A stretch of DNA of 64,000 bases, taken from Burkholderiales bacterium. Lineage in GTDB: Bacteria; Pseudomonadota; Gammaproteobacteria; Burkholderiales; Ga0077523. Below, piece by piece: positions 1 to 64,000 of this stretch. Under the pieces are notes generated by a model. It made no database searches. It saw only the letters and a list, made by a program, of their open reading frames with translations, and was not told where the DNA came from. A program made the position numbers and the translations under genes. Within the stretch, counting starts at the first letter, position 1. Every line of letters begins with the position of its first letter. Location of the stretch: positions 124,001-188,000 of the forward strand of contig JAIESW010000029.1 of assembly GCA_019745565.1 (NCBI GenBank), read 5' to 3'.

Positions 1-723
1 GTCGAGATACAGCGCGCCCGTGCGATCCAGCAGCGTCTTGAGCTCGGCACCGGCGCCGCGTGCGCCGCGCCCGCTGATCACGAGCGGTCGTTTAGCCGAC
101 CACAAGAGTTCCACCGCCGCTGCGACGTCGTCTTCGCCGGGCAGAAGCACCGAACGCGGTTTGGGGCGGAAGTGCTCCTCGAGTTGCAGCACCTTGGGCA
201 CCTCGCCACGCAGGGTGTCGGTCGGGAAGTCGAGGTACACGGGGCCCGGCTCGCCACCCTGGCCGAAGGCGCGCGACACGGCCTCGTCCAGCTCCTGCAG
301 GACCAGGGACGGCTGGCGCACGGTCCGCGCATAGCGCGTGATGGGTCGCGCGATGTCGGGATGGGGCAGGTCCTGCAGTCCGCCGCGATTTTCCTGTGCG
401 CCCGGAGGCCCTCCGGACAGGACCAGCACCGGTACGCGCGAGACGTGCGCGTTGGCCATGCCCGTCATGGCGTTGGTCATGCCGGGGCCGGCGGTTACCA
501 GCGCTACGCCCAGCCCGCCGGTCAGTTCCGCGTGCGCATGCGCCATGTACACTGCGGCGCGCTCGTCGCGCACGTCGACGATCTGGATACCCTCGGCATC
601 GCAGCACATCCACATCGGCATGATGTGCCCGCCGCACAGGCCGAACACACGGGTCACGCCACGCGCTTTCAGGAATCGCGCGATGACGTACGCGGCGCTG
701 TCCACGGTCAATGCAGCATGCAT
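1..723 (-). CDS. Thiamine-diphosphate-dependent enzyme, N-terminal part (acetolactate synthase / 2-hydroxyacyl-CoA lyase superfamily)
   Basis: First 241 codons of a ThDP enzyme; the rest lies beyond the left edge. The visible part is the pyrimidine-binding domain and the start of the central domain. 'FGLCGGH' at about residues 28-34 and 'DVRDERAAVYM' at 50-60 carry the family's activating Glu (about residue 54), followed by the 'GPGMTNAMTG' loop. The ATG start follows directly on the acyl-CoA ligase gene (13-bp gap), so the two are probably co-transcribed. The family splits, decarboxylates or joins 2-keto or 2-hydroxyacyl compounds. Pairing with an acyl-CoA ligase and an importer suggests a CoA-thioester lyase or decarboxylase such as 2-hydroxyacyl-CoA lyase, but the specificity residues lie in the missing C-terminal half. 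The family call is firm; the reaction is not. Confidence 0.85.
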   Translation of the reverse strand, partial: MHAALTVDSAAYVIARFLKARGVTRVFGLCGGHIMPMWMCCDAEGIQIVDVRDERAAVYMAHAHAELTGGLGVALVTAGPGMTNAMTGMANAHVSRVPVLVLSGGPPGAQENRGGLQDLPHPDIARPITRYARTVRQPSLVLQELDEAVSRAFGQGGEPGPVYLDFPTDTLRGEVPKVLQLEEHFRPKPRSVLLPGEDDVAAAVELLWSAKRPLVISGRGARGAGAELKTLLDRTGALYLD

Positions 724-736
724 GTTTGTCGCTCCC

Positions 737-2389
737 TCAGTGCCCGGTCGTCTTCTTCTGTTTCTTCTGCGCGCGCAGGTCGATCGCACCCGGCTGCTGG
801 CGCGGGTCCGTGCCCGGCGCGAAGATGTGGATCTTCTGCACCTTGGCCGAGGTGCCGGTGGGCAGGCTGTCGACGAACAGCACCCACCCCGGCGCCTTGA
901 AGTAGGCCATGCGCTCGTAGCACCAGTCGAACAGTGCCTGCGCGAATGCCTGTCGCTTCGCCGCGTCGGCGACGTCGTCTGCCGATTTGGCGATGACGCA
1001 TGCCATCACCTCTTCCTCGCGCACTTCGTCGGGTGCGGCCAGCACCGCGACCTGCTTGACCTTGTCGTGCGAGGTGATGCAGGCCTCGATTTCCGCGGCG
1101 GCGATGTTCTCGCCGGAGCGGCGGATGATGTTCTTCTTGCGATCGACGAAGAAGCACATGCCGCTTTCGTCGCGCACGACCGCGTCACCGGTGTGGAACC
1201 AGCCGCCGCGCCACGCCTCCTCGGTGGCCTCGGCGTTCTTCAGGTAGCCGGAGAAGAAGCCCTTGCGCGGGTGCGCGGCACTGTGGCGGATCACCATCTC
1301 GCCCGGCTGGTTGGGCGGTGCTTCGTTGCCCTGTTCGTCGATGATGCGGATCTCGATCCATGGATTGGCGCGCCCGAAGGAGCGGGTGTGGATCGAGCGC
1401 GGCTCGATGCTGTCGCTGATCAGCCGGCCGGTTTCCGTCATCGCCCACATCTCCACGACCGGGAAACCGTAGCGTTGCTCGAACACCTCGTGCTGGCTCG
1501 GCTCGATGCCCGCGCAGAGGGAGAAGCGCACCTTGTGCTCGCGCTCTTCCGGGCACGGCGGCAGCTTGAGCAGGATGTTGGGGATGATCCCCTGAAACTG
1601 CGCGGCGGTGGCTCCGGTGGCCACCAGATCCTTCCACCACGTGCTCGCGTGGAAGCGATCGGGGAAGATCAGGCATCCGCCGCACAGCAGCAGCGCTGAC
1701 GAGGACACCGAAAGACAGTTGGCGTGATGCAGCGGCAGCGGGTTGTACAGCCGTTCCTGCCCTTCGCGGAAGTCGAGGCGGCCGCCCAGCGACAGGTAAC
1801 AGGCACCGAAGCTGTGGAAGTACTCGTTGGTCAGGATGCAGCCCTTGGGCCGACCCGTGGTGCCGGAGGTGTAGAGCAGCGCCGCCTCGGTATCGAAGCT
1901 CGGCGTGCCCGATCGCGGCGCGCTCCGCGCGCTGGGTAGACTTTCGAACGAACGCTCGAAGGACACGACCGGCACGTCGCTCCCGACCTCCTTGACCGCG
2001 GCCTGCATGTCCGCAAGCCGGCTCTCGATGGCGATCGCCAGGTTGGCCTCGGAGTGCTCGACCAGGTAACGGATCTCGTCGACCCGGTAGTCGGGGTTGA
2101 CCGGCACCACGCTGGCGCCGAGCGCACTGAGCGCGTAGTAGTGGTAGAAAAACTCGGGCCGCTGGTCGAACAGCAGCGCGACCCGATGGCCGTAGCCGTA
2201 GCCCGCCCGCTCGTACAGGCGTTTCATCTCCTCCACCCCGTCCAGCGTCTGCTTCCACGTGATCTCCCAGCCGCCCGGGTGATAGGCGCGCTTGGGGCTG
2301 GGCGGGACAGCGTAGGCCGGCCGATCGCCGTATTTCGCCGCGGCGCGTTGCAGTGATTGATAGAGCGTTCCGTAGGTGGAGGCGTCCAT
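737..2389 (-). CDS. Acyl-CoA synthetase (AMP-forming ligase, CaiC-like)
   Basis: A 550-residue class I adenylate-forming enzyme that would activate a carboxylic acid to its CoA thioester with ATP. The P-loop-like motif 'YTSGTTGRPKG' is at residues 173-183. 'AMTETG' (A5) lies mid-protein, 'GGWFHTGD' (A7) and 'DRKKNIIRRSGENI' (A8) come later, and a Lys-rich C-terminus (TSAKVQK) supplies the usual adenylation Lys. The reading frame is open 40 codons further upstream, but ATG 2389 is chosen: it begins just after the MFS stop codon and starts with a normal ligase N-terminus. It sits between the importer and the ThDP enzyme on one strand, so I infer uptake, CoA activation and C-C cleavage of one organic acid. 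The acid cannot be read from the sequence. Confidence 0.9.
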   Translation of the reverse strand: MDASTYGTLYQSLQRAAAKYGDRPAYAVPPSPKRAYHPGGWEITWKQTLDGVEEMKRLYERAGYGYGHRVALLFDQRPEFFYHYYALSALGASVVPVNPDYRVDEIRYLVEHSEANLAIAIESRLADMQAAVKEVGSDVPVVSFERSFESLPSARSAPRSGTPSFDTEAALLYTSGTTGRPKGCILTNEYFHSFGACYLSLGGRLDFREGQERLYNPLPLHHANCLSVSSSALLLCGGCLIFPDRFHASTWWKDLVATGATAAQFQGIIPNILLKLPPCPEEREHKVRFSLCAGIEPSQHEVFEQRYGFPVVEMWAMTETGRLISDSIEPRSIHTRSFGRANPWIEIRIIDEQGNEAPPNQPGEMVIRHSAAHPRKGFFSGYLKNAEATEEAWRGGWFHTGDAVVRDESGMCFFVDRKKNIIRRSGENIAAAEIEACITSHDKVKQVAVLAAPDEVREEEVMACVIAKSADDVADAAKRQAFAQALFDWCYERMAYFKAPGWVLFVDSLPTGTSAKVQKIHIFAPGTDPRQQPGAIDLRAQKKQKKTTGH

Positions 2390-2405
2390 GGGTGACCGAG
2401 TGCTG

Positions 2406-3716
2406 CTACTTGTTGACCAGTTTCGCGGGAACCAGCAGTACGAGGGTGCCGCCGATGAGCACCACCGTGCCGAACAGATAGAGTCCCGGAGCCGTGCTGC
2501 CGAACGCATCGCTCATCTTGCCGATCACCGACGTGCTCGCGAACCCGGCGAGGTTGCCGAGCGAATTGATCAGCGCGATGCCCGCCGCGGCCGCGGCACC
2601 GGTGAGGAACGCCGCCGGCAGGCTCCAGAAGGCGGAGAGGGCGGTGCATGCGCCGGCGGTCGCCAGCGTCAACGCCAGCATGCCAAACACCAACGGTGTG
2701 CCGGGCAGCGCGCTCAGCAGCAGACCGGCGCCGGCGAGCACGCACGGAATCGCTGCGTGCCAGCGGCGTTCGCGCGTGCGGTCCGCGTGCGCATTGGTCC
2801 AGTACATCGCCACCATCCCGACGACGTAGGGTATCGCGGTGAGCAGGCCGATGTGCAGCGGGTCGGCGACCCCGCGACCCTTGATCAGCGTCGGCAACCA
2901 GAAACTCGTGACGTAGATCGAGCAGGCATAGCAGAAGTAGGCCACCCCGAGCAGCCAGACGCGGCCGCTGCGGAATGCGTCACCCAGCGCGGACAGTTCG
3001 TCGTGGCCCCCGGTTTCCTGGGCGAGTCGCGTGGTGATGATGCGTTTCTCGTCGTCGGTGAGCCACTTCGCATCGGCTACCTTGTTGTCGAGATAGAACA
3101 GGATGATCACGCCCAGCACCAGCGAGGGAATGGTCTCGATCAGGAACAGCCACTGCCAGCCGCGCAACTCCCAGAGTCCCGAGAACGCGCCCAGGATCCA
3201 CCCCGACAGCGGCGCACCGATGATGCTGGACACGGGGATCGCCGCCAGAAACATCGCGACGATGCGCCCCCGGCGTGCGGCGGGAAACCAATAGGTCAGA
3301 TACAGGAGGACGCCGGGGATGAAGCCGGCCTCGGAGAAGCCCAGGAGGAAACGCAGCACGTAGAAGTGCGTGGGCGTCTTGACGAACATCATCAACCCCG
3401 AGATGACGCCCCAGGTGAGCATGATCCGGGCGATCCACAGCCGCGCGCCCACGCGGTGCAGGATGATGTTGCTGGGCACTTCGAACAGCACGTAGCCGAT
3501 GAAGAAGATACCGGCGCCCAGTCCGTACACCGTGCTGCTGAACTGCAGGTCGTCCAGCATCTGCAGCTTGGCGAAGCCGACATTGACACGGTCCAGGTAC
3601 GCGGCGACGTAGCACAGGAACAGAAAAGGCACGAGCCGCCAGGCAACCTTGCGGAACGTCTGCTCTTCGGCCTCCATCGATAGCGGCAGGGGTGCCGTAT
3701 CGGCAAGCTGGGTCAT
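2406..3716 (-). CDS. MFS transporter, anion:cation symporter (ACS) family
   Basis: A 436-residue, 12-helix major facilitator protein in the inner membrane. 'AAYLDRVNVGFAKLQM' after helix 1 and 'GARLWIARIMLTWG' are typical of ACS-family importers of organic anions (phthalate, hexuronate, tartrate and similar). The ATG at 3716 is set by a very strong purine-rich ribosome site (a GAGGAGGAGGAGG run) just upstream; an earlier in-frame codon would read that run as a Glu stretch. It is the first gene of the MFS, acyl-CoA ligase, ThDP-enzyme operon (16-bp gap to the ligase), so it probably imports the acid those enzymes degrade. A second ACS-family paralogue lies at 33387-34685. Confidence 0.9.
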   Translation of the reverse strand: MTQLADTAPLPLSMEAEEQTFRKVAWRLVPFLFLCYVAAYLDRVNVGFAKLQMLDDLQFSSTVYGLGAGIFFIGYVLFEVPSNIILHRVGARLWIARIMLTWGVISGLMMFVKTPTHFYVLRFLLGFSEAGFIPGVLLYLTYWFPAARRGRIVAMFLAAIPVSSIIGAPLSGWILGAFSGLWELRGWQWLFLIETIPSLVLGVIILFYLDNKVADAKWLTDDEKRIITTRLAQETGGHDELSALGDAFRSGRVWLLGVAYFCYACSIYVTSFWLPTLIKGRGVADPLHIGLLTAIPYVVGMVAMYWTNAHADRTRERRWHAAIPCVLAGAGLLLSALPGTPLVFGMLALTLATAGACTALSAFWSLPAAFLTGAAAAAGIALINSLGNLAGFASTSVIGKMSDAFGSTAPGLYLFGTVVLIGGTLVLLVPAKLVNK

Positions 3717-4363
3717 GGTTTCCTCCTCCTCCTCGCGCCGCTTTTTTTCCGAAGCGATGGCTTGCAAAAAATGCCACGCAATAGCTAGCAGGCTGCTGAT
3801 GAACCACCACGCCGGTCCGGTGCCGGTTGCGCCGGCCCGAAACTCTCATGCACTTCCGGTGCCGCTGCGATGTCCGTGTCTCCGGCGCTTTTGCCATGAC
3901 TCGACTGGCAGCACCATCGATGCACGGTTCGCACCGGACACGGTTGTGGAGGATACCTGGGCTCAAGACAACTGCAAGCCGTCGCGTCGATTTTATGATT
4001 TGAATTTAAGCAGTGCCCATGTATTGGTCCTTCCGGAAAACCGACGACCGACGCCGGCCGGATACGCAATCGCGATCTGCATGCCGAATGCGGATTTCCG
4101 GGTGTGACGCTCCTCAGTGGAGGAGGCGGTCAAGCGAAGCAGGGGCAGGCGTTGCATGGCGCATCGATCGCGATTCGAGGCCTGTCGGAACGAGCACTTA
4201 GCGATCGAAAAGTGAATGCAAACTGCGAAACGTGGGCTTTGCATTCAAACTTCAGAATGCAAACTGCAGTATGCGGTTCGCCGACCGCGATCGATCGGCA
4301 CTGCACCGCCGCCATCGCAGGCGGCACATAACGCGGACCCGAGGGGGTGGAGTGTCGCGGCGA
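3717..4363. other. 647-bp intergenic region upstream of the MFS operon
   Basis: No convincing gene on either strand. The short open frames here lack codon bias and homology. The stretch is locally AT-rich around 3990-4010 (a TTTTATGATTTGAATTTAA segment), unusual for this window, and could hold the minus-strand promoter of the MFS operon. Three copies of a GAATGCAA/TTGCATTC word lie at 4214-4267 (separate entry). The rest shows nothing recognisable. Confidence 0.5.
4214..4267. promoter_or_regulatory. Cluster of GAATGCAA words in alternating orientation
   Basis: GAATGCAAACTGC occurs at 4214-4226 and again, identically, at 4255-4267. An inverted TTTGCATTC sits between them at about 4239-4247. 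A 13-bp exact direct repeat with an inverted copy in the middle looks like a multi-site operator. The nearest gene start it could serve is the MFS importer about 500 bp away on the minus strand. No regulator gene is adjacent, so its function is unknown. Confidence 0.4.
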
Positions 4364-5296
4364 TCAGCCGGAGGCCAGTCTTGCCTCGGCGCGGGTGTCG
4401 TCACGCACGAGGAATTCCTCGATCACGCGGATCTGCTCCGGGTCCATCAGCGACGGCGCATGACCGCAATCGGCAATCTCCACCGACTCGACCAGACCGT
4501 GAGCGGCCGCGATGCCTCGTTCCATCATCTGATCCACGGTGTGCGCCAGCAGCAGATCGGAGGTCTCGCCACGGAGAATCAGCGCGGGACACTCCACGCG
4601 TTCCCACACATGCCATAGCGCGATATCCAGCATTGCCGGCCACAGCATGAAAGTCGTGCTGATGGCCGGGTCGTAGTTCTGGCAGTAGCGTCCTTGCTCG
4701 TCACGGGTCGCGCTGTGCTCGGTCATGTGCCGCCATTGCTCGTCGGTCAGCCTGCCGAACGGCTGATAGATGGTGCGCAGGTGCCGTTCGAGTTCGTCGA
4801 TGCTGTCGAATTGCTTGCGCATCCGGGAATACTGGCCGAGACGATTCAGCGCGGCGCCCTGGAGGCGGGCGCCGAAATCGTTCAGCACGAGCCGGCGGAC
4901 GGGCGCGTTGCGGCGAGCAGCGAACTCCATGCCGATGTGGCCGCCCAGGGAGGTCCCGACCCAGTCCACCTCCGTCACGTCGAGCCGGGCGAGCAGCGCC
5001 GCCATCGCCGCGAGGTAGGTTTCCGTCACGTAGTGATGGGCACCCGGCAGTCGTTCGCTGCGTCCCCGCCCGGGCAGATCGGGAGCGACGACCCGCATGC
5101 CCCGGCTTGCCAGATGGCGCGCGAGGAAATCGAAGTCGCGACCGTTGCGGGTGAGGCCGTGCAGGCAGATCACGGTTCGCTCGGATTCGCGCGGTCCCCA
5201 TTCCGTGTAGTGCAGCCGCACGAATCCGAAGGGGCCTAGCAACGGGTACGTATGGAAACGCGGTCCCAAGTCTTCCTTCTTCAGCAGCTTGATCAT
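4364..5296 (-). CDS. Alpha/beta hydrolase
   Basis: A 310-residue soluble alpha/beta-fold hydrolase. The oxyanion segment 'CLHGLTRNG' is followed by the nucleophile elbow 'GTSLGG' (Ser), a likely acid in 'RGETSDLL' (Asp) and a C-terminal 'CGHAPSL' His, so the triad looks complete. ATG 5296 is chosen because residues upstream of it have no family resemblance. Closest in style to carboxylesterases and meta-cleavage-product hydrolases. It lies downstream of the PHA operon on the same strand with a 186-bp gap, so co-transcription is possible but not shown. The substrate cannot be inferred; a depolymerase or thioesterase role in PHA turnover is only a guess. Confidence 0.85.
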   Translation of the reverse strand: MIKLLKKEDLGPRFHTYPLLGPFGFVRLHYTEWGPRESERTVICLHGLTRNGRDFDFLARHLASRGMRVVAPDLPGRGRSERLPGAHHYVTETYLAAMAALLARLDVTEVDWVGTSLGGHIGMEFAARRNAPVRRLVLNDFGARLQGAALNRLGQYSRMRKQFDSIDELERHLRTIYQPFGRLTDEQWRHMTEHSATRDEQGRYCQNYDPAISTTFMLWPAMLDIALWHVWERVECPALILRGETSDLLLAHTVDQMMERGIAAAHGLVESVEIADCGHAPSLMDPEQIRVIEEFLVRDDTRAEARLASG

Positions 5297-5482
5297 GAAC
5301 CCGTGTCCCCGAAACCGTGATCGGGCGCATGCGAGATGAATCGGATGGTACCGTAAGCCGGCAGTGCCCCGGGGCTGCTTGCCCGTGGGCGCGTGACGTC
5401 CCGGCCGCCCCATTCGAGGCGGCAGGAATATCATCGGCGCTCGCCCGTGCCGCCTTTAGGCCGCGTATGGGGCCGGACTGCT

Positions 5483-6625
5483 TCAACCACGCGCGCCGAA
5501 CCACTCCGCGAGCGTGGGCGCGAGGATCTTCTGCGCCTTGCCGCCGACGAAGGTGCCGATGTGACCGCCGGGCACCGGCACCTCGGTGTAGTCGTCGGTG
5601 CCGAAGTGATTGCCGACGCCGCGTGAGCACGAGACCGGGACGATGGTGTCGCCGGTTGCATAGATGTTCAGCACCGGCATGGTGATGTTGCGCAGATCGA
5701 CGGTTCGTCCGCCGAGCACCAGCCGGCTGCGGATCAGCTTGTTCTCCTGATAGAGGTCTTTCAACCACTGGCGCAGGACTTCGCCCGGATGATCGGGTCG
5801 GTCCGCGATCCACCGCTCCATGCGCAGGAAGCCGAGCAGCTTCGCATCATCGTCGAGGACGTCGATGAGATCGGTGGAGTACTTGGTGAGATGGCTGACC
5901 GGATTCATCATCAGGAATGCGAAGCCCACCAGCGCGCCGGGTGCCGAACCGTAGACATCGACGAAGTCGTCCACGTCCTGGGTGGTCATGGAACGTGCCC
6001 AGCCGTTCATGTATCCGGCGCCGACCTGCGGTTCCTTGCGATCGCCGTGGAAGTCGAGCGGCGTCACGGTGAGTGCGAGGTTGCGCACTTTCTGCGGGAA
6101 CAATGCCGCGTAGCACGTGGAGAAGACACCGCCCTGGCAGATGCCCATGAGGTTGATGCCATCCCTTCCTGAGCGACGGCGGATCACGTCGACGCAACGG
6201 TCCAGGTAACCCGACACATAGTCGTCGATCCCGAGCCAGCGTTGAGCGCGCCCCGGCAGTCCCCAGTCGATGAAATACACATCGAAGCCGCTGGCCAGCA
6301 GCTTGCGCACCAGCGAGCGGTCCGCCTCGAGGTCGATCATCTGGAAGCGACCCACCAGTGCGTAGGCGATCAGGATCGGCACCGGATGCGGCTTGTCGAC
6401 GACGGGACGACAGCGGTACAGGCGCACCATGTCTTCGCGCCAGACCTCATCGCGCGGGACGGTTGCTATGGCCAACTCGTCCTCCGAAAGCTCGGCGAGC
6501 TTCTTGAGTCCGCGCGCGAGCTTGCCGCGGGCTGCCTCCAGTTCTTTCGCTGCCGATTCCGCGGTGATCGACAGCGCTGCGGCCGCGCGGCTCAGCAACT
6601 GCGCCTGATCGAGTGGGGGGCTCAT
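5483..6625 (-). CDS. phaC: Class III poly(3-hydroxyalkanoate) synthase, catalytic subunit PhaC
   Basis: A 380-residue catalytic subunit that polymerises (R)-3-hydroxyacyl-CoA into polyester at the granule surface. The lipase-like box 'GICQGG' puts the nucleophile Cys at residue 163. The catalytic Asp is in 'YATGDTIVP' (about 326) and His in 'VPGGHIGTF' (about 355). Its length and the partner phaE immediately upstream identify class III (PhaEC) rather than the roughly 600-residue class I enzyme. Start ATG 6625 is fixed by the near-perfect ribosome site GAAGGAGGT eight bases upstream, inside the 13-bp gap after phaE. The frame stays open upstream into phaE, but that part is only its out-of-frame shadow. 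Confidence 0.95.
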   Translation of the reverse strand: MSPPLDQAQLLSRAAAALSITAESAAKELEAARGKLARGLKKLAELSEDELAIATVPRDEVWREDMVRLYRCRPVVDKPHPVPILIAYALVGRFQMIDLEADRSLVRKLLASGFDVYFIDWGLPGRAQRWLGIDDYVSGYLDRCVDVIRRRSGRDGINLMGICQGGVFSTCYAALFPQKVRNLALTVTPLDFHGDRKEPQVGAGYMNGWARSMTTQDVDDFVDVYGSAPGALVGFAFLMMNPVSHLTKYSTDLIDVLDDDAKLLGFLRMERWIADRPDHPGEVLRQWLKDLYQENKLIRSRLVLGGRTVDLRNITMPVLNIYATGDTIVPVSCSRGVGNHFGTDDYTEVPVPGGHIGTFVGGKAQKILAPTLAEWFGARG

Positions 6626-6638
6626 CTGGGGACCTCCT

Positions 6639-7679
6639 TCATGCGTCGTCACGCCCTGCGTCGATGGCGGGGTCGGGACGTCTTCGACGCTTCGCGGACG
6701 TGCTCTTTCGCAGCGGTGCGCGACCTCCCGCGGGAGCGTCGTCGGAGTTCGCAGCGTCGCTCGCACGCAGTTCACGCTTGAGCGCCTGGATCTCCCGGAA
6801 CGCTTCGTCGAGTTCACGACGCGAGGCCATGTCGAACTGATCCGCCAGGATCGTTGCCATCTGCTGGGTCTTCTTCCGATGGGCGAGATCCGACCGGATG
6901 AGCGCTGCGGTGGCGGCCAGGCCGCGTTCGGACTGCAGCGTTTCGTGCACGGCATGCTCGGTGTTGGCTGCCCACATCCGGATGAGTGCGAGCACGCTGT
7001 CGACCCGCTCACCCGCGTCGGCCTTGGCAGCCAGGGCAGTGAGGAGGCGCTGAAATCCCTGGACGAACGCGTCTTGCACGAGGATCGCGTACTGTGCACG
7101 TGCATCCTGCTGCGCGACGGCGGCGTTCATCACGTCGCGCCATGCCGCCTGGAGCTTGCGCGCAGGACCCAATCCGACGCCGTCGCTCAGGGCTCCATAG
7201 GTCCGGTCGAACGCGGTGTCCATCTGGGCGGTGTTGGCCCCGGTAACGCGACTCGCCATGTCGGCCCAGGCCCGGCTCATCGCCTGCAGTGGTGCTTGCG
7301 GCAGCGCGCCACCCGTGCCGGTCGAGTTCGACATCAACGCAAGCCAGGGGGCGAGCATCGTCTGCGGCGTGGCAGTATCGGCGTCACCGAATCTGGTGAA
7401 CGCGAATGCGGGCGAGGCCTTCGCCCATTGCGCGAGCATGTCGGGCACCCCGGTCTTGAGCGCCGGTGCGAGCGCTTGAGCGAGACCCTCCAGCGACTGC
7501 TGAGTCATCGCTGCGGCCTTCGCGATCTGGTCCACCGGGAATGGCAGGTCCTCCGGGACGGCCGTACCCGGGCCGCCCGCCGGCGCGAACCCGCCGAACT
7601 GGCCGAGAAACTGCGGGATCAGCCCGAGCCAGAAGTCGTAGGTCGCCCGGGATCCTTCGTTCGACTCGGATGCGCTCAT
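6639..7679 (-). CDS. phaE: Class III PHA synthase subunit PhaE
   Basis: A 346-residue accessory subunit of class III PHA synthase, which PhaC needs for full activity. The N-terminus has the family's 'YDFWLGLIPQFL' element. The body is Ala/Gln-rich and helical with few sharp motifs, and residues of about 275-310 form an amphipathic heptad-like helix (REIQALKRELR), followed by a basic tail (SAKRRRR). Its ATG overlaps the stop of the upstream SDR gene (ATGA, 7676-7679), indicating translational coupling. It was recognised by N-terminal motif and by position next to phaC rather than by catalytic residues, since it has none. Confidence 0.88.
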   Translation of the reverse strand: MSASESNEGSRATYDFWLGLIPQFLGQFGGFAPAGGPGTAVPEDLPFPVDQIAKAAAMTQQSLEGLAQALAPALKTGVPDMLAQWAKASPAFAFTRFGDADTATPQTMLAPWLALMSNSTGTGGALPQAPLQAMSRAWADMASRVTGANTAQMDTAFDRTYGALSDGVGLGPARKLQAAWRDVMNAAVAQQDARAQYAILVQDAFVQGFQRLLTALAAKADAGERVDSVLALIRMWAANTEHAVHETLQSERGLAATAALIRSDLAHRKKTQQMATILADQFDMASRRELDEAFREIQALKRELRASDAANSDDAPAGGRAPLRKSTSAKRRRRPDPAIDAGRDDA

Positions 7680-8437
7680 AGCGTGCTGACCAGGTGGCCG
7701 CCGTCGATCGCCAGTACCGCACCGGTTGTGTACGAGCCGGCGTCGGACGCGAACAACAACAGCGCCGCGTCGAGTTCCTCAGGGTTGCCGATGCGTCGTT
7801 GCGGGATGCGCTTGATCAGGGCCTGTCCTGCATCGGAGCCGAAGAAGTCGCGGTTGATGGAGGTTTCGACGTAACCGGGCGCGAGCGCGTTGACGCGGAT
7901 CTTGTGTCGAGCGAGTTCGAGCGCCATGGCCTTCGTGAGATGGATGACGGCCGCCTTGGAGGCGGCGTAGCTCGGAACCTGCGCGGACACGCGCAAGCCG
8001 AGGACCGAAGCGATGTTGACGATGCTGCCGCCCTGCTGATGGGCGACCATGTGCCTTGCGGCCTCCTGCGCAACGCGCCACGCCCCCGTCAGATTCACGC
8101 CGATGACTTCCTTCCAGTCGTCCTCGGTGTGGTCGAGCAGCGGTCTGGTGATGGCAATGCCGGCGTTGTTCACCACCACGGTCACCGGTCCGAGCGTCTC
8201 GGCGGCCCGGTCGAACGCCCTAACGACGCTGTCGCGCTGACTGACATCGAGGGCGATCGGTTGCACCTGCCCGCCCGTCGCTCGAATCTGCTGCTCCAGA
8301 TCGCGCAGCGTTTCCAGGCGGCGTGCACCGATCGCCACCTTCGCGCCGGCGTTCGCGAGCGTTCGCGCAAAGTGAGCGCCAAGCCCGCCGTTCGCACCGG
8401 TAACCAGCGCGGTGCGCCCGTTCAAGGTGAGATTCAC
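7676..8437 (-). CDS. Short-chain dehydrogenase/reductase (FabG/PhaB-like)
   Basis: A 253-residue SDR with the cofactor motif 'TGANGGLGAHF', 'NNAGIA', and the Ser (SIVNIAS region), Tyr and Lys of 'YAASKAA'. The C-terminal 'IDGGH' is typical of FabG-like reductases. I prefer GTG 8437 over an upstream ATG at 8464, because a strong GGAGGAG ribosome site lies nine bases before the GTG and the resulting N-terminus (VNLTLNGRTALVTG) has normal SDR length. It is first in the SDR, phaE, phaC operon and coupled to phaE. That context makes an acetoacetyl-CoA or 3-ketoacyl-CoA reductase supplying PHA monomers the best guess. The fold is certain; the substrate is inferred. Confidence 0.9.
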   Translation of the reverse strand: MNLTLNGRTALVTGANGGLGAHFARTLANAGAKVAIGARRLETLRDLEQQIRATGGQVQPIALDVSQRDSVVRAFDRAAETLGPVTVVVNNAGIAITRPLLDHTEDDWKEVIGVNLTGAWRVAQEAARHMVAHQQGGSIVNIASVLGLRVSAQVPSYAASKAAVIHLTKAMALELARHKIRVNALAPGYVETSINRDFFGSDAGQALIKRIPQRRIGNPEELDAALLLFASDAGSYTTGAVLAIDGGHLVSTL

Positions 8438-8725
8438 GTCGATCTTCTCCTCCGGCCACCGCATGGGGTGAGAGCGATCCTGGCATCTCGCGTGCGCTCG
8501 GAACGCCTTGAGGCCGATTGTAGCGTTATCGATGCGGTTGGAAAGAGCGGATCGCGCGAACGTATTCCAAGTGACTATGTGTTCGCTGACCTCATGTCAT
8601 CGCGACGACGGTCGCAACAATCTCGCGCGTGCATCTCGTAACGCCGATTCGTGGGCGCATCGCAGTGCTGAACCAACAAGCCCGCAGACAGAATTCAGAG
8701 TGCGGTTCTTGTTCGGATCCGGGAG

Positions 8726-10216
8726 CTAGGATCGACCGCCGAATGGCCAGGGATTGCCCGGCTTCCAATCGGTGCCGGCGCGACGACTCAGCGCCAGAAC
8801 TTCCGGCAGTGTCACGATGCTGCCGACATGTCCGCCGAGCACTGCGTAATCGTCACGTCGCATGGTGAACTCGATGGGTACGACGAGCGCGGGTGTGGGT
8901 ACCGATCCGAACGACTGCTTCGGCATTTTCGCGACGTCCACCATCAGCGTGATGCCGCCGCCGGGCCAGATGTAGACCGGTGCGCCACCGCAGGTGACGC
9001 GCGTGAGCGCGTTGCGGACCGAGCGCGTGAGCTGCACCGGATTCTCGGTGACGCCGGCGCGCAGACTGCCGCCGGCGCCGCCCATGAAGAGCACGGTGCA
9101 AAGCGCGGGTTCGCAATTCTCGGCGATGCGCGCGACGGCGTTTTCGATCTCGGCCGGCAGCGGTGCCGGTTGCGGGCGCAACTGATCGTCGAGCACGAAC
9201 CAGGCAGCCTGTTCGCCCGTGGTCGATACCATCAGCAGGCGCAGGCCGGGCCAGGCCTTCTTCGGTTCGATGTGCTCGATGATCTCGAGCGGATTGGTGA
9301 TGTTGGTGCCGCCCCAGCCCGAACCGGGCTCCGCGACGCGGAAATAGCGGCCCGGTGTGGATTTGCGGCCACGCACCTGAATGCCGGCGGGGCGCATCGT
9401 GAGGAAGCGCCCGGCCTGGTGCTCCGACAGCACGCCGGTGATGTGATCGTCCACCACGATGACCTCGTCGGCGTGGCCATACCACTGCTGCGCGAACATG
9501 CCGATGGCAGCGGAGCCGCAACCCACGCGCATGCGTTCCTCGCGCTGACCATCCACGATCGGCGCCGCGTTCGTCTGGATCGTGAGCTTCGAACCGTCGT
9601 CGACGATCACCTCCACCGGGAAGCCGTTGCAGAGGTTCTCCAGCGCTTCGCAGGTGACGCGTCCTTCGCGCTTGCTGCCGCCGGTCAGGTGGCGCACGCC
9701 GCCCAGTGCCAGCATCTGCGAGCCGTACTCCGCAGTCGTGACGTGCCCGATCTGTTCGCCGTCCACTCGCACCGCAGCCTGCTCCGGCCCGATGAATCGA
9801 TCGGTGTCGATCTTCACCTTGACGCCGCAGTAGCTGAAGATGCCCTCGGTCACCACCGTCACCATGTCCACGCCCTCGTGCCGGCTCGACACGATGAAGG
9901 GCGCGGGCTTGTAGTCGGGATAGGTGGTGCCGGCACCGATGCCGGTGACGAAGAGCGGCGCATCGGCGAGCACTTCGCCCTTCCACTCGCGATCGAGGAA
10001 GCGCACGACCTGACCGTCCTGCTCGATCACCTTCTGCGCGATCACCAGCGGATCGACGCGGGCGAGCTGTCCGCCGACGTTGGCGTAGCGGTCGCACGCG
10101 CCGGTCTTGCCGGGGCGGATGATGCACAGCACCGGACAGGCGTCGCAGCGGACGTTGCCGGGCGCTACGGGTTCGTCGAGGGCTTCGGCGGAATCGGAAG
10201 TGGTGTCGCTACGCAT
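8726..10216 (-). CDS. hnr: 6-hydroxynicotinate reductase-like iron-sulfur protein
   Basis: A 496-residue protein whose N-terminus carries a four-Cys cluster motif, 'CDACPVLC' (Cys24, 27, 31) plus 'GACDRY' (Cys41), suited to a [4Fe-4S] cluster. I recognise this pattern and the downstream 'ARVDPLV' from 6-hydroxynicotinate reductase, the ferredoxin-dependent enzyme of clostridial nicotinate fermentation, and from many proteobacterial homologues annotated the same way. Its ATG overlaps the end of the Mo-hydroxylase gene by 8 bp, so the two are coupled. The pairing of a Mo hydroxylase with an HNR-like reductase is what nicotinate breakdown by reduction would need. In an apparently aerobic organism the true substrate (another N-heterocycle) is open. 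Confidence 0.65.
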   Translation of the reverse strand: MRSDTTSDSAEALDEPVAPGNVRCDACPVLCIIRPGKTGACDRYANVGGQLARVDPLVIAQKVIEQDGQVVRFLDREWKGEVLADAPLFVTGIGAGTTYPDYKPAPFIVSSRHEGVDMVTVVTEGIFSYCGVKVKIDTDRFIGPEQAAVRVDGEQIGHVTTAEYGSQMLALGGVRHLTGGSKREGRVTCEALENLCNGFPVEVIVDDGSKLTIQTNAAPIVDGQREERMRVGCGSAAIGMFAQQWYGHADEVIVVDDHITGVLSEHQAGRFLTMRPAGIQVRGRKSTPGRYFRVAEPGSGWGGTNITNPLEIIEHIEPKKAWPGLRLLMVSTTGEQAAWFVLDDQLRPQPAPLPAEIENAVARIAENCEPALCTVLFMGGAGGSLRAGVTENPVQLTRSVRNALTRVTCGGAPVYIWPGGGITLMVDVAKMPKQSFGSVPTPALVVPIEFTMRRDDYAVLGGHVGSIVTLPEVLALSRRAGTDWKPGNPWPFGGRS

Positions 10217-12965
10217 GAGCCTGGCTGTTGTTCTGGAGTTGAAGAGCCGCCCGCAACCGATGCGGCAGCACCGGCACGAACGTCACGCGCACACCGGTGG
10301 CATGCCGGATCGCACCGAGAATCGCCGGTGGCGTCGGAATGAGCGCCGGCTCGCCGACACCCTTGGCGCCGCCCGGACCGAGGGGCTCGCGCTCTTCGAT
10401 CAGGATGGTCTCGATCGGCGGGATGTCGCCGATGGACGGGATCAGATAGTCGTGCAGGTTCTCGGTCTTCCCGGCGAGGTACTCCTCCATCAGCGCGAGA
10501 CCGAGCCCCTGCGCGATGCCGCCGTGGATCTGGCCTTCCACCTGTTGCGGATTGAGTGCGCGGCCGACGTCGTGGGCCGCGACGATGCGCAGCACCCTGG
10601 TGGTCCCGAGTTGGAGATCCACTTCCACTTCGGCGATCTGCGCCGCGAAGCCGTAGGTGGCGTAGGGGACGCCCTGACCGTCGGCATCGAGCTTCGTCGT
10701 GGGCGGGTCGAAACGGCCGATGCCCACGAGCACGTCGCCGCGTTCATCCGGCGTGAGCGATGCGAGATCGATCGAGTGCGTTCCGCGCGCATCCTCGACC
10801 GACAATTGAGCGTTAGCGATGACGATCTTCGCCGGCTCGGTCGCGCCGGCAGCTTCGAGCACACGCGCGCGCAGCGCTTTGCCGGCGAGCTCCGCCGCCT
10901 TGCCGGAGACGAACGCCTGACGCGAAGCGGACGACTTGCCGGCATCGAGCGTGAGGTCGGTATCGCCCATGATGGTGCGGAACCGGTCCATCGGCAGACC
11001 GACTGCGTCGGACAGCACCTGCAGCATGGTCGTGTTGGTACCCTGGCCGATGTCGGCGCAGCCGTTGTAGAACGTGATCGTGGCATCGCGCGCGATGCCG
11101 ACGCGCATGTTCGACGGGTTCGACATGGCCGTATTGCCGATGCCGTACCACATGCAGCCGATGCCGACGCCGCGGCGCGAGCGGCCGTCCGCCGCGTTGA
11201 AGCGTTCGGCGGCTGCATGAGCGTCACGCCAATGGGGTTCGAGCGCGTCGAGGCACGCGACCAGACCGCAGCTCGCTTCGAGCTTCTGTCCCGTGGCGGT
11301 GACATGTCCCACACGCAACGCATTGCGCCGGCGGAACTCGAGGCGATCGATCCGCAACTGCTCCGCGAGATCGTCCATCATCGCCTCGTGCGCGATCGCG
11401 GCCTGCGGCACACCGAAGCCGCGGAACGCGCCGGCCACGGGCTCGTTGGTGAGGATCGCGCGGCCGCGGGCGTGGACGTGCGGTACGAAGTACGGTCCCA
11501 TGGCGTGCACGGGGACGCGGTTCGCCACCGTCGGGCCCCAGCTTGCATACGCGCCGGTGTTGACGAGCGCATCGACCTCGACCGCCTGCAGCAGGCCGCT
11601 CGTGTCGGCACCGAACCGTGCCGCAATGCGCGCCGGATGCCGCTTGGTCGTGGCCATCATGCTTTCGGGGCGGGTGTAGACGCAGGCGACGGGCCGATCG
11701 AGCAGCCAGGCCGCGAGTGCCACCAGCGGTTGCACCGAGAGATCGAGCTTGCCGCCGAAGCCACCCCCGCAGGCGGTGGGCACGATGCGGATCTGATCGG
11801 GCCGCAGTTGCATGACGATCGCGACTTCGTCGCGATCCATGTACGGCGTCTGCGTGGTGACGTGGATCTCGATGCGTTCTCCGGCGCGGCGCGCATAGCC
11901 GGCCTCGGGTTCGATGTACGCGTGCTCGACGAAGCTGGTTTCGAAAGTCCCTTCGGCGACGGCGGCGCAGCTGGCCAAGGCAGCGGCCGTGTCGCCGGTA
12001 CGCACGCGGCCTTCGATCAGGAGATTGCCGGGCTTCGCGCTCTGCACCAGAGGTGCCCCGGGCTGCATCGCGGCATCGAGCCCCACGACCGGGGCTTCCG
12101 GCGTGTAGCGGATCGGCAGCGTGTCGTCCGTGATCGCTTCGACGGTCGCGCGCTCGCCCACGAGGGCGAGCACCGCCTCGCCGCGATAGCGCACGACGCC
12201 GTCGGCGAGCACCGGTTGATCCTTCACGTCGGGGTAGATGCCGTAGCCGTTGGACGGCACATCGCGTGCAGTGAGGATGCGGGCAAGGCCTGGATGCGCG
12301 CGCCTCACCGCATCGAGATCGCCGGTCGTGAACGTGGCGCGCGCATGCGGGGAGCGCACCACCCGCAGCCACAGCGCGTCCGCGGGAATGTCGTCCGCAC
12401 CGAACCGATCGCGACCGGTGAGTTTGGCGATGCCGTCCCATTTCGGCGCGCGTGCCCCCAGCGCTCCGCCCATGGCCGGCAGCGGTTGCAATGGCACGTC
12501 GTTCGCGGCGTCCAGCACGGCCTCGACGATCTTGCGATAGCCGGTGCAGCGACACAGCACGCCGCCGAGCGCGTCGAGCACCTGCGCTTCATCGGGCCGG
12601 GGCGTCCGCGCCAGCAGGTCGGCCGCCGCCATCAGCATCCCCGGAGTACAGATGCCGCATTGCGCGCCCATGTGCTTGTGGAAGGCGCGCTGGATGGGCG
12701 CGAGGACGCCCTCGCGCTCCAGGCCTTCCACGGTCGTGACGATCCGCCCGGCGACCTGACCCACCGGCGTGAGACACGCGCAGACCTGGCGGCCGTCGAT
12801 CAGGACCGTGCATGCGCCGCAGTCGCCCGCGTTGCAGCCGATCTTGGTGCCGGTCAGATGCAGTTCGTCCCGCAACACGTCGGCCAGCCGGGCGATGGCC
12901 GGTGACGTCACGGCCACTTCCTTGCCGTTGACGGTGAACGAGACGATGGCGGCAAGATCGTTCAC
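10209..12965 (-). CDS. Xanthine-dehydrogenase-family hydroxylase, fused [2Fe-2S] and molybdopterin subunits
   Basis: A 918-residue fusion of the small iron-sulfur subunit (about residues 1-160) and the large Mo subunit. Plant-type cluster Cys are in 'CNAGDCGAC' plus 'CAC', and the second cluster in 'CGICTPG' and 'CRCTGY'. Mo-binding segments are 'GGGFGGK', 'AFRGFGVPQ' and 'GQGTNTTM'. The catalytic Glu is in 'KGVGEPAL' near the C-terminus. All key residues are intact. Start GTG 12965 overlaps the TGA of the FAD-subunit gene (GTGA). These enzymes insert oxygen from water into N-heterocycles or aldehydes. The active site is completed by the separate FAD subunit encoded upstream. Substrate unknown; the adjacent HNR-like gene favours a pyridine carboxylate such as nicotinate. 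Confidence 0.9.
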   Translation of the reverse strand: MNDLAAIVSFTVNGKEVAVTSPAIARLADVLRDELHLTGTKIGCNAGDCGACTVLIDGRQVCACLTPVGQVAGRIVTTVEGLEREGVLAPIQRAFHKHMGAQCGICTPGMLMAAADLLARTPRPDEAQVLDALGGVLCRCTGYRKIVEAVLDAANDVPLQPLPAMGGALGARAPKWDGIAKLTGRDRFGADDIPADALWLRVVRSPHARATFTTGDLDAVRRAHPGLARILTARDVPSNGYGIYPDVKDQPVLADGVVRYRGEAVLALVGERATVEAITDDTLPIRYTPEAPVVGLDAAMQPGAPLVQSAKPGNLLIEGRVRTGDTAAALASCAAVAEGTFETSFVEHAYIEPEAGYARRAGERIEIHVTTQTPYMDRDEVAIVMQLRPDQIRIVPTACGGGFGGKLDLSVQPLVALAAWLLDRPVACVYTRPESMMATTKRHPARIAARFGADTSGLLQAVEVDALVNTGAYASWGPTVANRVPVHAMGPYFVPHVHARGRAILTNEPVAGAFRGFGVPQAAIAHEAMMDDLAEQLRIDRLEFRRRNALRVGHVTATGQKLEASCGLVACLDALEPHWRDAHAAAERFNAADGRSRRGVGIGCMWYGIGNTAMSNPSNMRVGIARDATITFYNGCADIGQGTNTTMLQVLSDAVGLPMDRFRTIMGDTDLTLDAGKSSASRQAFVSGKAAELAGKALRARVLEAAGATEPAKIVIANAQLSVEDARGTHSIDLASLTPDERGDVLVGIGRFDPPTTKLDADGQGVPYATYGFAAQIAEVEVDLQLGTTRVLRIVAAHDVGRALNPQQVEGQIHGGIAQGLGLALMEEYLAGKTENLHDYLIPSIGDIPPIETILIEEREPLGPGGAKGVGEPALIPTPPAILGAIRHATGVRVTFVPVLPHRLRAALQLQNNSQAHA

Positions 12966-13804
12966 AGGCGCGATCCGAGTTCGTCCAGCAAACGCCGGAC
13001 CACGACCAGAGCGGCATCGACGCGGTATTCGGCGTTGCCGCGCACGTCGTCGATCGGCGCAAGGACGTCGAGATGGGCCGCGGTCGCAACGCTCCCGAGC
13101 GTGCCGTCGGCCTTCGCGCCTCGAAGCGCGGCTTCGAGCGCGGGGAGACGCCGCGCCACCGGCGAACACGCACCGACCGCGACGCGCGCCTGCACGATGC
13201 CGCCCGACGCATCCACTTCGATCGTCGCGGCCGCCATCACGATGGAGATCACCAGGTAGCGGCGCGCCCCCAGCTTGAGGAAATGCCCGGCGGTCCGGCC
13301 CGTCGGCTTGGGCACGATCACGGCGGTGACCAGTTGATGGGGCTGCCGTCGCGTGCGCCGGTTGCCCAGGACGAACTCGGCGAGCGGCACGATCTCCATG
13401 CCGGCGGCGGAACAGAGTTCCACGGCGGCATCGAGCGCCAGCAGCGCGGGTACGCCGTCGGCGGCCGGCGAAGCGTTGCAGATGTTGCCGCAGATCGTGC
13501 CGGCATTCTGGATCTGGACACCGCCGATCTCGCGCGCGGCGAGCTTGAGCCCGTCGAACAGCGGCGGCAACGCACCGTCGACGATGTCGGTCCAGGTCGT
13601 CGTGGCACCGATGCGGAAATCGGTCGCACGCTCCCGGATGCCCCGCAGGCCCTCGATGCCCCGGATGTCGAGCACGTCGTCGGTGAGCGGCTTGCCGACG
13701 CGGGCCGGATAGAAATCGGTGCCGCCCGCCACGATCGTCAGCGCGCGGGCGTGCAGGGCATCGAGCGCGACCTCGAGCGTGGCGGGGCGGAGATAGAGAC
13801 CCAC
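12962..13804 (-). CDS. FAD-binding subunit of molybdenum hydroxylase (CoxM/XdhB-like)
   Basis: A 280-residue flavoprotein subunit with the FAD pyrophosphate loop 'VAGGTDFYP' near residue 30 and the second FAD motif 'GTICGNICNASPAAD' near 115. The C-terminal CO-dehydrogenase flavoprotein domain ends the protein. It passes electrons from the [2Fe-2S] centres of the partner to NAD or another acceptor. The stop codon overlaps the GTG of the fused FeS-Mo gene by four bases, so the two subunits are made together. It is preceded by a DUF4124-like gene 24 bp upstream on the same strand. Confidence 0.9.
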   Translation of the reverse strand: MGLYLRPATLEVALDALHARALTIVAGGTDFYPARVGKPLTDDVLDIRGIEGLRGIRERATDFRIGATTTWTDIVDGALPPLFDGLKLAAREIGGVQIQNAGTICGNICNASPAADGVPALLALDAAVELCSAAGMEIVPLAEFVLGNRRTRRQPHQLVTAVIVPKPTGRTAGHFLKLGARRYLVISIVMAAATIEVDASGGIVQARVAVGACSPVARRLPALEAALRGAKADGTLGSVATAAHLDVLAPIDDVRGNAEYRVDAALVVVRRLLDELGSRL

Positions 13805-13828
13805 GGCGGCAATCGTCGGCGTCGAACC

Positions 13829-14518
13829 TCAGCCGCAGTCCTTGCGCACCCGCGCTTCGGCGCTGCGGGTGGCGGCTCGCATGCCGTCGAGACTGTCGAT
13901 CGAGCCGCCCCGGCGCTCCGCATTCTTCGCCATCTCGAACGACTGCCGGGCCGATTCGCAGCGTTCCTTCCTGCGTTCCTCGTCGTACTTGGCCTGGCGT
14001 GCGGCGTTGTCGGCTGCCTGGGCCTCGCGCGCGGCCGCTTCTTCCTTCGCCTTGGCTGCGGCCGCCTGCTCCGCAGCCGCCTTCTTTTCGGCCGCTTCGC
14101 GGGCAGCATCGGCCTTCTTCTCCATGCACTCGGCCTCCACGGTCGCCTTCACCTCCGTCGGTCCGCCTTTCATCTGCAGCACCTCGGCGGCGAACTTCTT
14201 GCGCGCCACGCGCTCCTCGTAAGGCATCATCTCCTTGTCGACACGCGCGAGGATGTCCTCGGGGCTGGTGCCACCGGCCTTGTCGCGCGCGAACTTTTCG
14301 GCGAGCTTGGCCCGCGCGAGGCACTGGGTATCCTGACCCTTTTCGGGCGGGGCTTCGCGGCTCGTCTTGGTGACGAGCTTGCCGCCATCGCCGCAGGGCT
14401 TGTCCTGATAAGACCCGTCCGGGCAGCGAAATACGCCGGCGGCATGGGCATCGGCAGCGACCGCGACCGCGCCGAGCAGTACGATCGCGAACCGAACGAC
14501 GGCTGGAAAAGTCGACAT
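13829..14518 (-). CDS. Secreted DUF4124-like, coiled-coil protein
   Basis: A 229-residue exported protein. A signal peptide (hydrophobic FAIVLLGAVAVA, Ala-rich cleavage site after about residue 26) precedes a short Cys-containing motif 'VFRCPDGSYQDKPCG' typical of DUF4124-like periplasmic proteins. Residues of about 115-185 are an Ala/Glu/Lys-rich charged helix, probably coiled coil. The C-terminal part has two more Cys. No enzymatic motif. It is the first gene before the Mo-hydroxylase operon on the same strand. Whether it works with the hydroxylase or is simply co-transcribed is unknown. It faces the DsbA-like gene across a 159-bp divergent promoter region. Confidence 0.75.
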   Translation of the reverse strand: MSTFPAVVRFAIVLLGAVAVAADAHAAGVFRCPDGSYQDKPCGDGGKLVTKTSREAPPEKGQDTQCLARAKLAEKFARDKAGGTSPEDILARVDKEMMPYEERVARKKFAAEVLQMKGGPTEVKATVEAECMEKKADAAREAAEKKAAAEQAAAAKAKEEAAAREAQAADNAARQAKYDEERRKERCESARQSFEMAKNAERRGGSIDSLDGMRAATRSAEARVRKDCG

Positions 14519-14677
14519 GGATTGACTACCCTAGGTCTGACGATCCGGATACTCTAGCGCATGCGGCGCCGCCCGAGGGCAGGGTGATCGTCACCCATCG
14601 TTCATCGGCGGCCCGAGCGGCCGGACCCAGGCCCGGTCGGTTCCGTCCTCCCGCCGTGCCTCGAGAGGAGCTGCCCC

Positions 14678-15328
14678 ATGGATATCGACATCATTTCCGA
14701 CGTGGTCTGCCCCTGGTGCTTCATCGGCAAGCGGCGTCTCGAGCAGGCGCTGGTGCTCTGGCGCGACGCTCATCCGGGCGAGGAACCGCAGGTGCGCTGG
14801 CACCCCTTCGAACTGAATCCGCACATTCCCGCGGCCGGGCTGGACCGGCGCCGCTACCTCGAGGAGAAGTTCGGCGGCCCGGAGCGCGCACGCGAGATCT
14901 ACGCGCGCGTCGAGGCTGCCGGCCGCGAGGTGGACATCGCCTTCGATTTCGACCGCATCCAGGTGCAACCGAACACCAGCAGCGCCCACCGGCTCATTGC
15001 CTGGGCCGGTGTGCTGGGACGCCAGGGCGCCATGGTGGATGCGCTGTTCGACGGGTATTTCCTCGAGGCGAGGAATTTCGCGTCGAACGACGAACTGGTC
15101 GAAGTGGCCGGCGCCGCCGGGTTCGATCGCGAGGCGGCGGCCGACGTGCTCGAATCGGACGAACTGCTGGACCACGTCCGCAAGGAAGAGGACACCGCTC
15201 GTCGCATCGGCGTGCAGGGTGTGCCCTTCTTCATCTTCAACCAGCGGGTCGCTCTGTCCGGCGCGCAGCCGCCCGACGTGCTGGCGGATGCGATGGAGCA
15301 GTCGCTGCTGGCACTGGCCGAGGAGTGA
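14678..15328 (+). CDS. DsbA-family oxidoreductase, FrnE-like
   Basis: A 216-residue thioredoxin-fold protein with the active-site 'CPWC' at residues 12-15 directly after strand 1 (DIDIISDVVCPWC) and a helical insertion, as in FrnE and 2-hydroxychromene-2-carboxylate isomerase relatives. The cis-Pro segment 'GVQGVPFFIF' is present near residue 180. It has no signal peptide, so it is cytoplasmic. ATG 14678 has a good GAGAGGAG ribosome site. The family acts as dithiol oxidoreductase or glutathione-dependent isomerase. Its stop codon overlaps the GTG of the next gene. Confidence 0.88.
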   Translation: MDIDIISDVVCPWCFIGKRRLEQALVLWRDAHPGEEPQVRWHPFELNPHIPAAGLDRRRYLEEKFGGPERAREIYARVEAAGREVDIAFDFDRIQVQPNTSSAHRLIAWAGVLGRQGAMVDALFDGYFLEARNFASNDELVEVAGAAGFDREAAADVLESDELLDHVRKEEDTARRIGVQGVPFFIFNQRVALSGAQPPDVLADAMEQSLLALAEE

Positions 15329-16266
15329 TCGGCAGGCCCGAGATCGAGGCGGCCGCGGCACGCATCGCGCCGCACGTGCGGCGCACCCCGACGATCGAGG
15401 TGGACGCCGCGACGTTCGGCACGCCTGCAGCCGTCGTGCTCAAGCTCGAGTGCTTGCAACACGTCGGATCGTTCAAGCCGCGCGGTGCGTTCAACCGCAT
15501 CCTGTCCGCGGCGGTGCCGCCCGCGGGCGTGATCGCCGCGTCGGGCGGGAACCATGGATTGGCGGTGGCCCACGCTGCGCGCGCGCTGGGCCACCGCGCC
15601 GAGATCTTCGTACCGTCGATCGCGGCACCGGTGAAGATCGAAGGTCTGCGCGCCTTGGGTGCCGAAGTACGGATCATCGGCGCGGACTACGCGGAAGCCT
15701 TCGGTGCCAGCGTCGAGCGGCAACGCGCCACCGGTGCACTCGTCGTTCACGCCTACGATCAGCCCGAGGTGCTTGCCGGGCAGGGAACTACGGCCCGGGA
15801 GTTCGAGGAGCAGGCGGGACATCTCGACACGCTGATGGTGGCGGTTGGCGGCGGCGGATTCGTCGGCGGCATTGCCGCGTGGTTCGCCGGGCGGACGCGC
15901 GTGATCGGTGTCGAACCGGAAACTTCCTGTGCGTTGCACGCGGCGCTCACGGCCGGCACGCCGGTCGACGTGGAAGTGTCGGGCATCGCCGCCGACTCCC
16001 TCGGCGCGCGGCGCGTCGGTTCCCTGATGTTCCCGCTGGCCCGCAACCATGTGGAGCGTGTGGTGCTGGTAAGCGACCGGGAGATCCGTGCAGCGCAGAT
16101 CGCTCTCTGGCGGAAGTTGCGGATCATCGCCGAGCCGGGTGGCGCGGCAGCCACGGCGGCGCTGATCGCGGAACGCTATCGTCCGTCGCCCGGCGAGCGG
16201 GTCGGCGTGCTGGTGTGCGGGGCCAACGCCGATCCCGCGGCGATCAGCCAGGCGAGTTTGCAATGA
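15325..16266 (+). CDS. PLP-dependent threonine/serine dehydratase-family enzyme
   Basis: A 313-residue fold-type II PLP enzyme. 'SFKPRGAFNR' contains the Schiff-base Lys (about residue 50), 'ASGGNHGLA' binds the substrate carboxylate and 'VGGGGFVGG' is the PLP phosphate loop. It lacks the C-terminal ACT-like regulatory domain of IlvA, as in catabolic dehydratases and serine racemases. The start is GTG 15325, giving a GTGA overlap with the stop of the DsbA-like gene. Likely removes ammonia from a hydroxy amino acid to give a 2-keto acid. The exact substrate (threonine, serine, 3-hydroxyaspartate) cannot be told from the sequence. Confidence 0.88.
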   Translation: MIGRPEIEAAAARIAPHVRRTPTIEVDAATFGTPAAVVLKLECLQHVGSFKPRGAFNRILSAAVPPAGVIAASGGNHGLAVAHAARALGHRAEIFVPSIAAPVKIEGLRALGAEVRIIGADYAEAFGASVERQRATGALVVHAYDQPEVLAGQGTTAREFEEQAGHLDTLMVAVGGGGFVGGIAAWFAGRTRVIGVEPETSCALHAALTAGTPVDVEVSGIAADSLGARRVGSLMFPLARNHVERVVLVSDREIRAAQIALWRKLRIIAEPGGAAATAALIAERYRPSPGERVGVLVCGANADPAAISQASLQ

Positions 16267-16436
16267 CGTTTTCCGGCACGGTGCTCGAGGGCGTATCGTG
16301 CCGGCCGGGAGATCGATCGAACATGACGCGAATCGCCGTGCGGCTGCTCGCGACGGCGCCGATTGGCGGCCTCATCACCTCGACGCTGCTGACCGGGTCA
16401 TGGTGCCGATGTTGTATCGGTGGTTCGACGAGGTGA
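16263..16436 (+). CDS. Possible small ORF (57 codons), hypothetical
   Basis: A short frame opening with an ATG that overlaps the dehydratase stop (ATGA) and ending before the methyltransferase. It has a modest hydrophobic segment (VRLLATAPIGGLITSTLL) that could be one membrane helix and a Cys-rich tail. The coupling geometry argues for translation. Its short length and lack of recognisable family argue for chance or a decayed gene. Unknown function. Confidence 0.25.
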   Translation: MTFSGTVLEGVSCRPGDRSNMTRIAVRLLATAPIGGLITSTLLTGSWCRCCIGGSTR

Positions 16437-16452
16437 GGGTGGAGGCGTGAGC

Positions 16453-17313
16453 ATGTCCAACCCGGTCTCGAAGACCGCTTGGTACTGCACCGGCGTGCGT
16501 ATGCAGGATGCGCGTTCGGCCGATCCCCTGATCGGCGATGTCTGGGCCGAGCGCTTCCTGGACGAGGAAGGGCGCCGCGTGTTCGAGCGGTTCGCCGACC
16601 TCAGGGAACCCAACGGCGCCAACATCGTTCGCCACTGGCTGATCGATCAATGGCTGAACGCCCGTCTCGCGACCGATCCGGCGCATCGGATCGTGCTCGT
16701 CGGCGCCGGGTTCGATTCGCGGGCGCTGCGTCTCACCGGCGGCCACTGGATCGAAGTGGACGAAGCGGCTGTGATCGAGCGCAAGGAGGCGATCGCTCCG
16801 TCTCACGGGAGCCCGAACCGGCTCGTCCGCATTCCCATCGACTTCGCGCGCGAATCGCTTGCGGACAAGCTCGCGCCCCATGCAACCGATGCACCCGTCA
16901 CTGTCGTGATGGAGGGTGTCACGTACTACCTGGAAGCCGCAGCCATCGCTGCGAACGCAAGGACCTTCGCCGATCTTTTTCCCCGGCATGAGCTGATCTG
17001 CGACCTGCAGTCGAACGCCTTCGTGGAGCGCTGGGGACGGCGCATCATCGAGCGCATCGCGGCGCTCGGCGCGCACTGGCGGTTCCACCCCGAAGATCCC
17101 GTGGCCGCCATCGAGGCACTCGGCTACGAGCGGCGCGCGTGCCTGTCCATCGCGTTGCGGGCGGCCGAGCTGAAGCGCCTGCGCGTTCCGGCGGTGCTCA
17201 TCCGCTACCTGTTGCCATCGCTGCGCGACGGTTACCGGGTGTGCGCGTTCGCGCGGCACCCGGAGTTCAACCGCGCAGTGCCCGGGACCCTTCCACCGTC
17301 GGTATCCGCGTGA
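16453..17313 (+). CDS. Class I SAM-dependent methyltransferase, leucine carboxyl methyltransferase (TcmP/PPM1) family
   Basis: A 286-residue protein with family hallmarks: an early 'YCTGVRMQDARSADPLIGD' region resembling the 'R...DPLA' start of LCMT proteins, the SAM loop 'VLVGAGFDSRALRL', the acidic 'WIEVDEAAVIERKE', and 'VMEGVTYYLE' matching the 'EGLLMYL' motif. ATG 16453 is chosen for the GGTGGAGG ribosome site just upstream. These enzymes methylate carboxyl or O groups of small natural products or proteins; the substrate is unknown here. The last 47 bp overlap the 3' end of the convergent GGDEF-EAL gene. Confidence 0.85.
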   Translation: MSNPVSKTAWYCTGVRMQDARSADPLIGDVWAERFLDEEGRRVFERFADLREPNGANIVRHWLIDQWLNARLATDPAHRIVLVGAGFDSRALRLTGGHWIEVDEAAVIERKEAIAPSHGSPNRLVRIPIDFARESLADKLAPHATDAPVTVVMEGVTYYLEAAAIAANARTFADLFPRHELICDLQSNAFVERWGRRIIERIAALGAHWRFHPEDPVAAIEALGYERRACLSIALRAAELKRLRVPAVLIRYLLPSLRDGYRVCAFARHPEFNRAVPGTLPPSVSA

Positions 17314-19411
17314 CCGCGGCGAGTTGCCGTGGATGCTCGTGCTGCATCCACTGCAGCAATTCGGCTGCGGGCATCGGTCGCGCGAACAGGAACCCCTGGA
17401 GTTGTTCGCACTGCAGCTGTACCAGGACGTCGCGCTGATTCTCGGTCTCGACGCCCTCGGCAACCACTTCGAGACCGAGGGCGTGGGCGAGGCTGACGAC
17501 GGCCTTCACCACCGCCAGCGCGTCCACGCTCTGGTCCAGGTCGTGCACGAAGCTGCGATCGATCTTGAGCTGCGTGGCGGGCAGCCGCCGCAGGTAAGCA
17601 AGGCTCGAATAGCCCGTGCCGAAGTCGTCGATCGCCAGCGACACGCCGAGGGCCGACAACTCCGAGAACGAGCGCATCGTCGTCTGGGTGTCCTCCATCG
17701 CCGCCGACTCGGTGATCTCGAACGTGAGCAGCTTGGGGTCGATGCGGTGCTCCTCCAGCGCATTGCGAATGCGCGGGACCAGATCGTCGCGGCGCAGTTG
17801 ATGCACCGACAGATTGACCGCGACCGGCAGGGTGGTGCCGGCATCCTGCCATTGACGGATCTGGCGGCAGGCACGGTCGAGCACCCACTGCCCCAACGAT
17901 CCGATCAGGCCGAACCGCTCGGCGAGCGGCACGAAGATGGCGGGGCTCACCATGCCGCGTTCCGGATGCCGCCAGCGCAGCAGCGCTTCGGCGCCGGTGA
18001 CGCGCCCCGAGCGTCCGCCGAGCTTGGGTTGGAAATGCAGTTCGAGTTCGCCGCGTTCGATCGCCTGCCGCAGTTCGGTCTGCAGGTCCACCTGGCCGCG
18101 GACGTCGACGTCCATGCGCGGCGTCCATGCCACGTAGTTCGCGCCGCCGGTACGCTTCGCCATGTACATCGCCGCATCGGCGCGGCCGATCAGCTTGTCC
18201 GCCGAACCGTGGTCCGGCGCGATCGAGACACCGATGGAACACGACAGCTGGACCTCGCGACCTTCCAGGGGGAACGGTTGCCCCAGCACGGTCAGGATCC
18301 GGCGCGCGATCACTTCGGCAAAGGCTTCGTCTGGCACGTCCTCGAGCACCAGCACGAACTCGTCGCCGCCGATGCGCGCGACGGTGTCGCCTTCGCGGGT
18401 CAGTGATCGCAGGCGCGCGGCCACTTCCTGCAGCACGGTGTCGCCGGCGGTATGGCCGAACGAGTCGTTGATCGGCTTGAATGCGTCGAGATCGACGAAC
18501 AGCAACGCGATCCTGCCGCCGTGGCGCTCGGCGCGGGCGGCAGCCTGCCCGAGGCGGTCCTCCAGCACCAGGCGATTGCAGAGTCCCGTGAGCGGATCGC
18601 GGAACGCCGAGTGCTTCAGTTCGTCGTTGGCCACCTGGAGGGAGCGGGCCAGGCGCGCCGTCTGGCTCTGCATGCGCGCGTCCAGCGCCGACGTGAACAT
18701 CGTCATCAGCATCAACGCGCCGGCACCCACCAGCACCAGCATGCCGAGGCTGTCGCCGCGCAGGCCGTTCCACGCCAGGCACACGGAACCGGTGGGAAAG
18801 TGCGCGGCAGCCATGCCCGTGTAATGCATGCCGCAGATCGCGATGCCCATGACGACTGCGGCTGCAATCTGCCAGGCGATGGCCTGCATGCCGGTCACGC
18901 GGCGCAGCCAGAAGAAGATCGTGAGCGCGACGGCGGAGGCCGCCGCCGCGATCACGGCGGACAGGGCGACCATCCACGGATCCCAAACGATCGCCGGCGA
19001 CATCACCATCGCCAGCATGCCGATGTAGTGCATCGCGCAGATGCCCATCGCCATGGCGAGGGCAGCGAAGCTGAGATGGCGCAGGCTCAGGGTCTCGCGG
19101 CTCGCCACGCGCAGTGCCATGCCCGACACGGCGACCGCTGCCAGCCACGACACGAACGTGAGGATGCGGTCGTAGCCGACCAGGATCGGCAGCTGGAACG
19201 CGAACATGCCGACGAAGTGCATGGCCCAGATGCCGGTGCCCAGGGCCATGGACCCGCCCGTCCACCAGCCGAGGACGATCGCGCGATCCGGCGTGCGGAC
19301 CCGCTTGGCGAGATCGAGGGCGACGTAGGACGCAAAGATCGCCAGTGCGATCGAGGCGCAGACGACCCACGGATCGTAGGTGGGGTTCAGGTAGGATGAG
19401 TCGGTAAGCAT
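17267..19411 (-). CDS. MHYT-GGDEF-EAL membrane cyclic-di-GMP enzyme
   Basis: A 714-residue inner-membrane signalling protein. The first roughly 240 residues form the MHYT sensor: six to seven membrane helices carrying 'MHFVGM', 'MHYIGM' and 'MHYTGM', proposed to bind copper or gas ligands. A GGDEF domain follows, with intact 'GGDEF' and the upstream RxxD inhibitory site (REGD). The EAL domain has intact 'EALLRW', 'ITESAAMED', 'DFGTGYSSL' and 'KIDRSFV'. Both activities, c-di-GMP synthesis and breakdown, therefore look possible. ATG 19411 starts directly before the first helix; two overlapping inverted repeats sit immediately upstream. It is convergent with, and overlaps, the methyltransferase gene. 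Confidence 0.93.
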   Translation of the reverse strand: MLTDSSYLNPTYDPWVVCASIALAIFASYVALDLAKRVRTPDRAIVLGWWTGGSMALGTGIWAMHFVGMFAFQLPILVGYDRILTFVSWLAAVAVSGMALRVASRETLSLRHLSFAALAMAMGICAMHYIGMLAMVMSPAIVWDPWMVALSAVIAAAASAVALTIFFWLRRVTGMQAIAWQIAAAVVMGIAICGMHYTGMAAAHFPTGSVCLAWNGLRGDSLGMLVLVGAGALMLMTMFTSALDARMQSQTARLARSLQVANDELKHSAFRDPLTGLCNRLVLEDRLGQAAARAERHGGRIALLFVDLDAFKPINDSFGHTAGDTVLQEVAARLRSLTREGDTVARIGGDEFVLVLEDVPDEAFAEVIARRILTVLGQPFPLEGREVQLSCSIGVSIAPDHGSADKLIGRADAAMYMAKRTGGANYVAWTPRMDVDVRGQVDLQTELRQAIERGELELHFQPKLGGRSGRVTGAEALLRWRHPERGMVSPAIFVPLAERFGLIGSLGQWVLDRACRQIRQWQDAGTTLPVAVNLSVHQLRRDDLVPRIRNALEEHRIDPKLLTFEITESAAMEDTQTTMRSFSELSALGVSLAIDDFGTGYSSLAYLRRLPATQLKIDRSFVHDLDQSVDALAVVKAVVSLAHALGLEVVAEGVETENQRDVLVQLQCEQLQGFLFARPMPAAELLQWMQHEHPRQLAAVTRIPTVEGSRALRG

Positions 19412-19413
19412 GT

Positions 19414-19439
19414 TGTGCTGCAGCACACCCGACGGGTGT
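19414..19439. repeat. Two overlapping dyads upstream of the MHYT-GGDEF-EAL start
   Basis: A perfect 14-bp palindrome TGTGCTGCAGCACA at 19414-19427 abuts and overlaps an ACACCC-GAC-GGGTGT hairpin at 19425-19439. They lie in the leader of the minus-strand c-di-GMP gene, two bases from its ATG, where a protein or RNA structure could block ribosome access. Function inferred from position only. Confidence 0.45.
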
Positions 19440-19606
19440 TCGGGCGGGTGGCGTACTCGGTGAGTAACGGCCGCGTCATAGCCGGCTTGAGACGGAGTGC
19501 GATGCGGCCCCGGCGGGCGAATACCTTTGCGTCCCCTGGGGCGATAGCTGGGCCCTCGGTGCCCGGATTCCGTAGAATCTTGCCCTTCGTCCGCCATTCG
19601 TACCCG

Positions 19607-20836
19607 ATGTCCGCCCTGATTCGCCCTTTCGCGGCACTTCGTCCCACCTCCCGGTTTGCAGCCGAGGTGGCCGCACCGCCCTACGATGTCCTCACTTCGG
19701 ACGAAGCCCGTGCCCGTGCGGCGGGCAAGCCCGCCAGCTTCCTGCACATCTCCAAGCCCGAGATCGACCTGCCCGAGGGCACCGACCCCCATTCGGCCGA
19801 GGTCTATGCGAAGGCTGCGGAGAACCTCGTCCGAATGCGCGACCAGGGCGTGCTGACGCGCGACGCGAAGCCCTCGTACTACGCGTGGCGCATGACCATG
19901 GGCGCCCATGCGCAGACCGGCATCGCGCTGACGGCCTCCGTCGCTGCCTACGATGTGAACCGCGTCCGCAAGCACGAGTTCACGCGGCCCGACAAGGAGG
20001 ACGATCGGGTGCGCCAGATCGAGGTGCTGAACGCGCAGACCGGGCCGGTGCTGCTGGCCTATCCGGCCAGCGCCGAGATCGATGCCTTGCTGGCCGCCGT
20101 GACCGGTGCACCGCCGGCGGTCGACATCGTCGCCGATACCGGGGTGCGCCATGAGCTGTGGAACATCGCCGACGCGGCCAGCATCGAGGTGATCACGAAC
20201 GCGTTCGAACGCCTGCCGGCGCTCTACATCGCCGACGGCCATCATCGGTCCGCCGCGGCGTCGCGGGTGGCCGCGGCGCGTCGCACGCGCGATGGGGAAG
20301 CGGGGCACGAGTACTTCCTCGCCGTGGCCTTTCCGCATCATCGGATGCAGATCCTGCCGTACCACCGCGTGGTGAAGGACCTGAACGGGCTGACCCCGGA
20401 GGCGTTTCTCGCAGCCGTGGGGCAGCGCTTCGTCGTCGAGCGCAGCGCGGTCGCGGTGCAACCCGCACGACCGCACGAGTACGGGTTGTACCTCGCGGGG
20501 CAGTGGCATCGGCTGACGATCAAGCCCGAGCTCGTTCCCGGCGATCCGGTGGCCCGCCTCGACGTGAGCCTCCTCGCCGATCGGCTGCTGGCGCCGATTC
20601 TCGGCATCACCGACCCGCGGCGCGACCCGCGCATCGACTTCGTCGGCGGTATCCGCGGGTTGCCCGAACTCGAGCGGCGCGTGAACAGCGGGGAGATGCG
20701 CTGCGCGATCGCACTGCATCCCACGCGCATGGAAGACCTCATGGCGGTGGCCGACTCGGGACAAGTGATGCCGCCCAAATCCACCTGGTTCGAGCCGAAG
20801 CTGGCCGACGGGCTGCTCTCGCACGTGCTCGATTGA
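19607..20836 (+). CDS. DUF1015 family protein
   Basis: A 409-residue protein of the DUF1015 family, seen by the N-terminal 'IRPFAALRP...AAPPYDVLTSDEAR' segment and the central 'YIADGHHRSAAA' motif. The HHR triplet suggests a phosphate- or metal-binding site. Biochemical function is not established to my knowledge. In many bacteria it sits by serine or one-carbon metabolism genes. Here it is 22 bp upstream of a PLP aminotransferase in the same direction, so an amino-acid role is plausible. ATG 19607 is chosen because the DUF1015 N-terminal motif begins there; the open frame upstream has no resemblance. Confidence 0.85.
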   Translation: MSALIRPFAALRPTSRFAAEVAAPPYDVLTSDEARARAAGKPASFLHISKPEIDLPEGTDPHSAEVYAKAAENLVRMRDQGVLTRDAKPSYYAWRMTMGAHAQTGIALTASVAAYDVNRVRKHEFTRPDKEDDRVRQIEVLNAQTGPVLLAYPASAEIDALLAAVTGAPPAVDIVADTGVRHELWNIADAASIEVITNAFERLPALYIADGHHRSAAASRVAAARRTRDGEAGHEYFLAVAFPHHRMQILPYHRVVKDLNGLTPEAFLAAVGQRFVVERSAVAVQPARPHEYGLYLAGQWHRLTIKPELVPGDPVARLDVSLLADRLLAPILGITDPRRDPRIDFVGGIRGLPELERRVNSGEMRCAIALHPTRMEDLMAVADSGQVMPPKSTWFEPKLADGLLSHVLD

Positions 20837-20858
20837 TCCGACCCACGACACCGGAACG

Positions 20859-22088
20859 ATGCCTGCCGATACCTTCGACGTCCTGCCGCTGCTGCGCCCG
20901 GACCTGCCCCCGCCCGCCATCCGCTGGAACGGATCGCCCGAGTTCAATCTGGTCGGCGGACACAACGATGCCGACAGCGTTCCGGTCGATGGCCTGATCG
21001 AGGCTGCGACCCGCGCCCTCAAGCGCGAAGGGCGAACGCTGTCCATGTATGGTCTTCACAGCGGCCCGTTGGGATACCGGCCGCTGCGCGAGTTCATTGC
21101 CCGCAAGCTGGAGCGCGACGCCGGGATCCGCTGTACGCCCGACGAAGTGTTGATCACGTCCGGGTCTCTGCAGGGACTCGACCTGGTGAACGGCGTGTTC
21201 CTGTCGCCCGGCGATACGGTGATCGTGGAGGACATGAACTACGCCGGTACGCTGTCGCGGCTGAAGCGGTGTGGTGCCGACATCGTCGGCATCCCGCTCG
21301 ATCAGGATGGTATGCGCATGGATGCGCTCGAGGCCGCCCTCGCCGATCTGGCGCGACGTGGCGTCCGCCCCAAGTTCATCTACACCATCCCCACGGTGCA
21401 GAATCCCACCGCGACCGTGATGAGCATGGAGCGGCGCGCACGCCTGCTCGAGCTCGCGCAGCACCATGGCGTGCCGATCTTCGAGGACGAGTGCTACGCG
21501 GACCTCACGTGGGATGGCGTACGCCCGCAGGCGTTGCGCGGCATGGCGGGGGACGACCGGGTCGTTCACATCGGATCGTTCTCGAAGACCATTGCTCCGG
21601 CGCTGCGGGTCGGCTATCTGGTCGCGAGCTGGCCGCTGATGAGCCGCATCCTCGCGCTCAAGACCGATGGCGGCACCGGTGCCCTGGAGCAGATGGTGCT
21701 GGCCGAGTACTGCTCGACGCACTTCGATACGCACGTGCGCGCGTTGCGAAAGACCCTGCGGCACAAGGTCGACATCCTGATGGATGCGCTGCGCCACAGC
21801 TTCGGCGCGTCGGCGACGTTCGAAGATCCGGCGGGGGGCATCTTTCTCTGGGTCCGGGTGCCGAAGCAGGTGGATACCTCGAAGCTCGCGCAGGTGGCGC
21901 TGCAGGCGGGTGTGGCGATCAACCCCGGCGCGGAATGGATGACCGATGCCGAAGTCGGTCGCCGTTGGCTGCGCGTGTGCTTCGCGCATCCGGAGGAGGC
22001 CGTACTGCGGAACGGCGTGGCACGGCTGGCGGAGGTGTGCCGGCGCGAGTTTGATGTGCCGGCGGCGGCGGGGGGCGTGCATCGCTGA
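20859..22088 (+). CDS. PLP-dependent aminotransferase (class I/II, 2-aminoadipate transaminase/MocR-domain type)
   Basis: A 409-residue fold-type I aminotransferase. 'MYGLHSGPLGYRPLREFIA' is the signature start of the MocR/LysN subgroup, 'ITSGSLQGLDL' precedes the cofactor pocket, 'PTVQNPTA' holds the conserved Asn-Pro, and 'IGSFSKTIAPALRVGY' contains the PLP Lys and the Arg that pairs with the substrate carboxylate. It lacks the N-terminal GntR DNA-binding domain, so it is a plain enzyme. The substrate is probably a branched, aromatic or adipate-like amino acid. Co-directional with the DUF1015 gene; the 3' end faces a palindromic repeat element. Confidence 0.9.
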   Translation: MPADTFDVLPLLRPDLPPPAIRWNGSPEFNLVGGHNDADSVPVDGLIEAATRALKREGRTLSMYGLHSGPLGYRPLREFIARKLERDAGIRCTPDEVLITSGSLQGLDLVNGVFLSPGDTVIVEDMNYAGTLSRLKRCGADIVGIPLDQDGMRMDALEAALADLARRGVRPKFIYTIPTVQNPTATVMSMERRARLLELAQHHGVPIFEDECYADLTWDGVRPQALRGMAGDDRVVHIGSFSKTIAPALRVGYLVASWPLMSRILALKTDGGTGALEQMVLAEYCSTHFDTHVRALRKTLRHKVDILMDALRHSFGASATFEDPAGGIFLWVRVPKQVDTSKLAQVALQAGVAINPGAEWMTDAEVGRRWLRVCFAHPEEAVLRNGVARLAEVCRREFDVPAAAGGVHR

Positions 22089-22137
22089 GCGGCCGGGGTG
22101 TCCTGGCTGTCATCGGAGAACGCTTTGCGTTGTTCCG

Positions 22138-22268
22138 GCCCCCATCCCAACCTTCCCCCACCTTCGGTGGGGGAAGGGGCGTACGTCCCCTCCCCCAGCT
22201 TTGCTGGGGGAGGGCGGAGGGTGGGGGAGCGAAGCGCCAGCGTTGCTGGGGGAGGGCGGAGGGTGGCG
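22138..22268. repeat. Palindromic intergenic repeat, copy A (full element plus extra half)
   Basis: Two back-to-back GC stem-loops joined by a GGGGCGTACGTCCCC-like centre. The first stem has loop ACCTTCGGT and arms TTCCCCC/GGGGGAA; the second has AGCTTTGCT flanked by CTCCCCC/GGGGGAG. The flanks GCCCCCATCC and GGGTGGGGG are themselves inverted. The full unit is 22138-22229. Positions 22230-22268 repeat the right half (ending GGAGGGTGG), so this copy carries a tandem half-unit. It lies between the convergent ends of the aminotransferase and SDR genes, where it could also act as a bidirectional terminator. Same family as the elements at 31022, 36334, 38830, 38916 and 45147. Confidence 0.9.
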
Positions 22269-22299
22269 GTAGCGACGAGCCTCGCCGCGACAGCCATAC

Positions 22300-23040
22300 C
22301 TAGAACGACTCCTTGAACGGCCGCAGGTCCACTTCCTGCGCCCAGGCGGAGCGATGCTGCCCGTGCAGATGCCAGTAGGTCTCGGCGATGGCGTCGATAC
22401 CGAGCAGGCCGTCGTCACCCCGTTCGGCAACGATCGCGGGCCGCAGGCGGCGCAGCCTGTCGCCGTCGATGCCGCCGTCGATCACGACGTGAGCGACATG
22501 GATGCCCTGCGGGCCGTATTCACGCGCCATGCTCTGCGAGAGCATGCGCAGACCCGCCTTGGCGGCGGCGAAATGCGCATAGCCCGGTTTGCCGCGCAGG
22601 CTGCCCGAGGCTCCGGTGAAGAGCACCGTGCCGCGTCCGAGCGGCACCATGCGGCGCGCCGCTTCACGGCCGACCAGGAATCCGCCATAGCAGCCGACGC
22701 GCCAGAAGTGCTCGAACTGCTCGGCGCTCAGTTCGCGGAAATCGATGTGCTGGTTGTTGCCGGCGTTGTGGGCGACGAGGTCGACCGGATCGAGGCCGGG
22801 ACCGGCGGCCATCGCGCGATCGAAGGCCGCGATGACGTCGGCCTCCTTCGTGATATCGGCCGGCAGCGCTGCCGCGCTGCCGCCGGCCGCTTCGATGGTG
22901 GCAACCACCTGTTCCAGTTTCGCGGCGGTGCGCCCCGAGACCAGCACGTGGTGACCGCCCGCGGCGAAGCGGCGACACAGCGCAGCGCCGAGTCCGCGCT
23001 CGGCACCGACGCCGAAGACGATGGCGACCGGTTTACCCAT
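22300..23040 (-). CDS. Short-chain dehydrogenase/reductase
   Basis: A 246-residue SDR. The cofactor motif is 'GVGAERGLGAAL', 'AHNAGNN' follows, and the active-site Ser and Tyr-Lys lie in 'TGASGSL' and 'GYAHFAAAKAG'. The Gly-rich loop has an unusual 'GAERG' variant, and the C-terminus ends in a trafficking-like 'VDLRPFKESF', common in SDRs near oxidoreductase clusters. The SDR fold is clear; the substrate is not. Last gene of the HxlR, MATE, MFS, SDR run (30 bp after the MFS gene), so it may reduce a compound the exporters also handle, under HxlR control. Confidence 0.85.
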   Translation of the reverse strand: MGKPVAIVFGVGAERGLGAALCRRFAAGGHHVLVSGRTAAKLEQVVATIEAAGGSAAALPADITKEADVIAAFDRAMAAGPGLDPVDLVAHNAGNNQHIDFRELSAEQFEHFWRVGCYGGFLVGREAARRMVPLGRGTVLFTGASGSLRGKPGYAHFAAAKAGLRMLSQSMAREYGPQGIHVAHVVIDGGIDGDRLRRLRPAIVAERGDDGLLGIDAIAETYWHLHGQHRSAWAQEVDLRPFKESF

Positions 23041-23070
23041 GCATGATCTCCACGAGGTTGTGAGCGCTCC

Positions 23071-24297
23071 TCACGCGGCGGCGGGACGAGGTGCTGCCAG
23101 CGGCGCTTCCTTGATCGGCAGGTTCACCACCGCAGCCATCAGCGCGAGCGCCATGTCGGCGTACCACATCCAGGTATAGCTGCCGGTATTGGCGAGCGCG
23201 AGGCCCCCCAGCCACGCGCCGAAGAAGCCGCCGATCTGATGCGAGAGCAGCGTGAGGCCGAACAGCGTCGCCAGATAGCGCATGCCGAAGAGCTTGCCCA
23301 CCAGCCCCGCCGTGGGCGGCACGGTGGAGAGCCATGTGACACCCAGCACCGCGGCGAAGACATAGAACGTGAGCGGCGTCTTCGGTGCGGCGAGGTACAG
23401 GACGATCGCAACAGCGCGCGACGCGTAGAGCCACACCAGCAGCCATTTCATGCGGAACACGTTGCCCAGCGCTCCGGCGCCGAGGCTGCCGGCGATGTTC
23501 GACAGTCCGATGATCGCGAGCGAAGTCGCTGCCACGCCCGCCGACAGGCCGCACAGACCGACTTCGCCCGGCAGGTGGGTCACGAGGAAGGCGATGTGGA
23601 ACCCGCACGTGAAGAACCCCGCGTGCAGGCACCAGTAGCTGGGGTCGCGAGCGGCAATGCGCAGTTGGGCGCGCAAGCCGATGTCGTCCTTGGCGGCGGC
23701 TTTCGCGGTCTGCGGCGCCGGCTTGCGGCGCATGATCCACGCGAGCGGCAGGGTGAGCAGCGCGCTGAAGGCCATGCCGAACATGGCCACCGCCCAGCCG
23801 AAGGCCGCGATCAGCGCCTGCACCAGCGGCGCGAACAGGAATTGACCGAAACTGCCGCCGGCGTTGATGAAGCCGGCGGTGAATGCGCGGCGCTCGGGCG
23901 GCAGGCGTCCGGCCGTCGCGCCGATCAGGATGGAGAAGCTCCCTGCGCCGGCCCCGGCGGCGGCGATCACGCCCATGGTGAGGATCAGCATCCACTGGTT
24001 CGTCGCGAACGGGGTCAGGACCCAGCCGAGAGCCAGCAGCAGCCCACCGATGACAATGACGCGCGCCGGGCCGTAACGGTCGGCGATCGCACCGAAGACC
24101 GGCTGCGCCGCCCCCCAGACGAACTGGCCGATGGCGAACGCGAAGCTGATGGAGACCACACCCATGCCGGTGGACGTATTGAGGGGGGAGATGAAGAGCC
24201 CCAGCGTCTGACGGCTGCCCATGGTGATCATGAGGATCACCGCAGCGGTGACGACCAGGAGCCAGGTGCCTTGGGATTTCGTGGTGTGAGCGTTCAT
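23071..24297 (-). CDS. MFS transporter (oxalate/formate antiporter-like or drug-export type)
   Basis: A 408-residue, 12-helix major facilitator protein. 'GSRQTLGLFISPL' at the end of helix 1 and 'GAIADRYGPARVIVIGG' (motif A variant, DRYGPAR) are typical of the monocarboxylate/oxalate-formate-like subgroup. Inner membrane. It starts 22 bp after the MATE gene and is followed by the SDR, so it probably belongs to the HxlR-controlled operon. Direction of transport and substrate cannot be read from the sequence. Confidence 0.88.
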   Translation of the reverse strand: MNAHTTKSQGTWLLVVTAAVILMITMGSRQTLGLFISPLNTSTGMGVVSISFAFAIGQFVWGAAQPVFGAIADRYGPARVIVIGGLLLALGWVLTPFATNQWMLILTMGVIAAAGAGAGSFSILIGATAGRLPPERRAFTAGFINAGGSFGQFLFAPLVQALIAAFGWAVAMFGMAFSALLTLPLAWIMRRKPAPQTAKAAAKDDIGLRAQLRIAARDPSYWCLHAGFFTCGFHIAFLVTHLPGEVGLCGLSAGVAATSLAIIGLSNIAGSLGAGALGNVFRMKWLLVWLYASRAVAIVLYLAAPKTPLTFYVFAAVLGVTWLSTVPPTAGLVGKLFGMRYLATLFGLTLLSHQIGGFFGAWLGGLALANTGSYTWMWYADMALALMAAVVNLPIKEAPLAAPRPAAA

Positions 24298-24319
24298 CGC
24301 GGGTAGGTCCGGACAGGGG

Positions 24320-25663
24320 TCAGCGGCGGATGAACCATACGCCGGAGCGGATGGCCGTGGTCAGCGAGACCCCGTAGACGACCAGGGCCAGCGCGAGCGC
24401 CGCGAAGAGAGCGTTGAGGGAACCGGTCAAGCACAGCACCAGCCAGCCGCCGCCGATCGCGATCACGAGGCGCAGGAAGCCGCTCAGCAGCGGCCACGCG
24501 AGGCGTCCTGCACCCTGCGAAGCGAAGTAGAGCGAGAGGCCCAACCCGAAGAAACCGAAGGTCGGACCCACGAGGCGCAGGTAGGCGGTGCCGGTTTCGA
24601 TCATCCTCGGATCGTGGCCGTACAACTCCAGCCAGGCCTGCGGCCAGAGCGCGGCTGCGAGGCCGATCGCTTCGGTGAGGGCGAACGCGATCGCGCCGCC
24701 GGTCAACGCGATGCGCAGAGCCCGCTCGCGCTGCCCCGCACCGATGTTGGTGCCGACCAGAGCGACCATCGGCGCGCCGAGCCCGAAGACCAGGGGAATC
24801 AGGAGGTACTCCAGTCGCGATGCGGTACCGTACCCGGCGACGGCTTCGGGGCCGATGGCGGAGCCCACGAGCGCTGTCGTGAGCACGAACACGAGTGTGG
24901 TCTGGAGCGTGCTGATCGAACCGACCGCGCCGACGCGCAGGATGTCGACGAAGAATGCCCCGCGCAGGGCGGCGAGGCGCGGGCGCACCACGGCCCGCCC
25001 GGTCCAGAGGTACCACGCCATGACGAGCGTGCTCACCAGCAGCGTCGTCACGACCGCGATCCCGCCGCCCGCAATACCCAATGCCGGCACCGGACCCCAA
25101 CCGAAGATGAGCAGCGGCGACAGCGGCACCAGCAGCACGAAGCCCACGCAGATGGCCACAGACGGCACCAGCATGTTGCCGGTGCCGCGCAGCACGCTCG
25201 CGAGCGCGTTCATGAGCCACACGAGCCAGGCGCCGGCGAACACGATGTTCGAGTACTCGAGGGCCGCGTCGAGCGAACCGTCACTGCCGCCCATGGCTGC
25301 GTACAGCGGTCGGCCGAATGCCAGCACGAGCACCGAGAACAGCAACCCGAGCACCATGTTGATGACGATCGCGTGCAGCACCAGCGCGTCGGCATCGTCG
25401 CGGCGACCGGCGCCGAGAGCACGCGCGATCGCCGAGGAAATGCCGCCTCCGACCGCGCCGCCCGACAGCATCTGCATCATCATGTAGCCGGGAAACACCA
25501 GCGCCATGCCGGCCAGCGCATCCGTGCCGAGCCGCGACACGAACCAGGTTTCGACCAGCCCCGTCGCGGCCTGCGCCAGCATGACCAGGATGTTGGGCCA
25601 GGCGAGTAGCAGCAGCGTGGGCACGATCCGGCCTTCGAGCAGCAGGCGCGTGCGCGGATTCAT
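24320..25663 (-). CDS. MATE-family multidrug efflux transporter
   Basis: A 447-residue, 12-helix MATE protein with the duplicated six-helix architecture. The N-terminal 'LLEGRIVPTLLLLAWPNILVMLAQ' and 'LVETWFVSRLGTDALAG' match the family, as does the mid-protein 'GYGTASRLEYLLIPLVFGLGAPMVALVGTNIGAG'. ATG 25663 gives the usual MATE N-terminus; a GTG at 25714, two bases after the HxlR stop, would add 17 residues and is the alternative. MATE proteins export cationic drugs or metabolites in exchange for Na+ or H+. Directly downstream of an HxlR regulator, which points to an inducible export system. Confidence 0.92.
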   Translation of the reverse strand: MNPRTRLLLEGRIVPTLLLLAWPNILVMLAQAATGLVETWFVSRLGTDALAGMALVFPGYMMMQMLSGGAVGGGISSAIARALGAGRRDDADALVLHAIVINMVLGLLFSVLVLAFGRPLYAAMGGSDGSLDAALEYSNIVFAGAWLVWLMNALASVLRGTGNMLVPSVAICVGFVLLVPLSPLLIFGWGPVPALGIAGGGIAVVTTLLVSTLVMAWYLWTGRAVVRPRLAALRGAFFVDILRVGAVGSISTLQTTLVFVLTTALVGSAIGPEAVAGYGTASRLEYLLIPLVFGLGAPMVALVGTNIGAGQRERALRIALTGGAIAFALTEAIGLAAALWPQAWLELYGHDPRMIETGTAYLRLVGPTFGFFGLGLSLYFASQGAGRLAWPLLSGFLRLVIAIGGGWLVLCLTGSLNALFAALALALVVYGVSLTTAIRSGVWFIRR

Positions 25664-25716
25664 CCCGCCACGATCGGGTGCCGCGGCGCTTGCAATGGCG
25701 GCAAGCGTGCTCACGA

Positions 25717-26253
25717 TCAGGCAGTGCTCTTTCGGATGCCGCGCGCCGCGGGAAGGCGTCGGGATGCACCCCAGTCGCTCGCGGCCAGCTTGGCGGCGGT
25801 GCGGTCCGATGCGGCAGGTCCGGGCGCGACCAGGAACTCGGTGTCCGCCAACGGCCGCTTGCTGTTGCGATCGACGAAGACCGGATCGGCGGGCTTGCCG
25901 GTACGCGCGTTGAGCAGCAGCACACTGGCACCCTCGGGTGCGAAATGCCGGTTGCCCCACGCCGTCATCGCGATGATCACCGAGCGGAAATCGCGCCCGC
26001 GCTCGGTCAATACGTATTCGTAGCGCGGCGGCCGGTCGCTGTAGCGCCGCCGCTCGAGCATGCCGGCCTTCACCAGAGCAGCGAGGCGCCGCGTCAGCAT
26101 GTTCGGCGCGATGCCCAGGCTTTCCTGGAACTGGTCGAAGCGCGTCAACCCGTGCAGGGCGTCGCGGATGATGAGGATGCTCCACCACTCGCCCACCCGC
26201 TCGAGGCTGCGGGCGATGGGGCATTGCATCTTGCCGAGGTTCTTGTGGCGCAT
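25717..26253 (-). CDS. HxlR-family winged-helix transcriptional regulator
   Basis: A 178-residue regulator. The N-terminal HxlR domain shows 'CPIARSLERVGEWWSILIIRDALHGLTRFDQFQ' (Cys11 at the usual sensing position), the recognition helix 'GIAPNMLTRRLAALVKAGMLERR' and the wing 'RYEYVLTERGRDF'. The C-terminal roughly 70 residues are an extra low-complexity tail. HxlR proteins often sense electrophiles or quinones through this Cys and regulate themselves. A perfect 29-bp palindrome begins 14 bp upstream of its ATG (26268-26296) and is the likely operator. First gene of the MATE, MFS, SDR run. Confidence 0.92.
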   Translation of the reverse strand: MRHKNLGKMQCPIARSLERVGEWWSILIIRDALHGLTRFDQFQESLGIAPNMLTRRLAALVKAGMLERRRYSDRPPRYEYVLTERGRDFRSVIIAMTAWGNRHFAPEGASVLLLNARTGKPADPVFVDRNSKRPLADTEFLVAPGPAASDRTAAKLAASDWGASRRLPAARGIRKSTA

Positions 26254-26267
26254 CGTCGCACCATAAT

Positions 26268-26296
26268 CCAGTAACTTGCATAATGCAAGTTACTGG
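26268..26296. promoter_or_regulatory. Perfect inverted-repeat operator upstream of the HxlR gene
   Basis: Arms CCAGTAACTTGCA (26268-26280) and TGCAAGTTACTGG (26284-26296) around a TAA centre make a flawless 13-bp dyad. This ACTTGCA..TGCAAGT form is the kind of site HxlR-family dimers bind. Placed 14 bp before the regulator's ATG, it would overlap its promoter and mediate autoregulation of the exporter operon. The binding assignment is inference. Confidence 0.75.
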
Positions 26297-26330
26297 TCGT
26301 GACCCGATCCGATCCCGGCAGCGGGTGCCG

Positions 26331-27482
26331 TCAGGGCCTGGCCGCGTGCCGCTGCAGGAAGCCGACGAGCAGTCGGGCCGTGGCCTCGGGCTGCTCCTGT
26401 TGCACCCAGTGCCCCGCACCGTCGAGCAGATGGCATTCCTGCATGCGGGTGCACGAGGTGCCCTGCATGCGTTCGAATTCGCCCGGAATCTGAAACACGC
26501 CCCAGTCGCCCTTCCCGGAGATGAACATGGCAGGCACGTCGATGGTGCGGCCGCTGAATAGCTGCAGCTCGGCGATGTACTTCGGTGAGGTCATGCAGCG
26601 ATACCACTGCAGGCCGCCCTGGAATCCGTTGCGGCGGTACTCGCTGCTGTAGACGTCCAGTTCCGCGTCGGGCAGCCAGCGGCATGCTGCGATCTCGGCC
26701 GGGGAGGGCATTTCGGAGGCCACGGTCTCAGCCATGTTCTGCTCGAGATCCATGACGTAATAGGTCGGCAGCTTGGCGAGTTCGGTGGCGCTCCAGGACT
26801 CGAGGCGATAGGGCTGGTTCTGCTTCCAGTCCGCACTCTTGTGGTGGTAGTAGGCACGCAGGAAGTCGTGTACCCCTTGCGGGCAACGCCACATGTCGTC
26901 GTTGGCCTCGCGCGTCGAGTAGTACCACTGGTAATGCTTGCGCGGGCGGGGTAGTGCGGCCAGGTCGTCGTGGATGGTCCGTGTCGGTGCCGGAGGCGGT
27001 GACCCGAGCGGCAGTTGCGGAGTCCCCCCGAACGGTTTGCTCATGAGGACTACGGCCGGAAACACGTCCGGACGGACCACTGCAGCCCAGGCCGACACGA
27101 TCGATCCGAAATCGTGGCCGATCACAGCAGCCACCGAGCGGTATCCAAGCGCGGCCACCAGCCCCACCGTATCGCGCAGCAGGTTCAGCATGCGAAACGA
27201 TCCGAGGTCGCCGTCGTAGTCGGCGTCCCAGCCGGTCGTGCGGCCGTAGCCGCGTTGGTCCGGAGCGACCACGTGGTAACCCTCGGCCGCCAACGCCGGC
27301 ATGACCTTGCGCCAGCTGAAGGCGAGTTCGGGAAAGCCGTGCAGCAGCAGGACGAGCGGAAGTCCGGGTGTCTCGAAGCCTGCTTCGAGGATGTGCATCG
27401 TGAGCCCGTTGACGTCGGGCACGAAGCGGGAGCGGACGGCGGAAGGGAGCAGAGCAGGGTCGAGCGGCAGCGGGGTCGTCAC
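26331..27482 (-). CDS. Alpha/beta hydrolase, epoxide hydrolase-like
   Basis: A 383-residue alpha/beta hydrolase with the epoxide-hydrolase pattern: oxyanion motif 'LLHGFPELAFSWRKVM', then 'DQRGYGRTTG', a nucleophile elbow 'GHDFGSIV' with Asp instead of Ser, and C-terminal 'GAGHWVQQEQP' with the catalytic His. The cap region (about 170-270) is Tyr- and Trp-rich and includes the Tyr residues that usually activate the epoxide oxygen. The start is GTG 27482. It would open an epoxide or dehalogenate a substrate through an ester intermediate. A single gene, apparently; not clearly in an operon with the HxlR group, whose operator lies beyond its 3' end. Confidence 0.85.
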   Translation of the reverse strand: MTTPLPLDPALLPSAVRSRFVPDVNGLTMHILEAGFETPGLPLVLLLHGFPELAFSWRKVMPALAAEGYHVVAPDQRGYGRTTGWDADYDGDLGSFRMLNLLRDTVGLVAALGYRSVAAVIGHDFGSIVSAWAAVVRPDVFPAVVLMSKPFGGTPQLPLGSPPPAPTRTIHDDLAALPRPRKHYQWYYSTREANDDMWRCPQGVHDFLRAYYHHKSADWKQNQPYRLESWSATELAKLPTYYVMDLEQNMAETVASEMPSPAEIAACRWLPDAELDVYSSEYRRNGFQGGLQWYRCMTSPKYIAELQLFSGRTIDVPAMFISGKGDWGVFQIPGEFERMQGTSCTRMQECHLLDGAGHWVQQEQPEATARLLVGFLQRHAARP

Positions 27483-27527
27483 GATCGTTCGGGTGTGGGG
27501 GACTTGTCTGTCACCTCATGGTAACGG

Positions 27528-27556
27528 ACGAGGGCAGCGCATGGCGCTGCCCTCGT
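27528..27556. terminator. Hairpin with a 13-bp perfect stem
   Basis: ACGAGGGCAGCGC (27528-27540) and GCGCTGCCCTCGT (27544-27556) pair around an ATG loop. It lies 46 bp after the stop of the minus-strand GlcG-like gene and before the start of the epoxide-hydrolase-like gene. There is no long U-tract, so it is either a weak intrinsic terminator or an RNA-stabilising hairpin. Confidence 0.6.
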
Positions 27557-27601
27557 TGGGGTCGCCCCGTTCACACGGGGCGAGGTGCTGTCGCGGAAGG
27601 G

Positions 27602-28087
27602 TTACTTCAGGACGCCCTTCACGGCGTCGAGGCCGGCTTGCGCGCAGACTTCGTCCTGGTCGGCGGAACCGCCCGACACGCCGATGCCGCCGATGTGCGC
27701 ACCGCCTGCGGTGAAGATCGGCAGGCCGCCCGCGAAAGTCACCACGCCGGGCACCAGGTCCAGCCCCTTCACGGATTGCGAGATCTCGCCGAACTTGCGG
27801 GTCGATACCGGCACGCGCGCGGAAGTCTCGGCCTTGCTCTGCGCGATCTTCACGCTGATCAGGAACGAACCGTCCATGCGCGACAGATACTTCAGGTTGC
27901 CGCCGTCATCGACGACGGCGATGACCATCTTCCAGCCTTCGGCCTTGGACTTCGCTTCGCATGCATCGGCCATCGCCTTGGCGGTGGCGAGCGTCACCAC
28001 GGTCTTGGTGTCCTGGGCGGCGGCGGTGCCGGCGAAGGCGGCAGCGGCGCAGACTGTGGCGATCGACAGGGTGGTCTTGAACGACAT
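27602..28087 (-). CDS. Exported GlcG/HbpS-like heme-binding family protein
   Basis: A 161-residue protein with a signal peptide (MSFKTTLSIATVCAAAAFAGTAAA, cleavage after about residue 24) and a GlcG/HbpS domain: 'AVVDDGGNLKYLSRMDGS' and the C-terminal 'GGLPIFTAGGAHIGGIGVSGGSADQDEVCAQAG'. Members bind heme or cobalamin-like ligands, or accompany glycolate and diol utilisation. Export to the periplasm is predicted. A good AGAGGAAA ribosome site precedes ATG 28087. It stands alone with a hairpin downstream. Confidence 0.88.
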   Translation of the reverse strand: MSFKTTLSIATVCAAAAFAGTAAAQDTKTVVTLATAKAMADACEAKSKAEGWKMVIAVVDDGGNLKYLSRMDGSFLISVKIAQSKAETSARVPVSTRKFGEISQSVKGLDLVPGVVTFAGGLPIFTAGGAHIGGIGVSGGSADQDEVCAQAGLDAVKGVLK

Positions 28088-28334
28088 GGTGGTTTCCTCT
28101 CGTGTTGTTGGGGAGTCGTCGGAGTGACGACGCGGTTAGGAACCGGCATCGCCGAAAAGGTTTCAGCGATGACGCACGGCTCGGACGCCGGATCGAAGTC
28201 GACGGGGCGGATGCGCATCTTCGCTCAACGGACCAGCGTCGAACAGCACCCCTTGTCCCTGAATCGATCAGGGATTTGTGTTCGCGACCATCCTTCCGGG
28301 GCGCGTGGGGCCGCGCCGGAACCGGTCGTCATCG

Positions 28335-29090
28335 CTAGGCCTTGAGGAACGCGAGCAGGTCCGCGTTCAGCTGGTCCTTCGAAGTGTCGCCCAGGCTGTG
28401 CGTGCCGCCCGGGTAGATCTTGAGGGTCGAGTTCTTCACCAGCTTCGCCGACAGCGGCGCGGAGTTCTTGATCGGCACGATCTGATCGTCATCGCCGTGA
28501 ATGATGAGCGTGGGCACGTCGAACTTCTTGAGATCCTCGGTGAAGTCCGTTTCCGAGAACGCCTTGATGCAGTCGTAGCCGTTCTTGTGGCCGCACTGCA
28601 TCCCCTGGCGCCACCAGGAACTGATGAGGCCCTGGGATACCTTGGCCCCCGGACGATTGAAACCGAAGAACGGTCCGCTCGCGACATCCAGGAAGAACTG
28701 CGAGCGGTCGGCCAGGTAGGCGGCACGGAACCCGTCGAACACCTCCAGCGGCAGGCCCTCGGGGTAGGCCGCAGTCTTCAGCATGATCGGCGGCACCGCG
28801 CCCATGAGCACGGCCTTCGCGACACGCTTGGTGCCGTGACGTCCGATGTAGCTCGTCACCTCGCCTCCGCCGGTGGAGTGACCGATCATCGTCGCACCCT
28901 TCAGGTCGAGCGCGTTCACCAACTCGGCCAGATCGTCGGCATAGTTGTCCATGTCGTTGCCGTTCCACGGCTGGCTTGAACGACCGTGGCCGCGACGGTC
29001 GTGCGCGATGCAGCGATAGCCGTGCGAGGCCAGGAAGAACATCTGCGACTCCCAGGCGTCGGAACTCAGGGGCCAGCCGTGGCTGAACAC
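28335..29090 (-). CDS. Alpha/beta hydrolase of the non-heme chloroperoxidase type, N-terminally short
   Basis: A 251-residue alpha/beta hydrolase with '[16 protein letters not shown]', '[14 protein letters not shown]', nucleophile elbow 'GHSTGGGE' (Ser), acid in 'GDDDQIVP' and His in 'GGTHSLGDT'. These are hallmarks of cofactor-free chloroperoxidases and arylesterases. The usual first 20-25 residues (strands 1-2, up to the segment before 'VVFSHGW') are missing: an in-frame TAG lies six codons before the GTG start at 29090. A GAGGGAG site nine bases upstream could still drive translation. Either a shortened functional enzyme or a 5'-truncated pseudogene. Confidence 0.75.
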
Positions 29091-29177
29091 GCATGCGCGC
29101 TCCCTCTATGATGGATGGCGACACACGGAAACGGCTTCCCCAGCCTGTATCCAGTCACGCGCGGCGCCGGATACGGC

Positions 29178-30101
29178 TCAATCGAAACTGAATCCCGGCG
29201 TCCGCGTGTAGAAGTGCAGTCCTTCGTCCTGAATCACGAGCGAGCGCATGCGCTTGTCTCCGCGCGCATAGTGCGAGTGCATCAGCGTCGCCGGCGTGAT
29301 CTGTGCGGCACCGGTGGACCAGTCGACCCGTTGCCCGTCGATGATCGAATGCACGCCTTCACCCTGGATGGCGAGGGTCACCGCAACACCGTTGTGCCGA
29401 TGGGGGCGTTGATCCGCTCCGGCAGCCAGCGTGTTGATGGATACATTGATCGACGGGATGGTGTTGATGCTGGGCGCCAGCGCATGGCTGGTGAACTGCA
29501 CCGAGTAGCCGGTCGTGTCGGCGGTCATGGGCCGGCGCCACACGGCTTCGAAGTGACCGTCGATTACCGTGGCGGGCCAGTGGGTGGTTTCGACGCGCGC
29601 CGCACCCGGTTCGGGAGCCCGCAGGCGCTCGAAGGCGAGCAGCGGTTCGTTGGTGACACAGAAGAGCAGCGCGTCCTGGCAGAGCGCGCGGTGCGCGCTT
29701 TCTTCGCCGCCGGGAAAGCAGAACACGTCGCCGGCCGTCCAGGCGATCCGGTCGTCGCCGTTGCGGCTCTCGCCGCTGCCGGACATCACGTAGAAGATCT
29801 CGCCCGAGGCGACGTAGTGGGTGCGTAGCGTTTCGCCCGCGCGAACCTTGAGGTAGCGGCACAGGATCGTCGGCGTGGTCGCGGGATAGTCCGTGCCGAG
29901 AGCGTCCGACGAGTCCAGTGCGATCGAGCGTGTGGGCGTGTTCGGATCGAACGCCGCGTCGCGTTCCTGCAGGAACTGCCGGATGGGCACCGGCGGAAAC
30001 TGGAAGGCGAACCCGTTCTCGGCGATGTGATAGCGCGCCCGGCGGGCGTAGCGCGACTCGGCTTCGGGTTGCAGACGGGACGCAACGGCGGTGTCGTTCA
30101 T
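29178..30101 (-). CDS. Bicupin protein, gentisate 1,2-dioxygenase-like
   Basis: A 307-residue double-cupin protein. Cupin 1 (about 90-155) has 'LRTHYVASGEIFYVMSGSGES' and 'GDVFCFPGG'. Cupin 2 has 'DQRPHRHNGVAVTLAIQGEGVHSIIDG' with the HxHx(n)E-like metal ligands. Overall plan and C-terminal 'MHSHYARGDKRMRSLVIQDEGLHFYTRTPGFSF' match gentisate or 1-hydroxy-2-naphthoate dioxygenase relatives, which cleave aromatic rings with Fe(II). In cupin 1 the His pattern is weaker than in true gentisate dioxygenase, so a non-catalytic or different-substrate homologue is possible. ATG 30101 has an AAGGA site; an SDR follows upstream on the same strand. Confidence 0.8.
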   Translation of the reverse strand: MNDTAVASRLQPEAESRYARRARYHIAENGFAFQFPPVPIRQFLQERDAAFDPNTPTRSIALDSSDALGTDYPATTPTILCRYLKVRAGETLRTHYVASGEIFYVMSGSGESRNGDDRIAWTAGDVFCFPGGEESAHRALCQDALLFCVTNEPLLAFERLRAPEPGAARVETTHWPATVIDGHFEAVWRRPMTADTTGYSVQFTSHALAPSINTIPSINVSINTLAAGADQRPHRHNGVAVTLAIQGEGVHSIIDGQRVDWSTGAAQITPATLMHSHYARGDKRMRSLVIQDEGLHFYTRTPGFSFD

Positions 30102-30165
30102 CGTTCTTCCTTGTTGTCGGACACGAGCCGACACTATAGAGCAATCGCCGCCGTCGTCCCGCCGA

Positions 30166-30936
30166 TCAGGTCGCCGAGAAGCCCCCATCGGCCGAGTACA
30201 CTCCTCCGGTGCAGAGGCTGGCTTCGTCGGAGGCCAGGAACAGCATGACGTTCGCGATCTCCTCCGGCGCGCCGTAGCGTCGGAGCGGTGCGGCGTTGAC
30301 CAGTGCGGCGCGTGCCTTGGCCGGGTCACCCGGCGAACGGCTTTCCTCGAGGCTGCGCATCATGCGCGTCTCGGTCGGGCCGGGCAGCACGGCGTTGACG
30401 CGGATGTTGTGAGGAGCGCACTCCATGGTTGCGGTGCGCATCAGGCCGATCTCGGCGTGTTTGCTCGCGATGTAGGCGGAGTTGCCTTGTCCGCGGCCGC
30501 GGATCCCACCGATGGAGGAGGTGATGACGATGCTGCCGCCGCCGCGTTGCCGCAGCGCGGGGATCGCGTACTTCAGCCCGAGGAACACGCCGCGCACGTT
30601 GATGGCCATCACTTCGTCGAAGGTCTCGATGGGGTAGGTCTCGATGGACGTCGTCGCGCCTTCGATCCCGGCGTTGGCGATGAAGATGTCGAGGCCGCCG
30701 AAACGGTCGATGGCTGTCTGCACCATGCGCGCGTTGTCCTCGGGTCGGGAAACGTCAGCGACCACAGGAACCGCCAGTTCCTTGCCGATGCGCGTGGTGG
30801 CGTCCGCGAGCGCTGCTTCGTTGCGGCCGACCAGGACCACCTTTGCGCCCTCGCGGGCGAAGAGCTCCGCGGTTGCCAAGCCGATGCCGCTGCCGGCACC
30901 GGTGATGAGAGCGATTCTGCCGGGGAGTCTTGCCAT
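30166..30936 (-). CDS. Short-chain dehydrogenase/reductase
   Basis: A 256-residue classical SDR with 'GAGSGIGLATAELF', 'NAGIEGATT', catalytic Ser in 'IVITSSIGG' and 'YIASKHAEIGL', then 'NAVLPGPTETRMM' and 'LASDEASLCTGGVYSADGG'. The fold and NAD(P) use are certain; the substrate is an unknown alcohol or ketone. It lies 64 bp upstream of the cupin gene on the same strand, so the two may form a small aromatic or alicyclic degradation unit. It faces the exonuclease/phosphatase-like gene divergently across half-element B. Confidence 0.9.
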   Translation of the reverse strand: MARLPGRIALITGAGSGIGLATAELFAREGAKVVLVGRNEAALADATTRIGKELAVPVVADVSRPEDNARMVQTAIDRFGGLDIFIANAGIEGATTSIETYPIETFDEVMAINVRGVFLGLKYAIPALRQRGGGSIVITSSIGGIRGRGQGNSAYIASKHAEIGLMRTATMECAPHNIRVNAVLPGPTETRMMRSLEESRSPGDPAKARAALVNAAPLRRYGAPEEIANVMLFLASDEASLCTGGVYSADGGFSAT

Positions 30937-31021
30937 AAGGATTCCAGAAAGGTGTGTGAACGTTCAGCCGGATGCGGGGATGCTGGAATTCAGGGCAGCG
31001 AGCGTAGGGCAGAAGCGTTTT

Positions 31022-31062
31022 GCCCCCACCCCAGCCCTCCCCCGGCAGAGCCGGGGGAGGGA
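31022..31062. repeat. Palindromic intergenic repeat, copy B (right half only, inverted)
   Basis: A single stem-loop GCCCCCACCCCAG..CCTCCCCC GGCAGAGCC GGGGGAGGG. Reverse-complemented it matches the right half of the full elements at 22138, 38916 and 45147. It sits in the 201-bp divergent gap between the SDR and the exonuclease/phosphatase-like gene. Confidence 0.8.
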
Positions 31063-31137
31063 GTGTTGTTCCCGCGTTGTGCACGCCGTTCATGCGGCGT
31101 AGCGTGCCTATCCCGAGTTTCACATGAGGAAGTCGCC

Positions 31138-31968
31138 ATGGCCAAACTCTTCTCCGTCGCGTCCTGGAACGTGGAGCACTTCAAGGACGATGCCAACCGT
31201 GTGAAGCGCGTGGTCGAATACATGGACCGGCAGAAGCCCGACGTCTTCGGGTTGTTCGAGGTCGAGGGTGCCACCGTGTTCGACCAACTGGTCAAGCAGA
31301 TGCCCGGCTACACGTTCCAGATCACCGAGGGCCCGCAGACCCAGGAGATCCTGGTGGGTGTGCGCAAGACGTTGACCGCCTTCATCACCCAGAAGGTGGA
31401 GTTCCGCTCCGGCACCACACACATGCGACCGGGACAGCTGGTGACCGTGGTCAAGAACAAGATGAACTACGGGCTATTGTTCCTGCACCTCGCCAGCGGC
31501 ACCGATCCGCGCGGCATGGGCCTGCGCGACGACATGCTGCAGCGCGCCTTCGATTTTCGCACCACGCTCGACAAGGCCGAGGGTGGCGACGGCAAGGCCC
31601 GCTATCTGTTCGTGGGTGATCTCAACACCATGGGCATGAAGTATCCGTTCGATCGTTCCATCGAGCCGACGCTCGAACTCGGCAAATGGGACAAGTATGC
31701 GGCCCGGGCGAAGGTCGGCATGCGTCGTCTTGCGAAGACCCATGAACTCACGTGGTTCAACGGCAGCAAGTCGTCGCTGAAGCCGTCCAACCTGGACCAC
31801 GTGTTCGCGTCGAGCAATCTCAAGTTCAAGACCTTCAAGCGCCCCGACGGTACCGATTCGAGCGTGGCGGTGCGCGGTTGGGTGCAGGAGGCGACCGATG
31901 CAGGCAAGGATGCGTGGATCGGCAGCTTCTCGGATCACTCGCTCATCTACTTCGAGATCCATTCATAG
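31138..31968 (+). CDS. Endonuclease/exonuclease/phosphatase-family protein
   Basis: A 276-residue EEP-fold phosphoesterase. 'FSVASWNVEHF' (metal-binding Asn), 'VFGLFEVEG' (Glu), 'LFLHLASGTD', 'LFVGDLNTMG' (the GDxN motif) and the C-terminal 'SFSDHSLIYFEI' (SDH) are the expected active-site landmarks, so it should be an active metal-dependent phosphodiesterase or nuclease. No signal peptide. GAGGAAG precedes ATG 31138. The 3' end overlaps the convergent amidase gene by six bases. Substrate (DNA, phospholipid head group or other phosphodiester) unknown. Confidence 0.9.
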   Translation: MAKLFSVASWNVEHFKDDANRVKRVVEYMDRQKPDVFGLFEVEGATVFDQLVKQMPGYTFQITEGPQTQEILVGVRKTLTAFITQKVEFRSGTTHMRPGQLVTVVKNKMNYGLLFLHLASGTDPRGMGLRDDMLQRAFDFRTTLDKAEGGDGKARYLFVGDLNTMGMKYPFDRSIEPTLELGKWDKYAARAKVGMRRLAKTHELTWFNGSKSSLKPSNLDHVFASSNLKFKTFKRPDGTDSSVAVRGWVQEATDAGKDAWIGSFSDHSLIYFEIHS

Positions 31969-33390
31969 CGCCGGTTTGCGGGCAAACCAGGGGCGCGCGG
32001 CTTCGAGCTGGGCGCCGAGCCGCAGCAGCGTGGCCTCGTCGCCGTAGCGTCCGACACACTGGACCGCGAGCGGGAGTCCGGCCTTGCTCTGCGCGATGGG
32101 CAGCATCAAGGCGGGCTGCCCCGTGAGGTTGAACCACACGGTGAACGGCGAAAAGTGGAAGACGCGTCGCCAGTACTCGTCGAAGTCGTCCAGCATCATG
32201 TCGATCCAGCCGAGCTTCACCGCCGGTGACGCGAGGCCCGGGGTGAGGAGCACGTCCCAGTCGGCGTGGAACGAAGCCATCTGGCGTCCGAGACGATGCG
32301 CGATCTGAGTGGCGCGCACGTAGTCCGGCGCACTGATCTTCTCGCCGCGCTGGGCCGTCAGCCAGGTGATGCGTTCCACTTCTCCTTCGCGGGCGGGGCG
32401 GCCTGCGGCCGGATGGCTCGCGAGATTCACCACGGTGTTGGCGGCTGCGAGGGTGAGAAAGGTCGGCACGACGGCGGCACCGTCGATGGCGGGATCGCGT
32501 TCCTCCACGTCGTGACCGAGGTCGATGCAGAGCTGCACGGTGTCGGCGAGCGTCGCCAGGCATTCCGGTTCCACGCGGGCGCCGTTCGGCGTTTTCGCGG
32601 TCCATGCGATCTTGAGGCGGCCCGGTGGCGTGTTCGCTTCGTCCCGATAGGCCCGGGGCGGCGGTGGTGCAGTGTAGGGATCGCCGGGTCCGGCCCCGCG
32701 CGTCGCATCGAGCAGCGCAGCGCTGTCGCGCACTGACAAGGTCACGGCGTGCTCGGTGGACACGCCCCCCAGTCCTTCTCCGGCGTATGGCGCGAACGTG
32801 TTGCGATTGCGCGTGGGCTTGAGACCCACGAGACCGCAGCACGCGGCCGGTGCGCGGATCGAGCCGAAGCCGTCGGACGCGTGCGCTGCCGGCAGGATGC
32901 GCGCGGCCACGGCGGCCGCTGCGCCACCGCTCGAGCCGCCGGAGATGCGTGTCGTGTCCCACGGATTGCGTGTGGGTCCGTGGAGCTGCGGTTCGCAGGT
33001 GAGGGACAAGCCCAACTCGCATGTGTTGGTGCGACCGAAGATCACAAGACCTGCACGGCGCAGGCGCCTCACATGCTCGCTGTCCGCTTCCGCCGGCGGC
33101 GTGTCCGCGAAGAACCGCGAGCCTCGCGTCATCCGCACGCCTGCGATCGGTGAAGTGAGATCCTTCATCAGGAACGGCACGCCGCGAAACGGGCCATCCG
33201 GCAGTCCCGCCGCGATGGCCTGACGGCCGTGGTCGTACAGCTTCATGGTGACCGCGTTGATCGCAGGATTGCGGGCTTCCACCCGCGCGATTGCCGCTTC
33301 GAGCAATTCGGTGGGCGTCACTTCCTTTCGCCTCACCAGTTCGGCGAGGCCCAGCGCATCGTAGTCCTCGTAGTCGGCGAAGGCGCTCAT
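31963..33390 (-). CDS. Amidase (amidase signature family)
   Basis: A 475-residue amidase-signature hydrolase. The Ser-cisSer-Lys triad is visible: Lys in 'FLMKDLTSP', cis-Ser in 'GGSSGGAAAAVAA' and nucleophile Ser in 'GFGSIRAPAACCG'. It hydrolyses an amide or carbamate to acid and ammonia. ATG 33390 overlaps the stop of the MFS gene (ATGA), so transporter and amidase are co-translated, which suggests the transporter imports the amide substrate or its product. The divergent Tat-exported amidohydrolase may belong to the same pathway. Confidence 0.92.
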   Translation of the reverse strand: MSAFADYEDYDALGLAELVRRKEVTPTELLEAAIARVEARNPAINAVTMKLYDHGRQAIAAGLPDGPFRGVPFLMKDLTSPIAGVRMTRGSRFFADTPPAEADSEHVRRLRRAGLVIFGRTNTCELGLSLTCEPQLHGPTRNPWDTTRISGGSSGGAAAAVAARILPAAHASDGFGSIRAPAACCGLVGLKPTRNRNTFAPYAGEGLGGVSTEHAVTLSVRDSAALLDATRGAGPGDPYTAPPPPRAYRDEANTPPGRLKIAWTAKTPNGARVEPECLATLADTVQLCIDLGHDVEERDPAIDGAAVVPTFLTLAAANTVVNLASHPAAGRPAREGEVERITWLTAQRGEKISAPDYVRATQIAHRLGRQMASFHADWDVLLTPGLASPAVKLGWIDMMLDDFDEYWRRVFHFSPFTVWFNLTGQPALMLPIAQSKAGLPLAVQCVGRYGDEATLLRLGAQLEAARPWFARKPAL

Positions 33391-34685
33391 GCCGCTTCCT
33401 TCGCGGCGGTGGCGGGCTCCTGGGTCGCACGGGTTGCGACGTAGGTGATCAGCGCCGAGGCGAACGCGCAGGCCGCGAGGAAGTAGAGACCCATCTCGAA
33501 ACTCTTCGTGCTCTCCTTGATCCAGCCGACGATGAACGGGCCCACGTAGCCGCCGAGGTTGCCGATCGAGTTGATCAACGCGATGCCCGCCGCCGCCGCC
33601 GCGCCGCTCAGGAACATCGAGGGCATCGGCCAGAAGCAGGGGCGCGAGCCGTACAGTCCGATGGTGGCGACGGACATGGCGGCGATGGCCCAATAGGACG
33701 CACCGAACCAGGCGGCACCGGTGAGGCCGATGCCCGCCACGATCGCGGCTGCGATCAGATGCCAGCGCCGTTCGTGTCGGCGATCGGACGACCAGCCCCA
33801 GGCGAGCAGGCCGAGCACGCCGATGGTGTAGGGGATCGCGGTGACCGCGCCGGTCATGACGTTCGACAAGCCGAAGCCCTTCACGATCTGCGGCAGGAAG
33901 AACACGATGCCGTAGCTCGCGGTCACGCTGGTCATGTAGATGAGCGACAGCGCGATCACGCGCGGATCGGTGAGCGACTTCAGCAAGCTGAGGCGGCCCG
34001 CCCGCTCCACCTGCGTTCGCTCGGCCTGCAGTTCGCCGTCGAGCCAGTTGCGTTCCTCGTCGGTGAGCCACTTTGCCTCCGAGGGGCGATCGGTCATCTG
34101 CTTCCACACGACGAAGGCCAGCACGATCGCGGGCATGGCTTCGAGCATGAACACCCATTGCCAGCCATGGAAGCCCAGCATGCCATCCATGTCCAGGATG
34201 GCGCCGGAGATGGCGGAGGCGAGCGCGTTGGAGACGGGCACCGCGAGAAACAGCGCGGAGATGACGCGCGCGCGGAATCTGGCCGGATACCACGTGGTCA
34301 GGTAGTAGATGATCCCGGGAAAGAAGCCCGCCTCCGCCACACCCAGCAGAAAGCGCAACGTGAGAAAGCTGGCCGGCCCGGTGGCGAACGCCATCGACGC
34401 GGAGATGATGCCCCACGTGATCATGATCCGCGCGATCCAGCGGCGCGCGCCAACCTTCGCCAGCACCATGTTGCTGGGCACCTCGAAGATGGCGTAGCCG
34501 AGGAAGAAGATGCCCGCGCCCCAGCCGTACACGTACGAACTGATGCCGAGATCCTTGTTCATCGTCAGCGCCGCGAACGCGACGTTGGTGCGGTCGATGT
34601 AGGCGACCAGGTACGAGGCCACGATCAGCGGTAACAACCGCCATGAAATCTTCAGTATCGTTCGGCGTTGGAACTCGGGCTGCAT
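33387..34685 (-). CDS. MFS transporter, ACS family
   Basis: A 432-residue, 12-helix ACS-family major facilitator, paralogous to the protein at 2406-3716 ('VAYIDRTNVAFAALTM', 'ARRWIARIMITWG', 'GFFPGIIYYLTTW'). Inner-membrane importer of an organic anion. Start ATG 34685 aligns with the normal ACS N-terminus; the open frame further upstream runs into the divergent promoter region and is unlikely to be translated. Coupled by a 4-bp overlap to the amidase. Confidence 0.9.
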   Translation of the reverse strand: MQPEFQRRTILKISWRLLPLIVASYLVAYIDRTNVAFAALTMNKDLGISSYVYGWGAGIFFLGYAIFEVPSNMVLAKVGARRWIARIMITWGIISASMAFATGPASFLTLRFLLGVAEAGFFPGIIYYLTTWYPARFRARVISALFLAVPVSNALASAISGAILDMDGMLGFHGWQWVFMLEAMPAIVLAFVVWKQMTDRPSEAKWLTDEERNWLDGELQAERTQVERAGRLSLLKSLTDPRVIALSLIYMTSVTASYGIVFFLPQIVKGFGLSNVMTGAVTAIPYTIGVLGLLAWGWSSDRRHERRWHLIAAAIVAGIGLTGAAWFGASYWAIAAMSVATIGLYGSRPCFWPMPSMFLSGAAAAAGIALINSIGNLGGYVGPFIVGWIKESTKSFEMGLYFLAACAFASALITYVATRATQEPATAAKEAA

Positions 34686-34752
34686 CGGCGCGTACCAAGA
34701 AGGCGATCGGCAGAGAATGGCAGCGGTTCCGAACAACAGCAAGGAGACCAGA

Positions 34753-36225
34753 ATGAAATTCGCCAACGATCCTGGCGGGACGCGGCTGCCCATCAAGCTC
34801 GATACGACCACCAACGGCGAGTTCGAGCCGATCCCGCTCGACGCGGTGCACCATGAGGCGAACCATCTCGCGCTACAAGCAGCGGCGGAGCATGCGAAGA
34901 AGCTCGCGGTCAGTCGACGAGGTTTTCTGGTGTCCGCGTGCGGCGCTGCAACGACGCTGATCGCGATGAACCAGGCCTACGCGCGCCACGGCAACGCCGG
35001 TGGTTTTTTCGAGGTGCCGAGCGACGCGCAGCGCGACCTCCAGCTTGCCCGGGCTACGGTCGAGGGCGAGGAGTTCATCTTCGACGTGCAGGGCCATTTC
35101 GTGAATCCGACCGGGGCGTGGACCAAACGCCTGCCGGAGAACGCCACGCCGCTGCGCCAGATGCCCAAGACCAACGCCTGTGTGGCGGGGCAGGGGCCGG
35201 GGCGGCTCGACTATCTCAAGTGCCTGGATGCCGACGAGTTCGTGAAGGACGTCTTCATGGACTCGGACACGGACCTGATGGTGCTGTCGTTCGTGCCTTC
35301 CACCCGCGAGGGCGAGCCGCTCACCATCGAGGAGGCGCATGCGACCGCGCGCATCGTCGAGCGCCTCGAGGGCACGCACCGGCTGTACATCCACGGCCGT
35401 GTGAATCCCAATCAGCCGGGTGACCTGGAAGGCATGGACGAGCTTGCGTCGCGTCACAAGATCGCCGCCTGGAAGACCTATACGCAATGGGGCCCGGACG
35501 GGAAACCCGGCTTCTTCCTCGACGACGACCCCGGTCTCGCCATGATCGAAAAGGCGCGCCGGCTCGGCATCAAGACGATCGCGGTGCACAAGGGTCTGCC
35601 GTTCGGTCCGAAGTCGTACGAGCACTCCACCTGTGCGGATATCGGCCGCGTGGCGAAGCGCTTCCCCGACGTGAACTTCCTCATCTACCACTCGGGGTTC
35701 GTGACTACCGCGAAGGAAGGGCCGCACGATCCGTCGCGTCCGGACGGCGTCGATCAACTGGTGACGAGCCTGCAGGTGAACGGGGTCAAACCAGGGTCCA
35801 ACGTATACGCGGAAATGGGATCCACCTGGCGCTTCGCGCTGCGCGATCCCGACACCGCTGCCCACACCGTCGGCAAGCTGCTGAAGGCGTGCGGCGAGGA
35901 CAACGTGCTGTGGGGCACGGACTCCATCTGGTACGGCTCGCCGCAGGACCAGATCCAGGCGTTCCGCACCTTCCAGATCTCGCCCGAGTACCGCGACAAG
36001 TACGGTTATCCGGAAATCACGCCGGCGATGCGCGCGAAGATCTTCGGACTCAACGCGCTCAAGATCTACCCGGTTCCGGCGAACGTGCTGAAACAGCACA
36101 TGAAGAGCGACAAGGTCGCCACTGCGCGTACCGAGTACCGCGCCGAGCGCCACGATCCTTCGTACCTGACCTACGGTCCGAAGACCCGCCGCGAATTCCT
36201 CAATCTCAAGATGTGGGGAGGGTAG
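34753..36225 (+). CDS. Tat-exported amidohydrolase-family metal hydrolase
   Basis: A 490-residue protein. An unusually long N-region of about 54 residues precedes a twin-arginine motif 'SRRGFLVSACGAATTLIA' (Arg55-Arg56), so export folded through Tat is predicted. The catalytic part is an amidohydrolase-2 (decarboxylase-like TIM barrel): 'FDVQGHFVNP', 'AWKTYTQWG', 'IAVHKGLP', 'IYHSGF' and 'LWGTDSIWYG' supply the metal and acid residues. AAGGAGA precedes ATG 34753. It shares a 67-bp divergent promoter region with the MFS-amidase operon. I infer a common pathway in which an amide or ester is processed outside, then taken up and hydrolysed. Confidence 0.82.
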   Translation: MKFANDPGGTRLPIKLDTTTNGEFEPIPLDAVHHEANHLALQAAAEHAKKLAVSRRGFLVSACGAATTLIAMNQAYARHGNAGGFFEVPSDAQRDLQLARATVEGEEFIFDVQGHFVNPTGAWTKRLPENATPLRQMPKTNACVAGQGPGRLDYLKCLDADEFVKDVFMDSDTDLMVLSFVPSTREGEPLTIEEAHATARIVERLEGTHRLYIHGRVNPNQPGDLEGMDELASRHKIAAWKTYTQWGPDGKPGFFLDDDPGLAMIEKARRLGIKTIAVHKGLPFGPKSYEHSTCADIGRVAKRFPDVNFLIYHSGFVTTAKEGPHDPSRPDGVDQLVTSLQVNGVKPGSNVYAEMGSTWRFALRDPDTAAHTVGKLLKACGEDNVLWGTDSIWYGSPQDQIQAFRTFQISPEYRDKYGYPEITPAMRAKIFGLNALKIYPVPANVLKQHMKSDKVATARTEYRAERHDPSYLTYGPKTRREFLNLKMWGG

Positions 36226-36333
36226 TCAAGCCCCTCTCCTTCAGGAGAAGGGATCATAGGTGCGCGCTGATGCTGGGCGGGCTTGCATTGATCGGCTGGG
36301 TGGGGAAGCGCCGCCTCGATTGAGTCGCTGCCA

Positions 36334-36421
36334 GCCCCCACCCTGGCCCTCCCCCAGCAAAGCTGGGGGAGGGGACGTACACCCCTTCCCCCACTGTGGT
36401 GGGAGAAGGTTGGGATGGGGG
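36334..36421. repeat. Palindromic intergenic repeat, copy C (full, inverted orientation)
   Basis: Full two-stem element whose reverse complement matches copies A, E and F: stems with loops AGCAAAGCT and ACTGTGGT, centre GGGGACGTACACCCC, outer flanks GCCCCCACCC and GGGATGGGGGC. It lies between the amidohydrolase and the TctC gene, which point the same way. Confidence 0.9.
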
Positions 36422-36520
36422 CATCGTTGCCTGTCTTCGGACTACGTCTCGCGTCCATGCGCGGCATTCCCGGTACAGTGCCATCTCACGGGCCGTGATG
36501 AGCCCGTCGAGGAGGTACGT

Positions 36521-37546
36521 ATGGTCGAAGGGTGGGATGGCGGCGACGCGAGGGCATTGCGATCGTTGGCGAGCGTGATGGGCCGCTGCACGGTCTCGAT
36601 CCTCGCATCGATTGCGATCCTGTTGCCGGCGCAATCGACCGCCAACGCGCAAGCGCTGCCCGATCCCATTCGTGTGATCGTTCCCGTGGCCGCGGGCAGC
36701 AGTCTCGACGCCCGAGCGCGAGTCGTCGCCGATGCGCTGGGCAAGCGATTGCAGCACCGCGTGATCGTCGAGAACAAGACCGGTGCCGGTGGCGTCGTGG
36801 GGACGCTGTTCGTCGCGCGCGCGAAGCCGGACGGCGCCACGCTGCTTTTCACCAACAGCGCCCACGCCATCAGCGCGCACCTGCAGCGCGACCCCGGCTA
36901 TGACCCGGTCCGCGATTTCACCCCGATCGCCTCGGTCTACGAGAGCGGCATGGTCCTGGTGGTGCATCCCGACCTGCATGTGTCGTCGGTGAAGGAACTC
37001 GTGGCACTCGGCAAGGCCAAGGGCGACGCGCTCAACTACGGGTCTAGCGGCACCGGCAGTCTCCCGCACCTCGGCATGGAAGTGTTCAAGCGCGCCGCCG
37101 GGCTCTCGTTCGCCCACGTGCCGTACAAGGGCGACAGCCAGGCCCTGGCCGATGTCCTGCCGGGACGCGTGCCGATGATGATCGCCGGCTATCCGGCATC
37201 CGCGCCGTCGGTCCAGGCCGGTACGCTGAAGGCGCTCGCCGTCACGAGCCCCAGCCGCGCGTCGGTCTTTCCGGACGTTCCCACCATGGCGGAGGCCGGC
37301 TATCCGGATGCTACCGTGAACGTCTGGACCGGCTTCTTCGCCCCCGCGAGAATGCCGCAGGCGCTGGTGGATCTTCTGCATCGGGAGGTCAATGCCGCAG
37401 TGGCGACCGCGCCCGTGCAGGAGCATTTCGCCGCGACCGGCGCGCGCTCCATGGTCATGACGCCAGCCGCGTTCGGCGCCTTCGTCGCTCAGGAGAACGC
37501 GCGTTACGCGAAGCTCGTGACCGAACTCAAGCTGAAGGAAGAATGA
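36521..37546 (+). CDS. Tripartite tricarboxylate transporter substrate-binding protein (TctC/Bug family)
   Basis: A 341-residue periplasmic binding protein of the Bug (Bordetella uptake gene) family. A signal peptide is followed by '[24 protein letters not shown]', '[15 protein letters not shown]', '[23 protein letters not shown]', '[15 protein letters not shown]'-like motifs and a typical C-terminus. It captures a carboxylate for uptake. A GGAGGT site sets ATG 36521, giving a long n-region; an internal ATG at 36578 would give a shorter, more ordinary signal peptide. No TctA/TctB membrane genes are beside it, as is common for orphan Bug proteins in Burkholderiales. Confidence 0.92.
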
Positions 37547-37574
37547 TGGACGTCGCAACGCCGGATCTGCCGCG

Positions 37575-38426
37575 GTGGTGAAGGCGAACGTATTGCGGAG
37601 CGGCGCCTTGTCGGTGGTCGACTATCGCTGTGACGCCGGTCCCGCCGATCGTCCATTCGTCGAGTGTCATCGCGCGCATTCGCTTTCGTATGTGCGCCGG
37701 GGCAGCTTCGGCTACCGCACTCGCGGCAAGGATTTCGAGCTGGTTGCCGGTTCGATCCTCGTCGGCCATGCCGGTGACGAGTACGTGTGTACCCATCAGC
37801 ACCACAGGTGCGGAGACGAGTGCCTTTCGTTCCAGCCGACCCCCGCATTTGTCGAGTCCGTCGGCGGAGGTCCGGAAGTCTGGCGTGTGGCCTGCGTGCC
37901 GCCGTTGCCGGAGCTGATGGTGCTGGGCGAGCTCGCACAGAGCGCTGCGGCGGGCGACTCCACTGTCGGTCTCGACGAGGCCGCTTTGTGGTTCACCCAT
38001 CGCTTCGTGGAATGCGTCTCCGGGCGCGCAGCGAAGCCGCTGCGGGCGCAGGCGGCCGATCGACGCAGGGCCGTCGAAACTGCGCTGTGGCTCGACGAGA
38101 GCGCGGGTGAGGCGGTGGATCTGGACGCCATGGCGGGCCGCGCGGGGTTGAGTCCGTTCCATTTCCTACGCGTGTTCTCGAAGGTGCTCGGCGTGACGCC
38201 GCACCAGTATCTGGTGCGCGCCCGCTTGCGCCGGGCCGCACGGCTGCTGGCGGACGAGACGTTGCCGGTGACCGATGTGGCACTCGACGCGGGGTTCGCC
38301 GATCTCTCCAATTTCGTGCGGACGTTTCGTCGCGCGGCCGGCGTGTCGCCGCGGGAGTTCCGCCGGGCCTCCCGCGGGGAGCGCAAGATTCTCCAAGAAA
38401 GGGTCACGCACGCCGGTGCAAGATGA
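37575..38426 (+). CDS. AraC-family transcriptional regulator
   Basis: A 283-residue regulator. The N-terminal cupin-like sensing domain ('[39 protein letters not shown]') is followed by the two-helix-turn-helix AraC domain at about 180-275: '[45 protein letters not shown]' and '[33 protein letters not shown]'. The start is GTG at 37575 or 37578, as no in-frame ATG fits. It is followed after 24 bp by a VOC protein that it may control. Confidence 0.9.
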
Positions 38427-38450
38427 TCTCCCCTGAATGAGGAGATCGTC

Positions 38451-38819
38451 ATGTACGACCATATCGGCTTGAAGGTGAAGGACCTGGATGTGGCGGTGCG
38501 CTTCTACGAGGCGGCGCTGAGTGCGCTCGGACACGTCGTCGGTTCGCGCGAGGGGTCCTACGCGGGGATAGGGCCCAAGGATGAACCGGGCCTGTGGCTC
38601 TATCGCGCGCAAGGCGCGACCGGACCCGGCGTGCACGTGGCGTTCCGGGCGAAGGATCGCGCGGCCGTGGATCTGTTCCACCGTAGCGGTCTCGCTGCCG
38701 GCGGCAAGGACAACGGCGAACCCGGCCTGCGCGCGGACTACAGCCCGACGTACTACGCGGCATTCCTGATCGACCCGGACGGCAACAACGTGGAGGCCGT
38801 CTGCATGGCGGCGAAGTAG
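38451..38819 (+). CDS. VOC/glyoxalase-family protein
   Basis: A 122-residue single-domain vicinal-oxygen-chelate protein: 'DHIGLKVKDLDVAVRFYEAAL', 'VHVAFRAKDRAAVDLFH', 'YYAAFLIDPDGNNVEAVC'. The two betaalphabetabetabeta modules and the metal-type His/Glu positions (H4, E116 region) are present. Such proteins are lyases, isomerases or antibiotic-binding proteins. Possibly under the AraC regulator directly upstream. A close paralogue is at 47178-47552. Confidence 0.88.
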   Translation: MYDHIGLKVKDLDVAVRFYEAALSALGHVVGSREGSYAGIGPKDEPGLWLYRAQGATGPGVHVAFRAKDRAAVDLFHRSGLAAGGKDNGEPGLRADYSPTYYAAFLIDPDGNNVEAVCMAAK

Positions 38820-38829
38820 CCGGACTGCT

Positions 38830-38871
38830 GCCCCCATCCCGGCCTTCCCCCACCGATGGTGGGGGAAGGAG
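38830..38871. repeat. Palindromic intergenic repeat, copy D (left half only)
   Basis: GCCCCCATCCCGG..CTTCCCCC ACCGATGGT GGGGGAAGG: one stem-loop equivalent to the left half of the full elements. It begins 11 bp after the VOC stop codon, 45 bp before full copy E. Confidence 0.8.
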
Positions 38872-38915
38872 AGGAGTGCGACGATCGATGAGGCCGATCG
38901 TCGGAGATTAGGACG

Positions 38916-39005
38916 GCCCCCATCCCAACCTTCCCCCAGCGAAGCTGGGGGAAGGGGTGTACGTCCCCTCCCCCGGCTGCGCCGGGGGAGGGCCAGGGAG
39001 GGGGC
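38916..39005. repeat. Palindromic intergenic repeat, copy E (full)
   Basis: Full two-stem element, loops AGCGAAGCT and GGCTGCGCC, centre GGGGTGTACGTCCCC, flanks GCCCCCATCC and GGGAGGGGGC. Same orientation as copies A and F. Lies upstream of the membrane-anchored alpha/beta hydrolase. Confidence 0.9.
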
Positions 39006-39098
39006 AGCACGCGCGCGTTGCTTCAAGTCGGGACTACCCGATCGCTCCGCACCCGGTGAGAATGACGGCACCATGGTGCCGTCCACGGCTCGATCGAG

Positions 39099-40553
39099 AT
39101 GAAACGCGTCGCCTTCTGGGTGTTGAAGCGCGGTCTCCTGCTGATCGCGGTATTCATTGCCGGTGGCCTTGCCCTGCGCGCCTGGAATTCCCTCGGCGGC
39201 CCGCAGCTCGAACCGTGGCACACGTATGTCCCTGAGGAGCTGAGCGAGGCCGAACTCGATCGCTCGACCTGGGCTGACTACATCGAAGCGGAAAACCGCC
39301 TGTACGAGCTCATGAAGCAGGCCGTCACCCGTCGCCTCAAGCCGGAAGACCGCGTCCCGCACAACCGCTACTACGAGGGCAGCGCCGTGTATCCGGCGCA
39401 CTTTGCGCAGGACTGGAACCGGTCGTTCGTGCTCGAACCGAAGGGCGAGCCGGCCGGTGTCGTGCTGCTGCTGCACGGGCTCACCGATTCGCCCTACACC
39501 GTGCGGCACCTCGCCGCGCACTATCGCGACCGGGGCTACGTCGCGCTGGCCATGCGCCTGCCGGCCCACGGCACGGTGCCGGCAGCGCTGACGCGCGTTC
39601 AGTGGGAAGACGGACTTGCCGCCACGCGCATGGCGGTGCGCGAGGCGCGGCGTCGCGTCGGCGCGCCCAAGCCGTTCCACATGGTGGGTTACTCGACCGG
39701 CGGCGCGCTGACGCTCAAGTACACGCTGGATGCGCTTAAGGACGAACGGCTCGCCCGGCCGGACCGGATCGTCCTGCTATCGCCGATGATCGGTGTCTCC
39801 GCCTTCGCGCGGTTCGCGGGTTTCGCCGGGTGGCCTGCCGTGCTCCCGGCGTTCGCGAAAACCGCGTGGCTCGATCTGCTGCCGGAGTACAACCCGTTCA
39901 AGTACAACTCGTTCCCGGTCAACGCGGCGGTGCAGTCGCATCGGCTGAGCACCACGCTGCAGGCGGAGCTGGCGCAGGCATCGCGCGAGAACCGGCTGAG
40001 CAAGCTGCCCCCGATCCTGACGTTCCAGTCGGCCGTGGACGATACGGTCAGCGTCGCGGCGGTGATCAGCGCTTTGTACGGCATGGTGCCCGCGAACGGC
40101 AGCGAGCTGGTGCTGTTCGACCTCAACCGGTCCGTGGATTTCGGACTCCTGGTGAAGCCCGGGATCACCGACCCCCTGGTTCGACTGCTGCCGCCTGCGC
40201 CGCGCCGGTACGGCATCTCCGTCGTGACCAATGCCGATGCGAACACCGACGCCGTCATCGAGCGTCGCATGGCGGCCGGTACGGCCGAGGAGACGCGCCG
40301 GCCGCTGCCGCTCGCTTTCCCCAGGGAGGTCTATTCGCTCTCGCACATCGCGGTGCCGTTTCCGACGACCGACGCGCTCTACGGCCTGCAGCCCGACCTC
40401 GCGGAGAACTACGGCATCCGGCTGGGCGTCCGCGGTCTGCGCGGCGAGCGGGGCGTGCTGGTGGTGGATGCGGCCTCGCTGCTGCGCCTCGGCTGCAATC
40501 CGTTCTATCCGTACCTGATCGAACGCATCGCCGCGGCGATCGACGGTCGCTGA
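39099..40553 (+). CDS. Membrane-anchored alpha/beta hydrolase
   Basis: A 484-residue hydrolase with an N-terminal membrane anchor (WVLKRGLLLIAVFIAGGLAL). The catalytic part starts near residue 118 with 'VVLLLHGLTDSPYTV', followed by the nucleophile elbow 'VGYSTGGAL' (Ser) and a late Ser-His region ('YSLSHIAVPF'). An Asp in 'QSAVDDTVS' could complete the triad. The protein probably faces the periplasm. About 150 residues longer than simple monoacylglycerol-lipase-like enzymes, with insertions around 240-300. Lipase or esterase activity is likely; substrate unknown. Confidence 0.82.
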   Translation: MKRVAFWVLKRGLLLIAVFIAGGLALRAWNSLGGPQLEPWHTYVPEELSEAELDRSTWADYIEAENRLYELMKQAVTRRLKPEDRVPHNRYYEGSAVYPAHFAQDWNRSFVLEPKGEPAGVVLLLHGLTDSPYTVRHLAAHYRDRGYVALAMRLPAHGTVPAALTRVQWEDGLAATRMAVREARRRVGAPKPFHMVGYSTGGALTLKYTLDALKDERLARPDRIVLLSPMIGVSAFARFAGFAGWPAVLPAFAKTAWLDLLPEYNPFKYNSFPVNAAVQSHRLSTTLQAELAQASRENRLSKLPPILTFQSAVDDTVSVAAVISALYGMVPANGSELVLFDLNRSVDFGLLVKPGITDPLVRLLPPAPRRYGISVVTNADANTDAVIERRMAAGTAEETRRPLPLAFPREVYSLSHIAVPFPTTDALYGLQPDLAENYGIRLGVRGLRGERGVLVVDAASLLRLGCNPFYPYLIERIAAAIDGR

Positions 40554-40671
40554 CCGGTGCGCCACGCTTGAGACGGGAGGGACGGCGAGAGTAATCTCAC
40601 GGAGCCGTCGCGACCCGGTGAAATGCTCATCGCATGAACGTCCGCGGCGATGACGCCAAGGGGGGATGGCC

Positions 40672-41646
40672 ATGAGATTCCGGAAACTGTTCCTGCTCGC
40701 CTGCTGCCTTGTGTTGCCGTTCGCAGTCCACGCCGAAGCCCCGAAGATGACCGTCATCGAGATCAACGACCACCTGACCGCGTTCTACACCGGGCGCGAC
40801 GAGAGCATTCCGCGCTACAGCCCCGACTACAACTGGGTGGATGATGGTGCGATGAAACTCGGCATCGCCACCTATGCGATCCATCGCGGCGACGAAGCCA
40901 TCGTCTACGACACCTTCACGTCGACCGAGCAGGCCCAGTGGGTGCGCGACTACCTCGCGCAGAAGGGGATCCGGCGCTTCACCGTGGTGCTGAGCCACTG
41001 GCATCCGGATCATGTGGGCGGCAACGCCGCCTACACCGACAGCCATATCCTCGCGCCGGACGTCGGCCGGCAGCTGATGGAGAAGCTCAAGGACAAGATC
41101 GAGCAGGGTGAGGCCTTCGGTCCGCCGGGGATCAAGCCGCTGGTCCTGCCCGATCTCGCGTTCCGCAAGCGGGCCGACCTCTACCTGGGCGACCTCAAGA
41201 TCGAGCTGCACAACGTCAACATCCACAGCCCCGACAGCCTGGTGATCCTGATCCCCTCCGACCGCCTGCTGCTTGCCGGCGACACCCTGGAGGACACGGT
41301 GACCTTCATGGTGGAGTTCGGCGATCTCGCCGAGCACGTGAAGAACCTGAAGAAGATGCGGACCATGGAGTTCGACCGCATCTATCCCAACCATGGCGAC
41401 CCGGACGTGATCGCGGCTGGCGGGTACGACAAGACGCTGATCGACGCCACCGTCGACTACATCACCAAGATGCTGCAGCGGGCCAAGAGCAAGAGCTACC
41501 TGGAAGGCACCCTGGAGGAGTACATCGGCGGCTCCATGAAGAAGCGCTGGGTCACGCTGTACGAACCCTATCGGGACGTGCACCGCGACAACCTGAAGGG
41601 CGTGTACGAGTACTACAAGAAGCGGAAGCTTCCGGTCGTCGAGTAG
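40672..41646 (+). CDS. Periplasmic metallo-beta-lactamase-fold hydrolase
   Basis: A 324-residue MBL-fold protein with a signal peptide (LFLLACCLVLPFAVHAEA). The Zn motif 'SHWHPDHVGGN' (HxHxDH), a further metal residue in 'LLLAGDTLED' and 'YPNHGDPD' are intact, giving a dinuclear metal site. ATG 40672 is preferred because the AAGGGGGG ribosome site is well spaced from it and too close to the ATG at 40666. No clear operon partners; it runs convergently into the aldehyde dehydrogenase gene with a hairpin between. Probably a lactonase, sulfatase or glyoxalase-II-like hydrolase; not a proven beta-lactamase. Confidence 0.88.
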   Translation: MRFRKLFLLACCLVLPFAVHAEAPKMTVIEINDHLTAFYTGRDESIPRYSPDYNWVDDGAMKLGIATYAIHRGDEAIVYDTFTSTEQAQWVRDYLAQKGIRRFTVVLSHWHPDHVGGNAAYTDSHILAPDVGRQLMEKLKDKIEQGEAFGPPGIKPLVLPDLAFRKRADLYLGDLKIELHNVNIHSPDSLVILIPSDRLLLAGDTLEDTVTFMVEFGDLAEHVKNLKKMRTMEFDRIYPNHGDPDVIAAGGYDKTLIDATVDYITKMLQRAKSKSYLEGTLEEYIGGSMKKRWVTLYEPYRDVHRDNLKGVYEYYKKRKLPVVE

Positions 41647-41676
41647 CCGGTTTGGCCGGCGAAGGCTGGAAAGCCA

Positions 41677-41742
41677 TCAACGCGGCGGACGCCCAACGGC
41701 AAACGCCTTTGTTTTTGCCTTACGCCGCGTCCGCCGCGTTGA
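41677..41742. terminator. Bidirectional terminator-like hairpin
   Basis: Perfect 16-bp stem TCAACGCGGCGGACGC (41677-41692) with GCGTCCGCCGCGTTGA (41727-41742), enclosing a smaller GGCAAA...TTTTTGCC hairpin. It lies between the convergent 3' ends of the MBL-fold and aldehyde dehydrogenase genes and is followed by T-rich sequence on the plus strand. Confidence 0.75.
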
Positions 41743-41764
41743 GCGCTTTTCCTTTCACTCCCCG

Positions 41765-43132
41765 TTACGCCTGACGCAGATGCCAGGCCTTCGGCCGCGT
41801 GAAGGTCTCGATGCCGTAGGTGGACAGGGTCAGTCCGACGCCCGAATGACCGACGCCCGACCACGGCAGGCGCGGGCTCACGCGATCGCAGCAGTTCCAG
41901 TACACCGAGCCCGCATTGACTTGCGCGAGCAGGCGCTGCGCGCGCGCTTCGTCCTTCGTGTACACGCCGGCCGTCAGGCCGTAGGCCGTGTCGTTCATCA
42001 GCTTCACCGCCTCGTCGTCCCCGGAGACCTTCTGGATGCCGATGATCGGACCGAAGCTCTCCTCACGCATCACTTCCATCGAGTGGTTCACGTTCGAGAA
42101 CACCGTCGGCTCGAACCAGTTGCCGGCACCGGGAATGCGCTTGCCGCCGGCCAGCAGCTTCGCGCCCTTCGCCTGGGCATCGGCCACCTGCCGCTCCAGC
42201 ACGGCGAGCTGCGGTGCGCGCGTGAGCGGGCCGATGTAGCTGCCGGGCTCCGTGGGCTTGCCGATCTTGAAGCCCTTCACTTCCTTCACGAATGCATCGA
42301 CGAAGGCGTCGTGGATCTTCTCGTGCACGTAGATGCGTTCCACCGAGCAGCAGCTCTGGCCGGTGTTGTACATGGCACCGTCGGCGAGCGAGCCGACCGC
42401 GGCCTGGATGTCCACGTCCTCGCAGACGTAGCTCGGGTCCTTGCCGCCCAGTTCCAGTTGCAGCTTGATCAAGCGTCCGGCCACGGCTTCGGCGATCTTC
42501 TTCCCCGTGGCGTAGGAGCCGGTGAAGAACACGCCGTCGATGGGTTGGGCCAGCAGCGCGGCGCCCACGGCACCGCCGCCGACCAGGACAGTGAAGATGT
42601 CCTTCGGCACGCCGGCTTCGTGCAGCAGGCGCGCGATCTCGAGGCCGGTCAACGTGGCGAATTCGGAGGGCTTGTACAACACCGCATTGCCGGTGAGCAG
42701 GGCAGGCACGAACACGTTCGCGCCGACGAACCACGGGTAGTTCCACGCCGAGATGTTGGCGATGACGCCGAGCGGCGTGTGCGAAATGCGCTCGCGCATC
42801 CCGGCGTCGTCGAACACGGTGCGCGGCGCAAGCGTTTGCTCGGTCTCGGCCAGGAAGAAATCGATGCGACCCAACAGGCCGTTCAGTTCGTTCTTGGATT
42901 GCTGCAGCGGCTTGCCCACTTCGGAGGTCTCGACGGCTGCCAGTTTGTCCAGATCGCGCACGACACCCTCACGGAACCTGCGCATGATCGCGAGTTTGTC
43001 CGAGAGCGCCACCGCGGCCCAGGCCGGTTGCGCGGCACGGGCGGCGCGGTACTTGGCCGCGACGGAATCGGCGGTGTCCTCCGGCAACTGGGTGATGGTG
43101 CTGCCGTCGGCGGGATTGGTGATGGTCAACAT
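41765..43132 (-). CDS. Aldehyde dehydrogenase (NAD(P)-dependent)
   Basis: A 455-residue ALDH. The Rossmann motif 'FTGSYATGKKIAEAVAG', the general-base Glu in 'LELGGKDPSYV' and the nucleophile Cys in 'NTGQSCCSVERIYV' are intact. It oxidises an aldehyde to the acid. The cluster (gamma-glutamyl ligase, Fe alcohol dehydrogenase, gamma-glutamyl amide hydrolase) suggests the substrate is a gamma-glutamyl amino aldehyde, analogous to PuuC of putrescine breakdown. Acetaldehyde from the Eut-like lyase is the other candidate. Last gene of the island, 22 bp after the hydrolase gene. Confidence 0.93.
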   Translation of the reverse strand: MLTITNPADGSTITQLPEDTADSVAAKYRAARAAQPAWAAVALSDKLAIMRRFREGVVRDLDKLAAVETSEVGKPLQQSKNELNGLLGRIDFFLAETEQTLAPRTVFDDAGMRERISHTPLGVIANISAWNYPWFVGANVFVPALLTGNAVLYKPSEFATLTGLEIARLLHEAGVPKDIFTVLVGGGAVGAALLAQPIDGVFFTGSYATGKKIAEAVAGRLIKLQLELGGKDPSYVCEDVDIQAAVGSLADGAMYNTGQSCCSVERIYVHEKIHDAFVDAFVKEVKGFKIGKPTEPGSYIGPLTRAPQLAVLERQVADAQAKGAKLLAGGKRIPGAGNWFEPTVFSNVNHSMEVMREESFGPIIGIQKVSGDDEAVKLMNDTAYGLTAGVYTKDEARAQRLLAQVNAGSVYWNCCDRVSPRLPWSGVGHSGVGLTLSTYGIETFTRPKAWHLRQA

Positions 43133-43154
43133 CCGGAACAGCCTTTCGTGAAGA

Positions 43155-43979
43155 TCAGGAAGTGGAAACGGGGGCGCCCTGCTGCTTGCGTGCGCGGGCG
43201 GCCTCGAGGAAATCGTGGAGGATCGGCTTGCCCGACAGTTCCGCTTGCTGGCCGGAACTGTGGATCATGAATTCGGGATGCCATTGGATGCCGAAGACGT
43301 AACTCGGACCCCGCCAGCGGATCGCCTCGACGATGCCGTCGGGCACGCCGACAGCTTCCACGACGAGGTCCTTGCCGACGTCCTTCACCGCCTGGTGGTG
43401 GATCGAATTGATGGTGGCCTGCGTCACGCCGGGGTAGAGCTCGGCGAGATGGGTGCCGCGCACCAGGCTGATCGTGTGGAACTGCTGGTCGTACTTCACC
43501 GCGTTGCGATGCTCGATGGCTTCGGGCACCTGGGTTTCGATGTCCTGGTACAGCGAGCCACCCAAGGCGACGTTGATGAGTTGGCAGCCGCGGCAGATGC
43601 CGATCACTGGCTTGCCGTGGTCCACGAAGGCCTTGAAAAGATCCATCTCGTAGCGGTCGCGCACCGGGTCGCCCGACCATTCGGGCTTGAGCGGCGTCTC
43701 GCCGTAGGTCTGCGGCGAGAGATCGTTGCCGCCCTGCAGCACCAACCCGTCGAGGTGCTCGGCGTAGGCGTGCAGGCTCATCTCGCTGCGCTCGATCATG
43801 CCGGCGCTCTCGATGGCGGGGATCATCACCACCAGCACCTTGCGCGACATGACCCAGTGGGCCACGGACTGCTCCAGATAGTGCAGCGTCTTGGTGAAGA
43901 CGCCACCCATGTCGAGTACCGGACTGATCGGGTGGTAGATCCGGGCGGATATGCCGATCAGCAAGCGGTCCTTCATCAC
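43155..43979 (-). CDS. Gamma-glutamyl-GABA-hydrolase-like enzyme (PuuD type, peptidase C26)
   Basis: A 274-residue class I glutamine-amidotransferase-fold hydrolase. The nucleophile Cys lies in 'GICRGCQLINVALGG', the His and Glu in 'FGIQWHPEF'. 'LVLQGGNDLSP' forms the substrate pocket. It removes the gamma-glutamyl group from a gamma-glutamylated amine product, releasing glutamate. Its ATG overlaps the stop of the Fe-ADH gene (ATGA, 43976-43979), so the two are coupled. With the ligase and the two dehydrogenases it completes a PuuA-PuuC-PuuD-like logic, but with an alcohol dehydrogenase where PuuB would be an amine oxidase. Confidence 0.92.
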   Translation of the reverse strand: MMKDRLLIGISARIYHPISPVLDMGGVFTKTLHYLEQSVAHWVMSRKVLVVMIPAIESAGMIERSEMSLHAYAEHLDGLVLQGGNDLSPQTYGETPLKPEWSGDPVRDRYEMDLFKAFVDHGKPVIGICRGCQLINVALGGSLYQDIETQVPEAIEHRNAVKYDQQFHTISLVRGTHLAELYPGVTQATINSIHHQAVKDVGKDLVVEAVGVPDGIVEAIRWRGPSYVFGIQWHPEFMIHSSGQQAELSGKPILHDFLEAARARKQQGAPVSTS

Positions 43980-45109
43980 ATCGCCTGTTCGTAGAACCGT
44001 ATGAAGTCCGCGCGCGTGCAGGGCCGCGGATTGGTCTGGCCTGCGATGTCCTTCTCCGCCACGGCCACCAGCGCCGGAATCTGCTCGCGCGTCACCTTCA
44101 CTGCCGAAAGCGACGCCGGAATGCCGATGGATGCCTTGAACCGCTTCAGCCAGGGTACGAAATCGTCCGCGCCGGCCGCGCCGACGGCATGCGCCATTTC
44201 GGCGAACTTGTCGCGCGCGACTTCCAGGTTGAACTGCATCACCGGTTCGATCATCAGTGCGTTGGCAAGACCGTGGTGCAGGTCGGCAACGGTGGAGAGT
44301 GCGTGGGCACAGGCGTGCACGGCGCCGAGGTCCTTCTGGAATGCCACTGCACCCATGAGCGACGACATCATCATGTCGCCGCGCGCCTGAATGTTGCCGG
44401 GCTCACGCACCGCAACCGGCAGGGCGCGGGCGCCGATGCGCATGCCTTCCAGAGCGATGCCGTCGCACATCGGGTGATAGGTGGGGCAGAGATAGGACTC
44501 GATGTTGTGCGTCATCGCATCCATGCCGGTCGCGGCGGTCACGTGGGCGGGCAGGGCGAGCGTGAGTTCGGGATCGGCGAATACCGCCTTGGCCAGCAGA
44601 CGCGGCGAGAACACGATCCGCTTGATGTGCGTGTCGTCCTCCGACACCACGCTCGAGCGGCCCACTTCGGAACCGGTGCCGCTGGTGGTCGGCAGCGCGA
44701 CGAAGTAAGGCAGATCGCCGTCGATCGGTCGCACCTTCGGGTGATCCCACACGTATTCCATGACGTCGCCTGCGTGCGTGGTCATCACGGCGACCACCTT
44801 CGCGACGTCCAGGCCGGCACCACCGCCGAAGCCGATGACGCAGTCGGCCCGGTGTGCGCGCGCAGCCGCGGCGCCTTCCATGACCTGAGCCCGCGTGGGG
44901 TTGCCGTAAACGTCGGAGAACACGGCGACATCGAGCCCGGCGCCGAGACCGCTGCGGAAGTCGGCCATGACGGGCAAGGCGGCGAGCCCCTTGTCCGTGA
45001 CGATGATCGGGCGTTTGACGCCGGCTTCGCGCAGATGATCGCCGACCAGCTTGCGCGCGCCGGGGCCGAATTGGATGGTGGTGGGGAAACCGAACTTGGT
45101 GATGGCCAT
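43976..45109 (-). CDS. Iron-containing alcohol dehydrogenase
   Basis: A 377-residue group III alcohol dehydrogenase. 'GFGGGAGLDVAKVVAV' binds NAD. The metal ligands are Asp in 'GMDAMTHNIESYLCP' and His in 'GAVHACAHALSTVADLHHGLANAL'. It oxidises a primary alcohol to an aldehyde. Its position between the gamma-glutamyl ligase and the PuuD-like hydrolase makes a gamma-glutamylated amino alcohol (for example gamma-glutamylethanolamide) the best guess. It is separated from the ligase gene by 232 bp that include repeat F, so it may have its own promoter or only weak read-through. Confidence 0.92.
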   Translation of the reverse strand: MAITKFGFPTTIQFGPGARKLVGDHLREAGVKRPIIVTDKGLAALPVMADFRSGLGAGLDVAVFSDVYGNPTRAQVMEGAAAARAHRADCVIGFGGGAGLDVAKVVAVMTTHAGDVMEYVWDHPKVRPIDGDLPYFVALPTTSGTGSEVGRSSVVSEDDTHIKRIVFSPRLLAKAVFADPELTLALPAHVTAATGMDAMTHNIESYLCPTYHPMCDGIALEGMRIGARALPVAVREPGNIQARGDMMMSSLMGAVAFQKDLGAVHACAHALSTVADLHHGLANALMIEPVMQFNLEVARDKFAEMAHAVGAAGADDFVPWLKRFKASIGIPASLSAVKVTREQIPALVAVAEKDIAGQTNPRPCTRADFIRFYEQAM

Positions 45110-45146
45110 GAGGGAAAGTTAACGAGATTGAGTGTGCTTGTACTGC

Positions 45147-45236
45147 GCCCCCATCCCAACCTTCCCCCACCGAAGGTGGGGGAAGGGGTGTACATCCCCT
45201 CCCCCGGCTATGCCGGGGGAGGGTTAGGGTGGGGGC
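45147..45236. repeat. Palindromic intergenic repeat, copy F (full)
   Basis: The most symmetrical copy: flanks GCCCCCATCCCAACC and GGGTTAGGGTGGGGGC, stems with loops ACCGAAGGT and GGCTATGCC, centre GGGGTGTACATCCCC. Lies inside the catabolic island between the gamma-glutamyl ligase and Fe-ADH genes, both on the minus strand, where it could attenuate or process the mRNA. Confidence 0.92.
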
Positions 45237-45341
45237 ATCGATGAAGACTGATAGCGAATCGACCAGCATAACGCACCGCCGTTCACACACCGCCGAACAT
45301 GTACCGAAGGGCCCTGCACCCCACCAACCAGAGGTGACATC

Positions 45342-46730
45342 TCAGACGATCTCGAAGTAGCGCTTCAACTCCCAGTCGGTCACGGCGTCCTGCCACTGGC
45401 GGTACTCCCAGTCGCGCGTCAGCGCGAAGTGGTCGACGAAGTCGTCGCCCAGCCAGTCGCGCGCCACTTTCGAGCGGCGGAAGATCTCGGTGGTGGCCGC
45501 CAGCGAGCGCGGGGCGCGCGGAATCTTCTCCGCTCCCTCGTTGGTGCCGCGGATCGCAGGTGTCGTGAGTTTGAGACCCTTCTCCACGCCATGCAGGCCG
45601 GCGGCAATCAGAGCGGCCACCGCGAGATAGGGGTTGATGTCCGCACCGGGGCAGCGCGTTTCCAGCCGGGTTGCCTTGGGCGACCCGGAGATCACGCGGA
45701 AGCTCGCCGTGCGGTTGTCCACGCCCCAGGTGGGTTTCACCGGGGCCCAGAAGCCGTCCACCAGCCGCTTGTAGCTGTTCACGGTGGGCCAGAACATCGG
45801 CGCGAACTCCATGGCCACCGCGACCTGCCCCGCGAGATAGCTCTCGAACAGCTTGCTCATCGAATGGCGGCCCTTCGCATCGAAGAAGACGTTCTTCTTG
45901 CCGTCCGACAGGCTCTGGTGCACGTGGCCGCTGCAGCCGGGATAGGCCTGACTCCACTTGGCCATGAAGCTCGGCATGATGCCGAAGCGCGAGGCGATCT
46001 CCTTGGTGCCGGTCTTGAACAGCAGTGCGCGGTCGGCCGCTTCGAGCGCTTCGGAGAACGCGATCGCGGCCTCATACACGCCGGGACCCGTTTCGGTGTG
46101 CAACCCTTCGATGGGTACGCGGAACGCCGCCATCTCGTCCTGCAGCGCGTTGAAGTACTCGCGCGAATGGTTGGCCCGCAGCAGCGAGTAGCCGAACATG
46201 CCCGGCGTGACCGGCGTGGGCTCCACGCCCTTCTTGGCGGCCCAGCTCTGCGGCGTCTCGGTGAAGTTGAACCATTCGAACTCGAGGCCGCACATGGGCT
46301 GGAAACCCAGTTTGGCAGCGCGCTTCAGCACCCGCTTCAAGGTCTGCCGCGGGCAGATCGGATGCGGGCTGCCGTCCGCACTCACGAAGTCCCCGAGGAA
46401 GAACGGCACGTTGTTGTCCCAAGGCACCTGCCGGACCGTGTTGAGATCGAGGCGCACCTGGGCGTCGGGGTAGCCCTTGTGCCAGCCCGTGAGCAGCGTG
46501 TTGTCGTAGCAGACGTCGTGCATGTCCCAGCCCAGCACCACGTCGCAGAAGCCGAAACCGCCTTCCACGGCCGAGGCGAACTTGTCGCGGTGGAGGTACT
46601 TGCCGCGCAGGATGCCGTCGATATCGCTGACCGCGACCTTGACCTTGCCACTGCCGGAGCGGGCGACCAGGTCGAGGGCGGGATGATGCGTCCGGGCGGC
46701 GGCCTGGACTTTCTTGCTGGCGCGGGCCAT
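45342..46730 (-). CDS. Glutamine-synthetase-like gamma-glutamyl amine ligase (PuuA/GlnA4/IpuC type)
   Basis: A 462-residue GS-fold ligase. Metal and nucleotide residues are present in 'GLEFEWFNF', 'TGPGVYEAAI', 'CSGHVHQSLSDG' and 'RVISGSPKATRLETRCPGADINPYLAVAALIAAG'. It lacks the adenylylation Tyr segment of bona fide GlnA and has the catabolic N-terminus ('VSDIDGILRGKYLHRDKFA') of gamma-glutamylputrescine and gamma-glutamylethanolamide synthetases. It would join glutamate to an amine with ATP. The island context (Eut-like lyase, Fe-ADH) points to ethanolamine or a related amino alcohol, but the amine is inferred. Confidence 0.88.
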   Translation of the reverse strand: MARASKKVQAAARTHHPALDLVARSGSGKVKVAVSDIDGILRGKYLHRDKFASAVEGGFGFCDVVLGWDMHDVCYDNTLLTGWHKGYPDAQVRLDLNTVRQVPWDNNVPFFLGDFVSADGSPHPICPRQTLKRVLKRAAKLGFQPMCGLEFEWFNFTETPQSWAAKKGVEPTPVTPGMFGYSLLRANHSREYFNALQDEMAAFRVPIEGLHTETGPGVYEAAIAFSEALEAADRALLFKTGTKEIASRFGIMPSFMAKWSQAYPGCSGHVHQSLSDGKKNVFFDAKGRHSMSKLFESYLAGQVAVAMEFAPMFWPTVNSYKRLVDGFWAPVKPTWGVDNRTASFRVISGSPKATRLETRCPGADINPYLAVAALIAAGLHGVEKGLKLTTPAIRGTNEGAEKIPRAPRSLAATTEIFRRSKVARDWLGDDFVDHFALTRDWEYRQWQDAVTDWELKRYFEIV

Positions 46731-46820
46731 GGGGGTCTCCGGGTGTGTTCTGGTTCGAGTGGGGAAAAAGTTTGCCTTAAGACGAGGATGCCGGCCAACT
46801 CGGGGAGCGGGTCGACGTCG

Positions 46821-47199
46821 TCACGATTGCCGACCGGTCGTGGAGTACGCGCGGATGAACCGGTCGATCTCCTGCAGGACTGCATACTGATCGCGTACCG
46901 GCGCACCGATCGCGCCGATCGCCACCTTGTGGTCCAGGCCGGGGAAATGGCGCTCGACCACTTCTCCACCCATGGCCCGCACGCGCCGCCATCATCTCCG
47001 TGTTGCGCCGGGGCACCCACCAGTCGTCGTCGCCCGAGAGCAGCAGCATCGGCGGTTTGTTGCCCGTGACGTAGGAGATCGGCATCGCGCGCGTCAGCAC
47101 GTTGCCGGTGGCTTCGAACACCGGCCCCCAGCGCGTGAGCGGGAACGTGTCGAGGCTGTACGGACCCGATACGCCGATCAGCGCTGCGCCTTGTGGCAC
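46821..47199 (-). pseudogene. Remnant of an alpha/beta hydrolase (esterase), truncated and frameshifted
   Basis: C-terminal third of an esterase. 'VSGPYSLDTFPLTRWGPVFEATGN' and 'PPMLLLSGDDDWWVPRRNTEMMAARA' are in one frame. Translation then shifts by one extra G near 46976-46980 and continues as 'MGGEVVERHFPGLDHKVAIG' through to 'DRFIRAYST', ending at TGA 46821-46823. The Asp and His of the triad are therefore split by the frameshift, and the N-terminal two thirds, including the nucleophile elbow, are gone. The upstream end runs into the VOC gene. A decayed gene within the island. Confidence 0.8.
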
Positions 47200-47552
47200 A
47201 CGGCCTCGATGTTGTGGCCTTCCGGATCGATCACGAAGGCGCCGTAGTAGTCCTTGTGATACTGCTCGCGGATCCCGGGCGCGCCGTTGTCGGTGCCGCC
47301 GGCCGCCAGCGCTGCCGCGTGGAACGCGCGTACCTGCTCGCGATTCTCGGCTGCGAACGCGAGGTGCAACCGCGTCTCCGGTGGTTTGCCGTAAGCGCCG
47401 AACCAGAACTCCGGTTTACCGTCCTTTCCGAGCATGGCCCAGGCGTCGCCCTCCATTACGACGACGATGCCGAGCGGCTCCAGCGCCTTGGTGTAGAAGG
47501 CCTTGGCGCGGGCGAAGTTGGCGACGGCGTAGCCGATGTGGTCGAGGATCAT
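47178..47552 (-). CDS. VOC/glyoxalase-family protein
   Basis: A 124-residue VOC protein: 'DHIGYAVANFARAKAFYTKAL', 'LHLAFAAENREQVRAFHAAAL', 'YYGAFVIDPEGHNIEAVC'. Closely related to the protein at 38451-38819. AAGGGAAC precedes ATG 47552. It sits between the EutBC fusion (18 bp upstream) and the hydrolase remnant. Role in the island unknown; possibly detoxifies a reactive aldehyde, but that is speculation. Confidence 0.87.
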   Translation of the reverse strand: MILDHIGYAVANFARAKAFYTKALEPLGIVVVMEGDAWAMLGKDGKPEFWFGAYGKPPETRLHLAFAAENREQVRAFHAAALAAGGTDNGAPGIREQYHKDYYGAFVIDPEGHNIEAVCHKAQR

Positions 47553-47570
47553 CTTTGTTCCCTTCGCGGT

Positions 47571-49763
47571 TCAAGGTCTGGTCTTTCGATCGCTCGCGAT
47601 GAGGCTCTCCAGCCGATTCCCCGCCGCCTTGTGAGCGAGGATGTCGAAGATCTTCTCCGCCACCACGCTCCCGGCTTCCACCGGCGGCAGGCCGCCGGCG
47701 TAGATGTTCGAGATGACGGAATACTCGTAGCGCACGTCCGGATTGCCGCTGAAGCGCGCCGCCTCGGCGCGGGTCTGCGGATCATCCAGGCGATACGCGA
47801 AGTACGCCGACATGCTGCGCGAGGCCAGCGCGTCGCCGCCGGGACGCTCTCCGATCAGCACCAGCGTGAGCTTCGCTTGCAGCGCATCGCCCACCGCTTC
47901 GGCCAGCTTCACGCGTCCGAAGGGGGCGAGGATCGGCGGGCCGATCTTGCAGTCGCGGCTGCGCAGTCCGTCGAGCAGCACCGGCAGCAGCGCGGGTACG
48001 TTGTGGTGGATGGCTTCGGCGGAAAGACCGTCGGACACCACGATCTGCACGTCGCTGCGTTCGGGAGACAGTTGCGTACGCAGCTCGTCGGCGAGGCGGG
48101 AACCCAGCTCGGGATCGTTCAGATGCGCTTCGCGATCCCCGGCGGCCGTCCGGAAGCGGCGGAACGTGAGGCCGTCGACGGCGTCGATCCTCAGATCGGC
48201 GTAGATCGCTTCCCGGCCTACAGCCAGGTTCGCGCGCAGCGTGCGCGACACACGATCGGCCGGGCGCGGACCGGCGCTGTCGAAGCCGTAGGCCGCGGGG
48301 ACGCTCTCCAGTAGCCGCTGGTACTCCGCGTCGGAACTGCAGAAGAGCCTCGGATTACCCCAGTGGGGCCCTCGCAGCACCGTGCCGTCTTCCGCCTCTT
48401 CGAAGATGCCGCGCTCCATGGCCCAACGCAGGAACTCGGGCGCGGGCTTCAGGCCGTGCACTTCGCGCAGCGTCTGGTCGTCGTGGCCGCTGGTATCGAA
48501 GTACGCGAGCATGCGGTCGGTGTGCAGGTGCACGTCCATGTAGTAGTTGCAGCCCGCCGCGGTCAGGAGCTGTGTCGCCATCTGCTGGCCTTCCAGCGTG
48601 ATCTTCGAGTGCAGTGTGTAGCAGGGCGCCATGCCCATGGGCAGGCCCATCAGCTTCGCCATGCAGTGATCCTGCAGGTTCGACACGATCATCTCGACGT
48701 TGTCGAGGTGGGTCTCGGGCCCGATGAAGCCGGTCACGTTGTTCACCATGAACGGGTCGTAACGGCGCGCAAGCCCGTAGCACAGCGCTTCGCAGACGGC
48801 CATGTCCATGCCGTTGTGCTTGCCGTAGGTGAGTTCGCTGCCCTGGCCGGTTTCGAAGTACATCCACGTCGCGGCCACGTCGCGCAGCGGTCCGCGCTCC
48901 GCCATCGTGACGCAGGCCCGGTCGAGCAGGTCGACGGTCACGTCGAATTCCTCGGTCAGCGTGCGATCGGTGCCCGCGAGGCTCTGGAACAGGATCTCCA
49001 CCGGATCACCGCGCTCCAGGCACGCAAGCTGTGTCTTCACGTGGCTCAGTACGCAGATCTGGGTAGGGGCACCGGTGGTCCGTCGCAGCTTGTCGAGATG
49101 GCGCAGCAGAGCGCCGATGTTCTCGACGGTATCGATGGCCGGATTGACCCCGAGCAGCTGATCGCCGGACCCCATGGACAAACCGGCGTAGACCAGCATA
49201 GTGATGCCGTCGAGGTTGTCGCTCGGGTGATTGGGTTGCAGACGCGAAGACAGCGTTCCGGGCAGGCCCAGCAGCGTGCGGGCCTTCGCCGAGCGCTTGG
49301 CCTTGCGCGCCACCAGGACCAGCTCGTGCACGTCCATCAGCTTCACCAGCGCCGCCGCCATCACGCCGGTCAACGCACCGCCCACCCGTTTCACTTCGGC
49401 GGGCGCGCTGCGCAGCAGATGGTCCTTGAGCGCGCCCAGCGTCATCGAGGCGATCGAGCCGAATGCCTCGAGGTCGATGTCGTAGTTGACGCGCATCACG
49501 GAGTCCACGCGCCCCTTGTCGTCCGTGAGTGGGCGATCGTAGAGGTGTTGCAGCGTGAGGCCCGCGAGGATGTGCCGTGCCGCCTCACGCGTGACTTCGT
49601 CAGGCGCCGCGAGACCCGCCACCCGGTCACCGGCCTTGCTGACGTCGGCGGCGCCGAGCAGCGCCTTGAGGCCCTTGAAGGTGAACGACCGGTCGAGGAC
49701 CGTGGTCGCATAGATCTCGTCCGGTCGTGGATCGGGCACGACGATGTCGGGGAGCGGCTTCAT
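47571..49763 (-). CDS. eutBC: Ethanolamine ammonia-lyase-like enzyme, EutB-EutC fusion in one chain
   Basis: A 730-residue single chain. Residues 1-475 are EutB-like: 'SSRLQPN' (Arg174, Gln176), 'GVNPAID' (Asn207), 'MYFETGQGSEL' (Glu304), 'VTGFIGPE' (Phe346). Residues of about 505-730 are EutC-like: 'VQIVVSDGLSAEAI', 'LIGERPG', 'SNIYAGGLPPVEA', the cobalamin-contact regions. In E. coli the two are separate subunits; the N-terminal helical part of EutC ('GRAG' region) is not recognisable here. The residue equivalent to E. coli EutB Asp362, which binds the substrate amine, is Ala379 ('PMGMAPCYT'). The AdoCbl radical chemistry looks conserved; the substrate may differ. Six bp after eutA, so co-expressed with its reactivase. 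Confidence 0.9.
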   Translation of the reverse strand: MKPLPDIVVPDPRPDEIYATTVLDRSFTFKGLKALLGAADVSKAGDRVAGLAAPDEVTREAARHILAGLTLQHLYDRPLTDDKGRVDSVMRVNYDIDLEAFGSIASMTLGALKDHLLRSAPAEVKRVGGALTGVMAAALVKLMDVHELVLVARKAKRSAKARTLLGLPGTLSSRLQPNHPSDNLDGITMLVYAGLSMGSGDQLLGVNPAIDTVENIGALLRHLDKLRRTTGAPTQICVLSHVKTQLACLERGDPVEILFQSLAGTDRTLTEEFDVTVDLLDRACVTMAERGPLRDVAATWMYFETGQGSELTYGKHNGMDMAVCEALCYGLARRYDPFMVNNVTGFIGPETHLDNVEMIVSNLQDHCMAKLMGLPMGMAPCYTLHSKITLEGQQMATQLLTAAGCNYYMDVHLHTDRMLAYFDTSGHDDQTLREVHGLKPAPEFLRWAMERGIFEEAEDGTVLRGPHWGNPRLFCSSDAEYQRLLESVPAAYGFDSAGPRPADRVSRTLRANLAVGREAIYADLRIDAVDGLTFRRFRTAAGDREAHLNDPELGSRLADELRTQLSPERSDVQIVVSDGLSAEAIHHNVPALLPVLLDGLRSRDCKIGPPILAPFGRVKLAEAVGDALQAKLTLVLIGERPGGDALASRSMSAYFAYRLDDPQTRAEAARFSGNPDVRYEYSVISNIYAGGLPPVEAGSVVAEKIFDILAHKAAGNRLESLIASDRKTRP

Positions 49764-49769
49764 CGCGGT

Positions 49770-51176
49770 TCAGTGCATCCCGTAGAACGACACCGGCACC
49801 ACACCGTCGCGCGGCCGGCCGATGTTGGCGAAGTGTGCGTGCCGATCGGGCATCTCGTCCACCACGATCAGGCTGGTCCGTGCCCGGCCCCAGTCGGTCG
49901 CGTAGTTGCCGAGCGTCTTGCCGAGGTTGGGCTCCAGCAGCAGCACCAGGGGACGGTCGAGTGGTGACGCGTGCCCGAGGGCGCGCGCGATGCGTTCACC
50001 CAGCCGCTTGACTCCGTCTTGCGCCGGCATCGTTCCGAGGAACTGGATGCATGCCCCGCGCGCATGCCGCCGAGCGAGCGCAATCGCATCGCCTATGGCG
50101 GCGGCGCCGGCACCGATGGGGAGGCGGGCGACGACCGGCAGATCGCGCAGAGGCAGGACACCGGCATCCGGCAGGAACAGCGTCGTGCCGGAAACCTCGG
50201 TGCTGTGCAGCGCCAGCCCATAGACCGTGGCGCGGCCGCGCTGCTCCGGGACCATCGCATTGAGATCGCGCGCCAGCAATGGCGAGCGGGCGATGCGCAA
50301 GGCGAGATCGATCCCGAGATCGCCGAAATGCGTCGTGCCCGGCAACGGCTGACCGGCGGCATGGCGGTAGAGCAATTCACCGACCCCGCCGGAAAAGGTG
50401 ATCGCGGCCCCGGTCGACCCCGGAAAGGCCACCTGCTCGTGCGTGCGCCCTACGGATGTGGCGAAGAAGGTGCTGTCGCCGCGCACGACGGCTTCCAGCG
50501 CGGCGACATACCAGTCGAGGACGGCGGCGAGGGCAGGTTCGTCCAGCACGTCGCCGACCTCGCGGCGAAGGTCCAGCGACTGCAGCAAAGCTCGGCCCTG
50601 CTGCGAGATCGACGTCAGGCGATAGGTGCCGGGTCGCACCTGGAAGTGGCGCGCGCCGATGTAGTGGCAGCCGGTCGCGGACACGTCACCGTCGAGCCCC
50701 AGGGCGGGATTGGTGGTGCCGCCGCCGATGTCGAGGTTGAGGATCGGCCGACCCGGATGCAGCCGGCTCAAGGTCGAGCAGCTCCCCATGAATGCGAGCC
50801 ACGACTCGAGGCAGGGATCGTCCGCCGTGGCCACCACCGCTTCGCCGATACGGTTGCCCACGGCGCGGGCGATGATCGTCGCGTTGTCGCGGAGCGCGGC
50901 GAGTCCGGTGATGATCGTGCCGCCCGCGAAGAAGTCCTGCGGCCGAAAACCGCTCGCGGCAAACCAGCGATCGAGCAGTGCATCGATCGCATCGGCGTCG
51001 ATGCCGTCGTCGCGGAACGGCGTGAACACCGGCTCGGGCCGATAGACGATCTCCGGGGATTCCAGTTCCATGCGCCCGGTGACGCCGTGATGTCCCACAC
51101 GCGCCCGCGCCACGAGGGCACTGCTGGTGGTGGAGCCGAAGTCGAGGCCGATCAGGTGCACCGCGGTTCGGTCCAT
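49770..51176 (-). CDS. eutA: EutA-like reactivating factor for ethanolamine ammonia-lyase
   Basis: A 468-residue actin/Hsp70-fold ATPase. 'GLDFGSTTSSALV' (phosphate 1), 'LNLDIGGGTTNPALG' (phosphate 2) and 'ITFSGGVGELLYR' (adenosine motif) are present. EutA exchanges damaged cobalamin from the lyase, using ATP. ATG 51176 leaves a 4-bp gap after the FGGY kinase; an ATG at 51218 would overlap it by 38 bp and adds residues without resemblance. It directly precedes the EutBC fusion, which supports a cobalamin-dependent role for that fusion. Confidence 0.92.
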   Translation of the reverse strand: MDRTAVHLIGLDFGSTTSSALVARARVGHHGVTGRMELESPEIVYRPEPVFTPFRDDGIDADAIDALLDRWFAASGFRPQDFFAGGTIITGLAALRDNATIIARAVGNRIGEAVVATADDPCLESWLAFMGSCSTLSRLHPGRPILNLDIGGGTTNPALGLDGDVSATGCHYIGARHFQVRPGTYRLTSISQQGRALLQSLDLRREVGDVLDEPALAAVLDWYVAALEAVVRGDSTFFATSVGRTHEQVAFPGSTGAAITFSGGVGELLYRHAAGQPLPGTTHFGDLGIDLALRIARSPLLARDLNAMVPEQRGRATVYGLALHSTEVSGTTLFLPDAGVLPLRDLPVVARLPIGAGAAAIGDAIALARRHARGACIQFLGTMPAQDGVKRLGERIARALGHASPLDRPLVLLLEPNLGKTLGNYATDWGRARTSLIVVDEMPDRHAHFANIGRPRDGVVPVSFYGMH

Positions 51177-51180
51177 GGCA

Positions 51181-52638
51181 TCAGGCCGTCCGCCAACGGC
51201 GTGCCCGTTCGACCGCATCGGCGAAGCGCGCGTGCAGCTCCGGCGTCAACGGGCCGTCGGGCTCGACGATGCGATCCGGTGGTGCCACGGGCGGCAACGT
51301 CTCCAGCGGTCCAAAACCGGCACCGATGAAGGCGAACTGGGCGCATCCCAGCCCGGTGAGATCCGGGGTGGACGGCACGACGATCGTCCGGTCCAACGCC
51401 CGCGCCAGAAAGGAGCAGAAGTACGGATTGAGCGTGAGGCCGCCATCGACCGACACGGCCGACGCGAGCGGCACCCGTTCATTCATCGCCGCCAGAGCCT
51501 GCGCGCTGCGCAGCGCGACGCCTTCGAGGACGGCTTGAACGAGATCGAGCCGGGTCGTGTCGAGCCCCATCCCGAGCCACAGGCCTGCGGCTGAGCGATC
51601 CCAGTAGGGGCAGGCCAATCCCGACAACGCCGGCACGAACGCGAGGCCGCGCTCGAGCGCGCTCGGTCTGGTGAGATCGCGCAGCTCGCGAAAGTTCGCG
51701 AACAATCCCAGGCGCTTCGCCCAATCGAGCGCCGACGCGGCGTTGAATACGCCCCCGTCGATGGCATAGGTAGTCCGCGTACCGAGACGCCACGCGACGG
51801 TCGGCAGGATCCCGGCATCCGGTGCGGCGACGGGCGTGTTGCCCGCCACGGCCAGGGCGAATGCACCGGTACCGAAGGTGATCTTCGCCTGGCCCTGCGC
51901 ATGACAACCGTGTCCGAACAGGGCGGCCTGCTGGTCCACCATACTCGCCACCAGCGGTATCCGCGTGCCGGTGATCACGCCATGCTCGAACACCGTCGGG
52001 CGGATCGGCGGCAGCAGGTCCATCGGCACGTCGAACAGGCGGCAGAGCTCCGGATCCCATTGCCCGGTCGCGAGATTCATGAGGCTGGTGCGCGACGCCG
52101 TGGTCACGTCGGTGGCGTAGGTGCCGCAGAGGCGGTCCAGGAAGTACGCATCGCTCGTGGCCAGTCGCAAGCGGCCCTTGCTCGCGAGCGACTTCGCTTC
52201 GGGAACGTGGTCGAGGATCCAGCGCAGCTTCGTCGCAGAGAAGTACGCGTCGAGCGGCAGGCCGGCACGCTCCAGGGTGAGCGATTCCGCTCCGTCGGCC
52301 TTGAGGCGCTCGATGGTGGGCTGGGTGCGATTGTCCTGCCACACGATGGCGTTGCCGACCGGTTCGCCGGTTTCGGCGTCCCACGCGATCACCGTCTCGC
52401 CCTGGTTGTCGATGGCGAGTGCGTCCGCACCTTGCGCGTAGTCGAGGCACTGGCGGATGTTCGCGAGCAGTTCGCGCGGATCGTGTTCGACCCAGCCGGC
52501 CTGCGGGTAATGCTGGCGATGCTCCACCGAGAACATCGGCTGGAACGTGCCGTCCAGGAACAACTGGTGGGCCTTGGTCGCCGTGGTGCCCTGGTCGATG
52601 GCGACCACGAAGCGCGGGTGCTCTTCCTCTTCAGCCAT
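51181..52638 (-). CDS. FGGY-family carbohydrate kinase, glycerol-kinase-like
   Basis: A 485-residue two-domain FGGY kinase with 'AIDQGTTATKA' (ATP phosphate loop), 'AIVWQD', 'AYFSATK', 'VDQQAALFG' (catalytic Asp235) and 'VDGGLTLNPYFCSFLAR'. By alignment with GlpK, Trp100, Tyr132 and Asp235 are kept, but the glycerol-binding Arg of 'NQRET' is Gly80 ('NQGET'). It would phosphorylate a small polyol, not necessarily glycerol. Coupled tightly to EutA and preceded by two flavin oxidoreductases of the GlpA/GlpB style. A kinase-dehydrogenase module for a C3 or C4 alcohol within an Eut island is unusual. Confidence 0.88.
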   Translation of the reverse strand: MAEEEEHPRFVVAIDQGTTATKAHQLFLDGTFQPMFSVEHRQHYPQAGWVEHDPRELLANIRQCLDYAQGADALAIDNQGETVIAWDAETGEPVGNAIVWQDNRTQPTIERLKADGAESLTLERAGLPLDAYFSATKLRWILDHVPEAKSLASKGRLRLATSDAYFLDRLCGTYATDVTTASRTSLMNLATGQWDPELCRLFDVPMDLLPPIRPTVFEHGVITGTRIPLVASMVDQQAALFGHGCHAQGQAKITFGTGAFALAVAGNTPVAAPDAGILPTVAWRLGTRTTYAIDGGVFNAASALDWAKRLGLFANFRELRDLTRPSALERGLAFVPALSGLACPYWDRSAAGLWLGMGLDTTRLDLVQAVLEGVALRSAQALAAMNERVPLASAVSVDGGLTLNPYFCSFLARALDRTIVVPSTPDLTGLGCAQFAFIGAGFGPLETLPPVAPPDRIVEPDGPLTPELHARFADAVERARRWRTA

Positions 52639-52653
52639 GGCGCTTCGCAGGGG

Positions 52654-53883
52654 TCATGGACGCGCGGGCTCTGCGAGATCCACCGCGAGGGATTCGACGC
52701 TGCCGAGATGCTGCGTGTCGAGCGGGAGGTAGAGCCGGCGTTCCGGCAGAAAGCGACGATCCTGCCCCCACAACTCGCGCTTGCCGGCCAGCACCCGCAG
52801 TCGACCGTTTGCCGGGCGCGCCACGCGGGCGTTGAACGGCAGCGCTGCCGGCAAAGGGGCCGGTGTCGCCGCGCGTTGCGGGCACACGTAGCGTACGGGT
52901 CCGTGCGCTTCGAGGGGGATCAGCCGCGTGGCAGCGGGCAATGCGTCGTGCAGGCTCGCAGCGATGGCATGGGCCACGGCACGGCCTTCGCTCCAGACGG
53001 TCCACGAGGGTTCCACCGGACGCAGCAGATTGCCGGCGGCGAAGAAGTCCGGATCGCTGCAGCGACCGTACTGGTCCACGACGGGGCCGCCAGTGCCGGC
53101 GTCGAGTGCGAGGTGGCTCGACCTCACGATGGCGGTCTCCGGCACGAAACGGCCGGTGAAGACCACACCGTCGCAGGCGATGATCGAGCGCTCGCCCGCA
53201 CGTTCGATCTCGATGCCCGTGACCGAGCGCGCGCCGTGGATCGCCACGACCTGTGTACGCGTGAGCACGCGGGTCGCGAAGGCGATGCGGGCGATCCAGG
53301 CGCCCGGTGCCGGTGCCAGGATGCGCTCGCCCGATTCGATCATCGCGACCGGCTTGATGCCGGCGTGTCGCATGGTGAGGAGGCTCGAGAACGAGACGAA
53401 CTCGGTGCCGACGATCACCGCGCGCCTGCACGGCTGGATGCGGGCGAGATACACGAGCTGTTGCAGGGCGCCGGTGGTGAAGACGCCCCAGGGTCGCGTG
53501 CCGGACACGAGGCGGGTCGAACGCGGGGTCTCGCGCGTACCGAGCGCGAGCAGTATCCGCTTCCCCGTCAGAGTCTCCTGGCCCTCCGGCGAAACGACGC
53601 GGATCCGACCGCCGGGTTCGAGCGCCAGCGCGGTCGTGCCGGTGCGCACTTCGACTCCCGCCGCCGCATGCGACAGGCGCTTTGCATACGACGGGCCGGT
53701 GAGTACCCGGCGGAATTCCTTCCAACCGAATCCAAGGTGTCCGCAGTGCCTCGGAACACCGCCGGCTTGTTGTTCACGTTCGATGACCAGCACGTCGCGG
53801 ACGCCGAGACGTTTCAGTTCCGCCGCCGCGGCGAGCCCCGCCGGGCCGGCACCGAGGATGATGACGTCGTTGGTGGCAGTCAC
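52654..53883 (-). CDS. FAD/NAD(P)-dependent oxidoreductase
   Basis: A 409-residue flavoprotein with 'VIILGAGPAGLAAAAEL' (FAD), a second dinucleotide-binding region 'AVIVGTEFVSF', and 'DGVVFTGRFVPET' and 'CSDPDFFAAGNLLRPVEPSW' of the pyridine nucleotide-disulfide family. It resembles the alpha subunits of opine/HCN-synthase-like and GlpA-associated dehydrogenases. I choose GTG 53883 over TTG 53904, because it starts directly before the Rossmann motif. It lies 15 bp upstream of the kinase and downstream of the GlpA-like gene, from which a 30-bp inverted repeat separates it. It probably passes electrons with that protein. Confidence 0.82.
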   Translation of the reverse strand: MTATNDVIILGAGPAGLAAAAELKRLGVRDVLVIEREQQAGGVPRHCGHLGFGWKEFRRVLTGPSYAKRLSHAAAGVEVRTGTTALALEPGGRIRVVSPEGQETLTGKRILLALGTRETPRSTRLVSGTRPWGVFTTGALQQLVYLARIQPCRRAVIVGTEFVSFSSLLTMRHAGIKPVAMIESGERILAPAPGAWIARIAFATRVLTRTQVVAIHGARSVTGIEIERAGERSIIACDGVVFTGRFVPETAIVRSSHLALDAGTGGPVVDQYGRCSDPDFFAAGNLLRPVEPSWTVWSEGRAVAHAIAASLHDALPAATRLIPLEAHGPVRYVCPQRAATPAPLPAALPFNARVARPANGRLRVLAGKRELWGQDRRFLPERRLYLPLDTQHLGSVESLAVDLAEPARP

Positions 53884-53910
53884 GATGCTCTCAAGCGGGG
53901 GCAAACGTCT

Positions 53911-54015
53911 TGAAACACGAAGGACACGAAGAGCACGAAGGTCGCGAAGGCAAGGGAAGGAAAGGCAAGGGATCTCCTCGTGCTCCTTCGTGCTCTTCGT
54001 GTCCTTCGTGTTTCA
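53911..54015. repeat. Long perfect inverted repeat of GACACGAAG type
   Basis: A 30-bp left arm at 53911-53940 (built of ACGAAG words: AACACGAAGGACACGAAG...) and its exact reverse complement at 53986-54015, around a 45-bp spacer rich in AAGG words. Located between two co-directional oxidoreductase genes. The CTTCGTGTCCTTCGTGTTT word family is known to recur in intergenic DNA of many environmental bacteria. Probably a mobile palindromic repeat or mRNA hairpin. Confidence 0.85.
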
Positions 54016-54026
54016 CGCTTTGCCTT

Positions 54027-55415
54027 TCATCGTTCATCGATGGCCGCCGGCACATCCACCAGCCGTCCTGCCGCCAGCTGCGCTACGCGCCAGCTGCAAT
54101 AGAACCCCTGACACCGCCCCATCATGCACCGGGTGCGCCGCTTCAGTCCGCCGAGGTCGCCCGCCGGCAGCGGCCCGCCGAGAGCCGCTTCGATCTCGTG
54201 CCGGGTCACCAGTTCGCAATGACACACGATCTCGCCCGCGTCCGGCTCCTGCCAGCGCCGCGGTCGTTCCTCGCAGAGGTTCGGTACCGGCGTCCAGATC
54301 GGCTCCGCGGTCCAGTCGAGCACACCGAAGTGCTGCGCGTACAGATCGGCCACGTGCTGCGCGATCCCGAGCGCTGCCGTCAGCCCTGTGGACCGGATGC
54401 CGCCCACGGTGATCCAGTGGCGATCGGGCAGGGCTTCGATCTGATAGTCCTTGAACTGGGTGGCCGGACGCAGGCCCGCGTACACCGCGTTGACGGTATG
54501 GCTCGCGAGAGCGGGGACCAGCGCGCGCGCTCTGGCGACCAGGCGATCGAGCGCATTTTCGTCGACCGTTGCCACGTCGCGAGCCTCCTGGTCTTCCGCC
54601 GTCGGTCCCACCAGGAGATTGCCGTAGGCCGTGGGGCAAACCAGCACGCCCTTCGTGCGCGCGGTCGGCACCGGCAGCACGATGGAGTAGACGAGTTCGC
54701 GCGCCGGTTTGTCGAACACGACGAACTGGCCCTTCCGCGGCCGGATCTCGAACGGTGAGGTGCGGGCGATCGATTCGATCTGATCGCCGTAGAGTCCCGC
54801 CGCGTTGATGACCACCTTCGCGGTGATCTCCCCGGTGGTGGTCGCGAGCAGCCAGTGATCGTCCTCGCGTTCTCCGCCCTGCACCTCGGTGCTGCGCCGG
54901 ACGATGGCACCGTGCGCCATGGCCTGGTGCACGTAGGCCAGGGGAGCCGACCACGGATCGATCACGTGCTCGCCGGGAACGAGCACGGCACCCAGCGCGC
55001 CCGGTGCCAGGTTCGGTTCGCGCGCATACAACTCGGCGGAGTCGATGAGACGGACGTCGGCGACGCCGTTGCCGTGCGCCTGCTCGACGATCGCGGGCAA
55101 CTTCACCAGTTCTTCGTCGTTCCAGGCGACCACGATGCCGCCGGTCTCCACCAGGGGCAGATTGAACGCGTGGCGGACGTCCAGATACTCGCGATAGCCG
55201 GCCCGCATGCACGCCAGTTCGAGGCTTTCGGGCGGCGCGTCGAACCCGGTGTGGAGCAGGGCGCTGTTGCCCTTGCTCGCACCCGACAGGATGTCCGCAC
55301 CGCGTTCCAGGAGCACGCATTCGGCGCCCCCCAGCGCCATTCTTCGGAGGATGGCGCACCCCACGACACCGCCGCCGATCACGGCGACGTCGAAGGGTTG
55401 AGTCGGGGATTCCAT
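54027..55415 (-). CDS. GlpA-like FAD-dependent dehydrogenase with C-terminal BFD-type [2Fe-2S] domain
   Basis: A 462-residue flavoprotein. N-terminal 'VAVIGGGVVGCAILRRMA' binds FAD, and DAO-fold elements 'SALLHTGFDAPPESLELAC' and 'INAAGLYGDQIESIAR' follow. From about residue 370 a bacterioferritin-associated-ferredoxin-like domain carries four Cys: 'GEIVCHCELV' and 'RRTRCMMGRCQGFYC'. This architecture is that of anaerobic-type glycerol-3-phosphate dehydrogenase A. With the kinase and FAD/NAD partner it forms a polyol-phosphate oxidation module. It would oxidise the phosphorylated alcohol made by the kinase. Substrate inferred from neighbours. Confidence 0.88.
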   Translation of the reverse strand: MESPTQPFDVAVIGGGVVGCAILRRMALGGAECVLLERGADILSGASKGNSALLHTGFDAPPESLELACMRAGYREYLDVRHAFNLPLVETGGIVVAWNDEELVKLPAIVEQAHGNGVADVRLIDSAELYAREPNLAPGALGAVLVPGEHVIDPWSAPLAYVHQAMAHGAIVRRSTEVQGGEREDDHWLLATTTGEITAKVVINAAGLYGDQIESIARTSPFEIRPRKGQFVVFDKPARELVYSIVLPVPTARTKGVLVCPTAYGNLLVGPTAEDQEARDVATVDENALDRLVARARALVPALASHTVNAVYAGLRPATQFKDYQIEALPDRHWITVGGIRSTGLTAALGIAQHVADLYAQHFGVLDWTAEPIWTPVPNLCEERPRRWQEPDAGEIVCHCELVTRHEIEAALGGPLPAGDLGGLKRRTRCMMGRCQGFYCSWRVAQLAAGRLVDVPAAIDER

Positions 55416-55514
55416 GGACGCGTGGACCGCCGCGGATCGGGGTAGGTTTCGTCGGGACGCACAAACGAAGAGGCGGGACCGCGAGCCCCGCCTTACCGAA
55501 GCCTACACGCAATC

Positions 55515-57098
55515 TCAGGCGACGCCGACCGCCTTCTCCGCGGCAGCGATCTCGGCCTGCCGTTTCGCGATCATGTCGCCGATCGGCGGGCCCTGGAAGC
55601 GCCGGGATTCCAGCGCGATCCAGAAGACCGCCATCGCGACCAGCAGGCCGACGATGAGGTAGCCCACCTTCTCGTTGGGCGGCTGCACCCCCACGAAGAT
55701 CAGCAGCGCGCAGCCGATGATCGCGAGCACGCTCACGAACTTCGAGGCGGCCCCCAGCTCGAACGGTCCCTTCCTGGTCCACCTGCCGTTCATCTCCGCC
55801 CGCAAACCGGCAGCGATCGGGAGGATGTAGGAGATGTAGAGGAAGACGGCGCAGCCGGTCGACAGCACCACGAACGCATCGCCGTACAGGGTGGCGATGA
55901 TCGACAGGATGGCACCCCACCAGATCGCGTTCACCGGCGTGCGGTGCTTGCGGCTCACTTGCTTCAATGCCCGCGAGAAGGGGAGACCGCCGTCACGGGA
56001 GAACGCGAACATCATGCGCGAGGTCGACGTCAGACCGGCCAGGGCGCAGATGTAGTTCGCGATCACGATGGCGATGATCAGGACGTCCTTGAAGATCTTC
56101 GGCATCGGCGACTGCTGCATCAGCCAGGGAAAGGCGTTCCAGCCCTGCTTGGCGCCTTCCTCGATGCTGGGCATCGCGAGGATGAACGCGCACAGCATCA
56201 CGTAGCCGAACAGGAAGGACCAGAAGACCGAATGGATCATGCCGCGCGGCGCCGAGCGGGCGGCGTCGCGCGTTTCCTCGGCCGTGTGGGCCGAAGCATC
56301 GAAGCCCGTCACCGTGTAGACGCCCTGCAGCAGCCCGAGCAGGAAGATGAACGGGACCGAATGGATCACCGTGGGCCATACATTCCCGCCGGCTTCGCCG
56401 GAGTAGTTGCTGAACGTGAACAGGCGCGAGAAGTCGAGGCTCGGTGCGTAGAACAGCAGGGCGAGCGTCAGCAGCACCGCCGCGACGAAGATGAGATACC
56501 CGCTGAAGTCGGTGAGGATCGTGGTGGCCCGGATGCCGACGTGATTGAGCCAGGCCTGCGTGACCGTGATGGCGGCGATGAAGATGGTCTGCGTCCACCA
56601 GCCCCGATCGAGCGGCGCTTCGGTGACCCAGCCCAGGGCCTTGATGTCGAGTCCCAGCACTTCGCCGAGGAACAGGTCGCGGAACAGCAGGAACACGCCG
56701 AAGTTGACCGACGACACGACGAACAGCAGTCCCAGCAGATTGAACCATGCGGCGACCCAGCCGTAGCCGCGTCCGCCGAGCAGCGATGCCCAGTGATAGA
56801 TGCCGCCCGCCGTGGGATACGCAGATGCGATCTGCCCCATGGCTGCGGCCACCAGCAACGCGAAGAGGCACGCAAGCGGCCAGCCGAAACCGACCGATGC
56901 GCCGCCCGCTGCACTCAGCGACAGCGGAAACGCGGTGATGCCACCCGCTAGGATGCAGATGATGGAAAACGAGATGGCGAAGTTCTGGAAAGCGCCCATG
57001 CGGCGCGACAGCTCCTGGGCGTAGCCCATGCTGTGCAGCGTCTTGACGTCTTCGTCGTGGGCGTCACTCTGCTCGTACGACTTGCTGGAATCGGCCAT
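55515..57098 (-). CDS. APC-family amino acid/amine permease
   Basis: A 527-residue, 12-helix permease of the amino acid-polyamine-organocation superfamily. 'RRMGAFQNFAISFSIICILAGGITAFPLSLSAAGG' (helix 1) and 'AYPTAGGIYHWASLLGG' are signature segments of the amino-acid/choline/GABA-permease group. A GAGAGAGA-like site precedes ATG 57098. It is the first gene of the minus-strand island, so it most likely imports the amine or amino alcohol the island degrades. No permease of the EutH type is present. About 250 bp upstream carry no gene and presumably the main promoter. Confidence 0.92.
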   Translation of the reverse strand: MADSSKSYEQSDAHDEDVKTLHSMGYAQELSRRMGAFQNFAISFSIICILAGGITAFPLSLSAAGGASVGFGWPLACLFALLVAAAMGQIASAYPTAGGIYHWASLLGGRGYGWVAAWFNLLGLLFVVSSVNFGVFLLFRDLFLGEVLGLDIKALGWVTEAPLDRGWWTQTIFIAAITVTQAWLNHVGIRATTILTDFSGYLIFVAAVLLTLALLFYAPSLDFSRLFTFSNYSGEAGGNVWPTVIHSVPFIFLLGLLQGVYTVTGFDASAHTAEETRDAARSAPRGMIHSVFWSFLFGYVMLCAFILAMPSIEEGAKQGWNAFPWLMQQSPMPKIFKDVLIIAIVIANYICALAGLTSTSRMMFAFSRDGGLPFSRALKQVSRKHRTPVNAIWWGAILSIIATLYGDAFVVLSTGCAVFLYISYILPIAAGLRAEMNGRWTRKGPFELGAASKFVSVLAIIGCALLIFVGVQPPNEKVGYLIVGLLVAMAVFWIALESRRFQGPPIGDMIAKRQAEIAAAEKAVGVA

Positions 57099-57350
57099 GG
57101 TCTCTCTCGCGTGGTTATGGGCGGGTCCATCACGCCGGAACCCGGCACGAGCAGCAGCGATTGCCATGCCGGGGGCATTTGAGGCGCCAGCGATCATGCC
57201 AACGGCGTATTCCGCGTGTAAAGGTGCGGTGCATCATGAACTTGGCGCACTTGTTGCGAACTTTCCCAATCGTACGCATGCACTTCTCGGTGCACGACGG
57301 TGCTGCAGATGCACGCTTATGGGGCGAAAACCTCGCGCGCGCCGACCCGG

Positions 57351-59045
57351 TTACCTTGCGTTATCCGTCACTTGAGGTCGGTTGACTCGAACATTCTTCA
57401 CCGGGCCGTGGGCCTTGAGCCAGCGTTCGACGACGTTCCAGATCGGCTCGCCCTCAACGGCATCCGCCATGGAGGCCCAGCCGGTAACGCGATACCGTTT
57501 GTTGGCGGTGACGGGTTCGTCACCCAATCGCAGATCGGAGATGCGCCGGCCGCGCGCGGCATGGGGGTCGATCGCGTACCGAAGCCCGCCGGTGCGTACC
57601 ATATCGCCTCCCTGCTGGTAGTACGGATCGGGATTGAAAAGATTGTCAGCGACGTCCTCCAGCACGGCGTGCAGGTTCGCGCCCGTCATTTCCGTCACGG
57701 TGACCGTCGGGTAGGTGATCGCGGTCTGCGCGAGCAGCGCCTCGCGCGTGATCGTCTCGCCCGGCAGCAGCGTGGTGCCCCAGCGGAAGCCCGGCGAGAA
57801 GGCGATGGGGGTGTCCTTCTCCTGCATCAGCGCATCCAGGATCACCTGATCGAAGGTGCCGTTGAAGTTGCCGCGGCGGTAGAGCAGCGTGTCGGTGTGC
57901 GCGAGCGGTTCGGCGAGCGCTTCCGCGTAGGGCGCGCGCAAGGTGTCGATGAGGGTCGTCATCGTCGGATCGGCCGGCAGCAGATTCGCGAAGACCGGCA
58001 GCAATCGGTAACGATAGTCGGCGACTCTGCCACTGCGCACGTCGAGATCCAGCACGCCGAGGAACTTGCCGTTCGAGCCGGCGTTGGTGACCAGCGTGCG
58101 ACCGCCGGGGTTCTCGACCTCGATGGCGTCCGGCAGGGCGTCGTGGGTATGACCGCCGAGGATCGCATCCAGGCCACGAACGCGGCTTGCCAGCTTGAGA
58201 TCGGTGTCCATGCCGTTGTGGGACAGCAGTACCACCACGGGCACACCCTGCGCACGAAGGGCATCGATGGTCTTTTGCAATTCCGGCTCGCGGATACCGA
58301 AGGTCCACTCCGGCACGAAGCGCTTCGGATGCGCCACCGGCGTGTAGGGAAACGCCTGACCGATGATCGCGACCGGAACGCCGTTGATCTCGCGCACCGC
58401 ATGGGACGGAAACACGGGATCCTCGAAATCCGCGGTGCGCACGTTCTGTGCGACGAAGTCGATGCGACCGCGAAAGTCGTTCTCCACGGCCGATCGCACG
58501 CGATCCGCGCCGAGCGTGAACTCCCAGTGTGCGGTCATGACGTCGACGCCGAGCGCGAGGCTGGCGGCGACCATGTCGCGGCCCTGGGTCCACAAGGCGG
58601 TGGCGGACCCCTGCCAGGTATCGCCGCCGTCGAGCAGCAGCGCGCCGGGTCGCTGCGCCTTCAGCCTCCGGACCAGCGTCGCCAGATGAGCGAAACCGCC
58701 GACCTTGCCGTACACCCGCGCGGCCTGTTCGAAATCGACATGCGAGAACGCATGGGCTTGCTCGCTGCCCGGGGTGATACCGAACGCGCGCAGCAGCCGC
58801 TCGCCGACGAGATGGGGCGGCCGGCCCTTTGCAGCACCCACGCCGATGTTCACGTCCGGTTCGCGGTAGCGGATCGGCAGCAGCTGCGCGTGGCAGTCGG
58901 TGAAGTGCAGCAGACCGACGTTGCCGAACGGCGGCACATCATAGAGTTCTGCGCCGATCTCTCCGGCGAGACTGCTGCGCGTGGCGATGGGAAGACCCGC
59001 CGCCGAGGCGGCGGCCAGGATCTGCAGGAATTCGCGTCGATGCAT
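57351..59045 (-). CDS. soxB: SoxB, thiosulfohydrolase of the Sox sulfur-oxidation system
   Basis: A 564-residue Tat-exported metallophosphatase/5'-nucleotidase-fold enzyme. The Tat motif 'RREFLQILAA' begins at residue 3. Metal motifs are 'LHFTDCHAQLLP', 'LDGGDTWQGSA', 'LSHNGMDTD' and 'GGHTHDALP', and the SoxB-specific 'YYQQGGDMVRTGG' separates it from ordinary 5'-nucleotidases. It hydrolyses the outer sulfonate from Cys-bound sulfane intermediates on SoxYZ in the periplasm. Start ATG 59045 is set by the Tat signal. soxX lies about 4.7 kb away on the same strand; other sox genes are not in the window. Confidence 0.95.
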   Translation of the reverse strand: MHRREFLQILAAASAAGLPIATRSSLAGEIGAELYDVPPFGNVGLLHFTDCHAQLLPIRYREPDVNIGVGAAKGRPPHLVGERLLRAFGITPGSEQAHAFSHVDFEQAARVYGKVGGFAHLATLVRRLKAQRPGALLLDGGDTWQGSATALWTQGRDMVAASLALGVDVMTAHWEFTLGADRVRSAVENDFRGRIDFVAQNVRTADFEDPVFPSHAVREINGVPVAIIGQAFPYTPVAHPKRFVPEWTFGIREPELQKTIDALRAQGVPVVVLLSHNGMDTDLKLASRVRGLDAILGGHTHDALPDAIEVENPGGRTLVTNAGSNGKFLGVLDLDVRSGRVADYRYRLLPVFANLLPADPTMTTLIDTLRAPYAEALAEPLAHTDTLLYRRGNFNGTFDQVILDALMQEKDTPIAFSPGFRWGTTLLPGETITREALLAQTAITYPTVTVTEMTGANLHAVLEDVADNLFNPDPYYQQGGDMVRTGGLRYAIDPHAARGRRISDLRLGDEPVTANKRYRVTGWASMADAVEGEPIWNVVERWLKAHGPVKNVRVNRPQVTDNAR

Positions 59046-59194
59046 CAAGGGAATCCGGAGGCCGTTGCGCTTGTCCGAGGGCAAGGTACCATGCCGCCGT
59101 GCGGAATCGGCCTGAATCCAGCCGCCGATCGACCCCGTAACACAGGGCGGCGGGCGTGGACCCGCCACCCCCCGTTCGAACCCGAGGAGAAACC

Positions 59195-59464
59195 ATGAAA
59201 CACGAGCTCGTCATCCGTTCCGCGCTTGCCGGTCTGCTGGCCGTTTCCGCCGCCGGCGGTGCCCTGGCTGGAGACGACATGAAGAAGTCCGACAAGGAGA
59301 AGTGCCTGGGTGTGGCGAAGGCCGGCACCAACGACTGCGCCAGCGCCAACGGCTCCCATTCCTGCTCCGGTCAGGCGAAGAAGGACAACGATCCGAACGA
59401 GTGGAAGTACGTGGCGGCCGGCACCTGCGAAACCATGGGTGGCAAGATTCTCACGAAGAAGTAA
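59195..59464 (+). CDS. bufA: BufA-type bufferin precursor (DUF2282)
   Basis: An 89-residue precursor with a Sec signal peptide (cleavage after about residue 25, ALA/GD). The core has four Cys, at 37, 48, 57 and 78, in the family pattern '[17 protein letters not shown]', '[10 protein letters not shown]', '[18 protein letters not shown]'. DUF2282 precursors (bufferins) are RiPPs whose core Cys are converted to thiooxazole rings by a DUF692 enzyme and which buffer copper in the periplasm. GAGGAGA precedes the ATG. bufB follows after 48 bp. Divergent to soxB over a 149-bp promoter region. Confidence 0.93.
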
Positions 59465-59512
59465 TCCGAGCAGCCCCTGGCGCCGGCGGCCGCGAGCCGC
59501 CGGTGTCGTTTC

Positions 59513-60337
59513 ATGAACACACTTGCACGCCGCGACTGCGGTATCGGACTGCGAGCCCGGCACTACCGGGATTTCCTCGACGGCGAGCCCGATGTCGGCT
59601 GGCTCGAGGTCCACAGCGAGAACTATTTCGGCGACGGCGGTTTCGATCTGCACGTGCTCGAGCGCGTGCGTGCCCGCTATCCGGTGAGCCTGCATGGCGT
59701 CGGTCTGTCGCTGGGGTCGGCCGACGGACTGCGTGCGCGCCATCTCGAGCGCCTCGTCCGCCTGGCCGATCGCATCGAGCCTGCGCTGGTATCCGAACAT
59801 CTGTGCTGGGGCGCATGGGGGGAACGCCACTTCAACGATCTGCTGCCGATGCCGTTTACCGACGAGGCACTCACGATGATGATCGATCGGGTGGCGCAGG
59901 TGCAGGAACGCCTGCGGCGAAAGATCCTGGTGGAGAACGTCTCGAGCTACGTGACCTACCGCGATTCCACGATGAGCGAGATGGAATTCCTAGCGGCGCT
60001 CGCTCGGCGCAGCGGTTGCGGACTGTTGTTGGACGTCAACAATCTGCACGTGAATGCGGTCAATCACGGGCATGACGCGGAAGCGGAACTGGCCCGCGTG
60101 CCGGCGGGCGTCGTCGGCGAGATCCATCTGGCCGGGCACAGCGTGGTCGACGAACTGCTGGTGGACGATCACGGCTCGCGTGTGAGTGGCGCGGTGTGGC
60201 AGCTGTACGAGTCGGCGTGTCGTCGCCTGGGATCGGTGCCCACCCTGATCGAATGGGACACCGGCGTGCCCGAGCTGCCGGTGCTGCTTGATGAAGCGGC
60301 GCGCGCGACGAGGATCCGGGAGTCCGTTGATGGCTGA
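59513..60337 (+). CDS. bufB: BufB, multinuclear non-heme iron oxidative enzyme (MNIO, DUF692)
   Basis: A 274-residue DUF692 TIM-barrel enzyme. '[31 protein letters not shown]', '[10 protein letters not shown]', 'VSEHLCWG', '[16 protein letters not shown]' and 'EIHLAGH' provide the His, Asp, Glu and Asn ligands for the iron cluster. In characterised bufferins this enzyme oxidises precursor Cys residues. Stop codon overlaps the start of bufC by 8 bp. Order bufA, bufB, bufC is the standard one. Confidence 0.94.
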
Positions 60338-61100
60338 CCTCGCGACGATCCAGTCGGTGTTCGCGGAGGTGCTGCGCAATGCCGCGGCATCCGTCGATGA
60401 ACGAGCCGTGTTCAACAGCACCGGGGAATCGCTCGCGGAGCGCCTGGCGCTGTATCGAGGCAACGTCTTCGCCAACGGGCGCAAGGCGCTCGCAGCTGCC
60501 TATCCCGTCGTCGAGCAATTGGTGGGTGGTGAGTTCTTCGATGGGCTTGCGCGCGAGTACGGCCGTCGATCGCCTTCGAGCAATGGCGATCTCACGGTGT
60601 ACGGTGAGCGCTTCGGTGAGTTCCTCGACGGCTTCGAGCACGTCCGCGACTTGCCGTATCTGCCGGACGTCGCACGACTCGAATGGGCCGTGCATCGGGC
60701 GCACTACGCGGCCGATGCCGAGCGGCTCGATCTGATCGCGCTGGCGGCGATTCCGGTCGAGAGCCAGGGGGCGCTGCGCCCACGGCTGCATCCGGCGTGT
60801 GCGCTGCTCGTCTCGCGTTGGCCGCTGGTCCGCATCCGGGCCGTGCATCAGCACGATCATGTGGGCGACCGGCATGTCGAGTTCGACGACGGACCTCACC
60901 GATGCATGGTGTATCGCCCCGAGTGGCGTGTCGTGGTCGGCGAAGTCGGCGTGGCGGGACACGCCTTTCTGGAATCGGCGCTGTCGGGAGCGGTGCTGGA
61001 CCGATGCGTCGACGCGGCACTGGCGGCCGACGCGTCGTTCGATCTCGGTCAGGCGCTGGCGGCCTGGATCGAGGCGCGGGTGATCGTGGCGCTCGACTGA
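60330..61100 (+). CDS. bufC: BufC, MNIO partner protein (DUF2063)
   Basis: A 256-residue DUF2063-family protein. The N-terminal domain shows '[34 protein letters not shown]' and '[21 protein letters not shown]', the typical DNA-binding-domain-like helical bundle. The C-terminal part is a beta-rich putative recognition domain for the precursor leader. It delivers or recognises BufA for BufB. ATG 60330 overlaps bufB. The 3' end is four bp from the convergent redoxin-cytochrome-copper gene. Confidence 0.92.
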
Positions 61101-61104
61101 CGCG

Positions 61105-62865
61105 TCAGCGCGCTTCGGCCGTCTTCGCCGCGTCCGGCCCTTCGTCCAGGTAGCGGAAGCGGATCCACCCGGCGTTCATCTCCTCCCAGGTCTGGTCGCC
61201 CCAACGCACGGTCTTGTCCGGGTCGGGATTCGCGGGATTCTGCGCGGAGTTGTCCCAGGTCATGTCGAAGACGATCCTGGTGCCGGCCGGGAAGACTTTG
61301 GGCTCCTCGAAGATGTACACCGTCTGCCAGTTGAAGTCGTACTTCGGTACGTTGAGCAGCACCTCCTGACGCCCGTCCGGATAGACGGCCGTGAACCGCG
61401 AAGCCTTGCCGCGCAGGTGGGCATGGGGCATCAGCGTGTACACCATCACCGGGCGGTCATAGACGTATTCCACCGTCTCGGTGTGGGCCTTGGCATGCGG
61501 CGGTATGGAGAGGTTGCCCTTGTACAGGAACGTGAGGCGCAGCGGATGCTGCGGCGGTTTGTCGGCGAAGTAGTAGCCGACACGCGTCACGTCGCGGATG
61601 CTCTTCCCGTTCGGCGTGTAGTGCATCTGGAACTGAAGCTGCGCATTCTTGCGCAGCAGCACGCCGGTGTCGTCCGGATAGAAGAACGTGTTCTTGCCGG
61701 GCGAATAGCCGCCGAAAGCCGCAAGCTGTCCCACACGCACTTCCTGGGACTGCGCATCGTCGATCCCGGTCAACACGTGATGCACCACCGATCGATCGCC
61801 GGGCAGGACTTCCACGCCGCGGACCCAGACGTCGCGCCCTACCGGATTCGGGAGACTTGGATACCGGTAGTTCACCACGCCGGTCGCGGGCACATCGAAT
61901 GCAGGGACTTCGACCACCAGGTCCGGCGTGCCGAGCGTCCATTCGGAGGGGACCGGCGTCTGCGATGTCAGCGGGTCCGGACCTGCGCCGCGCGGCGCAC
62001 CCGCCTCGATCCAGTGCACCAGCGTCTGCAACTCCGTCGTGCTCAACGAACGATCGCCGACGAAGTGGCCATACTGCGGATCAGCGTGCCAGGGCGGCAT
62101 GCGCTTGGTGCGGAGCACCTCGCGGATCATCGGCGCGAACCCGCGCACCATGTCGTAGCTGGTCATTGCCCAGGGCGCGACACCACCGTTGCGATGACAC
62201 GCGACGCAGTTCTTCTGCAGCAACGGTGCGATGGTCTCCGAATAGGAGATGGCCGCGTGAGCGCTGGTCCGACCCCGCTCGGGAAAGTTGACGAGGCAAC
62301 CAGCGGTCTGCGTTCGTGTGGTCGCCACCGGTTGCCCCGCGAGCATCGCGTCCAGCGCGTCGGCCAGATAGCGCTTGGTCGGCACCGGCTTCTGCTTCTC
62401 GTAGTCGAGACGGTCGTCCAGTGCACCGCGATACGTGAGTTGCCAGGTCTTCGGATCGATCACGAAGACTTCGGCCGTGCGTTCGACGCCGAGCGCCTCC
62501 CCGACCAGTTGCGCTTCGTCCTTCAGCACCGGAATGTCGAACCCGAACTCCTTTGCTTCCGTGACGATGGCCGTGCGGTCGTCCTGGAGGTTGGAGTTGA
62601 TCAGCAGGAACTCGACCCCGCGGTCGCGGTAGCTGTCACGAAGTTCGCGCAATGCGGGCAGCGCCTGACGCACGATGGGGCAGCCGTTGCCTTGCACCAT
62701 CAAGACCACGGCCTTGGCGTCCGATAGATAGCGGAGCTCGTGGGAGACGCCGTTCTGGTCGAGCAGGCGGAAGTTGTCGACGCGGTCGCCGGGGGCGGCG
62801 GCGTATGTGGCATCGAGGGAGCAAATATTCGCGATAAGCAGGCTTGAGAAGAGGATGCGTTTCAT
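61105..62865 (-). CDS. Secreted redoxin / cytochrome c / dicopper type II monooxygenase-like fusion
   Basis: A 586-residue exported protein. After a signal peptide (to about residue 24) comes a redoxin/TlpA-like domain (about 25-180) with a single Cys at 62 ('GNGCPIVRQ', not CxxC). A c-type heme site 'CVACH' follows at 220-224. The C-terminal half resembles peptidylglycine/dopamine copper monooxygenases: 'VVHHVLTG' (His362-363), 'HYTPNG' (His415), 'MPHAHLRG' (His481, His483) and 'EEMNAGW' (possible Met ligand) map to the CuH and CuM ligands. Location periplasmic. Reaction unknown; copper and heme use is inferred. It is convergent with bufABC. Confidence 0.82.
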   Translation of the reverse strand: MKRILFSSLLIANICSLDATYAAAPGDRVDNFRLLDQNGVSHELRYLSDAKAVVLMVQGNGCPIVRQALPALRELRDSYRDRGVEFLLINSNLQDDRTAIVTEAKEFGFDIPVLKDEAQLVGEALGVERTAEVFVIDPKTWQLTYRGALDDRLDYEKQKPVPTKRYLADALDAMLAGQPVATTRTQTAGCLVNFPERGRTSAHAAISYSETIAPLLQKNCVACHRNGGVAPWAMTSYDMVRGFAPMIREVLRTKRMPPWHADPQYGHFVGDRSLSTTELQTLVHWIEAGAPRGAGPDPLTSQTPVPSEWTLGTPDLVVEVPAFDVPATGVVNYRYPSLPNPVGRDVWVRGVEVLPGDRSVVHHVLTGIDDAQSQEVRVGQLAAFGGYSPGKNTFFYPDDTGVLLRKNAQLQFQMHYTPNGKSIRDVTRVGYYFADKPPQHPLRLTFLYKGNLSIPPHAKAHTETVEYVYDRPVMVYTLMPHAHLRGKASRFTAVYPDGRQEVLLNVPKYDFNWQTVYIFEEPKVFPAGTRIVFDMTWDNSAQNPANPDPDKTVRWGDQTWEEMNAGWIRFRYLDEGPDAAKTAEAR

Positions 62866-63001
62866 CGCGGATTCCCAAAGCTCGAAGAGCGCACATTTTG
62901 CGCCACAAGATTCGGTTGGAGCAGGCGAACTTCCTTCGGCAGTTTAGAGCACGAGTTCGGTGTTACACTGAAACCGTGTCTTTTTATGGTGTGAGTCGAC
63001 C

Positions 63002-63244
63002 ATGAAGAACGTTACGATCACGCTCGACGAGGAAGTCGCGGCTTGGGCGCGGGTTCACGCTGCGCGGCAAGACATGAGCGTTTCCAGAATGATCGGGAGA
63101 ATGCTCGAGCAACGTATGCGCGAATCGGCGGAGTACGAGGAATCGATGCGCCGTTTTCTCGCCCGCAAGCCGGTCAAGGTGAGCCGTGGCCGTGCCCGCT
63201 ATCCGACGCGAGAGGAGTTGCATGATCGCTCCCGTCTTCGTTGA
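63002..63244 (+). CDS. Ribbon-helix-helix antitoxin (VapB-like)
   Basis: An 80-residue protein. The N-terminus 'MKNVTITLDEEVAAWARVHAARQDMSVSRMIGRMLEQRM' is a ribbon-helix-helix DNA-binding domain. The charged C-terminal part would wrap the toxin. It overlaps the toxin gene by 23 bp, the classical antitoxin-first arrangement. The pair probably represses its own promoter, which lies in the roughly 135 bp upstream. Confidence 0.85.
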   Translation: MKNVTITLDEEVAAWARVHAARQDMSVSRMIGRMLEQRMRESAEYEESMRRFLARKPVKVSRGRARYPTREELHDRSRLR

Positions 63245-63728
63245 CACCAACGTCATCGTCTATGCGCGGGACGCTCGGGAGCCAACCAAGCAGCGGCTGG
63301 CGGAGTCGTGGCTCGAGCACTTGTGGCGAGAGCGATTGGGGCGCACCAGTTTTCAGGTTCTATCGGAGTACTACGTCAGCGTCACCCGGAGATTGGATCC
63401 GGGACTGAGTCCGGAAGAAGCCTGGGATGATGTGAACGCTCTGCAGGCCTGGAATCCTCGCCCTGTCGATCGCGCCGTTCTCGAACGCGGCCGTGCTGTG
63501 GAGGCACGGTATCGCATTTCGTGGTGGGACAGCCTCGTGGTGGCGGCGGCCCAACTCGAAGGATGCGCGGTACTGCTCACGGAAGACCTCCAGGACGGTG
63601 CCCAGTTTGACGGCGTGACTGTGCGAAGTCCCTTCACGCTTTCGATCGCGGAGTCGAGGGCGGTCTATGCGGTCGTGCCGCCAACATCCCTCCATCCGCC
63701 GCGAGGCAGGCCACGTCGGACTGCTTGA
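63222..63728 (+). CDS. PIN-domain toxin (VapC-like ribonuclease)
   Basis: A 168-residue PIN-domain protein with 'VFVDTNVIVYARD' (Asp), 'QVLSEYYV' (Glu), 'SWWDSLVVAAA' (Asp) and 'LLTEDLQDG' (Asp), the four acidic metal ligands. Such toxins cleave tRNA or rRNA. The C-terminal about 30 residues are an extra Pro/Arg-rich tail. ATG 63222 has a GAGGAG site. It forms a VapBC-type pair with the upstream antitoxin and ends eight bp from the soxX stop codon, convergently. Confidence 0.9.
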   Translation: MIAPVFVDTNVIVYARDAREPTKQRLAESWLEHLWRERLGRTSFQVLSEYYVSVTRRLDPGLSPEEAWDDVNALQAWNPRPVDRAVLERGRAVEARYRISWWDSLVVAAAQLEGCAVLLTEDLQDGAQFDGVTVRSPFTLSIAESRAVYAVVPPTSLHPPRGRPRRTA

Positions 63729-63735
63729 AGGGCGG

Positions 63736-64000
63736 CTACCGGTTGACCGGCGACTCCGAATCGAGCAGAAAAGCGGCCGTATCGGCGATCTCCTGCGGCG
63801 TCAGCCAGCCGTTGGTACCGAAGCGTGGCATGTGGGAGCAGGGCGCGAACGCCTGCGCATTCCAGATCTTCTCGTAGACGAACTTCTGCGTCTCGGGCGT
63901 GTTGCCGAGTCGTTTGCCGTAGCCGGTGAGGCTGGGTCCGAGATTACCGGCGGCGACCTCCTTCGTGGCCATCGTGTGGCACGCGTAGCAGTTGCCGCCG
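63736..64000 (-). CDS. soxX: SoxX-like c-type cytochrome, C-terminal part
   Basis: C-terminal 87 codons of a monoheme cytochrome whose start lies beyond the right edge. The heme motif 'CYACH' lies at the window end. 'NLGPSLTGYG', 'MPRFGTNGWLTPQEIADTAAFLLDSESPVN' and its terminal residues match SoxX, the cytochrome partner of SoxA. Met in 'MPRFG' is the likely sixth ligand. Same strand as soxB, which suggests they were once in one operon. Confidence 0.85.
   Translation of the reverse strand, partial: GGNCYACHTMATKEVAAGNLGPSLTGYGKRLGNTPETQKFVYEKIWNAQAFAPCSHMPRFGTNGWLTPQEIADTAAFLLDSESPVNR

Follow-up and report, generated by a model that had tools for sequence, protein, structure and literature searches.

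The window, a 64,000-nucleotide stretch of a Burkholderiales genome, carries on its minus strand (positions 47571 to 49763) a fused EutB–EutC gene, a relative of ethanolamine ammonia-lyase (EAL) of a variant kind that we call AP-type. The open reading frame starts with ATG and encodes 730 residues. The EutB-like domain (residues 19 to 457; 48393 to 49709, minus strand), delimited by phmmer and Pfam alignment, comprises the TIM barrel and the active site, and the Pfam EutB match itself spans residues 27 to 457 with 453.9 bits. The EutC-like domain (residues 480 to 718; 47610 to 48326, minus strand) matches PF05985 with 164.4 bits and retains the EutC motifs SDGLS, GRVK and GERPG. The reading frame and both Pfam domains agree with the first-pass annotation, which had described a EutB–EutC fusion in a single 730-residue chain. 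That annotation had also noted the absence of the N-terminal part of EutC. This part is missing relative to Escherichia coli, with alignment beginning only at about residue 76 of E. coli EutC; the refinement is that residues 457 to 489 form a replacement linker.

The solved structures closest to the fused protein are 2qez (Listeria EutB) and 3abo (E. coli EutBC). An AlphaFold model built from 19 fused sequences (mean pLDDT 80.5) was compared with 3abo by Foldseek, giving a target TM score of 0.88 for 3abo_A and about 0.75 for the EutC chains (3abo_B). Pfam, PDB and Foldseek comparisons thus all identify the fold and domains of EAL. Because its scores lie below the NCBIfam cut-offs for both subunits (443.3 against 554 bits for EutB and 142 against 230 bits for EutC), the fused protein is an outlier of the EutBC family. 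It shares with the known enzyme (EC 4.3.1.7; 3abo and 2qez) both domains, the fold, the catalytic Arg, Gln, Asn, Glu, Phe and Met set and a EutA partner, whereas it differs in being one chain, in lacking the E. coli-type EutC N terminus and in having lost Asp362 together with V327, Y334 and L379 (E. coli EutB numbering). It is the sole EutB of the window genome.

In the genus of the window, the operon comprises an APC permease, a glycerophosphate-oxidase-like flavoprotein, an FAD oxidoreductase, a glycerol-kinase-like FGGY kinase, EutA and EutBC, all encoded on the minus strand in the window. The EutA-like reactivating factor (49770 to 51218), which adjoins EutBC, matches PF06277 with 213.9 bits and falls below all NCBIfam EutA cut-offs. 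The start of its gene is overlapped by the gene of the FGGY kinase (51181 to 52638), whose nearest structures are all glycerol kinases (best E value 8e-98) and which scores 396.7 bits against a cut-off of 590 for TIGR01311. A FAD/NAD-linked oxidoreductase (52654 to 53904; Pfam Pyr_redox_2), conserved in the genus operon, adjoins a glycerol-3-phosphate oxidase/GlpA-like flavoprotein with a BFD [2Fe-2S] domain (54027 to 55415; NF033460 225 bits, PDB 4x9m, PF04324). The APC-superfamily permease (55515 to 57197) is shared by the fused loci of the genus; its best match is TIGR00907 (230 bits), it is not of the EutH type, and it gave no match to the ethanolamine permease model TIGR00908. In a sister genome (L025), the canonical locus has an ethanolamine-permease homologue with 42% identity to a permease of the Eat type. 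Phospholipid breakdown yields glycerol as well as an amine, quaternary or primary, so such an operon would make sense, and our guess is that it is linked to these products. Just downstream of EutBC (41765 to 46730), glutamine-synthetase-like, iron alcohol dehydrogenase, gamma-glutamyl-amide hydrolase and aldehyde dehydrogenase genes form a set that is present in only three genomes of the genus; it is similar to a gamma-glutamylated amine/ethanolamine route, and may stand in for canonical EutBC in this genome.

Residue roles follow those of E. coli EutB, in which Asp362 binds the substrate amine, and the reference sequence was taken from the K-12 genome. Alignment with it bore out the earlier assignment of Arg174, Gln176, Asn207, Glu304 and Phe346 to E. 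coli R160, Q162, N193, E287 and F329; Met392 is also kept. In the amine-pocket motif P375-MGMAPCYTLH (48609 to 48641, minus strand), as aligned with EutB of E. coli and with 119 canonical sequences, E. coli C361-D362-C363 is replaced by M378-A379-P380. The reported substitution of Asp362 by Ala379, flanked by Met and Pro, is therefore confirmed, with Ala or Ser at this position in 20 of 20 fused proteins and Asp in 119 of 119 canonical ones. The alignment places no Asp or Glu in column 362, and two new carboxylates lie near it in sequence. These are Asp410, which corresponds to E. coli Gly393 beside the active-site Met392 (codon at 48534 to 48536, minus strand) and is Asp or Glu in all fused members, and Asp423, which corresponds to E. 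coli position 406. The model pLDDT is below 50 at residues 408 to 429, the stretch that includes both.

The same pocket occurs in EutB proteins whose length is normal. These unfused variants, from Bacillota, Actinomycetota and Desulfobacterota, have Ala at 362, and nearly all of them have Pro at 363. The AP-type EutB/EutBC subfamily, as defined in this analysis, contains 49 sequences in total, and R160, Q162, N193, E287 and F329 are invariant in all 49. Position 362 is Ala or Ser in these 49 sequences (Gly in one), as against Asp in all canonical sequences. The fused and unfused variants also have linked changes in common, V327S/T, Y334T, L379A/G and T406D, with single exceptions at 334 and 379 and with Asp at 406 in 47 sequences and Val in the other two; canonical EutB (n = 119) is nearly invariant at these positions (V327, Y334, L379 and S/T/C406). 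The window protein has the full AP-type set of A/S362, S/T327, T334, A/G379 and D406. Since several of the changes are from large to small side chains, the amine pocket has been rebuilt and, judging from the alignment, probably enlarged. Changes confined to the fused clade (G393D/E, Q405F, N367L and A296Y) indicate that this clade may have diverged further, and Asp/Glu393 may tune its charge or specificity.

The tree contains 20 distinct fused sequences from five phyla, which read M/I-A/S-P-C/S at positions 361 to 364 and all have Asp or Glu at 393. A lone degenerate copy or a sequencing error is rejected, as the motif is common to all 20. A phylogeny of the fused homologues, which the first-pass annotation had called for, gave a coherent and fully supported clade in which Asp362 is lost throughout. 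The genus of the window has the fused gene in seven genomes, including that of the window (67–92% identity), two of which also have a canonical separate eutB. A scan of species genomes recovered fused relatives of 62–73% identity, followed by a steep fall to below 40% over the full length. Hosts include Pseudomonas, Acetobacter, Hyphomicrobium, Aquabacter, Xanthobacter, Polyangium, Oceanobacter, Desulfosediminicola and Vibrio, metagenome-assembled genomes of Planctomycetota and Bdellovibrionales, and a Methylocystis plasmid, the homologue in Methylocystis being labelled plainly 'ethanolamine ammonia-lyase' in RefSeq. The gene is rare: among 397 other Pseudomonadota, one more genome has it, at a locus consisting of a bare eutA–eutBC pair.

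Fusion is not the defining trait of the subfamily, since fusion and loss of Asp occur separately. Three EutB–EutC fusions (L044, L068 and L070) are also single chains but have a canonical pocket with Asp362, and lie outside the fused AP-type clade; they appear to be independent fusion events. Conversely, unfused EutB proteins with Ala-Pro occur at L078, L140 and other loci. The fused state, which had formed part of the earlier argument for a new substrate, is thus neither cause nor marker of the pocket change. A tree computed without the trait columns sets fused and unfused variants apart (supports 100* and 99*), and an AU test did not reject the two as one clade (p = 0.38), for which reason we do not assert two independent origins of the motif. 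AP-type EutBC is almost certainly a distinct subfamily with a changed pocket.

Most variant genomes also encode a conventional enzyme. A second EutB that scores as canonical is present in 17 of the 19 variant genomes tested, and the Asp motif was read directly in nine of these 17; as a baseline, a EutB match of any kind occurs in 42 of 200 genomes (about 21%) from the order to which the window belongs. This co-occurrence argues that the variant is an added function. The two types can be immediate neighbours: in a Pseudomonas (L027) the fused gene directly precedes canonical eutB and eutC, and at L059 both EutB types adjoin. In a Planctomycetota genome (G217), the variant is the only EutB. Within one 70-kb region of Desulfoluna (G210 C4, 284233 to 354667; L081 and L139), two AP-type EutB lie together with a EutB that scores as canonical and with two CutC matches, of which one has an in-frame TGA.

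The gene context of the unfused variants points to methylated amines. Within about 10 kb, 11 of 27 unfused variant loci have genes of the MttB-family methyltransferase, MtbC/MtgC corrinoid or Pyl kinds, as against none of 33 canonical loci, the latter mostly from similar hosts (Fisher P = 3.8e-5, ignoring the relatedness of genomes). The pyrrolysine-containing trimethylamine (TMA) methyltransferase (Pyl-MttB) scores above its cut-off in 14 of 22 variant genomes and in none of 38 canonical-only genomes (P = 1.8e-8 by the same test, kinship again ignored), CutC in only 4 of the 22. Against this trend, MttB is wholly missing from some unfused-variant genomes (Lysinibacillus, Geosporobacter and G212–G214). 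In Sporomusa malonica (L140), PylB/C/D and the TMA methyltransferase MttB adjoin shell genes and variant eutB–eutC–eutA; this mttB (4907 to 6388, minus strand; 647 bits against a cut-off of 525) has one in-frame TAG, at codon 317, and ordinary gene calling splits it in two at this pyrrolysine codon. The second variant locus of S. malonica is followed by a PylS C-terminal domain, a kinase and an MtgC-like corrinoid protein. In Desulfosporosinus (L078), EutA is followed by an AraC regulator, corrinoid proteins, a homoserine-kinase-like kinase, an MttB-like methyltransferase and an MtrH-like protein, and MttB-like, EamA-type transporter, kinase, corrinoid and MtrH-like genes lie next to the variant at L078, L213 and L220. 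The EamA/DMT transporter, found at five variant loci and absent from canonical ones, has a homologue at cutC loci, and in Desulfoluna a variant eutBC locus continues directly into a cutC cluster. Unfused variants also neighbour bacterial microcompartment shell and aldehyde dehydrogenase genes. Dimethylamine was rejected as the main product: its methyltransferase occurs in 7 of the 22 variant genomes and at no variant locus, and TMA is better placed.

The flanking genes of L078, L213 and L220 are of the same kinds as those of the Eubacterium limosum mth cluster for choline demethylation, which, in the excerpted text of PMC12155760, consists of a kinase, an MttB-family enzyme, a corrinoid protein, a tetrahydrofolate methyltransferase and an EamA transporter. 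In the same excerpts, S. malonica is listed as a choline grower with mthK–mthB, whereas the mth cluster is described as only demethylating, with excretion of dimethylaminoethanol, and no EutBC-type enzyme is named in it.

The fused loci are arranged differently from one another. The divergent EutA is the steadiest partner of fused EutBC across phyla, present at most loci; no EutA homologue was detected in the flanking DNA examined at L031, L032 and L137 (Hyphomicrobium, Aquabacter and the Methylocystis plasmid). Contexts range from EutA alone, through a TRAP transporter (L037 and L038), to the glycerol-kinase- and glycerol-3-phosphate-oxidase-like genes of the window, and, against a methylated-amine substrate, no recognised methylamine genes occur at the fused loci examined. 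A TRAP transporter gene comes after the fused gene in both Desulfosediminicola and Vibrio. In Desulfovibrio and Bilophila, a TRAP-like transporter encoded close to cutC has been predicted to carry choline (PMC6620236); the case for the L037 and L038 transporters as choline TRAPs is weak, as they are only 25–38% identical to a TRAP beside one CutC-like gene, with none at the other cutC loci.

As the catalytic Glu, Arg, Asn and Gln and the EutC motifs are kept, EAL chemistry would be retained, and we predict that the fused protein is very likely an active AdoCbl lyase. The coherent clade, the linked pocket changes, the second canonical EutB and the distinct context of the unfused variants lend strong support to the earlier proposal of an AdoCbl lyase subfamily that acts on another substrate. 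Our candidate is an N-methylated ethanolamine, namely choline, N,N-dimethylethanolamine or N-methylethanolamine, for which we regard the case as evenly balanced. We infer catalysis, the substrate and its transfer from the unfused to the fused clade: N-methylated ethanolamines are well supported for the former, and would apply to the latter mainly through the shared pocket. The reaction would begin with AdoCbl homolysis, as in EAL, and hydrogen abstraction at C1 of the amino alcohol; the amine would then leave, yielding acetaldehyde and tri-, di- or monomethylamine, and the dedicated EutA would renew the inactivated cofactor. The difference would lie at the amine end, where the hydrogen-bond acceptor Asp362 is gone, side chains are smaller and carboxylates appear at 393 and 406. 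Choline has no N–H to give to Asp362, so loss of the acceptor and additional space would be expected, an argument that is weaker for N,N-dimethylethanolamine. Desulfosediminicola encodes two CutC matches above cut-off beside its fused EutBC, and choline cleavage by the latter would therefore be redundant there. More tentatively, and with the balance tipped slightly against it, AP-type EutBC, fused and unfused, might represent a second, B12-dependent and CutC-independent family for anaerobic and aerobic cleavage of choline or dimethylethanolamine that evolved from EAL.

An unlikely but serious alternative is that the enzyme is still a primary amino-alcohol ammonia-lyase, acting on ethanolamine, 2-aminopropanol, 1-amino-2-propanol or serinol with an altered preference for size or chirality, and that Asp410 or Asp423 replaces Asp362. 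The retained Gln162, Glu287, Asn193 and Arg160 and the new carboxylates at 393 and 406 fit this reading, as do the acceptance of 2-aminopropanol by E. coli EAL itself (PDB 5ysr) and the variant of Pseudomonas LD120, which forms part of a EutH–eutA–eutBC locus and stands in tandem there with eutB and eutC of the canonical type. However, it leaves unexplained both the choline/TMA context of the unfused variants and the loss of Asp362 in every member. A diol or glycerol dehydratase evolved from EutBC, which without the amine-binding Asp would remove water from a vicinal diol, seems improbable. The glycerol-kinase and glycerophosphate-oxidase homologues conserved through the genus would suit it, and the fold is common to diol dehydratases, but the similarity to these is remote (TM about 0.45, 16–17% identity), the window permease belongs to an amine/amino-acid superfamily, glycerol-gene homologues were not found at fused loci outside the genus, and the same pocket occurs elsewhere in amine loci. 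Of the substrates that the first-pass annotation had put forward, 2-aminopropanol, serinol and diols are thus not the best supported: where this pocket occurs elsewhere, its gene context favours choline or N-methylated ethanolamines. A non-catalytic or regulatory paralogue acting with canonical EutBC would account for the frequent, at times tandem, canonical EutB (17 of 19 genomes; L027 and L059), but is very improbable given the invariant catalytic residues, the conserved EutC motifs, the variant's own EutA and its position as the only EutB in the window genome and in G217.

The microbial cleavage that turns choline into TMA is attributed to CutC, a glycyl radical enzyme, and cutC is the gene from which TMA producers are predicted. 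Were choline its substrate, AP-type EutBC would catalyse the same net reaction (choline to TMA and acetaldehyde), although the protein families are unrelated and CutC uses a glycyl radical rather than AdoCbl. We found no description of this subfamily, or of any B12-dependent choline lyase, in the freely readable literature searched. A B12 route hidden under the name 'ethanolamine ammonia-lyase' would alter cutC-based predictions of TMA production, lead to the reassignment of many database entries and constitute a rare natural case in which an AdoCbl lyase has been redirected from NH3 to a substituted amine. Even with another substrate, the subfamily reveals pocket positions that move together.

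Further departures at pocket and catalytic positions were observed in individual EutB proteins. A EutB (L219, 1 to 1152; G607) has Gly at 362 (PLGMGCVYTNH), in a genome that also holds two AP-type EutB; an AP-type EutB adjoining a Pyl-type TMA methyltransferase (L223, around 9053; G799) reads VAQ rather than IAP or MAP; and within the genus of the window (G004; L010 and L014), a canonical-type EutB has the catalytic Glu287 replaced by Asp (MYFDTGQG).
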